A stretch of 64,000 nt of DNA from Caloramator sp. E03 (lineage in GTDB: Bacteria > Bacillota > Clostridia > Clostridiales > Caloramatoraceae). Where the stretch lies: the NCBI RefSeq assembly GCF_006016075.1, contig NZ_CP040093.1:372001-436000 (forward strand), read 5' to 3'. Positions 1 through 64,000 of the stretch are shown here, piece by piece; within the stretch, counting starts at the first letter, position 1; every line of letters begins with the position of its first letter. A program made the translations under genes and the position numbers. The notes below the pieces were generated by a model. That model had not been told where the DNA came from. It worked only from the letters and a program-made list of their open reading frames with translations, and ran no database searches.

Positions 1-13
1 AGGGGAGGATATT

Positions 14-142
14 ATGGATATCGGCAATATTAAAATGGTAAAAGAGAATTTGATTGAAATAAAAGAAGTTAACAATAAAGAAAAAAAGCAGGTTGAAACA
101 AAACACGGTTGCATAAAAATGAATGACTATTTCTCATTCTAA
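14..142 (+). CDS. Small hypothetical protein, 42 aa
   Basis: An ATG follows a near-perfect ribosome site (AGGGGAGG at 1-8, five bases away). The 42-residue product is hydrophilic and Lys/Glu-rich, with one Cys near the end and the tail MNDYFSF. It has no signal peptide or membrane segment. The frame is also open from the window edge to this ATG, so it could be the end of a longer gene, but the ribosome site argues for a separate start. It ends two bases before a strong hairpin shared with the opposing spoIVA gene. I do not recognise the family. Confidence 0.5.
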   Translation: MDIGNIKMVKENLIEIKEVNNKEKKQVETKHGCIKMNDYFSF

Positions 143-143
143 C

Positions 144-180
144 AACAAAGCCCCGAAAATTCGGGGCTTTGTTATTTTAT
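144..180. terminator. Bidirectional rho-independent terminator
   Basis: A perfect 14-bp stem (144-157 with 160-173) has a GC-rich core. T-rich flanks lie on both strands. It sits between the convergent small ORF and spoIVA. Confidence 0.9.
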
Positions 181-1658
181 AGTATAATGCAAATCATTCC
201 TCCATTGCCTTCATTTATAATTTTTTGTATGGTCTTTTGTAGTTTTTCCTGTACATCCTCTGGCATCTTGAATAATTTATTTTGTAATCCTTCTTTTACA
301 AGTTCCTCAAGGGTTCTGCCAAACATGTTAGATTGCCATATCTTTTGCGGTTCATTTTCAAATTCTTCTAGCATAGCCTTAACAAGCTCCTCTCCCTGTT
401 TGTCAGTTCCTAAAATTGGTGATACCTCTGTTTGTACATCTGCCCTTATAATATGAAGCGATGGAGCACTTGCTTTAAGTTTTAAGCCATACCTGTTACC
501 TTGTTTTATTACTTCTGGCTCCTCAAGCCTTAGTTCATCTATTTGAGGAGGTACAAGCCCATAGCCTGTTTCCCTTACGTCTTTTAAGGCCTCCGAAATC
601 CTATCATATTCTCTTTTTGCTACAGTTAAATCTTTCATTAAACTCAAAAGTTCATATTCTCCTTCTATATTATAACCTGATATCTCGCCTAAAACTCTAA
701 AGAAAAGTCCATCTTTAACCTTCATAGTTACATTTGCTCTTCCATCACCTAAATTAATTTCATCAAGTTTTACATCTCCAACAAACTCATACTGTTTATA
801 TCCATTTACAGCAGGTTTTATATCCCTTAATTTTTCAAGGGAGTTAACTGAATTTCTTATTGCAACTATAAAATTCTTTTTGAGCCAATGCTCATTTGCA
901 AGGGACTCAACCCATGACGGAAGTTTTATTCCTATTTCTCTTATTGGGAACTCATAAAGTACCTTCTCAAGTATATTGTGTATATCCTCTATTTTCATGT
1001 TAAGTGCATCAACAATATAAACTGGTATACCATATTTTTCTTCCATACTTTTTCTAATAGTTATTGTTTCCGGATTATATGGATGTACAGAGTTTAATAG
1101 TATTATGAAAGGCTTATTAATCTGCTTTAACTCATTTATTACCTTCTCCTCAGGCTCTAAATAATTTTCCCTTGGTATATCTGTTATTGAACCATCAGTT
1201 GTAACAACAAGACCTATTGTTGAATGTTCATTTATCACTTTTCTCGTACCAATCTCTGCAGCTTCAATAAAAGGTATCTCCTCTTCAAACCAAGGAGTTT
1301 TAACCATCCTTGGCTGATCATTTTCAATATGCCCAGTAGCACCATTTACCATATACCCTACACAGTCTACCATTCTAACTCTCATCTTTGCCTTATCGTT
1401 AAGCTCAATTTCAACTGCTTCTTCATTTGGAATGAATTTTGGTTCAACAGTAGTAATAGTCCTTCCTGATCCACTTTGAGGCAGTGTATCCTTAGCCCTC
1501 TCCTTTTTATAATTATTACTTATATTCGGTATTACAAGTAATTCCATAAACCTTCTAATAAATGTAGATTTACCTGTCCTTACTGGTCCAACTACTCCTA
1601 CGTATATATCTCCTTGGGTTCTTTCTGCTATATCACGGTATATATCAAATTCTTCCAC
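177..1658 (-). CDS. spoIVA: Stage IV sporulation protein A (spore coat morphogenetic ATPase)
   Basis: SpoIVA hydrolyses ATP to polymerise into the basement layer of the spore coat on the forespore's outer membrane; it is made in the mother cell. The 493-aa length matches the family (about 492). The N-terminal stretch EFDIYRDIAERTQGDIYVG and the P-loop GPVRTGKST (residues 24-32) are family hallmarks, as is the hydrophobic ending GGMICIIL. The start is GTG, seven bases after GGAGG. A sigma-E promoter is expected; only a weak -10-like CAGACAAT is visible upstream, so I do not call one. It is transcribed away from the patatin gene and follows gpsA on the same strand, separated by the patatin. Confidence 0.97.
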   Translation of the reverse strand: MEEFDIYRDIAERTQGDIYVGVVGPVRTGKSTFIRRFMELLVIPNISNNYKKERAKDTLPQSGSGRTITTVEPKFIPNEEAVEIELNDKAKMRVRMVDCVGYMVNGATGHIENDQPRMVKTPWFEEEIPFIEAAEIGTRKVINEHSTIGLVVTTDGSITDIPRENYLEPEEKVINELKQINKPFIILLNSVHPYNPETITIRKSMEEKYGIPVYIVDALNMKIEDIHNILEKVLYEFPIREIGIKLPSWVESLANEHWLKKNFIVAIRNSVNSLEKLRDIKPAVNGYKQYEFVGDVKLDEINLGDGRANVTMKVKDGLFFRVLGEISGYNIEGEYELLSLMKDLTVAKREYDRISEALKDVRETGYGLVPPQIDELRLEEPEVIKQGNRYGLKLKASAPSLHIIRADVQTEVSPILGTDKQGEELVKAMLEEFENEPQKIWQSNMFGRTLEELVKEGLQNKLFKMPEDVQEKLQKTIQKIINEGNGGMICIIL

Positions 1659-1814
1659 AGCCCTACCTCCTATTTATATTTATCTTTTTTATATATATTG
1701 TCTGTCCATTTTTTTTAGAACAAAAAGTTTATTCAAATCACTTGCAGTTGATGTTTAATACTTCTGTAACAACAATTCCATTTTATACATATAGTAATTT
1801 TAGAGGTGATTTTT

Positions 1815-2732
1815 TTGTTAATTGCTGATTGTGTTTTTGAAGGTGGAGGAATAAAAGGAATTGGATTAGTAGGTGCTGTATGTTATTTGGAAGAAAAAGG
1901 CTACAAATGGAATAAACTTGCAGGTACGTCAGCCGGAGCAATAGTTGCTTCACTGTTATCAGCTAACTACTCAGGAAATGAAATTAAAAAAATGATATTT
2001 GATTTCGACTTTGAAAATATTTTTATCAAAGAAACTTCAGCTTTTCTTTCAGCTAAAAATCCCATAAATTTATTTATAGAAAAAGGCATCATATCAGGAA
2101 ATTTAATAGAAAATTGGATAAGAAATATTCTTTTAAATAAAAGTATAAGTACATTTAAAGATGTATCTTTGAATGGTGAATCAAGGCTTAAAATAATAGC
2201 ATCAGATATTACAAGACAAGAACTTTTAATTCTTCCTGATGACCTTATTAAATATAATATTGAACCGCTAAATTTTGAAATTGCAAAAGCCGTCAGAATG
2301 AGTATAAGCATTCCATTTTTATTTAAACCAGTTAAATTAAAATACAATAATACATTTAGCTATATAATTGATGGAGGCATTTTAAGCAACTATCCCGTAT
2401 GGATTTTTGACGTTCAATCTAAGCCTCGTTGGCCAACCTTTGGTTTTAAGCTCATAGAACCTAATGTTTCAAAGACTTTCCTTGGAAAGACAGACTTTAT
2501 TTCATACACTCTTGATATTATAAACACGCTTTTATCAAAAAATGAAGAAATCTATGTAAAGGAAAAGGATTGGGTTAGAACTATTCCTATACCTACACTT
2601 GGAATAAAAACAATAGAATTCAACTTATCTGAAAAAAAGAAAAAAGCTTTATTTGAATCTGGATATAACTCAGCTAAAAAATTTTTAGATTCCTGGAACT
2701 TTGAAAAATATGTATTAACTTATCGCAAATAA
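1815..2732 (+). CDS. Patatin-like phospholipase family protein
   Basis: This is a probable serine acyl-hydrolase using a Ser-Asp dyad. From the N-terminus it shows the oxyanion motif GGGIKG (residues 10-15), the nucleophile elbow GTSAG (Ser39) and, further on, DGG with the likely catalytic Asp. There is no signal peptide, so it is probably cytoplasmic. I place the start at TTG 1815 because the upstream in-frame GTG (1806) lies inside the Shine-Dalgarno GAGGTGAT; that gives 305 aa. It is divergent from spoIVA and ends in a terminator shared with gpsA. Its substrate is unknown. Placement beside spoIVA hints at, but does not show, a role in lipid turnover. Confidence 0.88.
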   Translation: MLIADCVFEGGGIKGIGLVGAVCYLEEKGYKWNKLAGTSAGAIVASLLSANYSGNEIKKMIFDFDFENIFIKETSAFLSAKNPINLFIEKGIISGNLIENWIRNILLNKSISTFKDVSLNGESRLKIIASDITRQELLILPDDLIKYNIEPLNFEIAKAVRMSISIPFLFKPVKLKYNNTFSYIIDGGILSNYPVWIFDVQSKPRWPTFGFKLIEPNVSKTFLGKTDFISYTLDIINTLLSKNEEIYVKEKDWVRTIPIPTLGIKTIEFNLSEKKKKALFESGYNSAKKFLDSWNFEKYVLTYRK

Positions 2733-2765
2733 AAAGATCAGATTTTACTGATCTTTTTTTATTTC
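2731..2765. terminator. Bidirectional terminator, patatin / gpsA
   Basis: The hairpin AAAAAGATCAG / CTGATCTTTTT has a short ATTTTA loop and is flanked by an A-run on one side and a T-run on the other. It lies between convergent genes. Confidence 0.85.
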
Positions 2766-3782
2766 CTATTTTAATACCATTTGTGCTACTTCTTCAATTT
2801 CATGCTTTTTATCCCTTAACATAAGCTCAGACACTGCATACTTTGGGTTTTTGCCTTCAAATAATACTTTATAAAGTTCAGTTGTAATGGGCATCTCCAC
2901 GCCAATTTTTTGAGAAAGCTCATAAGTAGACTTTGTTGTGTTTATACCTTCAACTACCATTTTAACTTCAGAGGTTGCTTCTTCAACAGTTTTCCCCTGA
3001 CCAATTAATATACCTGCTCGCCTGTTTCTTGAATGCATACTTGTACAAGTAACTATAAGATCACCTATTCCTGAAAGCCCAGCAAAGGTTAAAGGCTGAG
3101 CTCCAAGAGCAACTCCAAGTCTAGCTATTTCCGCAATACCTCTTGTCATTAAAGCAGCCTTAGTATTATCTCCATATCCTAATCCATCAGATACACCTGC
3201 AGCAAGAGCAATAATATTCTTTACTGCTCCCCCTACTTCAACACCTATTATATCAGTATTAGTATATACTCTAAATTTTGGAGTTATAAAAACATCCTGT
3301 ATGTACTCAGCCACCTGAATACTTTTTGATGATGATACAACAGTTGTCGGAATATCCTTTGAAACTTCCTCAGCATGGCTTGGGCCTGACAGGACAGCAA
3401 CATTATTTTCTGGGAAATGCTCCTCAATAATCTCAGACATTCTTTTAAAGGTAGCATTTTCTATCCCCTTTGCAAGGCTTACAAATGTTTGATCTTTTTT
3501 TACCACTCCTTTTAAACTTATGCAAACTTGTCTTACAGCATGGGAGGGTACGGCCATAACTATTATTTCACATCCTTCAATACACTTTCCTATATCTTCA
3601 AATGCTTTTATATTTGTTGGCATCAAAACCCCTGGAAGATACCTTATGTTTTCCCTTGTTCTATTTATCTCTTCTAAAAGAGATATATTTCTATCCCATA
3701 TTGAAATATCATAGCTTTTTTTTGAAAGGAGTACGGCTATTGCACTTCCCCAACTCCCTGCACCTAATATTGAAATTTTCAT
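2766..3782 (-). CDS. gpsA: Glycerol-3-phosphate dehydrogenase [NAD(P)+]
   Basis: GpsA reduces dihydroxyacetone phosphate to sn-glycerol-3-phosphate, the backbone for phospholipid synthesis. The 338-aa protein has the N-terminal Rossmann motif GAGSWG (residues 7-12). It also has the conserved GPSHAEEV and the [13 protein letters not shown] segment carrying the catalytic lysine. The ribosome site GAGGTGAG lies just before the ATG. It follows der by ten bases on the same strand and is presumably co-transcribed with it. der-gpsA-spoIVA is a common Firmicutes order. Confidence 0.97.
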
Positions 3783-3792
3783 AAGCTCACCT

Positions 3793-5112
3793 CTAATCCT
3801 CTTTCTTGGCTTTGAATATTAGCCTAATCGGTGTCCCATCAAGTCCAAAGTGTTGTCTTAACTGATTTTCAAGATATCTCTCATAAGAAAAATGAACTAT
3901 TTCAGAATCATTTACAAAGAAAACAAAAGTTGGTGGCTTCGTAGAAACCTGAGTTACATAGTATATTTTAAGTGCCTTACCTTTTTCTATTGGAGGCTGT
4001 TTCATCATAACCGCCTCACTTATAACCTCATTTAATACACCTGTCTTAATCCTTAAAGCATGTTGGCTTGCTACATACTTTATAAGCTCAATCATTTTAG
4101 GTATTTTAAGCCCTGTCTTTGCTGATATAAAAGAAATAGGAGCATAGGAAATAAAAGAAAGTTTGTTTCTTATAATCTTGGTAAATTCATTCATTGTTTT
4201 ATCGTCTTTTTCAACAGCATCCCATTTATTTACAACTATTATAACTCCTTTTCCAGCTTCATGCGCAAGTCCTGCTATCTTCTCATCCTGCTCTGTAACT
4301 CCTTCAGTACCATCAATCATAACAAGACATACATCCGCCCTTTCAATAGCTGCAATTGCTCTTAGAACACTATATCTTTCAACTTCTTCCTTAACTTTAC
4401 TCTTTCTTCTTATTCCTGCTGTATCTATAAACAAAAATCTATCTTCACCAATTTGTACCAAGCTATCTATTGCATCTCTTGTTGTCCCAGGAATGTCACT
4501 TACAATAGAGCGTTCCTCACCTGTTAATCTATTTAAAAGAGATGATTTTCCAGCATTAGGCTTACCTATTATTGCCACTTTAATCTCTGCCTCATCCTCT
4601 TCCCCGTCATCCTTATCCTTAAAATGTTTTATTATCTCATCTAGCATATCTCCAAGTCCTAGTCCTAAGGATGCAGATATTGTTACAGGATCTCCAATTC
4701 CAAGGCTGTAAAATTCAAAAGCATTAGCTTCAAGGCTTAAATTATCAACCTTATTTACTACAAGTACAACAGGCTTTTTAGTCTTCCTTAACATTGATGC
4801 AACTTCATTATCTGCAGGAGTTAATCCTTCCTTTCCATCTACCATAAAAACTATAACATCTGCCGTTTCTATTGCAATTTCTGCCTGCCTCCTCATCTGC
4901 TTTAAAATTATATCCTCACTTTCAGGTTCAATACCTCCTGTATCAATAAGCGTGAACTTATGTCCAAGCCATTCGCTTTCACAATAAATCCTATCCCTTG
5001 TAACTCCGGGTGTATCTTCAATAATTGCTATTCTTTTTCCTGCAAGTCTGTTAAATAATGTAGATTTACCTACGTTTGGTCTTCCAACTATTGCAACTAT
5101 TGGTTTTGCCAT
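3793..5112 (-). CDS. der: Ribosome biogenesis GTPase Der (EngA)
   Basis: Der is an essential tandem-domain GTPase acting in 50S subunit assembly. The 439-aa protein has two G domains, the first with P-loop GRPNVGKST (residues 10-18), the second with GKPNAGKSS near residue 185. Each has DTAG/DTGG switch motifs and NKVD/NKWD specificity motifs. A C-terminal KH-like domain follows. Its start overlaps the end of the DUF512 gene by 16 bases, so translation is probably coupled. gpsA follows closely. Confidence 0.97.
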
Positions 5113-6419
5113 TTTATCACCTCTTCTTCAATATTTTCAATCAAATCTTCTCCTGTATATTCACAAACAACTATTTTTACTTTAAGTTCTCTTTCAATAT
5201 CTTCTATCTTTACATCGTCAAGGAATACATCCTCACCAGCTTTTAACATATTCTTAGATATTAACAGTATCTTTTCCTTTATAGTACCTTTTAACTGTGA
5301 AATTATATCCCTACCAGTTAAAAGACCAGAAACATTAATTTTTTCTCCAAAATAGTTATTTACAATAGGATATATTTTTATTTTAACATTTAACTTTTCT
5401 TCAACTTCGTTTAGTACTCCTTTTAAGAATTCATATATTAAAGTTCCTGTAACAATGGCAAATTCCATACCTTTACCATCAATATTACAAAATTTTAGTC
5501 CTGTCTTAACCGAGTTTTCAAAATATCTTGCCATTCCTATTCCATCTTCAAGTTGTGAAAAGTCATCATAATGCTCAAATTCTGGTAAATACTTTCCTGA
5601 TATGAGATAAAACTCATCCGCAAGCCTTATAAAAGGTTCCCCAACTTCTTTGATAAAGTTTTCTTGAATTGGCTTAACCATATCGATAACTTTAGCTGCA
5701 AGAATTTTATCATAGCTTTTTAAATTACTGCTTTTATCTCTATATTTAGTAATCCCAACAGGAACTACAGCAACCTTTGAAATAGAAGGATAAAACTTAA
5801 AAAGATCATTAATAGTGTTAATAAGTTCCTGTCCGTCATTTATTCCAGGGCAAAGTACAATCTGACAGCTTATTTGTATTCCCCCTTCTGTAAGCATCTT
5901 AAGCTGCTCTAAAATTCTGCCCGCCTTTTTATTATTTAGCATTTTAACCCTAAGCTCTGGATTTGTTGTGTGAACCGACACATTAATTGGACTTATTCTA
6001 TATTTTATTATCCTTTTTAAGTCATCATCTGTAAGGTTTGTTAAAGTAACAAAGTTACCTTGTAAAAATGAAAGCCTTGAATCATCATCCTTAACATAAA
6101 GGCTTTCCCTCATTCCCTTTGGGAGCTGGTCGATAAAGCAGAATATACATTTATTATGGCACCTTTTTGGGCTATCCATAGAAGGATCATAGACATCAAG
6201 TCCCATATCATCATAAAAATCCTTTTTAACACAAGCCTTGCAGATCTCTCCAGTTTTCTTTTTAAAATCTATATTTATTTTTTCATCACAAATTAAAAAC
6301 TTATATTCTATAATATCTCCAATTTCATTGCCATTTATTGAAAGAAGTATATCCCCTTCTTCAATTCCAATCTTCTCACCTATACTTTTTTTTGCAACGT
6401 TTCTTACTTCAATACTCAT
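5097..6419 (-). CDS. DUF512 family protein, PDZ plus radical-SAM-like iron-sulfur protein
   Basis: The 440-aa protein has an N-terminal PDZ-like segment (about residues 1-60). A cysteine set CHNKCIFCF (C87, C91, C94) fits a radical-SAM 4Fe-4S site (CxxxCxxC). The C-terminal part matches the DUF512 family as I remember it. No function is established to my knowledge. It overlaps der by 16 bases, an arrangement frequent in Clostridia, which suggests a link to ribosome or translation biology. The ribosome site is GGAG, ten bases before the ATG. Upstream lies a structured inverted repeat rather than an obvious promoter. Confidence 0.88.
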
Positions 6420-6523
6420 CTATCTTCAACTCCATATTGAATTTCATATTGAATGATACCATTTTATAAAATAAATAGCAAGTTTTAATAAGGATTAATT
6501 TCTTTTGCACATATAATAAACAA

Positions 6524-6622
6524 CCCATATACTGCTAAGTTTACATAAAGCTATTTCAAGAAGAGCACAAATATATGCTTTAAACTTCTTTTACATAGCA
6601 AAACAACCAAACAGTATACGGG
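6524..6622 (-). other. Long inverted-repeat / putative structured RNA element
   Basis: Arms CCCATATACTG (6524-6534) and CAGTATACGGG (6612-6622) pair over 11 positions, with one G-U if read as minus-strand RNA. The enclosed 77 bases can form further short nested helices in that RNA: GCUAU/AUAGC, AGAAG/CUUCU and AGCA/UGCU. It lies between the histidine kinase stop and the DUF512 start. It has no strong T-run. It could be a terminator or attenuator, an unclassified RNA, or the remnant of a small mobile repeat. Confidence 0.45.
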
Positions 6623-6645
6623 CCTTTTAATCAGAAATATTAAAA

Positions 6646-8391
6646 TTACTCTTTATTTTTAATATTTACGCAAGGTAAATATACACTAAATGTTGTCCCC
6701 TTGCCTATCTGACTTTCAACCTTTATATCACCTTTTAATATTGTTAGTATATGCTTTACAATTGCAAGTCCAAGGCCTGTTCCGCCTACATTTCTTGATC
6801 TTGCTTTATCAACCCTGTAAAATCTCTCAAAAAGCCTTGGGATGTGTTCTTTAGATATTCCTATTCCGTTATCCTTAATATCAATCCTTATCATATTGTT
6901 TTCCATTGTCTCAATAACCTCTACCTTGCCATCCTTTGGTGTATACTTTATAGCATTATCTATAAGATTTATAAGCATTTGTTTTAGTTTATCACTATCA
7001 CCATATATATATAAATCTTCATCATGCTGTTTATAGGAAAATGTTATGCCTTTATTTCTGGCAACTGGCTCCATAATAAAGAATATCTCTTCCAAGGATT
7101 TATTTACATTAATTTTTTCAAAGTTAGCGCTAAAATCCTTATTTTCAAGCTCCGATAAAATTAAAATATCGTTTATTAAACGTGTAAGTCTTTCTGATTC
7201 AACATAAATTATATCTAAAAACTTATCCCTGTCGCTTTTATTTTCAACATATTTTAAAGTTTCAGCAAATCCTTTTATAGAAGTTAAAGGTGTTCTAAGT
7301 TCATGGGATACATTTGCAACAAAATCAGATCTAATCTTTTCTAAAGTTTTTAATTTAGTAACGTTTTGAATAACAAGGCAAAGACCTATGTTCTCTTTAT
7401 TCTTCTCATAGTTTACTACATTTACAGCTTTGATCCTTAAATATATGGGATTTGGGTGACTTATTACTACTTCAGTTTCAATGTCCCCACCACATTTTAT
7501 TATATTTTCAATTTCATTGCTCCTTATAACCTCAATAAAGTGTTTTCCTTCAACATCATCTTTAATAGAAAAGAGTTCTTTTGCTGCAGGGTTCATAAGA
7601 AGTATTTTTTCATTATTATCTACAACAATAACTCCATCTTCCATACTAGTTAATATTGATTTAAGCTTATTTTTTTTATCTAACAGATCATTTATAGTTT
7701 CCTGAAGCCTATCTGCCATAAGATCAAAAGCATGTCCAAGTTGCCCCATCTCATCGTATGAAGTTAGGTTTATTCTTTTATCATACTGTCCTAAAGCTAT
7801 ATTAGTAGCAATTTTTGTCATTTGAATTATTGGGCTTGTAAATCTATTTATAAAAATAAAGGCTAATAAAGAACAAAAGAAAACTCCAAATATAATTGTA
7901 AAAATAATAATTTCAGTTATCTGTTTTTTTACAAAGTCTATATTGTATAAAGGCATAGAAAGTCTTATAACATATACTTGATTGTTAGAATAAAATCTTA
8001 AGGCATAATAATACATATAGATGTTTTCTGTATTACTATATCTTAAAGATTCTCCTTCCCCACTGTATAAAGCAGCTTTAAATTCTGCCCTATTTGAATG
8101 GTTTTCAAGCTTTATACTAGATACATCCGATTCACCTATTACCTTACCATCCTGCCTAATTAAAGTTATCCTTTTCCCTGTTTTATTTTTTAATTCTATT
8201 GCAATATCATCATAGGTTTTATTTGCATCAATGTCTTTAAAATAAATTTCAATGAGCTTTGCATTAGACTTTAAACTATCCCTTACGTTTTTTATTATTA
8301 TGTTTTTGGTAAATCTAAAGGACATGTATCCTGTAAAAGTAACTCCAAATAAAAGTATAAGAAACATGAACAAATAAAGCTTTTTTCTCAT
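6646..8391 (-). CDS. Sensor histidine kinase (PhoR/ResE/WalK-like)
   Basis: This is a membrane sensor kinase of 581 aa. Transmembrane segments lie at about 5-24 and 159-183 and enclose an extracytoplasmic sensor loop of about 135 residues. They are followed by HAMP (about 184-236), a PAS domain (about 245-345) and HisKA with the phospho-acceptor His363 in VSHELRTPL. The HATPase part has the N box, DNGIGI and GGTGLGLAIV. It lies 13 bases after its response regulator, so the two form a pair. The domain layout matches the Firmicutes PhoR family, but the signal sensed cannot be read from the sequence. Confidence 0.93.
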   Translation of the reverse strand: MRKKLYLFMFLILLFGVTFTGYMSFRFTKNIIIKNVRDSLKSNAKLIEIYFKDIDANKTYDDIAIELKNKTGKRITLIRQDGKVIGESDVSSIKLENHSNRAEFKAALYSGEGESLRYSNTENIYMYYYALRFYSNNQVYVIRLSMPLYNIDFVKKQITEIIIFTIIFGVFFCSLLAFIFINRFTSPIIQMTKIATNIALGQYDKRINLTSYDEMGQLGHAFDLMADRLQETINDLLDKKNKLKSILTSMEDGVIVVDNNEKILLMNPAAKELFSIKDDVEGKHFIEVIRSNEIENIIKCGGDIETEVVISHPNPIYLRIKAVNVVNYEKNKENIGLCLVIQNVTKLKTLEKIRSDFVANVSHELRTPLTSIKGFAETLKYVENKSDRDKFLDIIYVESERLTRLINDILILSELENKDFSANFEKINVNKSLEEIFFIMEPVARNKGITFSYKQHDEDLYIYGDSDKLKQMLINLIDNAIKYTPKDGKVEVIETMENNMIRIDIKDNGIGISKEHIPRLFERFYRVDKARSRNVGGTGLGLAIVKHILTILKGDIKVESQIGKGTTFSVYLPCVNIKNKE

Positions 8392-8404
8392 AAATATACC
8401 TTCG

Positions 8405-9094
8405 CTATTCCTTAAATTTATATCCTATACCTCTAATAGTTTCAATATATCTTGGATTTTTATCATCATCCTCAATTTTTTGCCTTAAATGTCTTACATG
8501 AACATCAACAGTTCGCGTTTCACCATAATATTCATATCCCCATATCTTATCAAGCAAAAAATCTCTTGTTAAAACCTTACCCTTATTTAATATTAAAATC
8601 TTTAAAAGCTCAAATTCTTTTAATGTCAAATCAACCTTATTACCTGATTTTAAAACTTCATGTTTATCAAAATCAATAACAAGATTATCAAACTTTAAAA
8701 CTTTAGTGCTTTCTTCCTTTTTATTTCTCCTTAATATTGCCTTTATCCTTGCAAGAAGCTCTCTTACAGAAAATGGCTTTGTAATATAATCATCAGCACC
8801 AAGCTCAAGACCTAATATCTTATCAAACTCTTCTCCCTTGGCAGTAAGCATAATAATAGGTATCTGCTCTATTTCCTTATCCTTTTTAATTAACTTACAC
8901 ATTTCAAATCCGTCAATTCCAGGAAGCATCACATCAAGAAGTATTAAATCAGGTTTTTCATCTTTTGCTATTTTAAGTCCCTCGTTTCCATCAAATGCAT
9001 ATAAAATCTTATACCCGTTCATTTCAAGGTTATATTTTATAAGTTCAACAATGTTTGATTCATCATCGATTATTAATATCTTTTCTCCCGGCAT
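8405..9094 (-). CDS. OmpR-family response regulator (PhoP-like)
   Basis: The 229-aa regulator has a receiver domain (IIDDESN acidic pocket, phospho-acceptor Asp in LILLDVMLPG, switch TAKG, conserved Lys in ITKPFS). A C-terminal winged helix ending in TVDVHVRHLRQKIE...GIGYKF binds DNA. It is encoded just upstream of the cognate kinase and 10 bases after pgeF. The ribosome site AGGAGG precedes the ATG. The regulon is unknown; PhoP, ResD or WalR type cannot be separated by eye, so I leave out a symbol. Confidence 0.93.
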   Translation of the reverse strand: MPGEKILIIDDESNIVELIKYNLEMNGYKILYAFDGNEGLKIAKDEKPDLILLDVMLPGIDGFEMCKLIKKDKEIEQIPIIMLTAKGEEFDKILGLELGADDYITKPFSVRELLARIKAILRRNKKEESTKVLKFDNLVIDFDKHEVLKSGNKVDLTLKEFELLKILILNKGKVLTRDFLLDKIWGYEYYGETRTVDVHVRHLRQKIEDDDKNPRYIETIRGIGYKFKE

Positions 9095-9104
9095 AACATA
9101 CCTC

Positions 9105-9863
9105 CTATATTAATTGAATAAAGGCGCCAAGTCTTCCTCTGGTACCATTTTCTTTCCTATATGAATAAAACATATCTCTATTGCAGGCTGTACACAAACT
9201 AAGTAAATCTATTTGAGTTTTATCAATACCGCAAGCTAAAATCTGTTTAATGTTTTCGTTCCATAAATCAACATAATATTTTTCATTATCCTTATAATTA
9301 TATTTAAACTTTATAGCAACATCAAAACCTACTTCAAAACAGCATGGACCTATTGAAGGGCCAATAGCTACAATCATGCTGTCTTTGCTGCAACCCATTT
9401 TTTTAATCATATAATCTATAACTTTATAAGTTATTTCCTTATCGGTTCCCCTCCAGCCAGCATGTATTGCCGCAATAGTATTATTTATATAATCACAAAC
9501 CAAAACTGGAACGCAATCAGCAGTTAAAACTCCAACTGCCACGTTCTTTAAGGAGGTTATAAGCCCATCGCCTTCTTTCCCAACAACATACTCATAATTT
9601 TTTTCATCTACTACATAAAAATTACTTCCGTGAACCTGTTTTAGATAGACATATTTAAAATTCATATTAGCTGCTTTAAATATCCTTTTATAGTTTATGT
9701 TTATTTTTTCTTTTTCATATATATTAAATGCATTTAGGCTAAAATCTTTATTTCCTTCATCTATCTTTGTGCTAAAAAAATGCCTTACATTCTTTATCTT
9801 TTCAAGTTTAGGTGAGCATATAAATTCTAATCCCTCATGCTTTTTCACAATATATTTTTCCAT
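9105..9863 (-). CDS. pgeF: Peptidoglycan editing factor PgeF (YfiH/YlmD, laccase-domain)
   Basis: This family (DUF152) hydrolyses wrongly incorporated cell-wall precursors in E. coli; purine nucleoside activity has also been reported for relatives. The 252-aa protein carries the metal/active-site motifs KQVHGSN, TADCVPVLV and AAIHAGWRG, with the conserved His-Cys-His set. The start at ATG 9863 follows AGGTGATTTG; the preceding TTG codon is too close to the ribosome site. It lies between nrdG and the two-component genes. The ylmC/ylmD neighbourhood downstream of sigG in Bacillus is preserved here with nrd genes inserted. Confidence 0.92.
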   Translation of the reverse strand: MEKYIVKKHEGLEFICSPKLEKIKNVRHFFSTKIDEGNKDFSLNAFNIYEKEKININYKRIFKAANMNFKYVYLKQVHGSNFYVVDEKNYEYVVGKEGDGLITSLKNVAVGVLTADCVPVLVCDYINNTIAAIHAGWRGTDKEITYKVIDYMIKKMGCSKDSMIVAIGPSIGPCCFEVGFDVAIKFKYNYKDNEKYYVDLWNENIKQILACGIDKTQIDLLSLCTACNRDMFYSYRKENGTRGRLGAFIQLI

Positions 9864-9877
9864 CAAATCACCTATCT

Positions 9878-10369
9878 TTAATATTCTACAGTTATTACTT
9901 CCCCTTCCATAAGGCTTCTTTTCACATCTATTATCCTTTGATTACTTGATCCTCTAAAGGGCAGTTTCAACGTTTTTTGGGATAATATAAAAGGACCGTC
10001 TATAAGCAAATCAACATTTTCAAGAAGTTTCTTTTTATCATTATTTTTAACTATATCTTCATAAAAAAAACCTGTATAACAAACTATATGTATATTATTC
10101 TTTTTAAGCTCCTTAGCAAGATAATAAAACCCCTCCACCTGGTAAAAGGGATCCCCTCCACTAAAGGTCACCCCATCAATGAAAGGATTTCTAATTATAT
10201 CATTTTTTAAATCATCAACATCTATATCATATCCTCCTTTAAAATCGTGCGTATGAGGATTATGACATCCTATGCATTTATGCAAACATCCCTGTGCAAA
10301 AATAACATATCTAATTCCAGGACCATCAACTACACTTTCCTTAATAATTCCTGAAATTCTTATATCCAT
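9878..10369 (-). CDS. nrdG: Anaerobic ribonucleoside-triphosphate reductase activating protein
   Basis: NrdG is a radical-SAM enzyme that generates the glycyl radical on NrdD. The cluster ligands C28, C32 and C35 lie in GCLHKCIGCHN. A glycine-rich SGGDP motif for SAM follows. The start at ATG 10369 (MDIRISG, 163 aa) is preceded by GGAGATGATT; the longer frame adds 14 residues with no ribosome site. It lies after nrdD but beyond a hairpin at 10491-10536, so expression may involve read-through or its own promoter. Confidence 0.95.
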   Translation of the reverse strand: MDIRISGIIKESVVDGPGIRYVIFAQGCLHKCIGCHNPHTHDFKGGYDIDVDDLKNDIIRNPFIDGVTFSGGDPFYQVEGFYYLAKELKKNNIHIVCYTGFFYEDIVKNNDKKKLLENVDLLIDGPFILSQKTLKLPFRGSSNQRIIDVKRSLMEGEVITVEY

Positions 10370-10486
10370 ACAATCATCTCCAGTAACTCTTTTAGTAATA
10401 TATATTATCATTTAAATTATATCATATATTATTAAAAGCTAATGTTAACATTTAGTTTTAAAATTAATATTATCTTAACATACTAC

Positions 10487-10536
10487 AAAAGAAGGGACCT
10501 AAATACTGCTAAAACAATGCAGTTATAGACCCCTTC
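10487..10536 (-). terminator. Hairpin terminator downstream of nrdD
   Basis: GAAGGG (10491-10496) pairs with CCCTTC (10531-10536). An inner ACTGC/GCAGT helix is also present. On the minus strand the stem is followed by TTTTG. It may partly terminate between nrdD and nrdG. Confidence 0.65.
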
Positions 10537-10569
10537 ATACTATATTCAAATAAAATTAGACATATTTTA

Positions 10570-12600
10570 TTAACAATGCTTAACTCTCATACCAAGTTCA
10601 GCCTTCTTAGCATCGTTAAATCTGTCAATCGTTGAAAGATATCCTGTTATTCTTCTAATTCTTCTAATATCTTGTGAACTGCATTCTGGGCATCCTTCCT
10701 CATCAATAATTCCACTATATCCGCATACCCTGCACTCATCTATTGGGAAATTAACCCCTGCATATCCTATATCACACTTTGCCATCCACTTTAATATCTT
10801 CTCAAAAGCATCAACATTATTTTCAATGGAAGAAGGCAACTCAATATATGATATATGACCTCCATTACAAAGCTTATGAAACATTCCTTCTATTTTTATC
10901 TTATCAAACATGCTTATTTCATATTCAACAGGTACATGATAGGAATTAGTATAAAACTCTTTATCTGTAACTCCTTCTATAAGCCCATATATCTCCCTAT
11001 CCTTTGGAACGTATCTTCCCGCAGTACCTTCAGCAGGTGTTGCATAACATACAAAATTCAAATGTGTTTCTTTAGTTTGTCTATCACAATACTTTCTAAT
11101 ATATTCTATTATTTCATAACCCAATTTTAACGACTCTTCCGATTCTCCATGGTGTTTTCCTGTTAATGCCTTTAGAGTTTCTGCTAGTCCTATAAATCCT
11201 ATACCTAATGTTCCGTTTTTAATTGCTTCTCTTATTTTATCCTCTTCCTTAAGATTTTCTGAGCCTATATAAAGCTTTTGTCCCATTAAGAAAGGTAAAT
11301 CCTTGACCCTTAAATTTGATATAACTTCAAATCTGTGAAGTAGCTGTCTCTTGCAAAGATCAAGTATATTATCTAATTCATTATAAAATTTTTCTATATT
11401 TCCATATCCAGCCTTAAGAGCAAGTCTTGGAAGATTAATAGTTACAGGTGCTATATTTCCTCTTCCAGCTGATACTTCTGGTCCATTTACATTAGCAATT
11501 GTTCTTGTCCTACAACCCATATAGGATACTTCATCACCATATTTTTCATTAAAGCTTGCATCCATAAAACTAAAAGTAGGATTCATCCTATGACCTGCTA
11601 CTTTCATAGCAAGCCTAAAAAGATCATAGTTAGGATCTCCTTCTTCAAAGTTAATTCCTTTTTTCAGCCTAAAAACAAGATTAGGGAATATGGGACTTTC
11701 TCCTTTTCCAAGCCCTTTATCAAATGCTTCAAGCATAGCCTTAATAACCATTCTTCCTTCTTCGCTGGTATCTGTTCCAAGGTTTATACTGCTAAAAGGC
11801 ACCTGCGCACCTGCCCTTGAATGCATGCTATTTAGATTATACACAAGAGCCTCCATAGCTTGATATACTTCTTCATAAGAAGGTCTAACTTTAAAGCTTC
11901 TTATAACTTCAGCCATTGATTTATCAAAATGTGGAAAGCTCTGCCCTCCAAACATATCATTTTGATTACTTTGAAGTATAATAGCAGCTTGAGCTGTTGC
12001 CGAAGATATTCTCTTTGGAGGCCTTATATACCCATAACCTGTATTAAATCCTTCCAAAAGAAGTTTTGTTAAATCTATCTGAAGGCAGTTTAAAGTCTTG
12101 CCATAAAAGTCAAGATCATGTATATGTATATCACCTTTTATATGAGCTTTTGACATCTCCTGAGGTATGATATTATTAAGATAATATTGTTTACTTGCAG
12201 CAGAGGCTATTTGAAGCATCTTAGCTGATGGTGAATTTCCAACATTTGCATTTTCTCTGCTCGTCTCTACAAGTATCTCCTTAACTATATCCATAAGCTC
12301 ACTTTTAGCTTCTCTATATCTTGTTCTTTTTGCTCTATATAATATATAAGCCTTTGCAGTCTTAGCATGTCCATCTTCAATTAATACTTTTTCAACACAA
12401 TCTTGAACAAACTCTACATCAGGTATAACATCAGCCGAAAGCTTACTTAGCATATAATTTATAACTTTTTCAGTTAACATTTCAGCTGTTGCAAAGTCAG
12501 AACCGCCAACCCCCTGTGCTGCAAGAAATATTGCCCTTGTTATCTTGTCCTTGCTGAAATTAACTATTCTTCCATCTCTTTTTCTAATCTGAGTAAACAT
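10570..12600 (-). CDS. nrdD: Anaerobic ribonucleoside-triphosphate reductase (class III)
   Basis: NrdD reduces ribonucleoside triphosphates to deoxy forms without oxygen, using a glycyl radical. The 676-aa protein starts with an ATP-cone regulatory domain (TQIRKRDGRIVNFSKDKI). The large barrel follows, and near the C-terminus are a zinc site (CRVCGYSG ... CPECSS) and the radical glycine in RRITGYLST. It lies 12 bases after nrdR, with ribosome site AGGAGG. It is probably controlled by the NrdR boxes upstream of nrdR. Confidence 0.97.
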   Translation of the reverse strand: MFTQIRKRDGRIVNFSKDKITRAIFLAAQGVGGSDFATAEMLTEKVINYMLSKLSADVIPDVEFVQDCVEKVLIEDGHAKTAKAYILYRAKRTRYREAKSELMDIVKEILVETSRENANVGNSPSAKMLQIASAASKQYYLNNIIPQEMSKAHIKGDIHIHDLDFYGKTLNCLQIDLTKLLLEGFNTGYGYIRPPKRISSATAQAAIILQSNQNDMFGGQSFPHFDKSMAEVIRSFKVRPSYEEVYQAMEALVYNLNSMHSRAGAQVPFSSINLGTDTSEEGRMVIKAMLEAFDKGLGKGESPIFPNLVFRLKKGINFEEGDPNYDLFRLAMKVAGHRMNPTFSFMDASFNEKYGDEVSYMGCRTRTIANVNGPEVSAGRGNIAPVTINLPRLALKAGYGNIEKFYNELDNILDLCKRQLLHRFEVISNLRVKDLPFLMGQKLYIGSENLKEEDKIREAIKNGTLGIGFIGLAETLKALTGKHHGESEESLKLGYEIIEYIRKYCDRQTKETHLNFVCYATPAEGTAGRYVPKDREIYGLIEGVTDKEFYTNSYHVPVEYEISMFDKIKIEGMFHKLCNGGHISYIELPSSIENNVDAFEKILKWMAKCDIGYAGVNFPIDECRVCGYSGIIDEEGCPECSSQDIRRIRRITGYLSTIDRFNDAKKAELGMRVKHC

Positions 12601-12611
12601 TATGTATCCTC

Positions 12612-13067
12612 CTATTTTTCCTTTAGTATTTTTTGAAGCTCCTCCATAAAGGTATTAATATCTTTAAACTGCCTGTATACTGATGCAAATCTTACATAAG
12701 CAACATCATCAAGCTCCTTTAATTTTTTCATTACAAGCTCTCCTATTAAGCTGCTTGGAACCTCCTGCTGCATTGTATTATATATTTGCTTTTCTATCTC
12801 ATCAGCAACAGACTCCATCTGTAAAATAGAAACAGGTCTTTTTTCACATGCCTTTAAAATTCCATTTAAAATTTTCCTTTTATCAAATGATTCCCTGTTT
12901 CCATCTTTTTTTATAACAAATACGGGAATATCCTCAACCTTTTCATAGGTTGTAAACCTTTTTTGGCACCTTAAACATTCCCTTCTCCTTCTTATAGAGG
13001 TGTTATCCTCAGTAGGCCTTGAATCAATAACCTTAGTTTCTTCATAATCACAAAACGGGCATTTCAT
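12612..13067 (-). CDS. nrdR: Transcriptional repressor NrdR
   Basis: NrdR is the nucleotide-sensing repressor of ribonucleotide reductase genes; it senses dATP/ATP through an ATP cone. The 151-aa protein has an N-terminal zinc ribbon (CPFC ... [22 protein letters not shown]) and an ATP-cone (residues about 49-139). It is the first gene of nrdR-nrdD-(nrdG), and two NrdR boxes lie in its own promoter, so the operon is probably autoregulated. The ribosome site is GAGGTGAG. Confidence 0.97.
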
Positions 13068-13086
13068 TTGCTCACCTCAGTATTAT

Positions 13087-13096
13087 CTATATATAG
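13087..13096. promoter_or_regulatory. NrdR box, promoter-proximal copy
   Basis: The palindrome CTATATATAG fits the core CwAtATaTwG of the described NrdR-box consensus. It lies about ten bases downstream of the predicted transcription start. Its start is 31 bases from the second copy, three helical turns. Confidence 0.8.
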
Positions 13097-13107
13097 TATC
13101 GAAGTTA

Positions 13108-13136
13108 ATTATATAATCTATATATAGTTTTATCAA
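13108..13136 (-). promoter_or_regulatory. Sigma-A promoter of nrdR-nrdD-nrdG
   Basis: On the minus strand there is TTGATA (13131-13136), a 17-base spacer, and TATAAT (13108-13113). One NrdR box fills the spacer. Confidence 0.8.
13118..13127. promoter_or_regulatory. NrdR box, between -35 and -10
   Basis: This is a second CTATATATAG, identical to the copy at 13087. It lies within the promoter spacer, so binding would block RNA polymerase. Confidence 0.8.
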
Positions 13137-13205
13137 ATTAAAAATATTTTTTTAAAAACTATTTAATTATTATTTAATAGCTTTTCACTTTTTTTCTTAA
13201 GAATA

Positions 13206-13502
13206 CTATAAAGTTTTATCCTTTTCATCGTTTGCATTTTTTGTTGATGTATCAACGAGAATTACATCAACTCCAATTACCTTTATTTGGTTCCATCTTA
13301 TTTGTATCTCATCCTTTTTTTTAAAAATAAACAAAAAACTATTCTGAGGGGGAATAACTATGCTCTCAATCCTTTTTAAATCATCATCAAATATAATATC
13401 ACTTATAAATCCAAGTCTTTTTCCTTCTGCAATATCTATGACTTCCATCTGCCTTAAATCGGATGTTGTAAGAGTATCTTTTGTTTGAAATCTCTCTTTC
13501 AT
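13206..13502 (-). CDS. ylmC: YlmC/YmxH family PRC-barrel protein
   Basis: The 98-aa protein has a PRC-barrel fold signature (TSDLRQMEVIDIAEGKRLGF ... DIIFDDD). Family members sit next to sigG in most spore formers and are annotated as sporulation-associated, with no defined biochemical role. The start at ATG 13502 is preceded by GGAGGTGA with five bases spacing; the longer frame runs through that ribosome site. It lies just downstream of sigG, separated from it by a terminator. Confidence 0.88.
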   Translation of the reverse strand: MKERFQTKDTLTTSDLRQMEVIDIAEGKRLGFISDIIFDDDLKRIESIVIPPQNSFLFIFKKKDEIQIRWNQIKVIGVDVILVDTSTKNANDEKDKTL

Positions 13503-13553
13503 CAAGTTCACCTCCATCAATAAAGTATATGATTTTTCATCTTTTTAAATACA

Positions 13554-13588
13554 TAAAAAAGCAATATGAAATTGTAGCTTCATATTGC
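13554..13588 (-). terminator. Terminator after sigG
   Basis: Stem GCAATATGAA (13561-13570) / TTCATATTGC (13579-13588) is followed on the minus strand by TTTTTT. It separates sigG from the ylmC-like gene. Confidence 0.8.
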
Positions 13589-13608
13589 TTATAAACATTA
13601 TATTTAAA

Positions 13609-14382
13609 CTAAATGTATTTTCTCATGTGGTTTAAAGCTGACTTTTCAAGCCTTGAAACCTGGGCCTGGGAAATACCTATCTCTTGTGCAACTTCCATCT
13701 GCGTTTTTCCTTCGAAAAACCTTAAAGTTAAAATAAGTTTTTCCCTTTTGTTTAACTTTTGAAGTGCTTGCCTTATAGATATGTTTTCAATCCATGTGTC
13801 GTCATGATTTTTTGTATCGCTAATCTGGTCCATAACAAAGATAGCATCACCACCATCGTGGTAAATAGGCTCAAATAAAGATACAGGATCCTGAATAGCA
13901 TCTAATGCAAATACAACTTCTTCCATAGGAATATTTAGTTCTTTTGCTATTTCTGATACTGTAGGTTCTTTATTGTTTTTAGATATTAAACCATCCCTTA
14001 CCTGAAGTGCTTTATATGCAATATCCCTTAATGAACGGCTTACCCTTATTGAATTGTTATCCCTAAGATATCTTCTAATCTCTCCTATTACCATAGGAAC
14101 TGCATAAGTTGAAAACTTAACGTTTTGACTAAGATCAAAGTTATCAATTGCTTTTATTAATCCTATGCATCCAACTTGAAATAAGTCATCTACGTTTTCT
14201 CCTCTATTATTAAATCTTTGTATAACACTAAGTACAAGCCTAAGATTTCCATTTATAAACTTTTCTCTTGCTTCCTTATCCCCTTGTCGCATCTTTACAA
14301 TTAATTGTCTCATTTCTTCGTTACTTAGAACTGGCAGCTTTGACGTATTAACTCCGCAAATTTCAACTTTGTTTGTAATCAT
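13609..14382 (-). CDS. sigG: RNA polymerase sporulation sigma factor SigG
   Basis: Sigma-G directs late forespore transcription. The N-terminal stretch VEICGVNTSKLPVL is the SigG signature. Sigma regions 2 (DDLFQVGCIGLIKAIDNFD), 3 and 4 (EIGISQAQVSRLEKSAL) are all present. I choose ATG 14382 (257 aa, MITNKVEICG), which lines up with B. subtilis SigG (MSRNKVEICG). An upstream in-frame ATG at 14394 directly abuts the ribosome site AAGGGG and is unlikely to be used. The gene has its own forespore-type promoter candidate and follows sigE. Confidence 0.96.
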   Translation of the reverse strand: MITNKVEICGVNTSKLPVLSNEEMRQLIVKMRQGDKEAREKFINGNLRLVLSVIQRFNNRGENVDDLFQVGCIGLIKAIDNFDLSQNVKFSTYAVPMVIGEIRRYLRDNNSIRVSRSLRDIAYKALQVRDGLISKNNKEPTVSEIAKELNIPMEEVVFALDAIQDPVSLFEPIYHDGGDAIFVMDQISDTKNHDDTWIENISIRQALQKLNKREKLILTLRFFEGKTQMEVAQEIGISQAQVSRLEKSALNHMRKYI

Positions 14383-14417
14383 TGTCTGCTTCATCCCCTT
14401 CAGATTGGTTGTATTAA

Positions 14418-14447
14418 AATTATTTCCGAAGGGATTTTTTTTTATTC
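14418..14447 (-). promoter_or_regulatory. Forespore-type (sigma-F/sigma-G) promoter of sigG
   Basis: Minus strand: GAATA (14443-14447), 15 bases, then GGAAATAATT (14418-14427). The -10 fits the sigma-F form GGnnAnAnTw. sigG is a sigma-F target in B. subtilis. Confidence 0.6.
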
Positions 14448-14493
14448 AAAAAGTAAATTAATTAAGTAAATATTACAATTTAAAAATTTATCT

Positions 14494-15231
14494 CTATATC
14501 ATTCTACTTATTTCTCTTCTTAATCTTTTTATAATCCTCTTTTCAAGCCTTGATATATACGACTGTGAAATGCCAAGTATGTCTGCTACCTCTTTTTGTG
14601 TTTTTTCAGATCCACCATCAAGTCCAAACCTTAACTCCATAATCTGCTTTTCTCTACTACTTAACCTTGTCATTGCATTCCTTAAAAGCTGTTTTTCAAC
14701 TTCATCTTCTATATAGTGATATATAAGATCGTTATCTGTTCCTAATATATCAGATAAAAGAAGCTCATTTCCATCCCAATCAACGTTTAAAGGTTCATCA
14801 AAGGATATCTCTCCTCTTACCTTGCTGTTTCTTCTAAGATACATAAGTATTTCATTTTCTATGCATCTTGAAGCATAGGTTGCAAGCTTTATTCTCTTTG
14901 TTGGATCAAATGTATTGACAGCTTTAATAAGCCCTATAGTACCAATGGAAATCAAATCCTCAATGCTAATCCCAGTGTTTTCAAATTTTCTTGCAATATA
15001 TACAACAAGCCTTAAATTCCTCTCTATGAGCACAGTTCTTATTCCTTCATTTCCTTGACGTAATTGATCTACTAAATTCTTCTCCTCTTCATTGCTCAGA
15101 GGAGGTGGAAGTGCTTCAGCTCCTCCAATATAAAAAATATCCTGTAAATTAAATATTTTCCACTGTATAAAGTTGAATAGCTCTTTTAATTTTTTCCTAA
15201 CTGAATTAAAAAATTTTTTAAGAGATTTCAT
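14494..15231 (-). CDS. sigE: RNA polymerase sporulation sigma factor SigE (pro-sigma-E)
   Basis: Sigma-E is the first mother-cell sigma factor, made as an inactive precursor. The basic, amphipathic pro-sequence (about residues 1-33) is followed by the processing region [12 protein letters not shown] (Tyr34 onward). Regions 2 ([21 protein letters not shown]) and 4 ([15 protein letters not shown]) follow. The start at ATG 15231 (245 aa) is preceded by AGGAGTGATT; the GTG at 15240 lies within that site. It sits directly after spoIIGA, its processing protease, as in other spore formers. Confidence 0.97.
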
Positions 15232-15242
15232 AATAATCACTC

Positions 15243-16133
15243 CTATTTTAATATTTCTGGATAAGCAAGAGCCTCATAATCCCCATCTACTGATATAGGC
15301 TTGTCATATAATGCAATAATAGGTTCAAATACAATATTATTTTTGTTCTTATACTTTACAACAGCCATATCAGCCCTTATGGCAATTAAAATACCATTTT
15401 CAGTACCTAAAGCTCTAAAAGGTATAATTCTAATTCTTGACTTCAATGAAGAAGATATTATTTTTTGTGTCAGTGTTTCATAATTGTAATCCTTTAAAAT
15501 ATATTCCTTAAGTTCTTCAGGAAATAACTCAAGTACAGATTTTAGATATGCAACTATAACAGGAACATTGCTTACAGGGTCTTTTAGAGTATTTCCTGTA
15601 TCTATAAGAGCAGTAATACTGCACTTTTTATCCTCCAGTACAATCTGCATGTCAACTTTATTTCCCTCAGTACGGTAATGGTTCTCAAAATAATCAAAGC
15701 CTAACTTTACAAATAATATTGCTATAAGTATACCTGCTATCATATAACCTGATGATAGATTTGTAATAATTGCCCCTCCTGTAATATTTATTTCATTTCT
15801 TGTAAGATAAAATATTGCCAATATGCTTCCCCCAGTTATAAAAGCCTCAATATAAAATAGTATAACAATCCTTATTAAATCCTTAATTTTATTTGGAGTA
15901 AAAGCAATTACAATCATAATTAGTGACATCATAAATTTCATAAGAAGGGTATACATGAAATTAAAATCAGGACTAAAAATAAAAATTATATATAAAGCCC
16001 CAATTAAAGCAGCTATTGCTATTTTCCATATATTTGCATTGTGTTTGCATATCCTTTTTAAAATATATAGTAAAAGAAAATTCATAAAGAAATTTTCAAG
16101 CACAAGTACATCTATATAAACAACATCCCCCAT
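15243..16133 (-). CDS. spoIIGA: Sigma-E processing peptidase SpoIIGA
   Basis: SpoIIGA is a septal membrane aspartic protease that cleaves pro-sigma-E after a signal from the forespore (SpoIIR). The 296-aa protein has about five transmembrane helices in residues 1-150. A cytoplasmic protease domain carries LIDTGN (Asp178, equivalent in position to the catalytic Asp of B. subtilis). The ribosome site GGGGTGG precedes ATG. It is the first gene of spoIIGA-sigE, and a long-spacer promoter lies upstream. Confidence 0.95.
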
Positions 16134-16169
16134 AAGTCCACCCCGCAGTTGACATCATCTTATAGTTAC

Positions 16170-16202
16170 ATTATAGAACCATTATGTTGTAAAATTTGTC
16201 AG
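16170..16202 (-). promoter_or_regulatory. Candidate spoIIGA promoter with long spacer
   Basis: Minus strand: CTGACA (16197-16202), 21-base spacer, TATAAT (16170-16175). B. subtilis spoIIG has a similar unusually long spacer and is activated by Spo0A at the -35. TACAACA within the spacer resembles a degenerate Spo0A box at 5 of 7 positions. Confidence 0.5.
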
Positions 16203-16367
16203 TTCATAAAAATATAAATATAATTTTTTTTATAAAATTATGATTAAATTTTTAAATAAATACCAAAAAAAAAATAAAATCTACATACAACGCCACTATA
16301 TTTTTACGTGGGTTATATATAGATTTTTTAATTACAAACTCTCCTCATTTAACTATTCACAAACTAA

Positions 16368-17456
16368 TTATCTTCTATTTCTTTGGTTCCTAAAGAATGG
16401 AGGTATATCAAGATTATCATCTGAAACATTGATTTCAATATCCTTAACTATCTGTTTGCTTTCTCCCTTTTGTTCTTCCTTCTTTGCAGCTTTATTCTCA
16501 TTATATTTTTCAAATCCTGTTGCAATTACTGTTATTCTTATCTCATCTTCTAAATTCTCATCTATAACTGCACCAAATATTATATTAGCATCAGGATCTG
16601 CTGCTTGCTTAACTTGATCTGCTGCCTCATTTACTTCAAATAAAGTCAGTCCAGGTCCTCCAGTTATGTTAAGGAGTACCCCCATAGCCCCATTTATAGT
16701 TGTTTCAAGTAAAGGACTCGATATTGCCTGCTTTGCAGCTTCAGCAGCTCTGTTTTCTCCTGAAGCCCTTCCAACTCCCATGTGAGCTAAACCATGATTT
16801 AACATTATTGTTTTAACGTCAGCAAAGTCAACATTTATAAGTCCTGGTGTAGTAATAAGGTCAGATATACCCTGGACACCTTGCCTTAATACATCGTCTG
16901 CAATTCTAAAAGCTTCCTGTATTGGTGTTTTTTTGTCTACTACTTGTAATAACCTATCGTTTGGTATTGTAACTAAAGTATCAACCCTATCTTTAAGCTT
17001 TGAAATACCCTGTTCTGCATTACGCATTCTTGGTCTGCCTTCAAAGGAAAAAGGTTTAGTTATAACTCCAACAGTAAGTATTCCAAGCTCCTTTGCAATT
17101 TGAGCAACTACCGGAGCAGCACCTGTACCTGTTCCTCCACCCATGCCCGCTGTTATAAACACCAAGTCTGCTCCTTTAAGTGCCTGAGTTATTTCATCCT
17201 TACTTTCTTCTGCAGCTTTTTCACCAATTTCAGGATTGGCTCCTGCCCCTAAACCTTTAGTAAGTTTGTCCCCTATTTGAATCTTTTGACCTGCTTTTGA
17301 AAGATAAAGAGCCTGTTTATCAGTATTGATAGAAATAAACTCAACACCCTTTAGTCCAAAATCTATCATTCTATTTACAGCGTTATTTCCACCACCACCA
17401 ACACCAATAACTTTTATTATAGCTGTTTGATCAACTTCAAATTCAAAATCAAGCAC
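16368..17456 (-). CDS. ftsZ: Cell division protein FtsZ
   Basis: FtsZ is the tubulin-like GTPase that forms the division ring. The 362-aa protein shows the N-terminal [13 protein letters not shown], the tubulin signature GGGTGTG (residues 106-112) and the T7-loop region [12 protein letters not shown] variable acidic linker ends in the C-terminal peptide [13 protein letters not shown], which binds FtsA and SepF. The start is GTG after AGGAGG. It follows ftsA by 22 bases; spoIIGA follows it after 234 bases. A weak hairpin near 16280-16315 may end the transcript. Confidence 0.98.
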
Positions 17457-17478
17457 AATTAATACCTCCTTTTGTATT

Positions 17479-18738
17479 TTAAAAAAAGTCTGCTAAGAAT
17501 TCTTTAATTTTGGTAAATATACTATGCTTTTCTTTTTCCTCATAGTCTTCCTCTTCAGTTACTGCAATTTCTTTTTCTGCATGCATAGATTGATAATCAA
17601 TAGAACTAGTTTTTTTCTGTTTCAATTCATACATTGCCATTCCTACTGCAGCTGCATAAATTGGATTTGCAACACCAATGAAGTTTGGATATCCAAACCT
17701 TACTGGTATATCAAAGTATGATTGAGCCATGTCCTGTATGCCTTTTATATTAAACAGCCCTCCACCTGTTATCACAATTCCAGCCGCTAAGCTGTTCAAT
17801 GCCCCGCTTTTATCAATTTCATTCCTTATTATGTATAGTATTTCAGAAAGTCGTGCCTCTATAATTTCTGCAACTTCTAAAAGATGAATTTCCTTCTGAC
17901 CTTTTCCTGCTAAATTGTTGATTTTTATTATATCATCATTTTTTATCATGCTTGCTTGTGCAACACCATACTGCCTTTTTATCTTTTCAGCATCGGCTGA
18001 AGATATTTTAAGTATAATAGAAATATCGTTGGTTATGTGATTTTCACCAACAGGAATTACCTTGCTATAACATAGAGATCCTTTCTTAAAAATTGATATG
18101 TCTGTGGTTTCAGCTCCAACATCTATTAAAGCAACTCCTAATTCCTTTTCATCATCATTTAAAATAACTGTTGAAGTAGCGATAGGCTCAACTATTATAC
18201 CATCAACTGTAAGACCTGCTTTTTGAACACTTCTTATTATGTTTTGAACAGTCGTACAAGATGCAACTATTAAATTAGCATCAACTTCAAGCCTAACTCC
18301 TACCATTCCAACAGGATCTTTTATTTCACTGTATCCATCTACTATAAACTGCTCTGGAATTATATCTATTATTTCCTTATCTGCTGGGACAGCCACTACT
18401 TTTGCAGCCTGTAAAACTCTTTTAACATCGTCCTGGGTTATTTCCTTATCTTCCCTTGATACAGCAATTACTCCTTTATTTTTATATAAGGTTGTGTATC
18501 CTCCTATAATATTAACATAAACTGATTTTATGTTCATATTGGCCATTTGTTCAGCCTGCTTTACTGCATTAGTAATTGCTTCAACAGTTGTATCTATATC
18601 AACTATAATCCCTTTTTTGACGCCTTTGCATTCGGAGGTTCCAACACCAAGTATATTAAATTGCTTTTTGTTCATTTCTGCAATCAATACACATACTTTA
18701 GAAGAACCTATGTCCAACGATACAACTATATTACCCAT
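17479..18738 (-). CDS. ftsA: Cell division protein FtsA
   Basis: FtsA is an actin-like ATPase that anchors FtsZ to the membrane. From ATG 18738 the protein is 419 aa. It has the actin-fold phosphate-1 motif [15 protein letters not shown], a phosphate-2 region ([17 protein letters not shown]) and an adenosine motif (GIVITGGG). A C-terminal amphipathic tail ([13 protein letters not shown]) is the membrane-targeting helix. The start follows AAGGAGG; a longer frame adds 18 residues without a site. ftsZ follows. Confidence 0.96.
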
Positions 18739-18886
18739 CACATCTAACCTCCTTCTTCTGTTCTTAATTTTAATATTCAACAAAACAAACAAATTCCCTC
18801 TTAAAAAAAATAAAAAGTTAACAAAAATTTATCTTTTTATATATTTCGTAATTAAATCTTTAAACTTTATCAATAATTTTAACTTT

Positions 18887-19600
18887 CTATTTTGATTGTT
18901 TTATATATTTAGGTAGAAATCTATAATTCAATTGGTTTATATTTATATTATCCCTTTTTATTATTTTTACATAAAGTCCCCTTTCCTTCATTTGAGCAAC
19001 ATGACTCTCTGGAATTGATAAGGCATATATAAGTGCCTCAGGATCACCAACTGCAGAAATTTGAAAAGGTGGAACAATATATTCACCATTGACCATAATA
19101 ACCGATCCTTCACAGGTTATAGCAGTTCTTTCGTAAAACCTTTTCCCATTTATTGATATGCCTTCAGCCCCAGCATTTCTAAGCTCGTTTACAATACTTA
19201 GCAAATCAGTGTTATGGGTTATATAATTCATTATCTCTTCATTATTCAAATAATCATGACTGTCATCAATTTCTATTTCAACCCCAGGACCATTTATACT
19301 TTTCTCTCCTGCAAATAGTTTAACTTCTTCAAGTTCTTTTTTCAACGTTTCCGTGACGTTTTTATTCTTTTGTGTATTAGTATAATAGTTATTAAGTTTA
19401 TTTCTTAAATCTCTCTCATCCATATATAGTCCTTTAAGCTCAGATTTTAGTTCGTTAGCTTCCTGATTATATTTTTGATATTGCTGATAAGTAAGAATAA
19501 TAGTCGGCTTTGAAGCTGTATTTACAATAAATGATGATAAAAATACCCCAGTCATTATGCCAGTAAACAGAAGGAGAAGCCTTCCTTCATTCAACTTCAT
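18887..19600 (-). CDS. DUF881 family protein (YlxW-like), downstream copy
   Basis: The 237-aa protein has one N-terminal transmembrane segment, a coiled-coil stretch (about 45-85) and a conserved extracytoplasmic domain (GPGVEIEIDDS ... NELRNAGAEGISINGKR). This matches DUF881 (YlxW/YlxX of B. subtilis). No molecular function is known, but the family is almost always between divIB and ftsA. Its start touches the end of the small basic protein gene, and the two copies flank that gene. Confidence 0.9.
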   Translation of the reverse strand: MKLNEGRLLLLFTGIMTGVFLSSFIVNTASKPTIILTYQQYQKYNQEANELKSELKGLYMDERDLRNKLNNYYTNTQKNKNVTETLKKELEEVKLFAGEKSINGPGVEIEIDDSHDYLNNEEIMNYITHNTDLLSIVNELRNAGAEGISINGKRFYERTAITCEGSVIMVNGEYIVPPFQISAVGDPEALIYALSIPESHVAQMKERGLYVKIIKRDNININQLNYRFLPKYIKQSK

Positions 19601-19959
19601 TATTGTTCCTCCTTATGCTTGAGTTTTGCTCTACCTTTTTCAAGCAATATTCTTCTTATAATTGCAAAATTATTAAAAATCCTGCTTCCAAAGACCAATA
19701 CAGCTGCTAAATATATGGGAACATTTAATTGGTCTCCAAGATAGGTAAGCCCTGCAGCTAGAATAATATTTACAAAAAATCCAGAAATAAAAATATCTGA
19801 ATCAAATTTATTTTCAAGTGCTGCTCTAAAACCTCCAAATACCGAATCTAAAGCCGCTAAAATTGCCACTGGAACATAAGTTGTTAAATAAGTTGGAATG
19901 TTTATCTTAAGGAATATTCCAATTAATATACCGATTATTAGTCCAATTAAAGGTATCAT
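19600..19959 (-). CDS. sbp: Small basic protein Sbp (DUF1290)
   Basis: The 119-aa membrane protein has three to four hydrophobic segments (MIPLIGLIIGILIGIFLKI...; LAALDSVFGGFRAALENKF; NIILAAGLTYLGDQL) and a basic tail. It matches the Sbp/DUF1290 family found between divIB and ftsZ in spore-forming Firmicutes. Its role is unknown; it is presumed linked to division or septation. It is sandwiched between two DUF881 genes with overlap or minimal spacing, so the three are surely one transcript. Confidence 0.9.
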   Translation of the reverse strand: MIPLIGLIIGILIGIFLKINIPTYLTTYVPVAILAALDSVFGGFRAALENKFDSDIFISGFFVNIILAAGLTYLGDQLNVPIYLAAVLVFGSRIFNNFAIIRRILLEKGRAKLKHKEEQ

Positions 19960-19971
19960 TCTATCACCTTC

Positions 19972-20673
19972 CTATTTTACATACTTATAATCTATACTTT
20001 TGTTGTATTTTAATATTTTTATATTATCACTTTTTGTTATTTTAACATTTATACCTGCAAGTTCTTCAAGCTTATCTTTAATTCCACCAGGTATTTTAAA
20101 GGCTCCTTCAAGTACTTTAGGATCCCCTATAGCCTTAATTACAAAAGTATCTATAGGGCTAAACTTTTCATCGTTTATCTTAATTGTTGCTCCTGCCTCT
20201 TTAATTTGAGTTCTTCCAACATATCTTTGCTCATTTATTGATATTGCCTCTGCTCCTGCTGCATTAAGTTCATTTACTATGTCAATTAAATCTGTTGAAT
20301 ATATCATGGAAGTTTCTGAATTTTTAACATCATTTGAAGGAGTTAAAGTCATAATAATTCCTGGACCTTCTACATCAGTAAGCCCTGACAGAAATCTTAA
20401 ACTATCAATCTCTTTTTTCATCTGATTTGCAACTTCACTTTCACTTGCTACTGCCTTTTCTATTTCATCAACCTTTTTTTGGTATTCCTGTACCTTTGAT
20501 GAAAGCTCATCCCTTTGTTTTCTTAAAGTTTCAACTTCACTTACAAGATCCTCTATCCTTTTGTAGCTATATTTACTTCTTATACCACTCATTGATTTGA
20601 ATTGAAGAGATATCATAAGTCCTAATATAATACATACAAAGCCTATCACAAGCTGATATTTCAACCCTTTCAC
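19972..20673 (-). CDS. DUF881 family protein (YlxW-like), upstream copy
   Basis: The product is about 233 aa: an N-terminal transmembrane segment (LVIGFVCIILGLMISL), a long coiled coil (YKRIEDLVSEVETLRKQRDE onward) and the DUF881 domain (GPGIIMTLTPS ... NELNAAGAEAISINEQR). The start is GTG 20673, eight to nine bases after AAAGGAG; an in-frame GTG at 20682 directly abuts the ribosome site. It is a diverged paralogue of the copy at 18887. It lies directly after divIB. Confidence 0.88.
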   Translation of the reverse strand: MKGLKYQLVIGFVCIILGLMISLQFKSMSGIRSKYSYKRIEDLVSEVETLRKQRDELSSKVQEYQKKVDEIEKAVASESEVANQMKKEIDSLRFLSGLTDVEGPGIIMTLTPSNDVKNSETSMIYSTDLIDIVNELNAAGAEAISINEQRYVGRTQIKEAGATIKINDEKFSPIDTFVIKAIGDPKVLEGAFKIPGGIKDKLEELAGINVKITKSDNIKILKYNKSIDYKYVK

Positions 20674-20686
20674 TTTCTCCACTCCT

Positions 20687-21433
20687 TTAATTCTTTCTGA
20701 ATATAGCTGTTCCTTCAGGTAATATTTCTATAATTCCTTTGTTTTTCTTAACTTCTTCGTTATTTAAAATAGAGATAGCATAAGATAACTTATATTCAAG
20801 GTTTGTAGAATCACCTATACACACCTGTATTCCACTCTTTGTTGTTAGTACTATATTTAAAGGATCACTTATATTTATACTATAAAAAACATTTTTACAT
20901 TCTTTAAAATCGGTTATTGACAATACCTCCTTTAATACTTTTTGATAAGTTGGATTGTTTTGTGCTATATTTTGACCGGGAATATATTGTTTAACGCTTA
21001 TCCCTTCAATTAAAGGAATACTTCCATCAGGAAATTGATTTACAGTTTGAATCATGTTCCCAGATTCATCTAAATTAATAAAAGCATTATCAAACTTTAT
21101 GAGTCCTTTTACCTTTTTTTCCTGTACATTAATAATAATTGTTGATGGAAGTCTCTTTTTTATGTTAACACTTTCAATATAAGGATTGCTTTTTATTTTT
21201 TCACTGATTTTGTCTTTTTTAACTAAAAAAATATTCTTTCCTTTAGCTTCGCAAAGGGCAAGCAACTCTTCTTTTTTTACATATTTATTATTATTTATGA
21301 TAATTTTATTTATCACAAAATATTTTGATTTTAAAGCTATTGTTAAAAATATTCCTATAAAAATTAAAAGGAAACAAACATTTAAAAACTTTCTTCTCCT
21401 TCTTATCTTTTTTTCAATCCTTTCATTTTTCAT
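20687..21433 (-). CDS. divIB: Cell division protein FtsQ/DivIB
   Basis: DivIB/FtsQ is a bitopic divisome protein that joins FtsL and DivIC. The 248-aa protein has a basic cytoplasmic tail, one transmembrane helix (about 17-33) and a POTRA domain (FVINKIIINNNKYVKKEELLAL ... NPYIESVNIKKRLPSTIIINV). A beta domain and a short C-terminal tail follow. The ribosome site is AGAGG. It lies between murG and the DUF881 genes, the usual dcw position. Confidence 0.93.
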   Translation of the reverse strand: MKNERIEKKIRRRRKFLNVCFLLIFIGIFLTIALKSKYFVINKIIINNNKYVKKEELLALCEAKGKNIFLVKKDKISEKIKSNPYIESVNIKKRLPSTIIINVQEKKVKGLIKFDNAFINLDESGNMIQTVNQFPDGSIPLIEGISVKQYIPGQNIAQNNPTYQKVLKEVLSITDFKECKNVFYSINISDPLNIVLTTKSGIQVCIGDSTNLEYKLSYAISILNNEEVKKNKGIIEILPEGTAIFRKN

Positions 21434-21499
21434 AAAATCTACCTCTTTACAATATAAAGCAACATTATGTCTTTTATGTTAAATAATAAGAAAATAAAT

Positions 21500-22600
21500 T
21501 TATTTTATAAGCTCTTCAATCAAATTGCATATCTTTTCCGAAGCATCAAGCACTGCAAGTTTCAAAGAATTTGAAGACATCTTTGCAAGCATTTCTTTAT
21601 TATTAATAAGGCTTATTACCTGCTCTTTAAATATATCACTCTTTAATTGATTTTCTTTAATAACAACAGCAGCACCATTTTGTTCAAGAGACATTGCATT
21701 ATATTCCTGATGATTATTTGCAACATAAGGAGACGGTATTAAAACTGCAGGAATGCCAAGGGCAGTTATCTCTGAAAGTATAGTAGCCCCTGCTCTGCTT
21801 ATTATAATATCACAGGCACCTAAAGCATCCTGCATATTGTATATATAAGGCTCTATTACAACGCCTTTAAATTTGTTATCGTTTTTCTTATAATTTAGCT
21901 TTTTAACTATTTCATCATATTGTGTTTCTCCAGTAACAAACAAAAGCTGTATATTTTGTTCAATAAGAGAAGGTATTATATCGCATACTGCATTGTTTAT
22001 ATTTTTTGCTCCTCTACTTCCTCCAACTACTAAAATCAAAGGTCTATTAATATCAAATTTCCATACTGCTCTGCATTTAGATTTATTTTGATTTAATATC
22101 TGACTTCGTATAGGATTCCCTGTTAAAACAATTTTATTTTTTGGAAAATACTTTTCAGATTCTTTAAAGGTTATAGCTATCTTAGAAGCAAAATGGGCTA
22201 ATATCTTGTTAGTCATTCCTGGAAAGGCATTTTGTTCATGTATAATAGTTGGAATTCCTTTTAATGCAGCAGCAAAAACCACAGGGCCACATACATATCC
22301 ACCTGTTCCAATTACAATATCAGGCTTAAACTGCTTTATAATAGATGCGGCTTGAAAATAACCTTTAAAAGCCTTCATAACTGAAATAGGAGTCTTTAAA
22401 GAAAGCTTTTTATTTAAACCTTCAACAGTTATAAAGTTTATTTTAAACCCTTCTTTTGGTATCAGTTTCTTTTCAAGCCCATTTTTACTTCCAATAAATA
22501 GTATTTCACAGTTAGAATGTCTTTCCTTTAATTTTTTAGCTATTGCAACGCCGGGATATATGTGCCCTCCCGTACCTCCTCCAGATATTATTACTTTCAT
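21500..22600 (-). CDS. murG: UDP-GlcNAc:undecaprenyl-PP-MurNAc-pentapeptide GlcNAc transferase
   Basis: MurG makes lipid II from lipid I on the cytoplasmic face of the membrane. It is a GT-B fold of 366 aa with the N-terminal GGGTGGHIYPGVAIA loop, HEQNAFPGMTNK and the donor-binding GGSRGAKNIN. The C-domain motif is SRAGATILSEITALGIPAVLIP. The start at ATG 22600 follows GGAGTTGATTTAT; the longer frame adds eight residues and would overlap ftsW. It follows ftsW/spoVE by 16 bases. Confidence 0.96.
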   Translation of the reverse strand: MKVIISGGGTGGHIYPGVAIAKKLKERHSNCEILFIGSKNGLEKKLIPKEGFKINFITVEGLNKKLSLKTPISVMKAFKGYFQAASIIKQFKPDIVIGTGGYVCGPVVFAAALKGIPTIIHEQNAFPGMTNKILAHFASKIAITFKESEKYFPKNKIVLTGNPIRSQILNQNKSKCRAVWKFDINRPLILVVGGSRGAKNINNAVCDIIPSLIEQNIQLLFVTGETQYDEIVKKLNYKKNDNKFKGVVIEPYIYNMQDALGACDIIISRAGATILSEITALGIPAVLIPSPYVANNHQEYNAMSLEQNGAAVVIKENQLKSDIFKEQVISLINNKEMLAKMSSNSLKLAVLDASEKICNLIEELIK

Positions 22601-22616
22601 ATAAATCAACTCCATT

Positions 22617-23711
22617 TCATCCATTTTGCCTTGAAATATTAAGAAGTACTCCTAAAGCTAACATAGTAAATAAGAGTGAAGAACCTCCATAACTTATAAG
22701 TGGCAAAGTAACCCCAGTAATTGGCATAAATGATGCTACAACTAAAAAGTTAATACTTGATTGAACAGCAATAAGAGATGTAATACCTGTTGCCATTAGG
22801 CTTCCAAATTTATCTTTACAGTTAAGAGCTATTTTATATCCTCTCCATATCAATATAGCAAATAAAATTATAATAAATAATACTCCAATAAATCCAAGCT
22901 CCTCTGCTATTATTGAAAATATAAAGTCATTTTGTGCCTCTGGTATATAATATAGCTTTTGATGTGATTGTCCAAGCCCAACACCAAGCAATCCTCCTGA
23001 ACCTAAAGCATATAGGGACTGTATAGCTTGATATCCATCACCCAATGGATCTGCCCATGGATCTTTGAAGGCCAGAAACCTTTTAAAGCGGTATGGTTCT
23101 AATACTATACCTAATATAGCAGCACCTACACCAAAAGCAAATATCAGTACTAATTGTCCTATATTAGCTCCCCCTATAAATAAAAGAATGAAAGCAACTG
23201 TTACAATTATTACTGTAGTACTCATGTTTGGCTCTTTTATAATTAAAAGGGCAAACATACCAGCTACAATAAGCACTGGAAGTATCCCTTTGGAAAAAGT
23301 TTTTATCTTATCACCTTTTCTTGTTATATTATCTGAAGCGTATAATATCATCATAAGTTTTGCTATCTCTGAAGGTTGTATTCCTAAACTACCTATACCA
23401 ATCCATCTTCTTGAACCATTTATAGGTGGCATAAATAATACAATAACAAGCAGAGAAATAGTAACTATCATTCCAAATAGAATGAGTTTTTTATTCTTTA
23501 ATTTTTTGTAGTCAAAACAAGCTGCAGACAGCATAGTAATAATACCAAGACCTGCCCATATAAGTTGTTTCTTAAGGTGGTAAAAGCTATCATTATAAAA
23601 CTGCTTATCTTCCCACATACTGGCACTAAAAACCATGTTTATTCCTATCGCCAATAATATTAATATAACGATAAAAAGTGGAAAATCAATCATACCACTT
23701 TTTTTATTCAT
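22617..23711 (-). CDS. SEDS peptidoglycan polymerase (FtsW/SpoVE)
   Basis: The 364-aa polytopic protein (about ten helices) is of the SEDS family, a glycan-chain polymerase working with a class B penicillin-binding protein. The motifs NGSRRWIGIGSLGIQPSEIAKLMMI and GLGQSHQKLYYIPEAQNDFIFSIIAEELGF are conserved. The ending PLISYGGSSLLFTM is typical. Its partner here is likely the PASTA-containing SpoVD-type protein four genes upstream. Whether it serves vegetative division (FtsW), spore cortex (SpoVE), or both cannot be told; no second copy is in the window. Confidence 0.94.
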   Translation of the reverse strand: MNKKSGMIDFPLFIVILILLAIGINMVFSASMWEDKQFYNDSFYHLKKQLIWAGLGIITMLSAACFDYKKLKNKKLILFGMIVTISLLVIVLFMPPINGSRRWIGIGSLGIQPSEIAKLMMILYASDNITRKGDKIKTFSKGILPVLIVAGMFALLIIKEPNMSTTVIIVTVAFILLFIGGANIGQLVLIFAFGVGAAILGIVLEPYRFKRFLAFKDPWADPLGDGYQAIQSLYALGSGGLLGVGLGQSHQKLYYIPEAQNDFIFSIIAEELGFIGVLFIIILFAILIWRGYKIALNCKDKFGSLMATGITSLIAVQSSINFLVVASFMPITGVTLPLISYGGSSLLFTMLALGVLLNISRQNG

Positions 23712-23721
23712 TTTTTACCTC

Positions 23722-24681
23722 CTAAAAACTTATTGCTAAAAATCCAATAAGGCATAATATAGCTGTAAATATACAAAACCAAGCAACTATCTTAGTTTCA
23801 TGCCAACCTTCCTGCTCAAAATGATGATGAAGAGGGGCCATTTTAAATACCCTCTTTCCAGTAGTTTTAAAGGATATTATTTGTATTATATCTGATAAAG
23901 TTTCAACAACATAAATTCCACCTACAATTACAAGTATAAAAGGCATCCTTAAAAGTACTGCAAGAGCTGATATTGCTCCTCCAAGTGCTAATGAACCTGT
24001 ATCTCCCATAAAAACCTGTGCAGGATAGGAGTTGTATTTTAAAAAGCCAAGAAGACTTCCTGCAAGAGCTCCACAAAAAAGTGAGAGATCTTTATCTCCT
24101 AATCCGTAAGTGACAATAGCAAAAAATATGCTAACAATAAGTGTTACACCAGAAGCAAGTCCATCAAGTCCGTCTGTTAAATTAACAGAATTAGTTACCC
24201 CAACTATAACAAACATCATAAAAGGTATATACATTACTCCAAAATCTACCATTTTGTTGGTAAAGGGTATGTGTATAAGACTTCCAATATCTTTATTCGT
24301 ATAAGCAAAATAAGAAAGTATAAATGCAAATGTAATTTGCCCAATTAGCTTTTGATAAGCTCTAAGCCCAAGGCTTCTTTTTTTTATAATCTTTAGGCTA
24401 TCATCAAGAAATCCTATAAATCCATATCCAACAGTTGTTATAAGGGCAACCCATAATGATCCAGACATTTTTTTTGCAACTAATGCTGTTGTGATTATAA
24501 TACTTAGAATAAATATTATACCTCCCATAGTAGGGGTACCAGCTTTCTTTAAATGGCTTTTGGGGCCATCATCCCTTATGTTTTGTCCAAATTTAAACCT
24601 TTTTAATGCTGGAATTATTACAGGCCCTAATATTAGAACTATAATAAAAGAAATTATTGTTGCGTAAATAGTTATCTGCAT
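23722..24681 (-). CDS. mraY: Phospho-N-acetylmuramoyl-pentapeptide transferase
   Basis: MraY transfers phospho-MurNAc-pentapeptide to undecaprenyl phosphate, giving lipid I. The 319-aa protein has about ten transmembrane helices. It has KKAGTPTMGGIIFI, the Asp-rich NLTDGLDGLASG and the HHHFEQEGWHE loop. It lies directly between murE (31 bases before) and ftsW (10 bases after). In most clostridial dcw clusters murF comes before it and murD after it; both are missing here. Confidence 0.97.
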   Translation of the reverse strand: MQITIYATIISFIIVLILGPVIIPALKRFKFGQNIRDDGPKSHLKKAGTPTMGGIIFILSIIITTALVAKKMSGSLWVALITTVGYGFIGFLDDSLKIIKKRSLGLRAYQKLIGQITFAFILSYFAYTNKDIGSLIHIPFTNKMVDFGVMYIPFMMFVIVGVTNSVNLTDGLDGLASGVTLIVSIFFAIVTYGLGDKDLSLFCGALAGSLLGFLKYNSYPAQVFMGDTGSLALGGAISALAVLLRMPFILVIVGGIYVVETLSDIIQIISFKTTGKRVFKMAPLHHHFEQEGWHETKIVAWFCIFTAILCLIGFLAISF

Positions 24682-24712
24682 TTTATCAACTCTCCTGTCT
24701 TGTCAAAAGTAT

Positions 24713-26152
24713 CTATTCTCCAAGCAACTCCCAAACTATTTCACGTTCATCAAAGTGAATAGTTTTGTCCTTTAAAATCTGATAGGTTTCATGTCCCTTA
24801 CCTGCAATGACAATTACATCTCCTTCCTTCCCATTTTCAATTGCATACTTTATAGCTTGTTTCCTATCCTCTATTATAACATAAGGACATCCTGTTTTGT
24901 CTATTCCGGGAAGTATATCCCCTATAATTGCCATCGGCTCTTCACTTCTAGGATTGTCAGAGGTTACTATGCAAAAATCCGACAGTTCTCCTGCAGCTTT
25001 TCCCATAAGAGGTCTTTTCGTCTTATCCCTATCTCCTCCACATCCAAAGAGAGTTATAAGCCTTCCTTTTGTATATTCCCTTGCTGTTTTTAAGATATTT
25101 ACTATCCCATCGGGAGTGTGCGCATAATCTATGACTATAGTAAATCCTTTCTTTGATATTATTTTTTCACTTCTTCCAGGTACTACCTCTAAACTTTCAA
25201 GACCTTTTTTAACACAATCAATCGGAATTCCAATTCCAATGCAAGCAGCTGCAGCTCCAAGAGCATTATATACATTAAACTTTCCTGGCAAATTAAGACT
25301 TATAGGTAATACTTTATCCTCATATTTAATATTAAAATTGGTTCCTTTTTCACTTATAACTATATTTTCACCCATGACCTGTGCTTCATTTTCTATTCCA
25401 AAGGTTATAACCTTCCCCTCTATACTTTTAGCTGCTCTTTTGCCATATTCATCATCTGTATTAATAACTGCAACATCGCACCAATCAAAAAGTCTCATCT
25501 TTGCATTAAAATAGTTTTCCATAGTTATATGGAAGTCAAGATGATCCTGTGTTAGATTTGTAAAAATGCCAGCTTTGAATTTAACTCCATAAACCCTTTT
25601 AAGCTCAAGGGAATGTGAGGAAACCTCCATTACACAGTATTCTATACCTTCTTTTTTCATGTTATAAAACATCTCTTGTAAATCCATAGATTCAGGAGTT
25701 GTCCTTTTAGCTTCTTCTTTTTTGCTTCCTATTATGTTATAAATCGTTCCAAGAAGTGCTGTTTTTTTATTATAAGCATCTAATATTGATTTAATCATAA
25801 AGGTAGATGTAGTTTTGCCATTAGTTCCCGTAACACCAATTATATTCATAGTATCAGCAACATTTCCATAGAAATTAGCTGACATTAATGCCATAGCCTC
25901 CCTTGTATCTTTAACCTTAATTATCGTAGCATTCCCTTTAACCTCTACATCTTTACTTACAACTATAGCATAAGCTCCACTGTCAACTGCCTTTTGAGCA
26001 AAAATATGACCATCAGTTTTGAAACCTTCTATGCAAAAAAACATACTTCCTTTTTTTACCTTGGATGTATTATAAGCCAAGGATTCAATATCTTTTTCTT
26101 CTCCTTTTATTGATATATATTCTACGTTTTTTAATATCTCTAATATTTTCAT
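24713..26152 (-). CDS. murE: UDP-MurNAc-tripeptide synthetase (meso-DAP adding)
   Basis: MurE adds the third residue of the peptidoglycan stem peptide. The 479-aa protein shows the Mur ligase P-loop GTNGKTT, RTTPESMDLQ, and HTPDGI. The motif DNPRSEEP indicates meso-diaminopimelate as substrate rather than lysine. The start at ATG 26152 is eight bases after AAGGAG; a GTG at 26161 is part of the ribosome-site region. It follows spoVD by about 56 bases. Confidence 0.96.
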   Translation of the reverse strand: MKILEILKNVEYISIKGEEKDIESLAYNTSKVKKGSMFFCIEGFKTDGHIFAQKAVDSGAYAIVVSKDVEVKGNATIIKVKDTREAMALMSANFYGNVADTMNIIGVTGTNGKTTSTFMIKSILDAYNKKTALLGTIYNIIGSKKEEAKRTTPESMDLQEMFYNMKKEGIEYCVMEVSSHSLELKRVYGVKFKAGIFTNLTQDHLDFHITMENYFNAKMRLFDWCDVAVINTDDEYGKRAAKSIEGKVITFGIENEAQVMGENIVISEKGTNFNIKYEDKVLPISLNLPGKFNVYNALGAAAACIGIGIPIDCVKKGLESLEVVPGRSEKIISKKGFTIVIDYAHTPDGIVNILKTAREYTKGRLITLFGCGGDRDKTKRPLMGKAAGELSDFCIVTSDNPRSEEPMAIIGDILPGIDKTGCPYVIIEDRKQAIKYAIENGKEGDVIVIAGKGHETYQILKDKTIHFDEREIVWELLGE

Positions 26153-26208
26153 AACGACCACTCCTTAATATTTATAGCACAATACGGTAACCATATTGTG
26201 CTAAGGTA

Positions 26209-28377
26209 TTAATCTTCTGGCTGTTCCAATATGACTTTAATACGTGTACCCTTTGACACTTCAGTATTCGGATTTATATCCTGTGAAACTCCTATTCCAT
26301 CACCCATAAAAACAACATTTAATTCTAATGATTTTGCTAAATCATCTATTTCCTTTTTAGTCATACCTTTAAAATCAGGTACTACAACCTTAGCATTAGT
26401 ATTCTTTTCAACCCCAAGATATAAAGTTATTTTTGTGTTTTCATAAACACTAACTCCAGGTTTAGGGCTAATATCATAAACAACATTCCCGTTTCCTTGA
26501 ACTTCATAATCTATGTTGTTTTTCTTTAATACTGAACCTGCTTCATCAACACTTAATCCCCTGACCTCAGGTATAATAACCTCAACTGGCGTCTTTTGAG
26601 CTGAATTTGTACCTGTATCAGGCTGCATATTTAGATACCTAAATAAATCTTCAAAAAGTGTTTTTGCAAGAGGTGCAGCAGTACTACCAGAATAATAGTT
26701 TGAAGGATCAGGCTCATCAATTGTAAGTATCATAACAAATTTAGGGTCATTACTTGGAGCCATAGCTGCAAATGAAGAAATATATTTTCCAGGAGCATAT
26801 CGCCCATTTTCAACAACCTGTGCTGTTCCAGTCTTTCCTCCTATATGATATCCTTCTATATATGCTCTTTTCGCTGCCCCGTAAGTTACAACACTTTCAA
26901 GTATTTCTCTTAGCTTTTTAGCAGAGCTTGTGCTTATTACCTGTCTTACAACTTTTGGCTGAATTTCCTTTACAACTGAAGTATTGCCATTTTCATCAGT
27001 ACTTAATATTTTTTTTACAATATGAGGCTCTACAAGTTTACCATCATTTGCAACTGCAGCAAAGGCAGTAAGATATTGTATACTTGTAACTGATATACCT
27101 TGACCAAAGGCCTCTGTTGCAAGTTCAACTTTTCCAACTTTATCTATAGGCCTTATTATACCAGTTTCCTCCCCTGGAAGGTCTATATTTGTCTTTTTTC
27201 CAAGTCCAAAGGCATTATAATATTTATAAAGCCTTTCTTTTCCTATTCTTTCTCCAAGTATCATAAAACCTACATTACATGAGTTTTGTAGTATTTGTGC
27301 AAAATTTTGGACCCCATGTCCCTGCCTTCTCCAGCAGTGTATTATTCTATCTGCAACTTTATAAGAACCATTACATACAAATCTGTCCGAATCGCTAACT
27401 AAGTTTTCATTTACTGCAGCTGCAGCAGTAATAACCTTAAGTATCGATCCGGGCTCAAAGTTATAATTTACAGTTCTATTCTTCCAAAGCTTTAAAGACT
27501 CTTCAACGGATCCCTTAACAGGATTATTTGGATCAAAATCTGGCTTTGAAGCCATAGCAAGTATTTCACCAGTTTTAGGATCCATTATTATGGCAGATAT
27601 TTGTTTTGCTTTGTATTCAGATAATCCCCTTTCTAACGCTTTTTCAGTATAATATTGAATATATTGGTCTATTGTAAGTACTATGTCATTACCATTCTTT
27701 GGTGGATAATAATTTGCAATTTTATATGGAAGCTCTCTATGGTAGGCATCAGTTTCTCCCATATATTTTCCTGGAACTCCCTTTAGTTCATTGTTGTACT
27801 GAAGTTCAATTCCTGATCTCCCATCACCATCTACATTTGTACTTCCAAGTACCTGGGCTAAAAAGTTGCCATTTGGATAATAGCGCTTTGTATCTTCTGA
27901 AACTATTATTCCAGGAAGTTTTAACTCCCTAATCTTGTTCCCTTGCTCCTTTTCAATTCTTCTTGCAATAGTAACGCAAGCAACTGGAGCACCATTGGAC
28001 AATTTTTTATTCAGTTTTGATAGTATATCCTCTTTACTCATATTCAAAATAGGAGATAGCTTTTCAGCTATCTCTTCTTTTGTAATCTTTTTATTCTTTT
28101 CTTTATCATTGATATCTTTTAAAAAAGCATCTACCCTCTCAACGTTACCACTTACTGCAAGAGGGTTACCATTTCTATCAAGTATATTTCCTCTACGTGC
28201 TGATATTCTAATATCATTAGTCCATTGCTCTACTGCCCATTTTTGAAGCTGAGGAGCCCACATAATCTGAACATAAGCATACCTACCTACAATAACCGTT
28301 TGCAATATAAATATAACTAACAATAAGAAAACAATTCTTTTTTTTACTGTAATATTAGTTCTATGTTCGGTATTCAA
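26209..28377 (-). CDS. spoVD: Class B penicillin-binding protein with PASTA domains (SpoVD/FtsI)
   Basis: This is a transpeptidase that cross-links peptidoglycan at the septum or in the spore cortex. The 722-aa protein has an N-terminal membrane anchor (about 14-32) and a dimerisation domain. The transpeptidase has Ser311-x-x-Lys314 (GSILK), SCN and KTG (GGKTGTAQ). Two C-terminal PASTA repeats (about 595-720) follow. PASTA repeats mark SpoVD in Clostridia, but the vegetative PBP also has them in some species. The start is TTG after AGGAGG. It lies between ftsL and murE. Confidence 0.93.
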   Translation of the reverse strand: MNTEHRTNITVKKRIVFLLLVIFILQTVIVGRYAYVQIMWAPQLQKWAVEQWTNDIRISARRGNILDRNGNPLAVSGNVERVDAFLKDINDKEKNKKITKEEIAEKLSPILNMSKEDILSKLNKKLSNGAPVACVTIARRIEKEQGNKIRELKLPGIIVSEDTKRYYPNGNFLAQVLGSTNVDGDGRSGIELQYNNELKGVPGKYMGETDAYHRELPYKIANYYPPKNGNDIVLTIDQYIQYYTEKALERGLSEYKAKQISAIIMDPKTGEILAMASKPDFDPNNPVKGSVEESLKLWKNRTVNYNFEPGSILKVITAAAAVNENLVSDSDRFVCNGSYKVADRIIHCWRRQGHGVQNFAQILQNSCNVGFMILGERIGKERLYKYYNAFGLGKKTNIDLPGEETGIIRPIDKVGKVELATEAFGQGISVTSIQYLTAFAAVANDGKLVEPHIVKKILSTDENGNTSVVKEIQPKVVRQVISTSSAKKLREILESVVTYGAAKRAYIEGYHIGGKTGTAQVVENGRYAPGKYISSFAAMAPSNDPKFVMILTIDEPDPSNYYSGSTAAPLAKTLFEDLFRYLNMQPDTGTNSAQKTPVEVIIPEVRGLSVDEAGSVLKKNNIDYEVQGNGNVVYDISPKPGVSVYENTKITLYLGVEKNTNAKVVVPDFKGMTKKEIDDLAKSLELNVVFMGDGIGVSQDINPNTEVSKGTRIKVILEQPED

Positions 28378-28388
28378 CTGGATACCTC

Positions 28389-28871
28389 CTAATATATTAA
28401 TCCAAGCAGTCTTTTAACAAAGGATAACTTATCAGTTTTTACTTCTTTTTCAGCTAACGCTGTAAGTGGTTTAACATCAAGATATACTACACTTTCATTA
28501 CTTGGTACAACCATACCGTATTTAGCAACAGCAGTTGATTCTATATATTTTATATTATTATATTTCGCCATTGATACCATTAAATCTTCATTAGCCTTTT
28601 GAACTTGTTTAATTTCATTTTTTATCTTGTGAATATTATTCGTAATTCTTATTATAGTTGCAAATCTACAAAGACTCAAAAAAGAAAGCATGAATAATGC
28701 GGTGATATAAGACATTATCTTAAGTTTAGCCTTTGTTTTCTTTTTATTATTAGTTTTTGGAGCCTGAACGGTTTTTTCTTTGTTTTTATTATCTACTTCA
28801 ATATTGTATGCAACATTTCCATAGGTATATGTTTTTTTATTCTTTACCATTACCAATTTATTCACCCCCAT
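28389..28871 (-). CDS. ftsL: Cell division protein FtsL-like
   Basis: The protein is up to 160 aa. It has a long Lys-rich cytoplasmic tail, one transmembrane helix (about 54-72) and a coiled coil (ITNNIHKIKNEIKQVQKANE). A short extracytoplasmic end follows. Size, topology and position between rsmH and the class B PBP identify FtsL, whose sequence is otherwise poorly conserved. The start is uncertain: ATG 28871 is very close to its ribosome site, and TTG 28856 after GGGGGTG is an alternative. Confidence 0.82.
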   Translation of the reverse strand: MGVNKLVMVKNKKTYTYGNVAYNIEVDNKNKEKTVQAPKTNNKKKTKAKLKIMSYITALFMLSFLSLCRFATIIRITNNIHKIKNEIKQVQKANEDLMVSMAKYNNIKYIESTAVAKYGMVVPSNESVVYLDVKPLTALAEKEVKTDKLSFVKRLLGLIY

Positions 28872-28884
28872 ATCCCTTTAGAAC

Positions 28885-29817
28885 CTATAATTTTTCAGCT
28901 ATCCTAAGCTTTGCACTTCTTGATCTTGGGTTTTCTAAAATCTCTTCATCCGATGGTAAAATCGGTTTTTTACTTACAATTCTTATTTCTGGTTTACTGT
29001 TGCATACACATACTGGAAAACTTGGAGGGCATGTGCATGGATTTTCTCTCTTTTTAAATACATTTTTAACTATCCTATCCTCAAGAGAATGAAAAGTTAT
29101 AATGCAAATTCTTCCTTCTTTTTTTAATACATCTATACAATCATTAACAGCATTTTCTAATATCTCTATCTCTCTATTAACTTCAATCCTTATTGCCTGA
29201 AAAGTTCTCTTTGCAGGATGTGGTCCTTCCCTTCTTGCTGAAGCAGGAATTGCTGCCTTTATTATATCTACAAGTTCAAAAGTTGTTTCTATCCTCTTCT
29301 TTTGCCTCTCTTTAACAATAAATTCAGCAATCCTTGAAGCCCATTTTTCTTCTCCATATTCTTTTATTACCTTCTCTAATTTTTCCTTCGAATATTCGTT
29401 CACTACATCCTTTGCAGAAAAACTGCTGTTACTGTTCATCCTCATATCAAGTGGTGCATCATGCATATAGCTAAACCCTCTTTCAGGTTCATCAAGCTGA
29501 TGTGATGAAACCCCTAAATCAAGCAATATCCCATCTACCTTATTAATATTAAGTTCATTTAGTATATTTTTTATATTTGAAAAGTTATCATGAACAAATA
29601 TAATATTAGAGTATTGTGAAAGTCTTTTCCTTGATGCTTCAATAGCATTAGTATCCTGATCTATACCAATTAAAGTTCCTTCGTTATTAAGGCAACTTAA
29701 AATTTCCTTTGAATGTCCTGCACCACCTAATGTGCCATCCACATATACTCCATTTTTTTTAATATTAAGACCTTCTATACATTCATTAAGTAATACAGAT
29801 TTATGCTTAAATTCCAT
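28885..29817 (-). CDS. rsmH: 16S rRNA (cytosine(1402)-N4)-methyltransferase
   Basis: RsmH (MraW) N4-methylates C1402 in the ribosomal decoding centre using SAM. The 310-aa protein has the SAM motif [30 protein letters not shown] and [14 protein letters not shown]. It also has the C-terminal [11 protein letters not shown] cysteine-rich insert ([12 protein letters not shown]) is typical of Gram-positive members. It lies 18 bases after mraZ, as in nearly all dcw clusters. The ribosome site AAGGG is eight bases before ATG. Confidence 0.97.
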
Positions 29818-29835
29818 ATCATCATCCCTTATAGT

Positions 29836-30270
29836 TTATATTCCTATCCCAAGGATAGACATCTTTTCTGCAATTTCTTCGTAATTTATGTTCTGCTCAT
29901 TATATTCATCCCACTTCTCTTTGCTCCATATCTCAATCCTGTTTGAAACTCCTATACTTACTATTTCCTTTATAATACCTGCATATTCAATCAGGTTTTG
30001 AGGTATAAGAGCTCTTCCCTGCTTATCCACTTCTATATCAGCAGCCCCGGAAAAGAAAAACCTTACAAAGGCTCTGGCATCCTTATTAGTTAGTGGAAGA
30101 GCTTTTAACTTCTCCTCAAGCTTTTTCCACTCATCCATTGGGTAGCAGTAAAGACATCCATCGAGGCCTTTAGTAATCACAAATGTGCTTCCAAGTTCCT
30201 CTCTGAACTTTGATGGAATTATTATTCTATTTTTACTATCAATTGCATGTTGATATTCCCCAATAAACAT
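29836..30270 (-). CDS. mraZ: Transcriptional regulator MraZ
   Basis: MraZ is a ring-forming, AbrB-like DNA-binding protein that regulates the dcw operon, which it heads. The 144-aa protein has two SpoVT/AbrB-like halves ([21 protein letters not shown] and [20 protein letters not shown]), each with the conserved D-x-x-GR/NR-I/L-P pattern. Immediately upstream are 10-bp direct repeats that fit MraZ operators, so autoregulation is likely. The ribosome site is weak (GTGGTG). Confidence 0.96.
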
Positions 30271-30280
30271 TTAAAAACAC

Positions 30281-30320
30281 CACAACTTTACTCCACTTTA
30301 CTCCACTTTAAACCACTACA
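30281..30320 (-). promoter_or_regulatory. MraZ operator: 10-bp direct repeats
   Basis: Two exact units TAAAGTGGAG (minus strand; 30291-30310) are flanked by two degenerate units, TAAAGTTGTG and TGTAGTGGTT, in 10-bp phase. MraZ is known to bind short TGG-type repeats at about this spacing. Confidence 0.75.
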
Positions 30321-30550
30321 CTAAGTATTATTCTATATAAAAGTTAAAATTCCTTCTTATTTAACAAAACTTAAAATTTAATTTATTTTATAATTTATAT
30401 AAATTTTTTATTATAATTAATATAAAAACCTATATATTGCTATATCCACCGCTTTAGTTTATAATTTATTTGATATTCATAAAAATTAACTCCATAATCT
30501 CTTGTATAACATTCTTGTTAAGATATAAAAGCAGAGAAAGGAAGATATAT

Positions 30551-31648
30551 ATGAAACTTGGAATAGTGGGTTTACCAAACGTAGGTAAAAGCACGCTTTT
30601 TAATGCAATAACACAGGCTGGAGCCGAAGCTGCAAACTACCCATTTTGTACAATAGAACCTAACGTTGGAGTTGTTGCAGTACCTGACTACCGACTTGAT
30701 GAACTTGCAAAGATGTATAACCCTGAAAAATATACCCCTGCAGTTATTGAGTTTTATGATATTGCAGGTCTTGTAAAGGGAGCAAGTAAAGGTGAAGGAT
30801 TAGGAAACAAATTTCTTTCACATATAAGAGAAGTTGAAGCTGTTGTTCATGTTGTAAGGTGTTTTGAAGATCCAAATATAGTACATGTTGATGGCAGCGT
30901 AAATCCTATTAGAGATATTGAAACTATAAACCTTGAGCTTATATTCTCTGATATGGAGGTCCTTGAAAAGCGAATAGATAAAACTCGAAAATCAGCCCGT
31001 TCTGGAGATAAAAAAGCTCAAGAGGAATTAGAATTTATGGAAAGGCTATATAATCACCTTGAAAGTGGAAAACCTGCAAGAACACTACCAATGAACGATG
31101 ACGAAAGAGAACTTTTAAAACAATACTTCCTATTAACATCAAAACCTGTACTTTATGCTGCAAACATTTCAGAGGATGAGCTTCTTGAAGGATATGAAAA
31201 CAATGCTTATGTAAAAGCCGTTGAAGAGTACGCTAAAAAAGAAGGCTCAGAAGTTATTCCTATATGTGCTAAAATAGAAGAGGAAATCGCATCCCTTGAT
31301 AAAGATGAAAAGGAAGAATTTTTAAAGGATTATGGTCTTGAAGAACCAGGGCTTAACAGGCTTATTAAAGCAAGCTATAAGCTTTTAGGTCTAATAAGCT
31401 TTTTAACTGCAGGACCAAAAGAAGTCAGAGCATGGACAATTAAAAAGGGAACGAAAGCACCTCAAGCTGCAGGAAAAATACATTCAGATATGGAAAGAGG
31501 ATTTATAAGAGCAGAAGTTGTTCCTTTTGAAACTCTTATAAAGTGTGGCTCAGAAACTGCTGCAAAGGAAAAGGGGTTAATAAGATCTGAAGGAAAAGAT
31601 TATGTTATGCAGGATGGAGATGTTGTTGTATTTAGATTCAACGTTTAA
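30551..31648 (+). CDS. ychF: Redox-regulated ATPase YchF
   Basis: YchF (OLA1) is an Obg-related P-loop protein that binds ATP and associates with ribosomes. The 365-aa protein has [14 protein letters not shown], the switch DIAGLVKGASKGEGLGNKFL and an N[I/M]SE-type base-specificity motif (AANISED). The C-terminal TGS domain holds the conserved FLTAGPKEVRAWTI. The start at ATG 30551 follows AAAGGAAG; a longer frame adds 27 unlikely residues. It is divergent from mraZ and convergent with asnB. Confidence 0.96.
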   Translation: MKLGIVGLPNVGKSTLFNAITQAGAEAANYPFCTIEPNVGVVAVPDYRLDELAKMYNPEKYTPAVIEFYDIAGLVKGASKGEGLGNKFLSHIREVEAVVHVVRCFEDPNIVHVDGSVNPIRDIETINLELIFSDMEVLEKRIDKTRKSARSGDKKAQEELEFMERLYNHLESGKPARTLPMNDDERELLKQYFLLTSKPVLYAANISEDELLEGYENNAYVKAVEEYAKKEGSEVIPICAKIEEEIASLDKDEKEEFLKDYGLEEPGLNRLIKASYKLLGLISFLTAGPKEVRAWTIKKGTKAPQAAGKIHSDMERGFIRAEVVPFETLIKCGSETAAKEKGLIRSEGKDYVMQDGDVVVFRFNV

Positions 31649-31651
31649 CAT

Positions 31652-31690
31652 AAAAAGCCACTAAAAGCTCAAAGCTTTTAGTGGCTTTTT
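31652..31690. terminator. Bidirectional terminator, ychF / asnB
   Basis: A perfect 18-bp stem (31652-31669 with 31673-31690), three-base loop, A5/T5 ends. It lies between convergent genes. Confidence 0.95.
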
Positions 31691-31701
31691 ATTAACATCT
31701 T

Positions 31702-33540
31702 TTAAATAACTATATCTATATTATACTCCTCAAGCCACTTATTAACTTGATATATATATGCAAGGGTTTGCGGCCCACTCATAAGTTGACCAAACCAATT
31801 ACAATTTATATTTTCTGCTCTTTTATCAACCGTTTCAATTAAAAAGTCTCTATTTATTATTTGATTTATAGGTGCATTTTTATCATCAATAATCTCCTTT
31901 ACTTTTTTACAAATTAAATCTGTATATTTGGGGTTATGTGTTTTCGGATAAGGTGATTTTTTTCTATCTATTATTTCATCTGGGAGAATACCTCGAAGTG
32001 CCATCCTTAATATACCCTTTTCCCTTCCATCATAAAACTTATATTTTGGTGGAATGTTATATGCATATTCTACTAACCTGTAATCTGCAAAAGGAACTCT
32101 AACCTCAAGGCTATTTGACATACTCATTCTATCTTTTCTATTTAAAAGAGTAATCATAAACCATTTAATGTTTAAATAAAACTTCTCTCTTATTTTTCTT
32201 GTAAATTCATCGTCTTCTTCTAGATAATCAACCTGTTTTATTGTATTTTCGTAGTTATATTTAATTTTTCCTTCAATATCAAAATTAATTGCAGGATTTA
32301 AAATTGCCCTTCTAATTTCAATAGATTTAAGCCAAGGGAAACCTTTATAATTTATATCATCCTGTTTTAAATACCAAGGGTATCCTCCAAAAACTTCATC
32401 TGCACATTCTCCAGATAAGGCAACTGTTGCATTCTTCCTTATTTCCTTGCAAAACAAATAAAGTGATGAATCTATATCTGCCATCCCTGGCAAATCATTT
32501 GCCAAAACAGCCTTATCTAAATAATCAATAAGCTTCTCCTGTGTTATTACAATATTTCTGTGTAAGCTTCCTATTGAATCTACCATCATTTTAATATATG
32601 GCTTATCTGAGTTGGGAATAAATTCATTAGTTTTAAAGAACTTTTCATTGCCTTCATAATCTATCGAAAATGTTTCAAGAACTGTTCCTTTGTTTTTAAA
32701 AAACTCTCCTGCAACAGCTGAAATTATACTTGAATCCAAACCTCCTGAAAGAAATGTGCAAACCTTTACGTCTGCAGAAAGTTGCCTATTTATAGCATCT
32801 AAAACAAGTTGCCTAACATTGTCTACACACTCATTGAATGTTTGGTTGTTTTTATATGCTTTTGGTTTCCAATATTCTTTTATATTAAAACCATTCTTTG
32901 AAAAGGTTAAACAATGTGCTGGTGGAACTTCCTTTATCCCTTTTAATATACCATTTTCAAGTGACCTTGAAGGCCCAAGTGCAAATAAAGTTTCTATGCC
33001 ATCTTTATCTAAAACAGCCTTAATTTTAGAATGTTGAAGTAAACTTTTTATTTCAGAGGCAAAAATAATTTCACCATCATTTAAAACATAAAATAAAGGC
33101 TTTACTCCCAAATGGTCCCTTGCCATAAAAAGAGTTTTTTTAGTTTCATCCCATACAGCAAAGGCAAATATTCCATTTAAATGCAAAACACAATCTTCTT
33201 TATAGTGTATAAATGTTGTCAACAGCACCTCTGTATCTGAATAGGATTTAAATGTGTATCCTAGATTTATTAGCTCCTTCCTTAATTCCTCTGTGTTATA
33301 AAGTTCTCCGTTATACACAATAACATATTTATTTCCGCCATATTCTTTAATCATTGGCTGATGCCCTCCTGCAGGGTCAACAACAACAAGCCTTCTATGT
33401 CCTAAAAGTATTTCTTCACCACTATAATATCCTTCTTCATCAGGCCCTCTTTTTGAAAGTACCTTAGTCATATTTTTAATGTCTTTAAATCTGTTTTTTA
33501 TATTCTCATTATAATTTATCCAACCTGCTATACCACACAA
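31702..33540 (-). CDS. asnB: Asparagine synthetase (glutamine-hydrolysing)
   Basis: AsnB makes asparagine from aspartate, glutamine and ATP. The start is TTG 33540, preceded by GGGAGG at six bases. It gives a 612-aa protein starting Met-CGIAGW, so the nucleophile Cys2 is exposed after Met removal, as class II amidotransferases need. The longest frame would bury it behind 19 residues. The glutaminase domain occupies about 2-200 and the synthetase has the PP-loop SGGLDSS. It lies downstream of the YgjP gene with a hairpin in between. Confidence 0.95.
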   Translation of the reverse strand: MCGIAGWINYNENIKNRFKDIKNMTKVLSKRGPDEEGYYSGEEILLGHRRLVVVDPAGGHQPMIKEYGGNKYVIVYNGELYNTEELRKELINLGYTFKSYSDTEVLLTTFIHYKEDCVLHLNGIFAFAVWDETKKTLFMARDHLGVKPLFYVLNDGEIIFASEIKSLLQHSKIKAVLDKDGIETLFALGPSRSLENGILKGIKEVPPAHCLTFSKNGFNIKEYWKPKAYKNNQTFNECVDNVRQLVLDAINRQLSADVKVCTFLSGGLDSSIISAVAGEFFKNKGTVLETFSIDYEGNEKFFKTNEFIPNSDKPYIKMMVDSIGSLHRNIVITQEKLIDYLDKAVLANDLPGMADIDSSLYLFCKEIRKNATVALSGECADEVFGGYPWYLKQDDINYKGFPWLKSIEIRRAILNPAINFDIEGKIKYNYENTIKQVDYLEEDDEFTRKIREKFYLNIKWFMITLLNRKDRMSMSNSLEVRVPFADYRLVEYAYNIPPKYKFYDGREKGILRMALRGILPDEIIDRKKSPYPKTHNPKYTDLICKKVKEIIDDKNAPINQIINRDFLIETVDKRAENINCNWFGQLMSGPQTLAYIYQVNKWLEEYNIDIVI

Positions 33541-33637
33541 AGCTATACCTCCCTTAATTATTTCGAAGTATTTGTTAAAGAAAAATATTTTTACCAATAC
33601 TTTTTCCCCTGACTATTCTTCAATAAACTATAATATG

Positions 33638-33665
33638 AAGGGAGGCACCAATTAGCGCCTCCCTT
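33638..33665. terminator. Hairpin between YgjP-like gene and asnB
   Basis: AAGGGAGGC (33638-33646) pairs with GCCTCCCTT (33657-33665). It is GC-rich, but the T-run is poor on the minus strand, so it may be a partial terminator. Confidence 0.6.
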
Positions 33666-33684
33666 TACATAAATTTAAAATTTA

Positions 33685-34398
33685 TTATAAATCCATCCTA
33701 ACACCATACTTTTTAAGATAGTCAATTCTTTTTTTATAATCTGGCAATATTGAGCTGACTAAATTCCAAAAATCCTTTGAATGGTTTTTGTGATAAAGAT
33801 GACACATCTCATGAACTACAATATAGTCAAAGGCATCTGATCTTGCCATACTGCATCTGTAGTTAAACAAAAGCTCATCCCTATAGGTGCAGCTTGCCCA
33901 TCTTTTTTTCTGCTCCTTTACCCTAATGCCTGTTGGAGTTTTGTTAAAATACCTTTGAAAATATTCTACTTTTTCCTTTGCCTTTTCTAATGTCTTCTCC
34001 CTGTACCACATTTCCATAGCCTTTTTAATAATATCACCATCTTTACTTTTTACCGTAACATAAAATTTACCGTTTAAAAGCTTTACAATAGGCTTTCTAA
34101 CTTTTTCATCTATTACAATCTCAAGGGGGTAATTCCTTCCCAAATACATAAAGGACTCACCATTTACATATTCCCTTTTTATTGGCCTATTTTCCACATC
34201 ATTTAGTAAAAATAGCTTCTTTACAATCCAGTCCGCCTTCTTTTTTACTATTTCTATAATCTTTTCATCTTCTACCCCTAAAGGTGCCTTAACGATTACT
34301 ATATCTGGTGCCTTAACAGATATTTCAACTGTTTTGCGTTTTTTATACTCTAAATTAAATTCTATTGTCCTTGTCCCATACTGAAATTTAAGCTTCAT
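33685..34398 (-). CDS. YgjP-like M48-type metallopeptidase (DUF45)
   Basis: The 237-aa protein belongs to the YgjP/DUF45 zinc peptidase family. The HExxH motif (VVHEMCHLYHKNHSKDFW, with the third ligand further on) lies in the C-terminal quarter, after the conserved KKRWASCTYRDELLFNYR. Family members are repeatedly encoded beside hsdR, and here the gene follows hsdR by nine bases in the same direction. Its role is unsettled; it may process or regulate the restriction complex. It has no signal peptide. Confidence 0.9.
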   Translation of the reverse strand: MKLKFQYGTRTIEFNLEYKKRKTVEISVKAPDIVIVKAPLGVEDEKIIEIVKKKADWIVKKLFLLNDVENRPIKREYVNGESFMYLGRNYPLEIVIDEKVRKPIVKLLNGKFYVTVKSKDGDIIKKAMEMWYREKTLEKAKEKVEYFQRYFNKTPTGIRVKEQKKRWASCTYRDELLFNYRCSMARSDAFDYIVVHEMCHLYHKNHSKDFWNLVSSILPDYKKRIDYLKKYGVRMDL

Positions 34399-34407
34399 AT
34401 AATCCCT

Positions 34408-37400
34408 CTATTCCTTTGCAGCATAATGGATCTTTGCCAAGTTTAGAAGTTCTACTGTTAGTTTATCAATTTTGTCCCTTCCAAGTGTCTTAAAGTATCT
34501 CTTTATTAAATACATTCTTATACTTCTTTGCACATCATTTGTTTTAGTTGGATTAGTTGCCCAATCGATTGGAGTGTCCTTTAATATTTCATCAACTTCC
34601 TTTGTAATATTTTTAACGGTATCCTCTGTATCTGCTGCTATATAAACAGCTATTTCCTCTTTTACCACATCTATATCCTCATCTAAAACAATCTTTTTAA
34701 TTGTTTGATATAGAGCATACTGCTTTTTGCTAAGTCCTATCTTTTCTGCCTCACTCTCAAGCCCTTTCTTAACTTCCTTTTCAATAAACTCCTCAAGCTT
34801 CTTCTTTCTATCTATCCAGCTATTTTCTGTTTCATCAAGTATCTTTTGAAGCTTTTCAAGAAGGCTTGTGTAGTAAACAGGGTTTTCATCCATTTTAACA
34901 TTAACTACATGCCTTACTGCGTGTTCCATAGCTGATGCCTTTGCCTCATCAGAATTTAATGTTTCTACCTTGTTTTTAAAATCCTCTTCAAACAATGTAA
35001 TTGGTTTTATCCACTGCACTACTCCCTTTGATTTTAAATGTTCCTCAATAATTTTTCTAACCTTTTCACCACAATCGGATATATCTAAATTCTTTGAAGG
35101 TTCATATTTTGCCTTGCAGGCAGCCCTTATATATGAAAGCCATTTTAAATCGTTTAATATATCATTCCCTACATGAAGTGGAAGTAGTGCCTCTACATAG
35201 GATGAAAACTTTTTATAGGCTATTTCAAACTCTGCCCTCTTATCCTCCATCTTTAGAGCATTTACAAGTTCATCAAGATTGTTTTTATCTATTCCCCTAA
35301 ACATTCTAATTATCGCTTCTCTTACCGATAGCATTTCTTTATATATTTCATCCATAGAATACATAGGTGTTCCAAGGTCTTCTTTATCAAATATAGCAAG
35401 TGCCTCTTCTAAGAAATTTGTAATTCCATAGTAATCAACTACATAACCACACTGTTTTGTTATTGTTACTTTTTCTATCTTACCTTCTTCAATTTCCCTT
35501 TCAACTTCCCTTACGCTTGTTCTGTTTACCCTTGCAATAGCTTGAAGAAGGTTGTGCTCCTTTAGAGGTCTATCTAAATACATAACCTGCTCAATTGGTG
35601 CATCAAATCCTGTTAAGAGCATGTCCTTTACAATAATAAAGCAAAGCTTATCCTTTTCAACAGGCTTTTTAAACCTTTTTATAATCTCATCCTGCTGCTG
35701 TTTTGTTGTAAAATGTTCCTTTAGGTGTGGAGGGTCATTTAAGCTTCCTGAAAATATAACCCTTGCCTCATAGCCTTCCCCTAAAATATCCTTCATGTAT
35801 TTATTTAGTGCATTATAATACTTAACACAGGCTTCTCTGCTGATACATACAATCTGTGCCTTAAATCCATTAGGAAGCACATTTTCTTTATAGTGGTATA
35901 ATATATCCTTTGCTATATCTTCTATTCTTGATTCTGCTTCAATTATAGCTCTTTTATTTGCATACTTTTGCTTAATTGCTTCCTTTTCTTCATCTGTTTT
36001 GTCCTCAAAGGCTTCGCAGAAAATATCCTCTAAGCTGTCTCCCTTTATTTGAAGTTCATTTTTTCTGCCTTCATAGACTATTTTTACAGTTGCACCATCA
36101 TCAACAGCCTGCTGAATTGAATATTTATCAATATATCCACCAAATGTCCTTGGTGTTGATTTATCCTCTTTATCTATTGGTGTTCCTGTAAAGCCAATAA
36201 ACACAGCATTAGGAAGTGCCTTCCTTAAATTTGCTGCAGTATCTTTATATTGGCTTCTGTGTGCCTCATCTGCAAGGACTATCACATTGGATTTATTGGT
36301 TAAAACCTCGTATTCCTTTATAAACTTCCTTGTATTTTTTACACCACCTTCAATTACTTCCCTTTCCTCTGTTTCATTTTCAAACTTTTGTATAGTTGTC
36401 ATAATAATCTGCGGCTGTGCCTTTGATAGAAGTTCCTTCATCTGTGAAATTGTTTCTGCTCTAACTGGGGTTGTTGTTTTAGATAGTGTTCTTACAAAGG
36501 TGTTGTAAATCTGCTTGTCTAAATCTATTCTATCTGTTACAACAACTATTGTCGAATCTTTTAGTTCATCTATTCTTCTAATCTTTCTTGCTAAAAACAC
36601 CATAGTTAAGGATTTGCCTGAACCTTGTGTATGCCATATAACTCCACCCCTTTGGAGTTTATCCCTTCCATTTAGTATTCTATCTATTGCCTTATTTACT
36701 GCTCTAAACTGCTGGTATCTGCACACCTTTTTTATTGTTGTTCCACCTTCTGTTTCAAATAAAACAAAGTTTCTCATTAAATCAAGAAGGTTTTTCTTTT
36801 CTAAAACTCCCTGAAGTAGTATGTTTTGTCCAAAGTTTTCTAGACCTTCAATCTCACTTTTTTGAAATGGATATGGGTCCTTCCATTCAAGATAGTGGTC
36901 ATATTTTGAACTTATTGTTCCAATATATCCATGGTATTTGTTTAAAATCATTGTAAAGAAGTTTATATAAAAAAGCTTTGGGTTTCCTTCTCCAAGGGAT
37001 ATATCCCTCTCATTCATGTATCTTCTTAGCTGCTCATAGGCTTCCTTTTTACCTATATTTTCATTACTGTTCTTTTCTAAAAACGGTGATTTACATTCAA
37101 TAACAACTACAGGTATTCCATTGATAAATACTACTATATCGGGTATTATCTTGCCGCCTGAAAGGGTTTGTACTTCAAACTGCCTTGTTACTAAAAAATC
37201 GTTGTTTTCAATATTTTCAAAGTCTATAAAATGAACTGTGTGAAACTTCTTTTTTCCACTCCCATCTAAGTCCTGCTCCACTGCAAAATTTAGTTCAACA
37301 AGTACATTATATATTTTTTCGTTTATTTCAAGAAGGGATGTGCCTAATGTATTGGCATTGGTAATGTATCTTACAGCTTTGTTTATGCTGTTTTCATCCA

Positions 37401-37587
37401 TCCAAGGATTTAATCTCTTAAGTGCCTTTTTTAGTCTATTTATTAAAACAGCATCAGAAAGGGACTCCCTTTCTCCATTCATTACTGATAGTTTATCTCC
37501 CTCTATAAACTCATAACCTAATTTTTCTTTTATATACCTTATGGCAGGTAGCTCCACAAGGCTTTCTTCATTTCCTAAATAGGACAT
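34408..37587 (-). CDS. hsdR: Type I restriction enzyme, R (motor/nuclease) subunit
   Basis: HsdR supplies ATP-driven DNA translocation and cleavage in the HsdR2M2S complex. The 1059-aa protein has an N-terminal PD-(D/E)xK nuclease (PDIVVFINGIPVVVIECKSP, about 146-165). A superfamily 2 helicase follows with Walker A TQGSGKS, DEAH (LADEAHRSQY) and FTGTPI. Motif VI is seen in LLQAIARVNRT, and a C-terminal assembly helical region closes the protein. It is intact. It is separated from hsdM-hsdS by an Rpn-type nuclease gene. The ribosome site GGGAGGGGG precedes ATG. Confidence 0.96.
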   Translation of the reverse strand: MSYLGNEESLVELPAIRYIKEKLGYEFIEGDKLSVMNGERESLSDAVLINRLKKALKRLNPWMDENSINKAVRYITNANTLGTSLLEINEKIYNVLVELNFAVEQDLDGSGKKKFHTVHFIDFENIENNDFLVTRQFEVQTLSGGKIIPDIVVFINGIPVVVIECKSPFLEKNSNENIGKKEAYEQLRRYMNERDISLGEGNPKLFYINFFTMILNKYHGYIGTISSKYDHYLEWKDPYPFQKSEIEGLENFGQNILLQGVLEKKNLLDLMRNFVLFETEGGTTIKKVCRYQQFRAVNKAIDRILNGRDKLQRGGVIWHTQGSGKSLTMVFLARKIRRIDELKDSTIVVVTDRIDLDKQIYNTFVRTLSKTTTPVRAETISQMKELLSKAQPQIIMTTIQKFENETEEREVIEGGVKNTRKFIKEYEVLTNKSNVIVLADEAHRSQYKDTAANLRKALPNAVFIGFTGTPIDKEDKSTPRTFGGYIDKYSIQQAVDDGATVKIVYEGRKNELQIKGDSLEDIFCEAFEDKTDEEKEAIKQKYANKRAIIEAESRIEDIAKDILYHYKENVLPNGFKAQIVCISREACVKYYNALNKYMKDILGEGYEARVIFSGSLNDPPHLKEHFTTKQQQDEIIKRFKKPVEKDKLCFIIVKDMLLTGFDAPIEQVMYLDRPLKEHNLLQAIARVNRTSVREVEREIEEGKIEKVTITKQCGYVVDYYGITNFLEEALAIFDKEDLGTPMYSMDEIYKEMLSVREAIIRMFRGIDKNNLDELVNALKMEDKRAEFEIAYKKFSSYVEALLPLHVGNDILNDLKWLSYIRAACKAKYEPSKNLDISDCGEKVRKIIEEHLKSKGVVQWIKPITLFEEDFKNKVETLNSDEAKASAMEHAVRHVVNVKMDENPVYYTSLLEKLQKILDETENSWIDRKKKLEEFIEKEVKKGLESEAEKIGLSKKQYALYQTIKKIVLDEDIDVVKEEIAVYIAADTEDTVKNITKEVDEILKDTPIDWATNPTKTNDVQRSIRMYLIKRYFKTLGRDKIDKLTVELLNLAKIHYAAKE

Positions 37588-37642
37588 TTAACCCCCTCCC
37601 AACAGAAATATATTTTATATATCCTTGAATACTATAAATACA

Positions 37643-37672
37643 GGACAGATATTCTAAAATAAATATCTGTCC
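37643..37672. repeat. Perfect inverted repeat between hsdR and Rpn gene
   Basis: GGACAGATATT (37643-37653) and AATATCTGTCC (37662-37672) form an 11-bp perfect hairpin with no T-run. ATACTAT occurs on both sides. It could be a terminator, an operator or an insertion footprint. Confidence 0.5.
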
Positions 37673-37687
37673 ATACTATTATAAAAT

Positions 37688-38704
37688 TTATTTTAAATAT
37701 TTCTCTATCTCATCTAAACTTTTCATATCTAATATATTTTCAACTATAATTTCTAATGTAGCAACATCTAACTCTTGTAATTTATGTTTTAAATCATTTG
37801 ATATAATTCCAAATTTTTTTGTTAATAACTTTATTGCCGTTTTTGAAAGTGCTATAGTTTCCCCTTTTTCTATTCCTTTTTCTATTCCCTTTTCTATTCC
37901 CTTTTCAATCCCTTCTTGTCTAAATATATCTGCCAATGTCATAGCATACTCACTCCCTTCTGTAAAAATTTTCTCTATATCCTTTGTTATTTCCTGAAAA
38001 TCGCTTTCTGTTATTTGTTGATATGAATTAAATATATATCTCATATATGTCTCAAAATATTGTAGCCCTGTTTGTTTATCCTCAAGTTCTACTAAGTACC
38101 TTGCTGCATTTAATATTGTTTTTTTCATCTTACTTGTATCATCTGAAAATATATCTTTTAATATTGATAGCATTATTCTTAACTGTACTTGCCCCTTTAT
38201 ATCCTCATCTTTATATCTTGATATGTCATACAAAAGATATTCAAAATTTGGTATATATCTTTTTATTTCTTCAGTAAGCTCATCATATCCTTCTATTATT
38301 GTTCCTAAATTATTTCTTATACTCCATTTTTCACTTCCGTGGTATACCACAAGGGGAATTATTACTGGTAATTTACCTAATCCCTCCTTCTTTATATTCA
38401 TCTCCCATATCTCTACTATATATTTTAATAGCTGCAGGGCTGTTTGTTTACTTACATAGCTTTTGTGTTCAAATAGAAAATATATATATCCTTCTCTTTT
38501 ATTTATATTTACCTTAAATAACATATCTGAGTATACTTCCTGTAGCCTTTCGTTTATAAAGCTGTCCTTTTGTAGCACCAATGTCTCTAAATCTATTAAT
38601 TTTACTATTTCCTGCGGCAGATAGTTTATTATAAAATCCTTTGCTATTTCTATATTAGAAAATGTTTCCTTAAAAAATTTATCATGTGGATTCTGTATTT
38701 TCAT
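37688..38704 (-). CDS. Rpn family recombination-promoting nuclease (PF04754-type)
   Basis: The 338-aa protein has the N-terminal NPHDKFFKETFS and the central YIYFLFEHKSY. The latter looks like the catalytic E-x-K part of a PD-(D/E)xK nuclease. Both match the Rpn/'transposase_31' family, known from E. coli RpnA to cleave DNA and promote RecA-independent recombination. A four-fold GIEK repeat (about residues 265-280) is encoded by an exact-phase 12-bp tandem repeat. It lies between hsdS and hsdR with its own ribosome site. No terminal repeats of a transposon are evident. Confidence 0.88.
   Translation of the reverse strand: MKIQNPHDKFFKETFSNIEIAKDFIINYLPQEIVKLIDLETLVLQKDSFINERLQEVYSDMLFKVNINKREGYIYFLFEHKSYVSKQTALQLLKYIVEIWEMNIKKEGLGKLPVIIPLVVYHGSEKWSIRNNLGTIIEGYDELTEEIKRYIPNFEYLLYDISRYKDEDIKGQVQLRIMLSILKDIFSDDTSKMKKTILNAARYLVELEDKQTGLQYFETYMRYIFNSYQQITESDFQEITKDIEKIFTEGSEYAMTLADIFRQEGIEKGIEKGIEKGIEKGETIALSKTAIKLLTKKFGIISNDLKHKLQELDVATLEIIVENILDMKSLDEIEKYLK
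37865..37912 (-). repeat. 12-bp tandem repeat, four units, in frame
   Basis: Four consecutive 12-base units of the form GGAATAGAAAA(A/G) encode Gly-Ile-Glu-Lys in the Rpn-type gene. The first unit has GGGATT in place of GGAATA. Confidence 0.85.
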
Positions 38705-38795
38705 CTATTTCACCTACTAAACTTTTTCTTATTATTAATACTATTATGTTTTTTATATAATTTCAATTTTAAATTATATATGATATGGCTATCCT

Positions 38796-40025
38796 TTAAC
38801 ATTTAACTCTAATCTTTCCTGTCAATAGTTTCTGCATTAACCCCTTTTTAAGTATTTCAAGTTTTTCCTTTTTAGCTTGGTATTCTTCAAGCTGGTCGTC
38901 TACTGATGATAATATATCGGTAATTTTTTGTTGTTCTGATATGGTGGGAATTGGTATCAATAAATTTTCTATAATATCTTTTTGCACATGTGGTATCCCT
39001 GTTCCTGCTGTTAGATTTTGTATGTAAGTTTGTTTTTTAGCCAGGTAGTAATAATAATATTTATTAACATTTCTTTCCTTGTTTATAAACTTTAATAAAG
39101 CCATAGTAGATGCAATATATCCTTCAAGTTCAGTTAGTACTATCCCCGCCTGTGAACCATCCCATAGTATTATTACATCATCTTTACTACATTCTACACA
39201 AGTTTTATCATCTGTATAATAAACTTCAGTATCCTCCATGGTTATATATCTTTTTACATCTTCTTGTATATATTTAAACATTCTTTTTGGTTTTTTACCC
39301 TTATATATTTCAGCTAATTCCCCCAACTTCTTAACTTCCCACTCCTTTGGTATAACCCCTATTTCAGTCTTTTTAAATTCCTTATGCACTATTCCCTTTG
39401 TTAAAAGTCTTTGCATTAGCCCCTTTTTAAGCTCTTTTGTTTTTTCTATTAGCTTATCAACATTTTCAATTTGTTCATCTACTGTTGAAAGTATGTCGGC
39501 AATTTTTTGTTGTTCTGATAGGGGGGGAATAGGGATGTCTAACTCTCTTATTTCTTCAAGGTGTAAATTTGTTACTGTACCTTGTTTAGCTCTTAATTTA
39601 ATTTGTTTCATGCATTTTTCTGAATTCAAAAAATAACTTAAAAAAACATTATTGATTTTACTCTTTTCTTTTTTAATTTTAATTAAGCATAAACTAACAA
39701 AAATACTAAATTCTCTATCCCAATCAATTATTTTAGCAATACCAATAGTACCATTTTTTGAATATAAAATGTCTCCCTTTTCTGGATTGCACCTTTTTAT
39801 CAATTCTAAATGTTCCTCTTGAGATATATATTTAACATTATTCCAATCTATATTATTTTTTTGAATATCGGTAACTCGCAAAAATGGTATTCCCTCATCT
39901 TGATAATTAGGAGTACTGTGTGTACCATCAGTTATCTTATCTACTAAGTTCTCTAATTTATCTACTTCCCACTCCTTTGGTATCTCTCCTATCTCCGTCA
40001 ACTTAAACCCTTCTCTTACTTTCAA
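38796..40025 (-). CDS. hsdS: Type I restriction enzyme, S (specificity) subunit
   Basis: HsdS recognises a bipartite DNA target through two target-recognition domains (TRDs). The start at TTG 40025 (409 aa) is preceded by AGGTGA; the upstream GTG is in that site. Each half starts EIG(E/V)IPKEWEV and ends with a conserved helix (SEQQKIADILSTVDEQIE... and SEQQKITDILSSVDDQLE...). The product is full length with both TRDs. Two pairs of exact 20-bp repeats at equivalent places in the halves and a C7 run in the middle could allow TRD exchange or slippage. It follows hsdM. Confidence 0.94.
   Translation of the reverse strand: MKVREGFKLTEIGEIPKEWEVDKLENLVDKITDGTHSTPNYQDEGIPFLRVTDIQKNNIDWNNVKYISQEEHLELIKRCNPEKGDILYSKNGTIGIAKIIDWDREFSIFVSLCLIKIKKEKSKINNVFLSYFLNSEKCMKQIKLRAKQGTVTNLHLEEIRELDIPIPPLSEQQKIADILSTVDEQIENVDKLIEKTKELKKGLMQRLLTKGIVHKEFKKTEIGVIPKEWEVKKLGELAEIYKGKKPKRMFKYIQEDVKRYITMEDTEVYYTDDKTCVECSKDDVIILWDGSQAGIVLTELEGYIASTMALLKFINKERNVNKYYYYYLAKKQTYIQNLTAGTGIPHVQKDIIENLLIPIPTISEQQKITDILSSVDDQLEEYQAKKEKLEILKKGLMQKLLTGKIRVKC
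38922..38941. repeat. 20-bp direct repeat in hsdS, copy 1
   Basis: AATTTTTTGTTGTTCTGATA; the identical copy is at 39501-39520. Both encode the SEQQKI region at the end of a TRD. Confidence 0.85.
39334..39353. repeat. 20-bp direct repeat in hsdS, second family, copy 1
   Basis: ACTTCCCACTCCTTTGGTAT; the identical copy is at 39964-39983. Both encode the IPKEWEV entry to a TRD. Confidence 0.85.
39501..39520. repeat. 20-bp direct repeat in hsdS, copy 2
   Basis: Identical to 38922-38941; it directly abuts a seven-G run (39521-39527). Confidence 0.85.
39964..39983. repeat. 20-bp direct repeat in hsdS, second family, copy 2
   Basis: Identical to 39334-39353; it is near the 5' end of hsdS. Confidence 0.85.
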
Positions 40026-40039
40026 TAGTCTCACCTGCC

Positions 40040-41557
40040 TTATATTTCTTCAAATCCAAGTTCCTTTAAGTATTCGTTTAGTTTCTTTTCTGTTTCTGTC
40101 ATCTTTGTTTTTAACTCTTTTATTTCCTTTAATACATTATCTATATCTATTTCTTCCTCTTCTTCTGTTGTGTCTACATACCTGCTTATGTTTAGGTTAT
40201 AATCATTGTCTATTATACCCTGTTTTTCTACTACTGAAGAATATTTTTCAATGTCCTCAAATTTGTCAAAGGCTTCAACTATTCTTTGTATATCCTCATC
40301 CCTTAACTTATTTTTATTTCCATCCTTAACAAAGCCTTGGCTTGCATCTATAAATAAAACTTTATCTTTTCTTTTCTGTGATTTATTTTTGTTTATTACA
40401 AGTATGGCAGCAGGAATACCTGTTCCATAGAATATGTTTGAAGGTAGTCCAATTACTGCTTCAATTAAATCATCATCAACAAATCCCTGTCTTATCTTTT
40501 GTTCTGCACCACTTCTAAACAATACTCCATGTGGTACAACTGTTGCCATCATTCCCTTATCATTTAAACTTGCCACTATATGTGATACAAAGGCTAAATC
40601 TCCATAGGATTTTGGAGGTATGCCGTAATGAAATCTATCATATTTATCATTTTGTGCCTCTTCATATCCCCAGTTTTTTACGCTAAAGGGTGGGTTTGCA
40701 AGTATCTTATCAAATGTCTTTAAATGTCCTGCCTCTGTGTGCATTGGATTTCTTATTGTATCTCCCTTTTGTATGTCTGCTCCCTTTGCACCATGAAAAA
40801 GCATATTCATTTTACATATTGCCCAAGTTGATAGGTTTATCTCCTGCCCAAATAAAGAAACATTTTTAGGATTTCCTCCATGTTCCTTTATATATTGTAT
40901 AGATTGAATAAGCATACCTCCACTACCACAGGTAGGGTCATAAATTCTTTCTCCTTCCTTCGGCTTTACTATGTTTACCATAACCTTTACAACTTCAGCA
41001 GGTGTATAGAATTCTCCACCCTTTTTACCACTTTCATCTGCAAATTCCTTTATAAGATATTGATATGCATCTCCTAAAACATCCTCTGATTCAAGGTTTG
41101 AATTTGCAAGGTTAACACTATCAAATTTAAGTATTAGCTGTGAAAGCTTTTTATCTGGAACCCTTTCCTTATCGTTGTAGTTTGCTGTTGTAAGTACTCC
41201 AACAAGCTCTGAATTTTTAGGGCAGTCTTCAATTGCCTTAAATGCCTTATCAAGCTCTGGCCCTATATTTAAGTTTATGTCCCTTAGCTTTTCCCATCTT
41301 GCAGCCTCTGGAACAAAGAAGGATTCATAAAGGGTTGGGTCCTCTAATAAAACTTCTATTTCCTCATCAGGTATTCCCTGCTCTTTAAATTCATTTTTTA
41401 ATTTTTCTCTTTCCTCATTAAATTCGTCATTTATACGCTTTAAAAAAAGCATACCAAATATGTAATCTTTATATTCAGGAGCAGAAAGCTCTCCCCTTAA
41501 TATATCTGCACACTGCCATAGTATTGATTCAAGGTCCTGTAGTGTAAGTTTTGCCAT
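40040..41557 (-). CDS. hsdM: Type I restriction enzyme, M (methyltransferase) subunit
   Basis: HsdM methylates adenine (N6) in the sequence chosen by HsdS, protecting self DNA. The 505-aa protein has an N-terminal helical domain (LTLQDLESILWQCADILRG). SAM motif I is YDPTCGSGGML, and the catalytic NPPF (ANPPFSVKNWG) is present. A C-terminal coiled coil interacts with HsdS. The start at ATG 41557 is eight bases after GGAGG; a longer frame starts inside that site. It is the first gene of the restriction operon, and a terminator separates it from the Lon-like gene upstream. Confidence 0.96.
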   Translation of the reverse strand: MAKLTLQDLESILWQCADILRGELSAPEYKDYIFGMLFLKRINDEFNEEREKLKNEFKEQGIPDEEIEVLLEDPTLYESFFVPEAARWEKLRDINLNIGPELDKAFKAIEDCPKNSELVGVLTTANYNDKERVPDKKLSQLILKFDSVNLANSNLESEDVLGDAYQYLIKEFADESGKKGGEFYTPAEVVKVMVNIVKPKEGERIYDPTCGSGGMLIQSIQYIKEHGGNPKNVSLFGQEINLSTWAICKMNMLFHGAKGADIQKGDTIRNPMHTEAGHLKTFDKILANPPFSVKNWGYEEAQNDKYDRFHYGIPPKSYGDLAFVSHIVASLNDKGMMATVVPHGVLFRSGAEQKIRQGFVDDDLIEAVIGLPSNIFYGTGIPAAILVINKNKSQKRKDKVLFIDASQGFVKDGNKNKLRDEDIQRIVEAFDKFEDIEKYSSVVEKQGIIDNDYNLNISRYVDTTEEEEEIDIDNVLKEIKELKTKMTETEKKLNEYLKELGFEEI

Positions 41558-41654
41558 CTCTTTAACCTCCATATATTATAAATTTCAAAAGATATTGACA
41601 TCATAAATAATATTTTAACATATTGTAATAAAAAGCTTAATATTTTTAATGTGT

Positions 41655-41683
41655 AAAAAAGAGGCAGCAATGTGCCCCTTTTT
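41655..41683. terminator. Bidirectional terminator between Lon-like gene and hsdM
   Basis: AAAAAAGAGGCA pairs with TGCCCCTTTTT (one mismatch) over a six-base loop. It ends the Lon-like gene on the minus strand. Confidence 0.75.
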
Positions 41684-41746
41684 AAATATTTTAAAACTTC
41701 TTAAATGCATCTACATTTTTTACCATAACTGATAAAATTGAAACTA

Positions 41747-44113
41747 TCAGTTCCCTTTCTTTTTTGGCTTTTCATCTAAAAATATATCCTTATATTTTTT
41801 CATCTTGTCATTTATCCTATCCTTTAATAAATCTAAAACCCTTTCATTTTTCCTTAACTTTTCATCTATCATTATTTCCATACATTGTTCTATATTGCTA
41901 ACAGCATAAATACTAAAAGTATTATTCCCTACAGCATCAATAACTTCATCCTTTAAAATAAGTTGATCTAAATTTGAATGAGGTATTATAACTCCACAGT
42001 CATTAACATTTAGAGCTTTGCATATATAATAAAAACCTTCTATTTTCTCATTTATCCCTCCAACTGGCTGTATTTCTCCCCTTTGATTTATTGAACCTGT
42101 TACAGCAATATTCTGTTTTATTGGAATATCAGAAAGGCTTGAAAGAAGTGCTATTAGCTCTGCAGCAGAGGCACTGTCTCCATTTATTTCCCCATACATC
42201 TGTTCAAAGCATATATTAGCATTGAAGGACATGTAATTATTTTGGCCAAAGGTTTCTCCTAAATACCCTGTTAAAATCAATACTCCTTTACTGTGAATAC
42301 TGCCGCTCATTTGTATCTCTCTTTCAATGTTTATAACTCCGTTTTTCCCCGGGTAAGTAGTAACAGTTACTCGGTTTTGTTTTCCAAAGGCAAAATCCCC
42401 ATAATCAATAACTGCAAGTGCATTTATTTCTCCTATCCTATAGCCTTCAAGATTTATTATATATTTACCTTCCCTATACATATCCAAAAGTTTATCCCTT
42501 ATAATTCCATGCCTTTTTTCAAGGGAATAAATAGCATCTTTTACATCTTCCTTAGATATTTTAGTATTAGATTTTAGTTTTGCATTTGTGTTAGAAAGAT
42601 CGATTATGTCCACTATCTTATCAAAGGAGGCAGTAAAATAGTTTCTGCTCTCTGCAATTCTTGAAGAATACTTCATTATTTCAATTATTCCTTCTCTTGT
42701 TATAGGAAGTATATTATTTTCTTCGCAATAGTTGCTTATAAATCCAAGAAATTTTAAAATTTCACCATTGTTATTTTTTATATCCTCTTCAAAATCAGCC
42801 TTTATTTTAAAAAGCTCTTTAAAATCATTATCATAATTAAAAAGCAGATAATATATATATGGACTTCCAAGTAAAATAACCTTAATATCAAGAGGTATGC
42901 TCTCTGGCTCTAAAGTTGCAATAGGAATTATATCAAACTGGTTTTTTAAGTTTTCAATGAAAATATTATTTGAAATGAGGCTGTTTTTTAAAGCATTCCA
43001 ACCCTTATAGCTTAGTAAAAGCTGTAAGGCATCTATTATTATAAACCCACCGTTGGCTTTATGAAGGCTTCCTGCTTTTATCATAGTAAAGTCTGTAACA
43101 AGAATACCCTGTTTATTTTCATACTCTATAATTCCTATCAGATTATGAAATTCTGGTTTATCTTCAAATATTACCGGTGCTCCTTCACCTTCATTATTTG
43201 ATACGATAATATTTACACAGTATTTTTTAAAAAATTCATCGTCATACTTTTCTGCTATATCTTCACTATCCATAAATGCATCTATGTTTTCAATTATATC
43301 CCTTTCCATATCCCTTAAATATTCAATTACCTTTGGATTATATCCATATTTCTCTTCAAGAGTTTTTATCTTCTCTCCTATTATCTCTATTGATACATAA
43401 TCATCTAATTTTTTAAGCCTATCCTTCATCTCTTTTTTTAGCTGTTTAGTTTTTCTTATAGCTTCAAGAGCAATCATTTTAAGTTCACTAACGTCCTCAT
43501 TTATTTTATCCTTTGCCTCTTGGGAAAGCTCATTATACTGCCTTTCTGTCATCTCCTCATTATCATTAATAAGAGGAATAAAAGCAAAACCTTCTCCTGT
43601 ACTTTTAACATTAAATCCTCTAAACTTAGCTTCATCATACAATTTATCAACATATTTCAGCATTTCCTTTTGATAGGCATCCATAATCTCATTTCTTTTC
43701 TTTTCATATTCTTCACTTGAAAAAAAATCTGGAACTTCGTTAAATAAACTATCTATAAATTTTTCTATATCTTCTTTAAATTCCTTTGAAGTACCCGGAT
43801 TTAACCATATTGCTATAGGTATGTTCTTATCCTTAAAATTATATACATAACACCAATCCTTTGGAGTAGGCATTTTTTTAGCATATTCCTTAATCCTTTT
43901 TATAACATAACTTCTTTTCCCACAGCCATTGTTCCCTGATACATATATGTTATATCCTTTTTTATTCATCAATAATCCCAATTCAATTGCATCTACTGCC
44001 CTTTGTTGTCCAATTATTTCTTTAAATGGAGTTATCTCTTTGCTGTTATCAAAATTTGGAAGTGAACTATAGTCTATCTTAATGTCATCTACAGTTAGTT
44101 TTTTATACTCCAT
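41747..44113 (-). CDS. Lon-family ATP-dependent protease (LonB-like, AAA_32)
   Basis: The 788-aa protein has a split AAA+ domain with P-loop GNNGCGKRSYV (about 60) and a long helical insert. A C-terminal Lon (S16) protease domain follows: nucleophile Ser in GDSASAAELIALLSSLSDIP and the partner Lys in GGINEKIEGFYYIC. It has no N-terminal LAN domain, unlike LonA. Related proteins in Firmicutes are annotated only as Lon-like AAA proteases. The substrate is unknown. It is a single gene with its own terminator and ribosome site GGGGGG. Confidence 0.9.
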   Translation of the reverse strand: MEYKKLTVDDIKIDYSSLPNFDNSKEITPFKEIIGQQRAVDAIELGLLMNKKGYNIYVSGNNGCGKRSYVIKRIKEYAKKMPTPKDWCYVYNFKDKNIPIAIWLNPGTSKEFKEDIEKFIDSLFNEVPDFFSSEEYEKKRNEIMDAYQKEMLKYVDKLYDEAKFRGFNVKSTGEGFAFIPLINDNEEMTERQYNELSQEAKDKINEDVSELKMIALEAIRKTKQLKKEMKDRLKKLDDYVSIEIIGEKIKTLEEKYGYNPKVIEYLRDMERDIIENIDAFMDSEDIAEKYDDEFFKKYCVNIIVSNNEGEGAPVIFEDKPEFHNLIGIIEYENKQGILVTDFTMIKAGSLHKANGGFIIIDALQLLLSYKGWNALKNSLISNNIFIENLKNQFDIIPIATLEPESIPLDIKVILLGSPYIYYLLFNYDNDFKELFKIKADFEEDIKNNNGEILKFLGFISNYCEENNILPITREGIIEIMKYSSRIAESRNYFTASFDKIVDIIDLSNTNAKLKSNTKISKEDVKDAIYSLEKRHGIIRDKLLDMYREGKYIINLEGYRIGEINALAVIDYGDFAFGKQNRVTVTTYPGKNGVINIEREIQMSGSIHSKGVLILTGYLGETFGQNNYMSFNANICFEQMYGEINGDSASAAELIALLSSLSDIPIKQNIAVTGSINQRGEIQPVGGINEKIEGFYYICKALNVNDCGVIIPHSNLDQLILKDEVIDAVGNNTFSIYAVSNIEQCMEIMIDEKLRKNERVLDLLKDRINDKMKKYKDIFLDEKPKKKGN

Positions 44114-44190
44114 AACGTTCCCCCCTTCGCTTTAGTATATAATATTCTTAAAATATCATTTTAAATAATACTTTTTTAAACTTTAACAAA

Positions 44191-44222
44191 AAAAAGAGGA
44201 ACGAAAAATCATTCCTCTTTTT
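44191..44222 (-). terminator. Terminator after deoC
   Basis: Stem AAAAAGAGGAA (44191-44201) / TTCCTCTTTTT (44212-44222). A T-run follows on the minus strand. Confidence 0.85.
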
Positions 44223-44877
44223 ACTTTCCTATAATTTTCAATGATGAGCTTGCTCCTATTCTGCTTGCTCCTGCTTCAATCATAGCAACAGCATCTTCAA
44301 AGCTATGTACTCCTCCTGAGGCTTTAACTCCCATATCTTCTCCTACAGTTTGCCTCATAAGTTTTATATCCTCAACCTTTGCACCCCATTTACTAAATCC
44401 AGTAGAAGTTTTTACAAAATCAGCTCCTGCCTCCTTTGCAAGTTTACATGCCATAACCTTTTCTTCATCAGTTAAAAGGCATGTTTCAATTATTACTTTA
44501 ACTAAAGCCTTTCCTTCTGCAGCCTCAACTACTGCCTTTATATCATCTCTTACATAATCGTATTCATTTGCTTTTAACATACCTATATTAATTACCATAT
44601 CAACTTCCTGTGCCCCGTCTTCAATAGCCTTTTTAGTTTCAAAAGCTTTAACGCAGCTACTGTTTGCTCCAAGAGGAAAACCTATTACCGTACAAACCTT
44701 AACATCACTTCCTTCAAGCTCTTTTTTAACAAGTTTTACATGGCAAGGGTTTACGCAAACAGAGGCAAATTTGTTTTCCTTTGCTTCTTTGCATATTCTC
44801 TTAATATCATCAGGAACTGCCTCGGGCTTTAAAATAGTATGATCGATTATGGATGCAATGTAATCTTTGCTAATCAT
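44221..44877 (-). CDS. deoC: Deoxyribose-phosphate aldolase
   Basis: DeoC cleaves 2-deoxyribose-5-phosphate to glyceraldehyde-3-phosphate and acetaldehyde, in deoxynucleoside catabolism. The class I aldolase of 218 aa has the Schiff-base lysine region ([12 protein letters not shown]) and LKVIIE-type strand [10 protein letters not shown]. It also has [14 protein letters not shown]. It stands alone here; no deo operon partners are adjacent. The ribosome site AGAGGAGAG precedes ATG, and TATAAT-like sequence lies upstream at about 44910. Confidence 0.96.
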
Positions 44878-44959
44878 TTTAACTCTCCTCTCATAAGTGA
44901 TATCTTTATTATAAAATAAAAAGCTATTAAATAAATATTTTTATTATTTTATATTTTTG

Positions 44960-44988
44960 TCATATTAATTCAATAAATGCATAATATA
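44960..44988 (+). promoter_or_regulatory. Mother-cell-type (sigma-E/sigma-K) promoter
   Basis: TCATATT (44960-44966), 13-base spacer, CATAATATA (44980-44988). The -35 fits the sigma-E form KMATATT; the -10 fits CATA-x-x-AT (sigma-E) and CATAnnnTA (sigma-K). It leads into the small ORF at 45018. Confidence 0.5.
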
Positions 44989-45017
44989 TTAAAAATATCA
45001 TAATTGGAGGTATTTCT

Positions 45018-45143
45018 ATGGAAAAAGACAAAAGCAAAAATATAATTGAAAATAATAAGGACAACCAAAATCAAAATATTGAAAACAAATCATCATCAGA
45101 TAAAGAAATGGAAAATTCTGAATATATATTCTGGGTTAATTAA
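45018..45143 (+). CDS. Small hydrophilic protein, 41 aa, probable sporulation gene
   Basis: The ATG is seven bases after GGAGG. The 41-aa product is very rich in Asn, Lys, Glu and Ser and ends in the aromatic tail SEYIFWVN. It has no signal peptide or membrane segment. A complete transcription unit is visible: a mother-cell-type promoter before it and a strong terminator directly after its stop. That makes it a credible gene even though it is short. It lies on the plus strand between two minus-strand units. I do not recognise the family. Confidence 0.65.
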   Translation: MEKDKSKNIIENNKDNQNQNIENKSSSDKEMENSEYIFWVN

Positions 45144-45175
45144 AAGGGATTAAACAAAATTAATCCCTTTTTATT
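45142..45175 (+). terminator. Terminator after small ORF
   Basis: AAAAGGGATTAA pairs with TTAATCCCTTTT (45142-45171) and is followed by TTATTT. Confidence 0.85.
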
Positions 45176-45235
45176 TGATTTATTATCTATTCCATCAAGT
45201 AAAAACCCTGCAGAAAACAGAGCAAAAGCCTGAAA

Positions 45236-45266
45236 ATACTAAAATATAGAACAAATATTTTAGTAT
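45236..45266 (-). terminator. Hairpin downstream of the mrpD-like gene
   Basis: ATACTAAAATAT (45236-45247) pairs with ATATTTTAGTAT (45255-45266). It is AT-only, with a weak T-run, and marks the probable end of the hyp-antiporter operon. Confidence 0.55.
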
Positions 45267-45284
45267 CTGGCAGTTCATCCTTCC

Positions 45285-47177
45285 TTATGGCACAAGTAAA
45301 AATACATAGACTATAACTACTGCTGCTGTTGAAACAACCCAAAGGGCATAATCATTTACAGTTCCACTGTTAATTGAATTTATAAAATCAAAATACTTTC
45401 TAAAATTATATTTAATCCCCAAGAAAAGTCCATTTTCTCTGACCTGAGAACATTTACTTTTCACAGCGATATAAAATGTATAATAATTATAATCTTTATC
45501 TTTTTCTATATTACCTACTTTGATTTTTAATCCCCATGTTAGTGCCACTAATGTAAAAGAAGCTAAAAGTATTATAAATATGATTAGCCAATATTCTGGT
45601 CTACAGTATCCTGCAAGCTTATAATCAATATCTGGAACTGTTATAACTTCATTAAAATATTTTTGTGAATACCCTTTTCCATATATTACATCTATATACT
45701 TTCCAATGTTTAATGTTGCTGATACTGCCGGAGTTATTATGTACCTTGAAACATACCTTGGAAGTATTCCTGTTAGAAAGCAAAGTATTGCCATAATCCA
45801 CATAGGAATTCTCATAGTAAGAGGAACTTCCTTTGCATCTTCACATTCCTTTGGAAGCTGACCAAAAAATACTGACTGGATTATATTTATAAATGACGCT
45901 AAAGTTAAAACGCTAACTAAAAGTGCAACTATTGTAACAGGAATAAATCCTTCTTTATAACTTGCCTGATATATTAGCCCTTTTGATACAAACCCGTTAA
46001 ATGGAGGAAGCCCACTTATTGAAAAAGCTCCAATTAAAAAAATTAAAGCAGTTTGAGGCATCTTTTTAGCAAGACCTCCAAGTTTATTAATATCCGTAGT
46101 ACCAACAGAATAGAAAACTGCATCTGCACAAAGAAATAAAAGTCCGTTAAACAACGTGTAATTTAGTACATGATATAGACCTCCACTAATTCCAATGGCA
46201 GTTGAAAGTCCAATACCTGTTATAATATATCCTATCTGTGATATGCTCTGAAAAGCAAGAAACCTTTTAAAATCAGTTTGTATAAGTGTCATAGTAACTC
46301 CTATAAACATAGTAATAGTTCCTAATACAACAACCAAAATATGAATTGGTGGCAAATTCATACTTTGAAAAAGAACATATAAAAGCCTTATTATACCATA
46401 CACCCCGGCTTTGTTTACCATTGAGGAAAAGAACATAAAAACAGCTGCCGGAGCTGTCGTGTATACATCGGCTGCTATAGAATGCCATGGAACAATAAAG
46501 GCCTTAACTGCATATCCAACAAATATTATTCCAAAAGCAAACAAAGTTATTGGAGTGTAGTTTTTATGCATTAAGACTGCAATCTGTGCCATATTAAGTG
46601 TATGGAGCTGTGCATATAATAGAATTGTCCCTATAAGTATAAAGGATGAGCCTATTGAGCCCACAACTATATATTTAAATGCAGCTTCAATAGCCCCTTC
46701 AATATGACTTCTAAAGGCTGTTAATGTTACTGCCGAAAAGGTTGATATTTCAATCATAACAAACATATTAAATATATCTCCAGAGAATATAAATCCTATT
46801 ATACTTCCCGAAAGCATTAGATATAGTACATAGTATTTATCAATAATATCATCTTTTTCCATATACTTAAAGGAATATAAGCCAGATAAGAATATCGTAA
46901 AGGATGCTAATACTGCAAAAAATAGACTAAGCTGATCGACTACAAGACATATACCTACTACACTATCTGGTACAGGTATCCAGTTGCCCATCCAGTAGGA
47001 AATAATCTGTCCATCAATAATAACAGGCTTAATTAGAAGTAAAATAAGTATAAAAGATATTCCTGTTGAAACTGTTGTTATTATCTTTCTTACTAAGGCT
47101 TTCCCCCTAAATAAAGCATTTAAAAAAGCACCAAAAAACAAAATTATAATTGACAGTACCGGATAGTGCTGCATCAC
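45285..47177 (-). CDS. mrpD: Mrp/Mbh-type antiporter subunit D (MrpD/MbhH-like)
   Basis: This is a polytopic ion-translocating subunit homologous to complex I NuoL/M/N. The 630-aa protein has about 14 transmembrane helices plus extra C-terminal helices. The conserved Glu (FVMIEISTFSAV) and Lys (AVKAFIVPWHSIAADVYTTAP) of the proton channel are present. It is the last gene of the eight-gene antiporter module. The start GTG 47177 overlaps the mrpC-like stop (GTGATG); ATG 47174 is possible. Confidence 0.9.
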   Translation of the reverse strand: MMQHYPVLSIIILFFGAFLNALFRGKALVRKIITTVSTGISFILILLLIKPVIIDGQIISYWMGNWIPVPDSVVGICLVVDQLSLFFAVLASFTIFLSGLYSFKYMEKDDIIDKYYVLYLMLSGSIIGFIFSGDIFNMFVMIEISTFSAVTLTAFRSHIEGAIEAAFKYIVVGSIGSSFILIGTILLYAQLHTLNMAQIAVLMHKNYTPITLFAFGIIFVGYAVKAFIVPWHSIAADVYTTAPAAVFMFFSSMVNKAGVYGIIRLLYVLFQSMNLPPIHILVVVLGTITMFIGVTMTLIQTDFKRFLAFQSISQIGYIITGIGLSTAIGISGGLYHVLNYTLFNGLLFLCADAVFYSVGTTDINKLGGLAKKMPQTALIFLIGAFSISGLPPFNGFVSKGLIYQASYKEGFIPVTIVALLVSVLTLASFINIIQSVFFGQLPKECEDAKEVPLTMRIPMWIMAILCFLTGILPRYVSRYIITPAVSATLNIGKYIDVIYGKGYSQKYFNEVITVPDIDYKLAGYCRPEYWLIIFIILLASFTLVALTWGLKIKVGNIEKDKDYNYYTFYIAVKSKCSQVRENGLFLGIKYNFRKYFDFINSINSGTVNDYALWVVSTAAVVIVYVFLLVP

Positions 47178-47524
47178 CCATTCAACCTCCTTATTTTATC
47201 AGCATCTATTGTCCCAAACTTTTCCTTAATTTTAATTACGAAAGATAAAGCCATTGCAGTAACACAAACACCTATTACTATGGAAGTTAAGGCTAAAGCC
47301 TGTGGAACAGGATCAACGAAAAATGTTTCAGGTTTAATCTCTCCTAATGTAAAAATAGATTCTGTTCCCCCTGCCTTAAAACCTACACTAACAAAAAGAA
47401 GGTTTATTCCATAATTTATAAGGCTTAATCCTATAACAATTTTAATAAGATTCTTTTTAACAAGAACTGTATATAATCCAAAAATTATAAGCAAAAATGA
47501 ACATATATAATTCTCGATTATCAA
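47174..47524 (-). CDS. mrpC: Mrp/Mbh-type antiporter subunit C (NuoK-like)
   Basis: The 116-aa protein has three transmembrane helices and the NuoK/MrpC pattern (IKIVIGLSLINYGINLLFV; DPVPQALALTSIVIGVCVTAMAL). DPxPQALxLTAIVI is highly typical of MrpC. TTG 47524 follows GAGGTG; the upstream GTG at 47533 lies inside that site. The reading frame ends in overlap with the mrpD-like start. Confidence 0.92.
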   Translation of the reverse strand: MIIENYICSFLLIIFGLYTVLVKKNLIKIVIGLSLINYGINLLFVSVGFKAGGTESIFTLGEIKPETFFVDPVPQALALTSIVIGVCVTAMALSFVIKIKEKFGTIDADKIRRLNG

Positions 47525-47539
47525 AAAAAACACCTCACT

Positions 47540-48001
47540 TTAGTAATTATTGCTATTACCATCTGATGGCAGCAATACAAGCATAAGAAGCATTAAAAAT
47601 CCAACTCCTGTTAAGACTTTATATATAACAGCGGAGCTTGTCCAAAATGTAGTTTCTAAATTATATAATTTTTGAATATTACCAATATTAAAAAACACAT
47701 TTTTACAAAAATTAGCTACACATATTATTCCAATAAGAGCAAAAAAGGAATACGCTATTACCTCAATTCCTTCATTTTTTCTAATTAACTCCATGTTGAA
47801 AGTTTTCTTTAAACCTTCACTCCCATATCCAAGATATATAAGCATTACAGAAAATGCTATCAAAACCCCTCCCTGAAATCCTCCTACTGGAGCTAAATTC
47901 CCATTTAGAATTATATAAAACCCAAGTACAAGGCCAATTGGAGCAAAAATATCAGCACCAATTTTTACTATTATGTTTTTAATTTTGATATCATTTTTCA
48001 T
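47540..48001 (-). CDS. mrpB: Mrp/Mbh-type antiporter subunit B (MnhB domain)
   Basis: The protein is about 153 aa, with four transmembrane helices and the MnhB signature (APIGLVLGFYIILNGNLAPVGGFQGGVLIAFSVMLIYLGYG). Of three in-phase starts, ATG 48001 has the best spacing from AAGGAAGAAGG. It overlaps the preceding gene. It corresponds to MbhF in archaeal membrane-bound hydrogenases. Confidence 0.88.
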   Translation of the reverse strand: MKNDIKIKNIIVKIGADIFAPIGLVLGFYIILNGNLAPVGGFQGGVLIAFSVMLIYLGYGSEGLKKTFNMELIRKNEGIEVIAYSFFALIGIICVANFCKNVFFNIGNIQKLYNLETTFWTSSAVIYKVLTGVGFLMLLMLVLLPSDGNSNNY

Positions 48002-48344
48002 TTTCATCATCCTTCTTCCTTCTACCGTTCTTTAAAATTACATATAAACCAGATACAGCAGTTAATAAAATAAATGATTCACTCAACCTATCATAACCTC
48101 TAAAATCAAAAAACACTGCAGCTACAGCATTTATCCCTTGAGTTTTGTCTAAATTTCCTTTAACTATTACATCCTCAAGGCCTTTTGCACCTTTAACATC
48201 GTATTTTGATGGATTAGATAATAGATCATATATCTTTGTACCACCTTCATTAATTGTTCGGGGCAGCTTTGCCGCATATATCATTCCAAACATGCCTAAT
48301 ACTGTAATAATAGACAGTGAAAAATATATAAAAAATCTTTTCAT
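47991..48344 (-). CDS. MbhE-like antiporter subunit
   Basis: The 117-aa protein has one N-terminal and one C-terminal transmembrane helix around a hydrophilic loop. The pattern TQGINAVAAVFFDFRGYDRLSESFILLTAVSGL is typical of the MrpA C-terminal/MrpB N-terminal segment, encoded as a separate small protein (MbhE) in Mbh-type modules. The ribosome site GGAGGGG is well spaced. It overlaps both neighbours slightly. Confidence 0.82.
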   Translation of the reverse strand: MKRFFIYFSLSIITVLGMFGMIYAAKLPRTINEGGTKIYDLLSNPSKYDVKGAKGLEDVIVKGNLDKTQGINAVAAVFFDFRGYDRLSESFILLTAVSGLYVILKNGRRKKDDENEK

Positions 48345-48595
48345 AACTTGTCCCCTCCTTTGACCTTCTTTAAAGCCACTAAAAATATAACAGGGGAAAG
48401 CAAAGCACCAATAACTGCCTCTGCAATTGCAATATCTGGTGCTTGAAGTATAATAAACTCTAATGCTACAAAGGTACCTAAACCACTTAAAGCTATAATA
48501 GACGATAATATATTCTCAAAGTATACAGAAAATACTGCAAAAATAAGAATACCAATTACAATAATAGTATTTAATAAAAGTACGCTATTTGTCAT
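48341..48595 (-). CDS. DUF4040 / MbhD-like antiporter subunit
   Basis: The 84-aa protein has three hydrophobic helices and the family pattern ALSGLGTFVALEFIILQAPDIAIAEAVIGALLSPVIF, which corresponds to a C-terminal piece of MrpA. ATG 48595 is nine bases after GGGAGGG; the longer frame has no site. No large MrpA subunit is present, so this and the next gene stand in for its C-terminal part, as in Mbh clusters. Confidence 0.86.
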   Translation of the reverse strand: MTNSVLLLNTIIVIGILIFAVFSVYFENILSSIIALSGLGTFVALEFIILQAPDIAIAEAVIGALLSPVIFLVALKKVKGGDKL

Positions 48596-48926
48596 TAAGA
48601 ATATCCCTCCCATATTCATCACAAACGAAGTTTTTACTGGGCCTTATTCCAAACCTGTAGGCAGCTTTACAAATAGAATGTGTTGCAATTGGATTAGTAA
48701 GAAGTATAAAAAAAACTATCAAAATAGCTCTTACTCCGATTGAAATACTTCCTCTATAAAATGAATAGATTGCTCCTCCTATTACTGTACCTAAAGTTCC
48801 AAGTGTTGCTATGTTTGTACTTGACTGCATCCTACAGAAAGTATCTGGCATTCTTATCATTCCAACAGTTCCAGCAAAGGCAAAAAAACTTCCTAAAATT
48901 AAAAATATATCGACAATTATTCTCAT
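48585..48926 (-). CDS. mrpG: Mrp/Mbh-type antiporter subunit G
   Basis: The 113-aa protein has three transmembrane helices with the MnhG signature (GTVGMIRMPDTFCRMQSSTNIATLGTLG; LTNPIATHSICKAAYRFGI). It overlaps the mrpF-like gene by four bases and the DUF4040 gene by eleven, so it is translationally coupled. Confidence 0.92.
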   Translation of the reverse strand: MRIIVDIFLILGSFFAFAGTVGMIRMPDTFCRMQSSTNIATLGTLGTVIGGAIYSFYRGSISIGVRAILIVFFILLTNPIATHSICKAAYRFGIRPSKNFVCDEYGRDILNDK

Positions 48927-49177
48927 AGTTTTCCCTCCAAATACCTTGATATTAACACCGTTTTTATAAAGCCAATCACTGTAATTATAAGGGCTATATC
49001 AAGATAAATTCCTCGTCCACTATATAATGAAAAAAGAATTAAAGCAACTGATGTCATAATTTCAATTGAATTTACTGCAATTACCCTATCAACCACATTA
49101 GGGCCCTTTGCTACTCTATATAAAAGCAAAAAACTAAGAAATATGTATAATATGCCAATTATAATTAATTCTATCAC
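48923..49177 (-). CDS. mrpF: Mrp/Mbh-type antiporter subunit F
   Basis: The 84-aa protein has three transmembrane helices and the MnhF motif YRVAKGPNVVDRVIAVNSIEI. The start is GTG 49177, eight bases from GGGAGG and overlapping the mrpE-like stop as GTGA. ATG 49183 is possible but only two bases from the ribosome site. Confidence 0.9.
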   Translation of the reverse strand: MIELIIIGILYIFLSFLLLYRVAKGPNVVDRVIAVNSIEIMTSVALILFSLYSGRGIYLDIALIITVIGFIKTVLISRYLEGKL

Positions 49178-49695
49178 TTCCATATCCTCCCAATACAATT
49201 TTCAAGAGTACCTTTAATAATCTCCCCATCTTTAACATTATTAGTAGTTGCAACATCAATGCAGTGAATATAGTAGTAATTCTTTCCTCTATCCTCAGCA
49301 ACGTCCATAGTAATAGTTCCAGGAGTCAGAGTTATAGAATTTGCAAGCATAGATAGGGCATATTCTGATTTTAGGTTAGATGGAATCTTTACTATGCCAG
49401 GATTTACTGGTAGAGAAGGACTAAGAGCACATTTTGCTACATCAACATTAGCTTTCCAAAGCTCCTTTGGGAAAATCACAAACACATACTTAATTAAAGC
49501 AACAAATTTTGAAGGATTAAATAAATAAAAGGGGGTATCGTGTATAAAAAAACTCGCTGTAAATAATGCTACAATATAACTTACTATAGCTCCTATAAGG
49601 AGCTCTTCAAAAGAAAATGCAAAGGTAAACAGTATCAATATTATATAACATAAAATGAATGTGGATATAACAGCTAAAAAATGATTTTTTTTCAA
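49174..49695 (-). CDS. mrpE: Mrp/Mbh-type antiporter subunit E
   Basis: The 173-aa protein has N-terminal transmembrane helices (about 8-60) and a soluble C-terminal domain (VKIPSNLKSEYALSMLANSITLTPGT, CIDV) of MrpE type. The start is TTG after GGAGGG. It is the first antiporter gene and follows hypB by only ten bases, which makes the hyp genes and the antiporter one operon. Confidence 0.92.
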   Translation of the reverse strand: MKKNHFLAVISTFILCYIILILFTFAFSFEELLIGAIVSYIVALFTASFFIHDTPFYLFNPSKFVALIKYVFVIFPKELWKANVDVAKCALSPSLPVNPGIVKIPSNLKSEYALSMLANSITLTPGTITMDVAEDRGKNYYYIHCIDVATTNNVKDGEIIKGTLENCIGRIWK

Positions 49696-49705
49696 AATAT
49701 CCCTC

Positions 49706-50365
49706 CTATCTTTCTATTTTTTCAAAGATTTTATCTTTAATAAAGTCTGTAAGTTTTTCAATCCCTTCACCGCTTTTTGATGAAATTCTAAAAATAGCTA
49801 TATTGTGATTTAAATCCATTGCCATATTCTCAACCTTTACATCATCAAAATCAAAGAATTCTTTCATATCATACTTATTTATAGCAAGTATATCAGTTGT
49901 CGAAAACATAAGAGGATATTTTTCAACCTTATCATCACCTTCAGGTACACTAAGTATTGCTATCCTTATATCTTCACCTATATTGAACTCAGCAGGGCAA
50001 ACAAGGTTGCCGATATTTTCCACAAAAACAACGTCTGTATTTTCCAGGTCAAAATACGGCAAAACATGTTTTATTGACATCGCCTCAATATGACAAGCTC
50101 CATCAGTGTTAAGCTGAACAACTGGTATTCCTAAAGCATCAATCTTTTTTGCATCTACCTGCCCAGCAATATCTCCTTCAATAACAGCTATTTTATATGT
50201 TCTTGATAACCTTTTTATAAGTTCAACTATAAGACTTGTTTTTCCAGTTCCTGGTGATCCCATAACGTTTATCATAAAAACCTTCTTCTCCTTAAGTTCC
50301 TTTTTTATTTCATTGCTACAATCCTCATTCCATTCAAATATTTGCCTAACAACCTTTATTTCCAT
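49706..50365 (-). CDS. hypB: Hydrogenase nickel incorporation protein HypB
   Basis: HypB is a GTPase that, with HypA, delivers nickel to NiFe-hydrogenase. The protein is about 219 aa, with P-loop GSPGTGKTSL and the metal-binding GACHIEA region. The NKYD-type guanine motif is present. The N-terminal CxxCGC nickel site and the His-rich stretch found in some HypB are absent, so nickel handling may depend on HypA. ATG 50365 has slightly better spacing than ATG 50368. It overlaps the hypA stop. Confidence 0.95.
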   Translation of the reverse strand: MEIKVVRQIFEWNEDCSNEIKKELKEKKVFMINVMGSPGTGKTSLIVELIKRLSRTYKIAVIEGDIAGQVDAKKIDALGIPVVQLNTDGACHIEAMSIKHVLPYFDLENTDVVFVENIGNLVCPAEFNIGEDIRIAILSVPEGDDKVEKYPLMFSTTDILAINKYDMKEFFDFDDVKVENMAMDLNHNIAIFRISSKSGEGIEKLTDFIKDKIFEKIER

Positions 50366-50706
50366 CATTCCACCTCCAAGCTATCAATATAAAATTCTCT
50401 CCCAGATATTATTTTTATATCATAGCTCCCGCAAAGGGGGCATTTTACCTTATTACGTTTAATTATGCTTTCTTTACAACAATTTTGGCACTTTATCTTA
50501 ATTGGTACTTTTTTTATTTTAAGTAATGCACCTTCAGCTAGTGTACCTTTTGATGCGATATTGAAATATTCTTGCATTATATCTGGTATTACCCCAGACA
50601 TTTCTCCTACCATAAGCCTTATTTCAAGTATTCTTTTTGCATTGTGCTTTCTTGCCTCATTCTGCGTTATCTTAAGTATTTCTTCAATTATAGAAAGTTC
50701 ATGCAT
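50365..50706 (-). CDS. hypA: Hydrogenase nickel incorporation protein HypA
   Basis: HypA is a nickel- and zinc-binding chaperone. The 113-aa protein begins MHELSI, whose His2 binds nickel, and has two zinc CxxC pairs (CQNC, CPLC). Its ATG overlaps the end of a 42-aa ORF by eight bases and lacks a good ribosome site of its own. Translation is therefore probably coupled to that small ORF. hypB follows directly. Confidence 0.95.
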   Translation of the reverse strand: MHELSIIEEILKITQNEARKHNAKRILEIRLMVGEMSGVIPDIMQEYFNIASKGTLAEGALLKIKKVPIKIKCQNCCKESIIKRNKVKCPLCGSYDIKIISGREFYIDSLEVE

Positions 50707-50827
50707 AATACCATCTATCCAAACATAAAAAACATGAGGAACTACTTGTAATTATAAGGCACAAATCTGCAACTGCCTTGTCTTTAAACATATAAGTAAA
50801 AACAGGTATTTTTCTATATTCCTGCAT
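50699..50827 (-). CDS. Small ORF between hypE and hypA, 42 aa
   Basis: The ATG is preceded by a near-perfect Shine-Dalgarno AGGAGGTGA. The 42-residue product starts MQEYRKIPVFTYMFKDK and ends with a Ser/Cys-rich, hydrophobic tail including CFLC and WYYA. The stop overlaps the hypA start, so it could be a translational-coupling leader, a tiny hyp accessory protein, or the relic of a larger gene. I do not recognise it. Confidence 0.55.
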   Translation of the reverse strand: MQEYRKIPVFTYMFKDKAVADLCLIITSSSSCFLCLDRWYYA

Positions 50828-50859
50828 CAACTCACCTCCTAAGTTTTTAACAAAAATAA

Positions 50860-51861
50860 CTAACATATCCTTGGAAGCTGAGAACCTGATAATTTTGTCA
50901 ATATTCTTGTCCCACCTATTGATGTTTTAAGTACTACTCTTTGCTTAACCTTTGATGTTACTTTCCCTATAATTGCAGCCTTCTCTCCACCCTTTATTTT
51001 TTTTAAAGTATTTACTACTTTATTTGCAACATTTTTAGAAACAACAGCAACTATTTTGCCTTCATTTGCTGAATATAAAGGATCAATTCCAAGTATCTCA
51101 CATGCTTTATTAACTTCTTCAGAAATAGGAATACTTTCCTCAAAAAGCTCAATACCAATCTCTGTTCCTTCTATAAACTCATTTAAAGTTGTTGCAATTC
51201 CTCCTCTTGTGGGATCTCTTAAAATCTTTATATTATTTCCATATTCAAGTATTACTTTAGATAATTCATGAAGAGGCATACAATCAGATACTAAATTCAT
51301 ACTTTCAAAAACCTCTTCCCTTGCTGCCATTACAGCAACACCGTGGTCTCCAACATTCCCTGATACAATTACCATATCCCCATCTTCAATTCTATTTTTA
51401 TCTAAAAAATCATATTTTAAATAACCAATACCTGTGGTATTGATATATATCCCATCTCCTTTTCCTCTTTCAACTACTTTTGTATCACCTGTAACTATCT
51501 TAACGTTACATTCATCAGCAGTTTTGCTTATAGACTCTATTATTCTTTTTAAATTCTCTGTTTTAAATCCTTCTTCAATTATCAAACTAATACTTAAATA
51601 TTTAGGTTCACCTCCACACATACATATATCATTTACAGTACCACAAACTGAAAGCTTTCCAATATCTCCTCCAGGAAAAAAGAATGGTCTTACTACAAAG
51701 CTATCGGTTGAAAATACTATTTTATCAAATCCATTTAATATTGCTCCGTCATTTAACTTGGAAAGCTCTTCATTATCAAAATATGGCAAAAACATCTCCT
51801 CTATAAGTTGTGATGTTTTTTTTCCCCCACTTCCATGGGCAAGGGTTATAATATCATCCAT
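50860..51861 (-). CDS. hypE: Hydrogenase maturation factor HypE
   Basis: HypE dehydrates a carbamoyl group, donated by HypF, on its C-terminal cysteine to form the cyanide ligands of the NiFe site. The 333-aa PurM-like ATPase has AHGSGGKKTSQLI at the N-terminus and ends in LPRIC, so the essential C-terminal Cys is present. It lies five bases downstream of hypD. Confidence 0.97.
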   Translation of the reverse strand: MDDIITLAHGSGGKKTSQLIEEMFLPYFDNEELSKLNDGAILNGFDKIVFSTDSFVVRPFFFPGGDIGKLSVCGTVNDICMCGGEPKYLSISLIIEEGFKTENLKRIIESISKTADECNVKIVTGDTKVVERGKGDGIYINTTGIGYLKYDFLDKNRIEDGDMVIVSGNVGDHGVAVMAAREEVFESMNLVSDCMPLHELSKVILEYGNNIKILRDPTRGGIATTLNEFIEGTEIGIELFEESIPISEEVNKACEILGIDPLYSANEGKIVAVVSKNVANKVVNTLKKIKGGEKAAIIGKVTSKVKQRVVLKTSIGGTRILTKLSGSQLPRIC

Positions 51862-51865
51862 TATC

Positions 51866-52954
51866 TCACCTCATACGGGAATACTTATATTCAGAAGCAC
51901 AAGCTCCCTCACTTGAAACCATGCAAGGTCCCAATGGATTCTCCGGAGTACATATCCTCGAAAAGAATTCACATTCAAAAGGCTCTATCTTACCTTTTAT
52001 AACATCCCCACATCTACAAAGCCCTGTATAATCGCAGGTTTTCAATTCTATCGAAAACTTTTTTGTTGCATCAAAATCACTATATTCATTTTTTAATTTG
52101 TATCCACTGTTTTTAATAAACCCAATGCCTCTCCATAAATCATCACAAAACTCAAAGTAGTTATCTATTGCTGCTTTAGCCTTTTCATTTCCTTTTTTCT
52201 TTACAGCTCTTATATATTCGTTTTCAAGAAAAGGAGTATTATTTTTTATCATCTCCGATAACCTGTATATTGAATAAATTATGTCTCCTGCTTCAAATCC
52301 ACAAATAACTGAAGGTATTTTATATTCTTTTACTAAAAATTCAAATCCTTCTTCTCCAATTATAACCGCTACATTTCCAGGGCATAAAAATCCATTAACT
52401 TCAAAATTGTCCATATTTATAATATGTCTTAAAACTGGTTCAACCCTTTTATGAATACTAAAAAGGCTAAAATTTTTAATTTCCTCATTTATAGCAGTTT
52501 CAACTGCTACAGCAGAGTTTGGAGCTGTAGTTTCAAATCCTATTCCAATAAAGACAATTTCTTTGTCAGAATTTTTTTTAGCAATTTCTAAAGCATCCAT
52601 CGGAGAATAAACAACTCTTATATCGGCACCTTCTGCTTTCCTTCTTTCAAGACTTTCATCAGAATTGGATCCCGGAACCTTTATCATATCTCCATAGGTT
52701 GTAATTATAACATCTTTAATTTTTGAAAGTTTTATAATTTCATCTATTATTTCAACAGGAGTTACACATACAGGACAACCAGGTCCTGATATAAGCCTTA
52801 TGTTCTTTGGCAAAATGCTCTTAATTCCAAACTTTGCAATAGCCATAGTATGTGTTCCGCAAACTTCCATTATAGTTATTCTTTTTTTATATTCCTTTAA
52901 AATCCTTATAATATTTTCAACAGCATCAGATTTATTGAATTCTTCCCAAAGCAT
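51866..52954 (-). CDS. hypD: Hydrogenase maturation protein HypD
   Basis: HypD is the iron-sulfur scaffold on which Fe(CN)2CO is assembled with HypC. The 362-aa protein has MEVCGTHTMAIAKFGI, the thiol pair in GPGCPVCVTP, GFETTAP and a Cys-rich C-terminal 4Fe-4S region (CDYTGLCRCGD ... CEFFSRICTPENPLGPC). The ATG follows AAGGAGG and overlaps hypC by 23 bases. Confidence 0.97.
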   Translation of the reverse strand: MLWEEFNKSDAVENIIRILKEYKKRITIMEVCGTHTMAIAKFGIKSILPKNIRLISGPGCPVCVTPVEIIDEIIKLSKIKDVIITTYGDMIKVPGSNSDESLERRKAEGADIRVVYSPMDALEIAKKNSDKEIVFIGIGFETTAPNSAVAVETAINEEIKNFSLFSIHKRVEPVLRHIINMDNFEVNGFLCPGNVAVIIGEEGFEFLVKEYKIPSVICGFEAGDIIYSIYRLSEMIKNNTPFLENEYIRAVKKKGNEKAKAAIDNYFEFCDDLWRGIGFIKNSGYKLKNEYSDFDATKKFSIELKTCDYTGLCRCGDVIKGKIEPFECEFFSRICTPENPLGPCMVSSEGACASEYKYSRMR

Positions 52955-53162
52955 CAGCTACCTCCTTAATCATTTTTAAATTTTCAAGTGCAACTTCTTC
53001 TTCTATTTTCTCTATTGCAAAACCAGCATGAACTATTACATAATCCCCTATTTTTACATCTTTAATAAAATCAATCCTGATGTTCTTCTTAAATCCATAA
53101 CTTTCTCCAATAGCATCCTTACCATTTATTTTAGTAATCTTCAATGGCACTGCTAAACACAT
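52932..53162 (-). CDS. hypC: Hydrogenase maturation chaperone HypC
   Basis: HypC carries the Fe(CN)2CO group from HypD to the hydrogenase large subunit. The start at ATG 53162 gives 76 aa and places the essential Cys at position 2 (MCLAVPLKI); GGAGGGG is upstream. The longer frame would add 11 residues before it. The conserved VIVHAGFAIEKI is present. It overlaps hypF by ten bases. Confidence 0.96.
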   Translation of the reverse strand: MCLAVPLKITKINGKDAIGESYGFKKNIRIDFIKDVKIGDYVIVHAGFAIEKIEEEVALENLKMIKEVADALGRIQ

Positions 53163-55414
53163 TTTACTTCCCCTCCATAATATGCAATTAAACACTGTCC
53201 TAAAGATATTCCCTCATCATTTGTTGATACTCTGTTGTGGCAGTAAACCTTAAAGCCTTTTTTTTCAATACATCCCTTAACCTTTGGTAAAAGATACATA
53301 TTTTGAAATACTCCTCCTGATAATACTACATCTTCAATCCCTGTTACACTTCCTATTTTTTCAACTATATCAGCACTAACCTTTGCAAGAGTATTCATAA
53401 ACTTAGAGCAAATTAGTCCTTTAGATATACTTTTTTTAATATCACTTACTATCTGATCAATTACTACTGTCCAATCAAATTGAAAAATTCCATTTATATT
53501 CTCTATCTTATATTCATAATATTCATTTGTTTTTTCAGCTAAGCTTTCAACTAAAACTGCTCCCTGCCCCTCATAAGATACAATCTGTTTTATATTAATT
53601 ATCGAAGCTACCGCATCGAAAAGTCTTCCAATGCTACTTGCAAGAGGAGCATTTATGCCCTTTTTGAGCATTTTCTCTATTATAAAAATATCTTCATTAA
53701 ACTTGAAATCTTCTGGTATTTTATTATAGGTTTCATATAATACTGAATAGCCAACCCTATAAATCTCTTTAATTGCCTTATCTCCTCCAACTATATGTAT
53801 AGGCTTTATAGTACCAAGCCTTTCAAAGCCTATATAGCTTCCTTTTAAAAATTCTCCTCCCCAAATCGTTCCATCAGTTCCATAGCCTGTCCCATCCCAA
53901 ATCACTCCTATAACCTCTTTATCTATATTGTTATCAGCAATGCACGATGCTAAATGAGCATGATGATGTTGTATAAAGCATAAAGGTATTTTATCCTCCT
54001 TTGCCCTGTTTAATGCATATTCAGTTGATATATAATCAGGATGAAGGTCACAGGCTATTTTTTCAGGTTTGATATTAAACAAATTTTCAAAATGCTTTAT
54101 CTGCTCCTGATAATATTGTAATATCTCCATATTCTTCATATCACCTATATGTTGGCTTAAAAATACATAATGTCCCCTTGATAAGGCAAAGGATGCCTTC
54201 TGTTCCGCTCCACAGGCTAAGACTTTTCCTACTTCTTTATTTAATTTTATTGGAAAAGGAACATATCCTCTCGACCTTCTTATAGGATATTCCTTACCTT
54301 CAAATTCCCTTATAACTGAATCATCACACCTTGTATATATATCTCTATCATTCATTAAAAATCCATCAACAATTGACGATAATTTCTCTATGGCTTCATC
54401 ATTTTTATATACTATTGGTAAATCCGATATGTTAGCACTTGTCATGACCAATGTATCAATATCCTCATTTAAAATAAGATAATGAACTGGAGTATAAGGA
54501 AGCATAACCCCAAGATAGTTATTATCTATAGAAACACTTTTAAATGATTCTTTAAACTTTTTTTTTAAAAGTACAATTGGTCTTCTAAAGGATTTTAACA
54601 TATTTTCTTCATACTCATTTACAAAGCACCATTTCCTTATAGTTTGAACATCTTTGCACATAAGAGCAAAAGGTTTTTCATCTCTATGCTTTTTATACCT
54701 TAATTTATTAACAATTTCATCGTTTAATGCATTACAAGCTAAGTGAAAACCTCCAATACCTTTAATTGCTATTATTTTACCTTCTTTTAAAAACTTAATA
54801 GATATTTCTATTGGATTTTCATAATATACTTTACCATTTTTATCTTTGAAAAAAAGTTTAGGTCCGCAATTAAAACAACAGTTCGGTTGTGCATGGTATC
54901 TCCTATCTTCTATATCTTTATATTCTCTATTGCAGATTTCACACATTGTAAAGTTTTTCATAGTAGTTTTTTCTCTATCGTAAGGAACATCTTTTATTAT
55001 TGTAAACCTTGGCCCACAATTAGTGCAGTTTATAAAAGGATATCTATAGCGCCTATTTTTATTATCAAAAAGCTCTTTTAAGCAATCTTCACAAATAGAA
55101 ACATCTGGGGACACCAATGTAAACTTCTCATCGTCATTTGTACTATTTATTATCTTAAAATCATTAAATATATTATTTTTTTTAATCCTCCTAATCGAAA
55201 CATTTTCAATAAGTGCAAGCTTAGGACTATTTTGCTTAATTTCCTGTATAAAATTTATCAAGCATTTATCTTCTCCTTGTATTTCCATTACAACTCCATT
55301 AGATGTATTTTTAATCCAACCTTTTATACCATAGTTTTTTACCAATTTATGTATAAACGGTCTAAACCCAACTCCTTGAACTATTCCATTAATTTTTAAT
55401 CTAATAGTATCCAT
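53153..55414 (-). CDS. hypF: Carbamoyltransferase HypF
   Basis: HypF makes carbamoyl-AMP from carbamoyl phosphate and passes it to HypE. The 753-aa protein has an acylphosphatase domain (GIVQGVGFRPFIHK), two zinc fingers (CEDC ... CTNCG; CEIC ... CFNCG) and a YrdC-like domain. A Kae1-like carbamoyltransferase domain (IQHHHAHLASC, VIWDGTGYG) closes the protein. ATG 55414 follows AAGGTGAT. It is the first gene of the hyp-antiporter operon. Confidence 0.97.
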   Translation of the reverse strand: MDTIRLKINGIVQGVGFRPFIHKLVKNYGIKGWIKNTSNGVVMEIQGEDKCLINFIQEIKQNSPKLALIENVSIRRIKKNNIFNDFKIINSTNDDEKFTLVSPDVSICEDCLKELFDNKNRRYRYPFINCTNCGPRFTIIKDVPYDREKTTMKNFTMCEICNREYKDIEDRRYHAQPNCCFNCGPKLFFKDKNGKVYYENPIEISIKFLKEGKIIAIKGIGGFHLACNALNDEIVNKLRYKKHRDEKPFALMCKDVQTIRKWCFVNEYEENMLKSFRRPIVLLKKKFKESFKSVSIDNNYLGVMLPYTPVHYLILNEDIDTLVMTSANISDLPIVYKNDEAIEKLSSIVDGFLMNDRDIYTRCDDSVIREFEGKEYPIRRSRGYVPFPIKLNKEVGKVLACGAEQKASFALSRGHYVFLSQHIGDMKNMEILQYYQEQIKHFENLFNIKPEKIACDLHPDYISTEYALNRAKEDKIPLCFIQHHHAHLASCIADNNIDKEVIGVIWDGTGYGTDGTIWGGEFLKGSYIGFERLGTIKPIHIVGGDKAIKEIYRVGYSVLYETYNKIPEDFKFNEDIFIIEKMLKKGINAPLASSIGRLFDAVASIINIKQIVSYEGQGAVLVESLAEKTNEYYEYKIENINGIFQFDWTVVIDQIVSDIKKSISKGLICSKFMNTLAKVSADIVEKIGSVTGIEDVVLSGGVFQNMYLLPKVKGCIEKKGFKVYCHNRVSTNDEGISLGQCLIAYYGGEVKCV

Positions 55415-55777
55415 ATAAATCACCTTAAAAAATATTATATAACAGCAGTAATAATTAAATAATAATTATACAATCTGTTTATTTTGTCTATAAAGTTTCG
55501 TATATAATAGCTAAAGCCCTGATTTATCAAATTTTGAAACTTCCATGGTATATTTTTCCTATTTATGTTATTATTATAATACATCCAAAATAAAATTAAA
55601 ATGACAATTATTATATAATTTTAATATTTATGTTATTTTACTATGCTATAAAATTTTATGATACAAATTAAAATAACTAATAAAAAAAGCCCCTTCGAGA
55701 AAACAATAAAATATGATATAATTTACATTATGATTTTGTAAAATATGATTTTTATAAATATAAAGTAAAGGGGATAG
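55415..55777. other. AT-rich intergenic region upstream of hypF and the gene at 55778
   Basis: No gene is seen. For hypF (minus strand) a weak promoter candidate is TTTATA (55489-55494), 18 bases, TATAAT (55465-55470). For the plus-strand gene there is TATAAT at 55717-55722 with TTCGAG 17 bases upstream; the latter is a poor -35. No riboswitch or repeat family is recognised. Confidence 0.4.
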
Positions 55778-56191
55778 ATGTATATGAGTTTTAAAGAAAC
55801 ACTTGCCAAAAAGTATGCTGAAGCATATCTTAAGAAATATGGTGACAGATTGACACAAGTTCAAGGTCACATTTTAAGCGTTAAAATATCAACCAAGGCT
55901 ATACTTGGAATATATCATATACTAAAGGTGGATATAATATTAAGACCTGAAAGAAGTAAGAATGTCCAACGATGTCAATATATAAGAAAACAATGGTTTA
56001 AAAAGCCTGAATTTATGCAGCTCTCTCAAGGAAACCTTGTAATAATTCAAGGAGTAAAAGGTAAGAAAGGAAAGGATAACAGCGAAATAATTCAAGTTCT
56101 TAATATAATGAACCTAACAACAAAGAAGGATTTAATTCCTATGGATCATAACAAAATAAAAAAGATACAACAAAAACAAATTATTAAATAA
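55778..56191 (+). CDS. Conserved-looking protein of unknown function, about 137 aa
   Basis: The protein is small, basic and soluble. The N-terminus is helical and Lys-rich (SFKETLAKKYAEAYLKKYGD). It is followed by several predicted beta strands (GHILSVKIS; ILKVDIILRPE; GNLVIIQGVKGKKG), which could form an OB-like barrel and suggests nucleic-acid binding. ATG 55778 and ATG 55784 (MSFKETL) are both possible given AAAGGGG. It is a single-gene unit with a strong terminator. I do not recognise the family. Confidence 0.8.
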   Translation: MYMSFKETLAKKYAEAYLKKYGDRLTQVQGHILSVKISTKAILGIYHILKVDIILRPERSKNVQRCQYIRKQWFKKPEFMQLSQGNLVIIQGVKGKKGKDNSEIIQVLNIMNLTTKKDLIPMDHNKIKKIQQKQIIK

Positions 56192-56193
56192 TT

Positions 56194-56217
56194 GCCCGCA
56201 AAATCTGCGGGCTTTTT
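56194..56217. terminator. Terminator between unknown gene and Ca2+ ATPase
   Basis: GCCCGCA / TGCGGGC stem, five-base loop, then TTTTT on the plus strand. Confidence 0.92.
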
Positions 56218-58834
56218 ATCTACTATACCAATAAAAACTATTAATTAAAGATATTATTCCTGAAAAAGCTAATACAATTATCCATTGTATTATGTTTAAG
56301 GCTTTTGTAGTAAATATTCTTTGCAAAGATGTACTATAGACAACTAATACAAGCATAATCATAGATGATGCAACTGCCAGTACCAGATAAATGTTTTTAA
56401 ATAGTCCAATTCTAAAAACAGAGTGTCTTTCTGATCTACATTCAAATACGTGAAAAAGCTGGGACATAACAAGTGTGCAAAGCGCCACAGTCCTTGATAA
56501 TTCAATGTCTCCTTTAAAATAATATAAGCTCATTGAAAAGGAAGTTATTGTACAAAACCCTATAAGTACCCCTCTTATAAGTATTTTTTTCCATAAGCCT
56601 TCTGAAAAAATACTCTCATTTTTGCTTCTTGGTCTTCTTTCCATAACATCCTGTTCTCCTGCCTCAAGGCTAAGTGCCATTGCTGGAAGGCCATCTGTAG
56701 CAAGGTTTACAAGAAGTATCTGAATAGGAAGTAGTGGAATAGGCAAATTAAGAATAGATGCAAGAAACATGGTAAGAACTTCTCCTATATTACAAGATAA
56801 AAGGTATCTTATAAACTTTCTTATATTGTCATATATTATTCTGCCTTCTTTAACTGCAGCTACAATAGTTGCAAAATTATCATCCATAAGTATCATAGAT
56901 GATGCTTCCTTGGTAACATCTGTCCCTATTATACCCATTGATACTCCAATATCAGCTTCTTTAATAGCAGGGGCATCATTTACTCCGTCTCCAGTCATAG
57001 CAACACACATTCCAACTCTTTTATAAGCCTTTACTATTCTATATTTATGGGAAGGGTTTACCCTGGCAAAAACTCTTACTCTATTAATAATGCTATCAAG
57101 CTTTTTATCGTCCATAGAATCCAATTCATCACCAGTAAGTACAAGCCCATCTTTGTCTAATATTTTTAGCTGCGATGCTATGGCCTTTGCTGTTAACTTA
57201 TGATCACCTGTAATCATAACTGGAGTTATTCCTGCAAGCCTACATTCTATTACTGCGTCAAAAACTTCTTTTCTCGGAGGGTCAATCATGCCAGCAAGCC
57301 CTGTAAATATTAAATTTTTTTCCGAAGTGTCGACGTTTTCTATTTTTTTATAGGCTGATGCAATTACCCTTAATGCCTCTTCAGCCATCTGATTATTATA
57401 TTTATTTATACTTTTTCTAATTTCATCGGTTAATTCCTTAACCTCTCCCCTTACCAAGATGCCTGTACATTTTGGAAGTATGCTCTCTAGTGCTCCTTTT
57501 GCAAACATATACTTTCCTTCACTACTCATACATATTACTGACATCATCTTCCTTTCAGAATCAAAAGGATTTTCTTTAATAACCTTATATTTTTTTAAAA
57601 GGTTTTCCTTTGTTATGCCTACTTTTAAACCCATTATAAGAAGTGCAATCTCTGTAGGATCTCCAGAATATTTTATTTCCCTATTACTAATAGTGATACT
57701 TGCATCACTACACAAACAACAGCACTCAACAAATCTTTTTATATCCCCATCCTTTTCTGCATTAATGCTTCCAAATACTATATTTCCACTACTATCATAG
57801 CCATCTCCAGTGACGCTGTATAGTCTATCAGCTACATATATTTTCTTAACTGTCATCTTGTTTTGAGTTAAAGTTCCGGTTTTATCAGAGCATATTACAT
57901 TAGTACAACCCAATGTTTCAACAGCTGGAAGTTTTCTAACCAGTGCATTTCTTTTCATCATCCTTTGAACTCCAAGGGCTAATGAAACAGTTACAATTGC
58001 GGGAAGCCCCTCTGGTATTGCTGCAACTGCAAGGCTTACCCCTATAAGGAACATTTTATAAGCATCTTCTCCCCTAAAAATCCCTGTTATAGTTACAACA
58101 GCACATATAATCAAACATCCATAAACAAGTATTTCTCCAAGTTTATCAAGCTTCTGCTGAAGAGGAGTTTTTTCAGTTTCTATCTCCTGAAGCATATCTG
58201 CAATTTTTCCCATTTGAGTATCCATTCCTACAGCTATTATCTTTGCTTTTCCTTTACCATGGGTAACATTACAACCCATATATAAAAAATTCTCATTAGA
58301 AGGTTTTTTGCCACCTATTAAAGGCTTTTTCTCAACTGACACAGACTCTCCTGTTAAAATAGATTCATCGCTCCTAATATTACTACCTTCAATAATTATA
58401 CAATCAGCTGGAACTCTGTCTCCTGCTTCAACTTCAATCAAGTCCCCAATAACAACTTCTCTTGCTTTTATTATACTTAACTTCCCATCCCTTATAACTT
58501 TAGCTGTTGGAGCTGCAAGTTCCTTTAATGACTCAAGAGAACGCTCTGTTTTATATTCCTGTATAAATCCAAGAACTGCATCCATAATAACTATTATAAG
58601 TATTGTAATTGAATCAGCAACTTCACCCATAAAGCCAGAAATAGCTGTTGCAGCAAGAAGTACCCATACTATAAAATCGTTAAATTGAGATATAAATATT
58701 TTAATTGGAGAAATCCTTTTTCTTTTAACTATTTCATTATATCCATACCTTGACAATCTTTTTTTTGCTTCTCTCGTTGATAGGCCTGAATTATTATGTA
58801 AATTTTCATTAAATTTTAAATTTATTTTTTCCAA
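56216..58834 (-). CDS. P-type Ca2+-transporting ATPase (PMCA/SERCA-like)
   Basis: This is a type IIA/IIB cation pump of 872 aa, exporting Ca2+ using ATP. It has the phosphorylation motif SDKTGTLTQNKM, TGES, the transmembrane Ca2+-site PEGLP in VAAIPEGLPAIV, and TGDGVNDAPAIKEADIG. The C-terminal helices include NLATDGLPA. It has no C-terminal calmodulin tail, as expected for bacteria. TTG 58834 is eight bases after AAGGAG; the ATG at 58843 abuts that site. It is divergent from the pyrophosphatase. Confidence 0.95.
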   Translation of the reverse strand: MEKINLKFNENLHNNSGLSTREAKKRLSRYGYNEIVKRKRISPIKIFISQFNDFIVWVLLAATAISGFMGEVADSITILIIVIMDAVLGFIQEYKTERSLESLKELAAPTAKVIRDGKLSIIKAREVVIGDLIEVEAGDRVPADCIIIEGSNIRSDESILTGESVSVEKKPLIGGKKPSNENFLYMGCNVTHGKGKAKIIAVGMDTQMGKIADMLQEIETEKTPLQQKLDKLGEILVYGCLIICAVVTITGIFRGEDAYKMFLIGVSLAVAAIPEGLPAIVTVSLALGVQRMMKRNALVRKLPAVETLGCTNVICSDKTGTLTQNKMTVKKIYVADRLYSVTGDGYDSSGNIVFGSINAEKDGDIKRFVECCCLCSDASITISNREIKYSGDPTEIALLIMGLKVGITKENLLKKYKVIKENPFDSERKMMSVICMSSEGKYMFAKGALESILPKCTGILVRGEVKELTDEIRKSINKYNNQMAEEALRVIASAYKKIENVDTSEKNLIFTGLAGMIDPPRKEVFDAVIECRLAGITPVMITGDHKLTAKAIASQLKILDKDGLVLTGDELDSMDDKKLDSIINRVRVFARVNPSHKYRIVKAYKRVGMCVAMTGDGVNDAPAIKEADIGVSMGIIGTDVTKEASSMILMDDNFATIVAAVKEGRIIYDNIRKFIRYLLSCNIGEVLTMFLASILNLPIPLLPIQILLVNLATDGLPAMALSLEAGEQDVMERRPRSKNESIFSEGLWKKILIRGVLIGFCTITSFSMSLYYFKGDIELSRTVALCTLVMSQLFHVFECRSERHSVFRIGLFKNIYLVLAVASSMIMLVLVVYSTSLQRIFTTKALNIIQWIIVLAFSGIISLINSFYWYSR

Positions 58835-58938
58835 AAGCACCATCTCCTTTTTTAACCTATAACTATTTATATTTCAAAAATATATTTAGTATCACTTTTT
58901 ATTTATATTAATTCCAAAATATAGATTATAATGACTTT

Positions 58939-58966
58939 TTGTAATATTTGTTTTTTAAGCTATAAT
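58939..58966 (+). promoter_or_regulatory. Sigma-A promoter of the pyrophosphatase gene
   Basis: TTGTAA (58939-58944), 16-base spacer, TATAAT (58961-58966). Confidence 0.65.
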
Positions 58967-59023
58967 ATTTACTTTTTCAAGGCTTATATATATAATCTTT
59001 TATATACTTACGGAGGTGATTTT

Positions 59024-60658
59024 ATGCAAGACATTATTTATATAACTGGTCATAAAAACCCTGATTCAGATTCAGTATGTTCAGCAATTGCTTATGCTGA
59101 ATTAAAAAGAAAGCTTGGATTTAATGCTACTGCTGCTGTACTTGGTGAATTAAACAGGGAAACTGAATTTATATTAGATTACTTTAAAGTACCAAAGCCC
59201 ATATTATTAAAAACAGTAAAGACTCAGGTATGTGATTTGAATGTTGATAATCCAATACCTGTATCCCCTGATGTATCAATTAAAACTGCCTGGATGTTAA
59301 TGAAGAAAAATAATATTAAAACTCTGTCAGTAGTTGATGATAACGGAAGATTAATAGGTATTGTTACATTATCCGATATTACAAACAAATACATGGATAT
59401 CCTTGAAAATAACATAATATCAACAAGTAAAACACCTCTTAGAAATATTATTGAGACTTTAAATGCGAAACTAATAACAGGAAGCAGTGAAGACTTTAAA
59501 ACAAGCGGCAAAGTAGTCGTTGCTGCCATGGCTCCAGAGCAGATGAAACCTTTTATTGATGTTGGGGATATAGTCATATCTGGCAACAGGAAGGACAGCC
59601 AAAAAGCAGCATTAGAATACGGTGCAAACTGTATAATAGTAACAGGAGATTCTAAAGTTGATGATGAAGTAGTAGAAATAGCCAAAAAGAAAAAATGTAT
59701 TATTATGACAACACCAAACGATACATTTGCAACTGCAAGGCTTATAAATCAGAGTATACCTGTAAAATATATTATGACAACAGAAAATATAATTAGTTTT
59801 GAAACTGATGACTTTGTAGATGAAATAAAAGAAAAAATGCTTCAAACAAGGTATAGAAGCTACCCTGTAGTTGATGAAAATAATAAGATAATAGGATTTG
59901 TTTCAAGATATCATCTAATTTCACAAAACAAAAAGAAAGTAATACTTGTAGATCATAACGAAAAATCACAATCGGTTAATGGAATAGATGAGGCTGATGT
60001 TCTAGAAATAATAGACCATCATAGAGTTGGGGACGTACAGACAGGAAAACCAATATATTTCAGAAATGAACCTGTTGGTAGCACAGCAACAATAGTTGCA
60101 AATATATATTTTGAGAATGGAATAAGGCCTTCTAAAAGTATTGCCGGTCTTTTATGTGCCGCTATAATATCTGACACATTAAATTTTAAATCACCAACCT
60201 GTACCTTTGTAGATAAGCATACTGCTGAAAGACTTGCCGAAATATGCAATATTAACATTGATGAATTTGCAATGAAAATGTTTAAGGCTGGAACATCTCT
60301 TCATGGGAAACTTCCAGAAGAAATTTTCAATCAGGATTTTAAAGAATTTAACTTTGGGAAATATAAAATAGGAATAAGCCAAGTTAATACCATGGACACA
60401 GAAAACATTGCAGACATCAAAAATTCACTAATTGAATATATGGATAAATTATGTAAAGATAAAAACTATAATTTAGTAATAATGATATTAACAGATATAA
60501 TAAAAGAAGGTTCTGAACTTTTATTTGTTGGTGAAAATAAAGAATTGATATCAAAGGCCTTTAATATCCAAATAAGCGGCAACAGTGTCTATCTTCCAAA
60601 TATAGTTTCAAGAAAAAAACAAGTCGTACCGCCTCTTTCTAATGCAGCAATTGAATAA
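59024..60658 (+). CDS. ppaC: Manganese-dependent inorganic pyrophosphatase with CBS and DRTGG domains
   Basis: This is a family II pyrophosphatase (DHH superfamily) that hydrolyses PPi. The 544-aa protein splits its catalytic core around a regulatory insert. The N-terminal metal site is HKNPDSDS (H10, D14, D16), followed by CBS, DRTGG and a second CBS. The core resumes with LVDHNEK, IDHHRVGD and a DHHA2 domain. In characterised relatives, CBS binding of adenine nucleotides (AMP/ADP inhibit, ATP or Ap4A activate) controls activity. ATG 59024 follows GGAGGTGATTTT; a longer frame has no such site. Confidence 0.94.
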   Translation: MQDIIYITGHKNPDSDSVCSAIAYAELKRKLGFNATAAVLGELNRETEFILDYFKVPKPILLKTVKTQVCDLNVDNPIPVSPDVSIKTAWMLMKKNNIKTLSVVDDNGRLIGIVTLSDITNKYMDILENNIISTSKTPLRNIIETLNAKLITGSSEDFKTSGKVVVAAMAPEQMKPFIDVGDIVISGNRKDSQKAALEYGANCIIVTGDSKVDDEVVEIAKKKKCIIMTTPNDTFATARLINQSIPVKYIMTTENIISFETDDFVDEIKEKMLQTRYRSYPVVDENNKIIGFVSRYHLISQNKKKVILVDHNEKSQSVNGIDEADVLEIIDHHRVGDVQTGKPIYFRNEPVGSTATIVANIYFENGIRPSKSIAGLLCAAIISDTLNFKSPTCTFVDKHTAERLAEICNINIDEFAMKMFKAGTSLHGKLPEEIFNQDFKEFNFGKYKIGISQVNTMDTENIADIKNSLIEYMDKLCKDKNYNLVIMILTDIIKEGSELLFVGENKELISKAFNIQISGNSVYLPNIVSRKKQVVPPLSNAAIE

Positions 60659-60665
60659 TAAAACA

Positions 60666-60712
60666 AAAATGCGCTTGCTTACATATTTGCAAAGCGCATT
60701 TTCTAATTCATA
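60666..60712. terminator. Bidirectional terminator, pyrophosphatase / speD
   Basis: AAAATGCGCTT-GC and GCAAAGCGCATTTT pair with one bulge. It lies between convergent genes. Confidence 0.85.
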
Positions 60713-60765
60713 ACTAAATTTCTACTATCACTATCCATAAAATCTCCCCAAAAAAAATTAAAAAA

Positions 60766-61146
60766 TTATAAGTTTGACACTTTTACTGAAACTGGCTGTT
60801 CAAAAATCCCTCGTTTTACTTCAGTTGCAGTTATATGGCTTGCCTTTAACCTTTCTGTAAGATAATTACATGCATCCCAAGGATTAATTTTATCTCCACA
60901 AGTAAATACATCAACAGCGGCATAACCAAGCTCTGGCCAGGTGTGTATTGTAAGGTGTGACTCTGAAATAACTACAACACCACTTACACCCATTGGACTA
61001 AACTTATGAAAAGCAACCTCTCTAATCTCTGCTCCTGATGAAAGCGCTGAATCGACCATAATTTTTTCAATTAGTTCTCTATCATTTAGTATTTCTGAAT
61101 CACATCCATAAATTTCTGCAAGAATATGACGACCCAATGCGTTCAT
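60766..61146 (-). CDS. speD: S-adenosylmethionine decarboxylase proenzyme
   Basis: SpeD makes decarboxylated SAM, the aminopropyl donor for spermidine. It self-cleaves to create a pyruvoyl cofactor. With ATG 61146 the protein is 126 aa, the cleavage site is Glu62-Ser63, and His68 and Cys83 fall at the same numbers as in Thermotoga maritima AdoMetDC. This supports this start over TTG 61158, which abuts GGGAGG. No spermidine synthase gene is adjacent. Confidence 0.96.
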   Translation of the reverse strand: MNALGRHILAEIYGCDSEILNDRELIEKIMVDSALSSGAEIREVAFHKFSPMGVSGVVVISESHLTIHTWPELGYAAVDVFTCGDKINPWDACNYLTERLKASHITATEVKRGIFEQPVSVKVSNL

Positions 61147-61201
61147 TCTAATTCTCAACCTCCCTTAAAAAACATTAATATAGATTTAACACATCAAATA
61201 A

Positions 61202-61229
61202 ATTGTATCAAATTTGCTCAAAATGTCAA
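61202..61229 (-). promoter_or_regulatory. Sigma-A promoter of speD
   Basis: Minus strand: TTGACA (61224-61229), 16 bases, TACAAT (61202-61207). The leader is about 50 bases. Confidence 0.75.
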
Positions 61230-61377
61230 GTAAATTTATTAAAATCCATAAAAAAATTAAATTAGAAATAAAACTTATCATTTTTTCTTAGAATATCTTC
61301 ATCTTTTATATCAATATTATACTCATTTTAATTTATTATATGCCAGCATTCATAAATTAGCCTTAATTTTTATAACA

Positions 61378-61418
61378 AAATTTATACCTTTAGGTAAAAT
61401 TCCTAAAGGTATAAATTT
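61378..61418 (-). terminator. Terminator after ispH-rpsA
   Basis: A 17-bp near-perfect stem, AAATTTATACCTTTAGG and its complement, starts just past the stop. A TTTTG run follows on the minus strand. Confidence 0.8.
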
Positions 61419-61421
61419 CTA

Positions 61422-63386
61422 TTATTCAACATCTTTTAACGATAAACTTACTCTTTTTGAAGCAGTATCAATATTAATTATTTTAGCTTTTACAATCTGT
61501 CCTATTTTAACTACTTCTTGAGGCTTGTTTATTCTCTTTTCTGAAAGTTTTGATATGTGTATCAAGCCATCAACCCCTGGAATTATTTCTGCAAATGCTC
61601 CGAATTCAGCAAATCTTAATACTTTTACATCAACTATATCATCAACCTTGTACTTTTCAATAAATTCCTCCCATGGCTCTTTACCAGCTCTTTTGATACT
61701 TCCTGTAATCTTCTTATCCTCTCTATTTACTTTAATTACAATAAATTCAACAATATCTTTTTCATTTAACACTTCCTTTGGAGTTTTAATTCTCTTCCAT
61801 GAAATTTCTGAAATTGGTATGAAAACATCTACATCTCCAACGCTAACAAAGACACCAGATTCAATCATAGACTTTACTGTACCCTTTAATGCTTGTCCTT
61901 CTTTTATATTTTCAAAAAATTCTTTTACTCTCTTGTCTTTCTCCTGCTTTATTATATCCTTTCTTGATACAACAATCTCAACATCATTCTTTTTCTCTTT
62001 TATATCAATTATCTTAACTTTAAGCTTCTTTCCAAGGTATTCCTTAATATCCTCATCCTTTGATAATCCGACCTGTGAAACTGGCATAAAGGCTTTAACA
62101 TCTCCATACTGACACTCAAGGCCGCCCTTGTTTTCCTTAGTTACTATAACATCAATATAATCTTCTTTTTCCTTATATTCATAAAGCTTATTTATAAACT
62201 CATCTTTTTCTAGAGCTTTCCTGCTTACTAATACATTTCCTTCTCCATCATTTAGCTTAATTACTTGTAAATCATAAACATCTCCAACTTTAAATTTCTC
62301 TTTGAGGTTAACAGGAAAGTTTGATGCTTCTTCAATTGGAAGTATTGCATCGGATTTATAACCAATATCAAAGAATACTTCCTTATCATTTACAAGAAGC
62401 ACTGTTCCTTTAACTATACTATCTTCATAAACTTCGTTATATCCTATAAAATATGCATCCATTTCAGAATTTTCATTTGCAATTATATTTTCCTTTTCCA
62501 CTGTTTTATTCTCCTTTTTAACTTTAATATTTTGCTCGTTATTTATTTTGCTTATACTATTTAATTTATCTACGACTTCTTTTATTACATAATCTGGAGT
62601 TGAAGCTCCTGCCGTTATCCCTATGCTGCTTGCATTCTTTATAGAGTTAAAATCTATTTCATCTACACTTTCAACAAATAACGTCAAAGGACAGTTCTCA
62701 CTGCATATTTCATATAGTTTCCTTGTATTTGAGCTTTCCTTTCCACCGACTACAATCATTACATCAACTTTTTTTGAAAGTTCTTTTGCTTCCGTCTGCC
62801 TTATTTGTGTAGCATTACATATAGTATTGAAAATCAGCATCTCCTTTGAAATGCCAATAAGATTGCATATTATGTTTCGCCACTTTTCTTCATTGAAAGT
62901 CGTTTGAGCTACAATACATACTTTTTCTATATTCTTCGGAAGGTTATTAACATCTTCTACAGTATTTATAATAATTGCACTGTTATCACACCAGCCATTA
63001 ACTCCTTTTATTTCAGGATGCTCTCTATCTCCTATTATAATAATTTTATATCCTAAACTATATTTTTCTTGAACAATCTTATGTATATTCTTAACGTAAG
63101 GGCAAGTAGCATCAACTATAATTGCATTTTTGGCTATAAGGCTATCATAATCTTGCTTTGAGATACCGTGCGATCTTATTATAATCTTTTGTGAATCTTC
63201 GATTTTTGAAATATCCTCAATTAAGTCTATCCCTTTTGATTTTAAATCCTCAATTACCTGCCTGTTATGTATAATAGGCCCTAATGTAGCAGCTTTTTCT
63301 CCTTTTTCAGCTACTTCCTGTGCTTTTTGAACAGCATTTTGAACGCCAAAACAAAAACCAGCACTTTTAGCAATGAATATTTGCAT
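61422..63386 (-). CDS. ispH: Fused HMBPP reductase (IspH) / ribosomal protein S1-like protein
   Basis: The N-terminal IspH (residues 1 to about 282) is the last enzyme of the MEP isoprenoid pathway. Its three cluster cysteines are Cys12 in SAGFCFGVQNAV, one in DATCPYV and one in ICNAT. A linker of about 30 charged residues leads to four S1 RNA-binding domains (about 316-390, 405-472, 490-562, 575-654). The fusion is described in Clostridia, but the purpose of joining isoprenoid synthesis to translation is not known. The two modules are in one uninterrupted frame. Confidence 0.96.
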   Translation of the reverse strand: MQIFIAKSAGFCFGVQNAVQKAQEVAEKGEKAATLGPIIHNRQVIEDLKSKGIDLIEDISKIEDSQKIIIRSHGISKQDYDSLIAKNAIIVDATCPYVKNIHKIVQEKYSLGYKIIIIGDREHPEIKGVNGWCDNSAIIINTVEDVNNLPKNIEKVCIVAQTTFNEEKWRNIICNLIGISKEMLIFNTICNATQIRQTEAKELSKKVDVMIVVGGKESSNTRKLYEICSENCPLTLFVESVDEIDFNSIKNASSIGITAGASTPDYVIKEVVDKLNSISKINNEQNIKVKKENKTVEKENIIANENSEMDAYFIGYNEVYEDSIVKGTVLLVNDKEVFFDIGYKSDAILPIEEASNFPVNLKEKFKVGDVYDLQVIKLNDGEGNVLVSRKALEKDEFINKLYEYKEKEDYIDVIVTKENKGGLECQYGDVKAFMPVSQVGLSKDEDIKEYLGKKLKVKIIDIKEKKNDVEIVVSRKDIIKQEKDKRVKEFFENIKEGQALKGTVKSMIESGVFVSVGDVDVFIPISEISWKRIKTPKEVLNEKDIVEFIVIKVNREDKKITGSIKRAGKEPWEEFIEKYKVDDIVDVKVLRFAEFGAFAEIIPGVDGLIHISKLSEKRINKPQEVVKIGQIVKAKIINIDTASKRVSLSLKDVE

Positions 63387-63469
63387 ATTAATCCCCCTTA
63401 AAACTATCTAATCTATTACTATCCGTAAAATCTAACTTATTAATTTAGTTTTACGTTAGTATCTCATAT

Positions 63470-64000
63470 TTATAATTGATGAAAAATTGGTTTCATTTTT
63501 TCAAAAGTACAAAATTCTTTAAAACCTATTTTTTTCAATTCATCTTTCACAATCTGAATATTGTGTCCAATATCTTCATCTTTATGAGCATCTGATCCAA
63601 TCGTAATAATTCTTCCTCCTAAATCTTTATATAACTTTAAAATATATTTAGAAGGTGTTAAATCAGCTAATTTATATCTGAAACTTGATGTATTTACTTC
63701 AATACCCTTTTCATGTTCAATTACATGTTTCAATATCTCAATTATTAATTCTTTTACGTTTTCATCAGGGTACTCTCCAAATTTATCATATCTTTTTATC
63801 ATATCCAAATGCCCCAATACACTATATTCATCATATTTCTTTATTACTTTTAATATTTCTTCATAATATCTTTCATTATATTCTTGTTGAGTTTTTCCTT
63901 CTTGGAATTCATAAGTCCAAAATTCTTTATTGTCTACTTGATGGCAAGAAAGAATAACAAAATCAAAGTTATATTTATCAAAATCTTCTTTGAATTTTTC
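63470..64000 (-). CDS. PHP-domain phosphatase (HisJ-like histidinol-phosphatase family), 5' end outside window
   Basis: The last 176 residues of a PHP-domain metal-dependent phosphoesterase are visible; the frame continues open past 64000, so the start is off the window. Motifs SCHQVDNKEFW, VLGHLDMIKRYDKFG, IEVNTSSFRYK and ITIGSDAHKDEDIG supply metal ligands and match HisJ/histidinol-phosphatase-like proteins. Without his operon genes nearby, the substrate may not be histidinol phosphate. Confidence 0.88.
   Translation of the reverse strand, partial: EKFKEDFDKYNFDFVILSCHQVDNKEFWTYEFQEGKTQQEYNERYYEEILKVIKKYDEYSVLGHLDMIKRYDKFGEYPDENVKELIIEILKHVIEHEKGIEVNTSSFRYKLADLTPSKYILKLYKDLGGRIITIGSDAHKDEDIGHNIQIVKDELKKIGFKEFCTFEKMKPIFHQL

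Follow-up and report, generated by a model that had tools for sequence, protein, structure and literature searches.

Why should a complete set of [NiFe]-hydrogenase maturation genes run into the antiporter half of an Mbh complex at a locus where no hydrogenase subunit is encoded? The locus lies in the window analyzed here, a 64,000-nucleotide stretch of the genome of the thermophile Caloramator sp. E03 (NZ_CP040093.1, positions 372,001 to 436,000). All 14 genes are on the minus strand at the coordinates given in Table 1, each matching the family after which it is named. In profile searches HypF, C, D, E, A, and B all exceeded the NCBIfam cutoffs, and the MNHE, MrpF, PhaG/MnhG, MbhD, MnhB, Oxidored_q2, and Proton_antipo_M matches exceeded those of Pfam; MbhE gave a weak Pfam match (E 1.5e-4) and was recognized as an ortholog by synteny and BLAST. 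The arrangement described in the initial annotation, hypF-C-D-E-A-B adjoining an eight-gene Mbh-type antiporter module in the order mbhA-H with no hydrogenase subunit beside it, was borne out by NCBIfam, Pfam, BLAST, and synteny. The count of eight genes holds, but the module has nine parts because MrpD ends in ~130 residues that represent a fused MbhI, as judged from an A2 profile match to 6cfw chain I.

Transcriptional continuity had been proposed from overlaps or gaps of about 10 bases throughout and a closing hairpin. The hairpin is present and the hypB-mrpE gap is indeed 10 bp, but a gap of 153 bp separates hypE from hypA, and it is the first of two deletion scars. No terminator, which would have argued against a joint operon, lies between hypB and mrpE, and promoter-like matches were at chance level (78 versus 68.7 +/- 8.2).

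Table 1. Features of the hyp-antiporter operon and its deletion scars (window coordinates)
Feature	Position	Strand	Basis or remark
hypF	53153..55423	-	TIGR00143, E 1e-250
hypC	52932..53195	-	TIGR00074
hypD	51866..52954	-	TIGR00075
hypE	50860..51861	-	TIGR02124
Scar 1, degenerate chimeric 42-codon ORF mbhK/mbhL, stop codon read past	50699..50827	-	Reading and alignment to same-genus relative's intact operon
hypA	50365..50706	-	TIGR00100, PF01155
hypB	49706..50368	-	TIGR00073
mrpE / mbhA	49174..49695	-	PF01899
mrpF / mbhB	48923..49198	-	PF04066; D43N at conserved cation-path Asp
mrpG / mbhC	48585..48926	-	PF03334
mbhD	48341..48622	-	PF13244
mbhE	47991..48344	-	PF20501 weak; synteny ortholog
mnhB / mbhF	47540..48010	-	PF04039
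mrpC / mbhG	47174..47533	-	PF00420; D40N at MbhG D37 position
mrpD / mbhH with fused C-terminal MbhI-like domain	45285..47177	-	PF00361; 6cfw_H E 5e-78
MbhI-like domain inside mrpD	about 45288-45680	-	6cfw_I E 2e-10, C-terminal family
Scar 2, frameshifted mbhM N-terminus remnant	45176..45270	-	Nucleotide alignment to L025
Terminator hairpin, operon end	45142..45171	.	Also present in relative's intact operon

The complete operon, with mbhK-mbhL between hypE and hypA and mbhM-mbhJ-mbhN downstream of mrpD, was found in C. quimbayensis of the same genus, in Caloramator, in Fervidicella, and at about 35 further clostridial loci; among the loci compared, hydrogenase genes are present in every one of this operon type with sequence reaching far enough. 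The order in the relatives, P-ATPase, a 137-aa gene, hypFCDE-[mbhKL]-hypA(B)-mrpEFG-mbhDE-mnhB-mrpCD-[mbhMJN], deoC, and lonB, recurs in the window except that the bracketed blocks are missing there. In the first scar the first ~9 codons of mbhK are joined to the last 29 codons of mbhL, a degenerate C terminus that is the only trace of mbhL in the window, and in the second a frameshifted mbhM stub runs into what in the relative lies downstream of mbhN. The scars have diverged by about 0.2 per site (~20% at conserved codon positions). The small subunit MbhJ and the ferredoxin-like MbhN are absent from the locus. The five-gene hydrogenase module (mbhK, L, M, J, and N) has been secondarily lost from a 19-gene Mbh operon by two deletions, with 14 genes kept; that the genes are the remnant of a complete operon had escaped the initial annotation, whose interpretation was otherwise supported in part. 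An assembly error was ruled out because the scars are diverged in sequence, the assembly consists of one contig, and the deletion in the sister species (G006) is a different one, encompassing everything between hypE and deoC and with it the whole antiporter module. Three states consequently coexist in one genus (intact, catalytic half deleted, and hypE-deoC interval deleted), and since G006 does without the entire module, the latter is dispensable in the genus.

What became of the remaining genes? We consider it likely that the locus is, in full, a 19-gene Mbh operon minus its hydrogenase module, in which the hyp genes would serve a group-1-type enzyme and the antiporter half would be an MrpA-less, altered exchanger. 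With the five hydrogenase genes deleted and the antiporter half left beside the nickel-enzyme assembly genes, MrpEFG, MbhDE, MnhB, MrpC, and MrpD-MbhI most likely constitute a group-3-like Na+/H+ exchanger, which would draw on existing ion gradients, e.g., those made by Rnf, instead of on H2 evolution. MrpB-G are present and MrpA is absent, as in group-3 Mrp, and the genome carries an Rnf operon. The suggestion that the antiporter acts alone, cotranscribed with the maturation genes, still stands, but the reason for the pairing, descent from an Mbh operon, had been missed.

Substitution rates, expressed as the ratio of the window to a same-genus relative (G005; IQ-TREE), set the two halves of the operon apart. 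The ratio was 1.0 for hypFCDE and 0.9 for the flanks, compared with 1.5 for mrpEFG, 3.8 to 4.3 for mbhDE-mnhB-mrpC, and 2.8 to 2.9 for the mrpD core, i.e., the antiporter proteins evolved ~1.5 to 4 times faster than those of the relative while the hyp and flanking genes showed no speed-up. Invariant positions tell the same story: 52/329 were changed in the window's antiporter and 7/329 in that of the relative (P 3e-10), versus 6/335 in the hyp proteins of either. Pairwise dN/dS was set aside because synonymous sites are nearly saturated (window-G005 dS 1.05 to 1.45), as was an AlphaFold model of MrpD built from ten sequences (mean pLDDT 51).

The changes extend to the ion paths. Core MrpD proton residues (Glu-TMH5, Lys-TMH7, Lys-TMH8, and Lys-TMH12) are kept, E144, K226, K257, and K400 (L025 numbering) being invariant in the MrpD alignment with the window row included. 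Elsewhere along the H+ and Na+ paths, conserved charges expected of a group-3 Mrp have been lost: H340Y and K344N affect the TMH11 link of MrpD, the MrpC and MrpF substitutions listed in Table 1 match the D37 position of MBH and the D35 position, respectively, and H310Q, E79V, and others add to the list. A D-to-N change at the MrpF position has been described as mild in Bacillus subtilis (PMC7419157). Because secondary charges are lost in both paths with the core MrpD residues kept, the antiporter has probably become less active or changed in its activity, and transport by the module may even have ceased.

A more speculative reading, less likely than not, is that the precise removal of the catalytic half has made a respiratory hydrogenase into a functional Na+/H+ antiporter again, one that would work by itself and convert the ion gradient built by a newly relied-on Rnf pump. 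A rather unlikely alternative is passive decay, whereby the antiporter would have become functionless once the hydrogenase was lost and would persist only through shortness of time or the protection of the upstream hyp genes. The confinement of the faster evolution to the antiporter, the lost path charges, and the deletion of the entire module in the sister species are what decay would predict; yet the eight antiporter frames (~1,500 codons) have no frameshift and 0 stops where ~27 would be expected under neutrality, an expectation calibrated on one 87-bp scar, despite the divergence of the adjacent scars. Nor are the core MrpD residues lost, and only 16% of the invariant positions are changed in the antiporter versus 45% (9/20) in the MbhL scar (P 0.003). 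On the favored reading the exchanger would be under relaxed selection, in a lineage possibly heading toward antiporter loss.

It is improbable that the antiporter was instead recruited into a new complex with another redox partner such as Rnf or the group-1-type hydrogenase. The three species of the genus do have Rnf, as do two further genomes of the family that lack Mbh; no Rnf was detected in those genomes of the other genera that carry Mbh, and the frame of the MbhI-like domain has stayed open. This domain has nevertheless lost constraint (7/19 invariant residues changed versus 19/146 in the core, P 0.015), the antiporter genes are neither fused to nor clustered with those of another redox enzyme, and gradients permit a functional hand-over without contact. 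As a separate observation, Mbh genes were present in 1 of 5 Rnf-positive versus 10 of 12 Rnf-negative genomes, a lead only, as the count is uncorrected for kinship and several of the genomes are incomplete.

The initial annotation had also raised the possibility that an Ech/Mbh-like hydrogenase with its genes elsewhere uses the module as its membrane part. The gene content, mbhA-I accompanied by hyp genes, would fit this, but we regard it as very improbable. The host genome, a single 2.98-Mb contig and 97.8% complete, has no match to the group-4 large subunit (PF00346) and hence no MbhL with its Ni-binding CxxC pairs, nor any to the NuoH/MbhM homologue (PF00146), so that no such partner exists elsewhere; its sole PF00374 protein, and thus its sole [NiFe] large subunit, is of the group-1 type; and the scars place the deleted subunits at this very locus. 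The plasmid collection searched gave no match. Chance insertion of an Mrp-type antiporter operon beside an unrelated hyp operon, for which bare gene content is the only argument, is hardly credible, since the hypA-hypB-mrpE and mrpD-terminator-deoC junctions recur in the relatives' intact Mbh operons and the antiporter genes are sisters of the relative's mbh genes in the trees of every gene set.

The same searches bear on the antiporter and on the hyp genes. Only one Proton_antipo_M and one MNHE protein were found in the whole 2.98-Mb contig, and MrpA was not, in agreement with the reported lack of a large MrpA and leaving no canonical Mrp operon of which the module could be a degenerate copy. 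The hypA-F set is complete, conserved, and fully constrained; the genome has no other hypD and the hyp genes have no other client than the group-1-type hydrogenase, which lies about 1.85 Mb from the operon with no hyp genes nearby. The retained genes most likely mature this unrelated enzyme, the one hydrogenase left.

Among known systems, the window shares genes, order, and neighbors with the Mbh operons of Caloramator celer (TCEL_00187-00205), C. quimbayensis, C. fervidus, C. australicus, and Fervidicella but retains only scars of the five hydrogenase-module genes; the C. celer cluster, described as an Fd-dependent Mbh-like enzyme (PMC3986597), spans 19 loci, the gene number of the intact operon. 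The antiporter part of Mbh, mbhA-H plus MbhI, is all there. In the MBH of Pyrococcus furiosus (6CFW), the counterparts of the window's MrpD, MrpC, MrpF, and MbhI domain are chains H, G, B, and I, respectively, whereas in the window the catalytic, small, MbhK, MbhM, and MbhN subunits are missing, MbhI is fused to MbhH, and several path residues are changed. Canonical Mrp of groups 1 and 2 (Bacillus, Anoxybacillus, and Dietzia) has homologous MrpB-G subunits, but its MrpA N-terminal proton subunit has no counterpart in the genome. Multi-MrpD modules from other families of the order (L095-L107) resemble the window in their split MbhD and MnhB and in having no group-4 large subunit nearby; they differ in carrying three MrpD-like proteins, ~30% identical, and form a separate lineage. 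L109 is a single-MrpD case, and L108, cut by a contig end, perhaps another.

The stand-alone group-3 Mrp of P. furiosus (mrpEFGBB'CD), which takes part in Na+/H+ exchange and the pH response, likewise has a single MrpD, no MrpA, and no energy-input module (PMC8415708). There MbhD and MbhE are fused, while in the window they are separate and MbhI is kept; moreover, the window's DNA still shows that its genes descend from an Mbh operon with all its parts. According to the view set out in PMC8415708, the kinship of Mbh, Mrp, and complex I goes back to the joining of a hydrogenase to an antiporter. The reverse step, loss of the hydrogenase from the antiporter, can be read here in the DNA, from both scars and a same-genus relative with the whole enzyme, and reversion to a stand-alone antiporter, if true, would run against the accepted course of evolution from Mrp to Mbh. 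The strain pair offers a natural test of an Mbh antiporter half with neither redox input nor MrpA, and of the residues it no longer needs.

The hyp genes are separated by only 10 bp from eight mostly overlapping antiporter genes, with all names confirmed by family matches except that of MbhE, which gave a weak profile match and rests on synteny. The initial annotation had described this locus, i.e., hydrogenase maturation genes in one operon with an Mbh-type antiporter module and no hydrogenase subunits, accurately except in two respects: the gap between hypE and hypA measures 153 bp, and mrpD encodes an additional domain at its C terminus. A search profile built from nine homologues of this domain matched chain I of the P. 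furiosus membrane-bound hydrogenase (MBH) structure (E 2e-10) and nothing else convincingly; the module therefore comprises all of mbhA-I, MbhI being fused to MbhH. The 137-aa gene beside the locus is a conserved divergent neighbor of the operon in relatives, and is kept even in G010, a genome of another genus where the hyp genes are gone.

Features in the window (372001-436000 of the single 2.98-Mb contig)
Feature	Position	Strand	Basis or remark
hypF, hypC, hypD, hypE, hypA, hypB (in order)	55423 to 49706	minus	family matches
mrpE, mrpF, mrpG, mbhD, mbhE, mnhB, mrpC, mrpD (in order)	49695 to 45285	minus	family matches
terminator hairpin	45142-45171		
137-aa protein gene	55778-56191	plus	no Pfam match
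restriction-modification block	30470-41747		
hsdM	40040-41572		
ORF in hsdS place	38796-40034		
hsdR	34408-37587		

In most of the 17 family members, whole-genome searches placed a group-4 large subunit in the interval from hypD to mrpE. In the loci read, the intact order is hypF-C-D-E, mbhK, mbhL, hypA, hypB, mrpE-F-G, mbhD, mbhE, mnhB, mrpC, mrpD, mbhM, mbhJ, mbhN; its neighbors are a P-type ATPase and the 137-aa gene on one side and deoC and lonB on the other. The named genomes surveyed were Caloramator quimbayensis, C. fervidus, C. australicus, C. proteoclasticus, and Fervidicella metallireducens; the same core order recurs in about 35 further loci from Lachnospiraceae, Oscillospiraceae, and other clostridia. 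Every locus of this type whose sequence reaches far enough contains hydrogenase genes; published work on C. celer (PMC3986597) describes its copy, TCEL_00187-00205, as a ferredoxin-dependent Mbh-like enzyme. In the intact operon of C. quimbayensis, which belongs to the same genus as the window, mrpE follows hypA with no hypB in the interval (L025, 7617-8566), and this hypA is fast-evolving (branch 0.43 versus 0.18-0.20 in the window).

The window retains two scars of the missing genes. The first, in the hypE-hypA gap, is a chimeric frame reading MQEYRKIPV followed by FTYMFKDKAVADLCLIITSSSSCFLCLDRWYYA and a stop codon, which begins as mbhK (consensus MQEYKKIEI) and ends as the MbhL C terminus (consensus TMLRGNSVADAGLIIASIDPCFSCLDR). 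In the second, ~95 bp 3′ of mrpD align with the start of the relative's mbhM, with gaps that break the frame, and continue beyond this stub as the relative's post-mbhN sequence, hairpin included. Two separate deletions, mbhK-mbhL and mbhM-mbhJ-mbhN, therefore took place. In G006, a third species of the genus, hypE directly adjoins the deoC leader and all genes between are absent. HypF, HypD, and HypE are 85-89% identical between C. quimbayensis and G006, and 67-74% between either and the window; since these two species are mutually closest, the window lineage and G006 lost their genes independently of each other. G010 may represent a third loss: mrpE directly follows the P-ATPase block with no hyp genes there, and a whole-genome search of this draft (82% complete) found no group-4 large subunit. 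Elsewhere in the window, lonB and ychF, which are adjacent in relatives (L025, L029, L036), are kept apart by a type I restriction-modification system together with genes for a Transposase_31 protein and an asparagine synthase, indicating a lineage-specific insertion.

A search of the window genome gave no match to PF00346 or PF00146 and a single Proton_antipo_M and a single MNHE protein. Its sole [NiFe] hydrogenase is encoded at 2.268 Mb and belongs to the group-1 type. NiFeSe/NiFe uptake enzymes are the best match of its large subunit, its small subunit carries the group-1 C-terminal domain, and genes for a maturation protease and a cytochrome-b5-like protein lie nearby. Because this enzyme is the only [NiFe] hydrogenase, has no hyp genes near it, and the genome has one hypD, the retained hyp genes most likely serve it. 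The equivalent hydrogenase in two other genera (G007, G010) has its own hyp set. [FeFe] hydrogenases are still present for H2 production. At locus L005 (11535-11933), a cytochrome-b5-like small protein, possibly an unusual electron carrier, adjoins the cytosolic-looking group-1-type [NiFe] hydrogenase, whose small subunit has no obvious Tat signal. Several Caloramator genomes also encode another complex (L030, 4014-13398, in G003; similar loci in G001, G011, G012, G013, and G015), which resembles Mbs/Mbx of Thermococcales and combines two MrpD-like subunits with a large subunit lacking the C-terminal Ni-ligand CxxC.

Window/C. quimbayensis rate ratios, rooted with seven intact relatives, were 1.0 for hypFCDE, 0.9 for flanking genes, 1.5 for MrpEFG, 2.8-2.9 for the MrpD core, and 3.8-4.3 for MbhDE-MnhB-MrpC. 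Among positions invariant over up to 44 intact operons, 52/329 antiporter sites have changed in the window versus 7/329 in C. quimbayensis (P 3e-10), compared with 6/335 hyp sites in each. Constraint hence fell in the antiporter only, where the sequence comparisons indicate that it is reduced, not vanished. Loss has gone further in the MbhL scar than in the antiporter, with 9 of 20 invariant residues changed (P 0.003), and the scar differs at 8/40 first and second codon positions. Simulated neutral divergence of 0.2 produced ~27 stop codons in the eight antiporter frames, and even 0.05 produced 8; the actual frames contain none and are all of normal length. The main weakness here is that one short scar provides the calibration.

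The main rival reading, slow passive decay of the antiporter, is favored by the loss of charged ion-path residues and by the complete deletion in G006, but we regard it as rather unlikely. In MrpD, Glu-TMH5, Lys-TMH7, Lys-TMH8, and Lys-TMH12 are all unchanged, while in TMH11 His340 is replaced by Tyr and Lys344 by Asn; the corresponding positions, 333 and 337, connect the central and distal lysines in Mrp (PMC7419157, PMC9568556). MrpC Asp40, equivalent to the named Na+ ligand D37 of MbhG, has become Asn, as has MrpF Asp43 (position D35), the latter also in G010. Invariant positions changed more often in the MbhI-like domain (7/19) than in the MrpD core (19/146; P 0.015). In archaea, MbhI is counted among the parts on the hydrogenase side of MBH, and such changes are expected once the partner is gone.

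The module originated by loss, its partner is absent, and its frames are intact but relaxed. The antiporter probably retains some transport function: the eight proteins would still assemble in the membrane and trade Na+ for H+, paid for by an existing gradient. A complete rnfCDGEAB operon is present in all three species of the genus (G000:C1:226001-241000, locus L113, in the window genome; L114 and L115) and was not detected in Mbh-bearing members of other genera. Elsewhere in the family, RnfC-like matches of similar strength occur only in G009 and G016, both without Mbh. A ferredoxin-driven Rnf pump could have rendered the hydrogenase dispensable, with the exchanger still useful. A Caldicellulosiruptor metabolic model makes the same swap on paper, Rnf plus Mrp replacing MBH (PMC8269263).

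Stand-alone MrpA-less modules and Mbh operons of this type were already known; what is new, as far as the literature surveyed shows, is an MrpA-less module seen deriving from an Mbh operon by catalytic loss, in a directly testable case that includes scars, a same-genus relative with the intact operon, and independent losses. The stand-alone Mrp of P. furiosus, which like the window module has a single MrpD and neither MrpA nor a redox module, exchanges Na+ for H+ using an existing gradient (PMC8415708).
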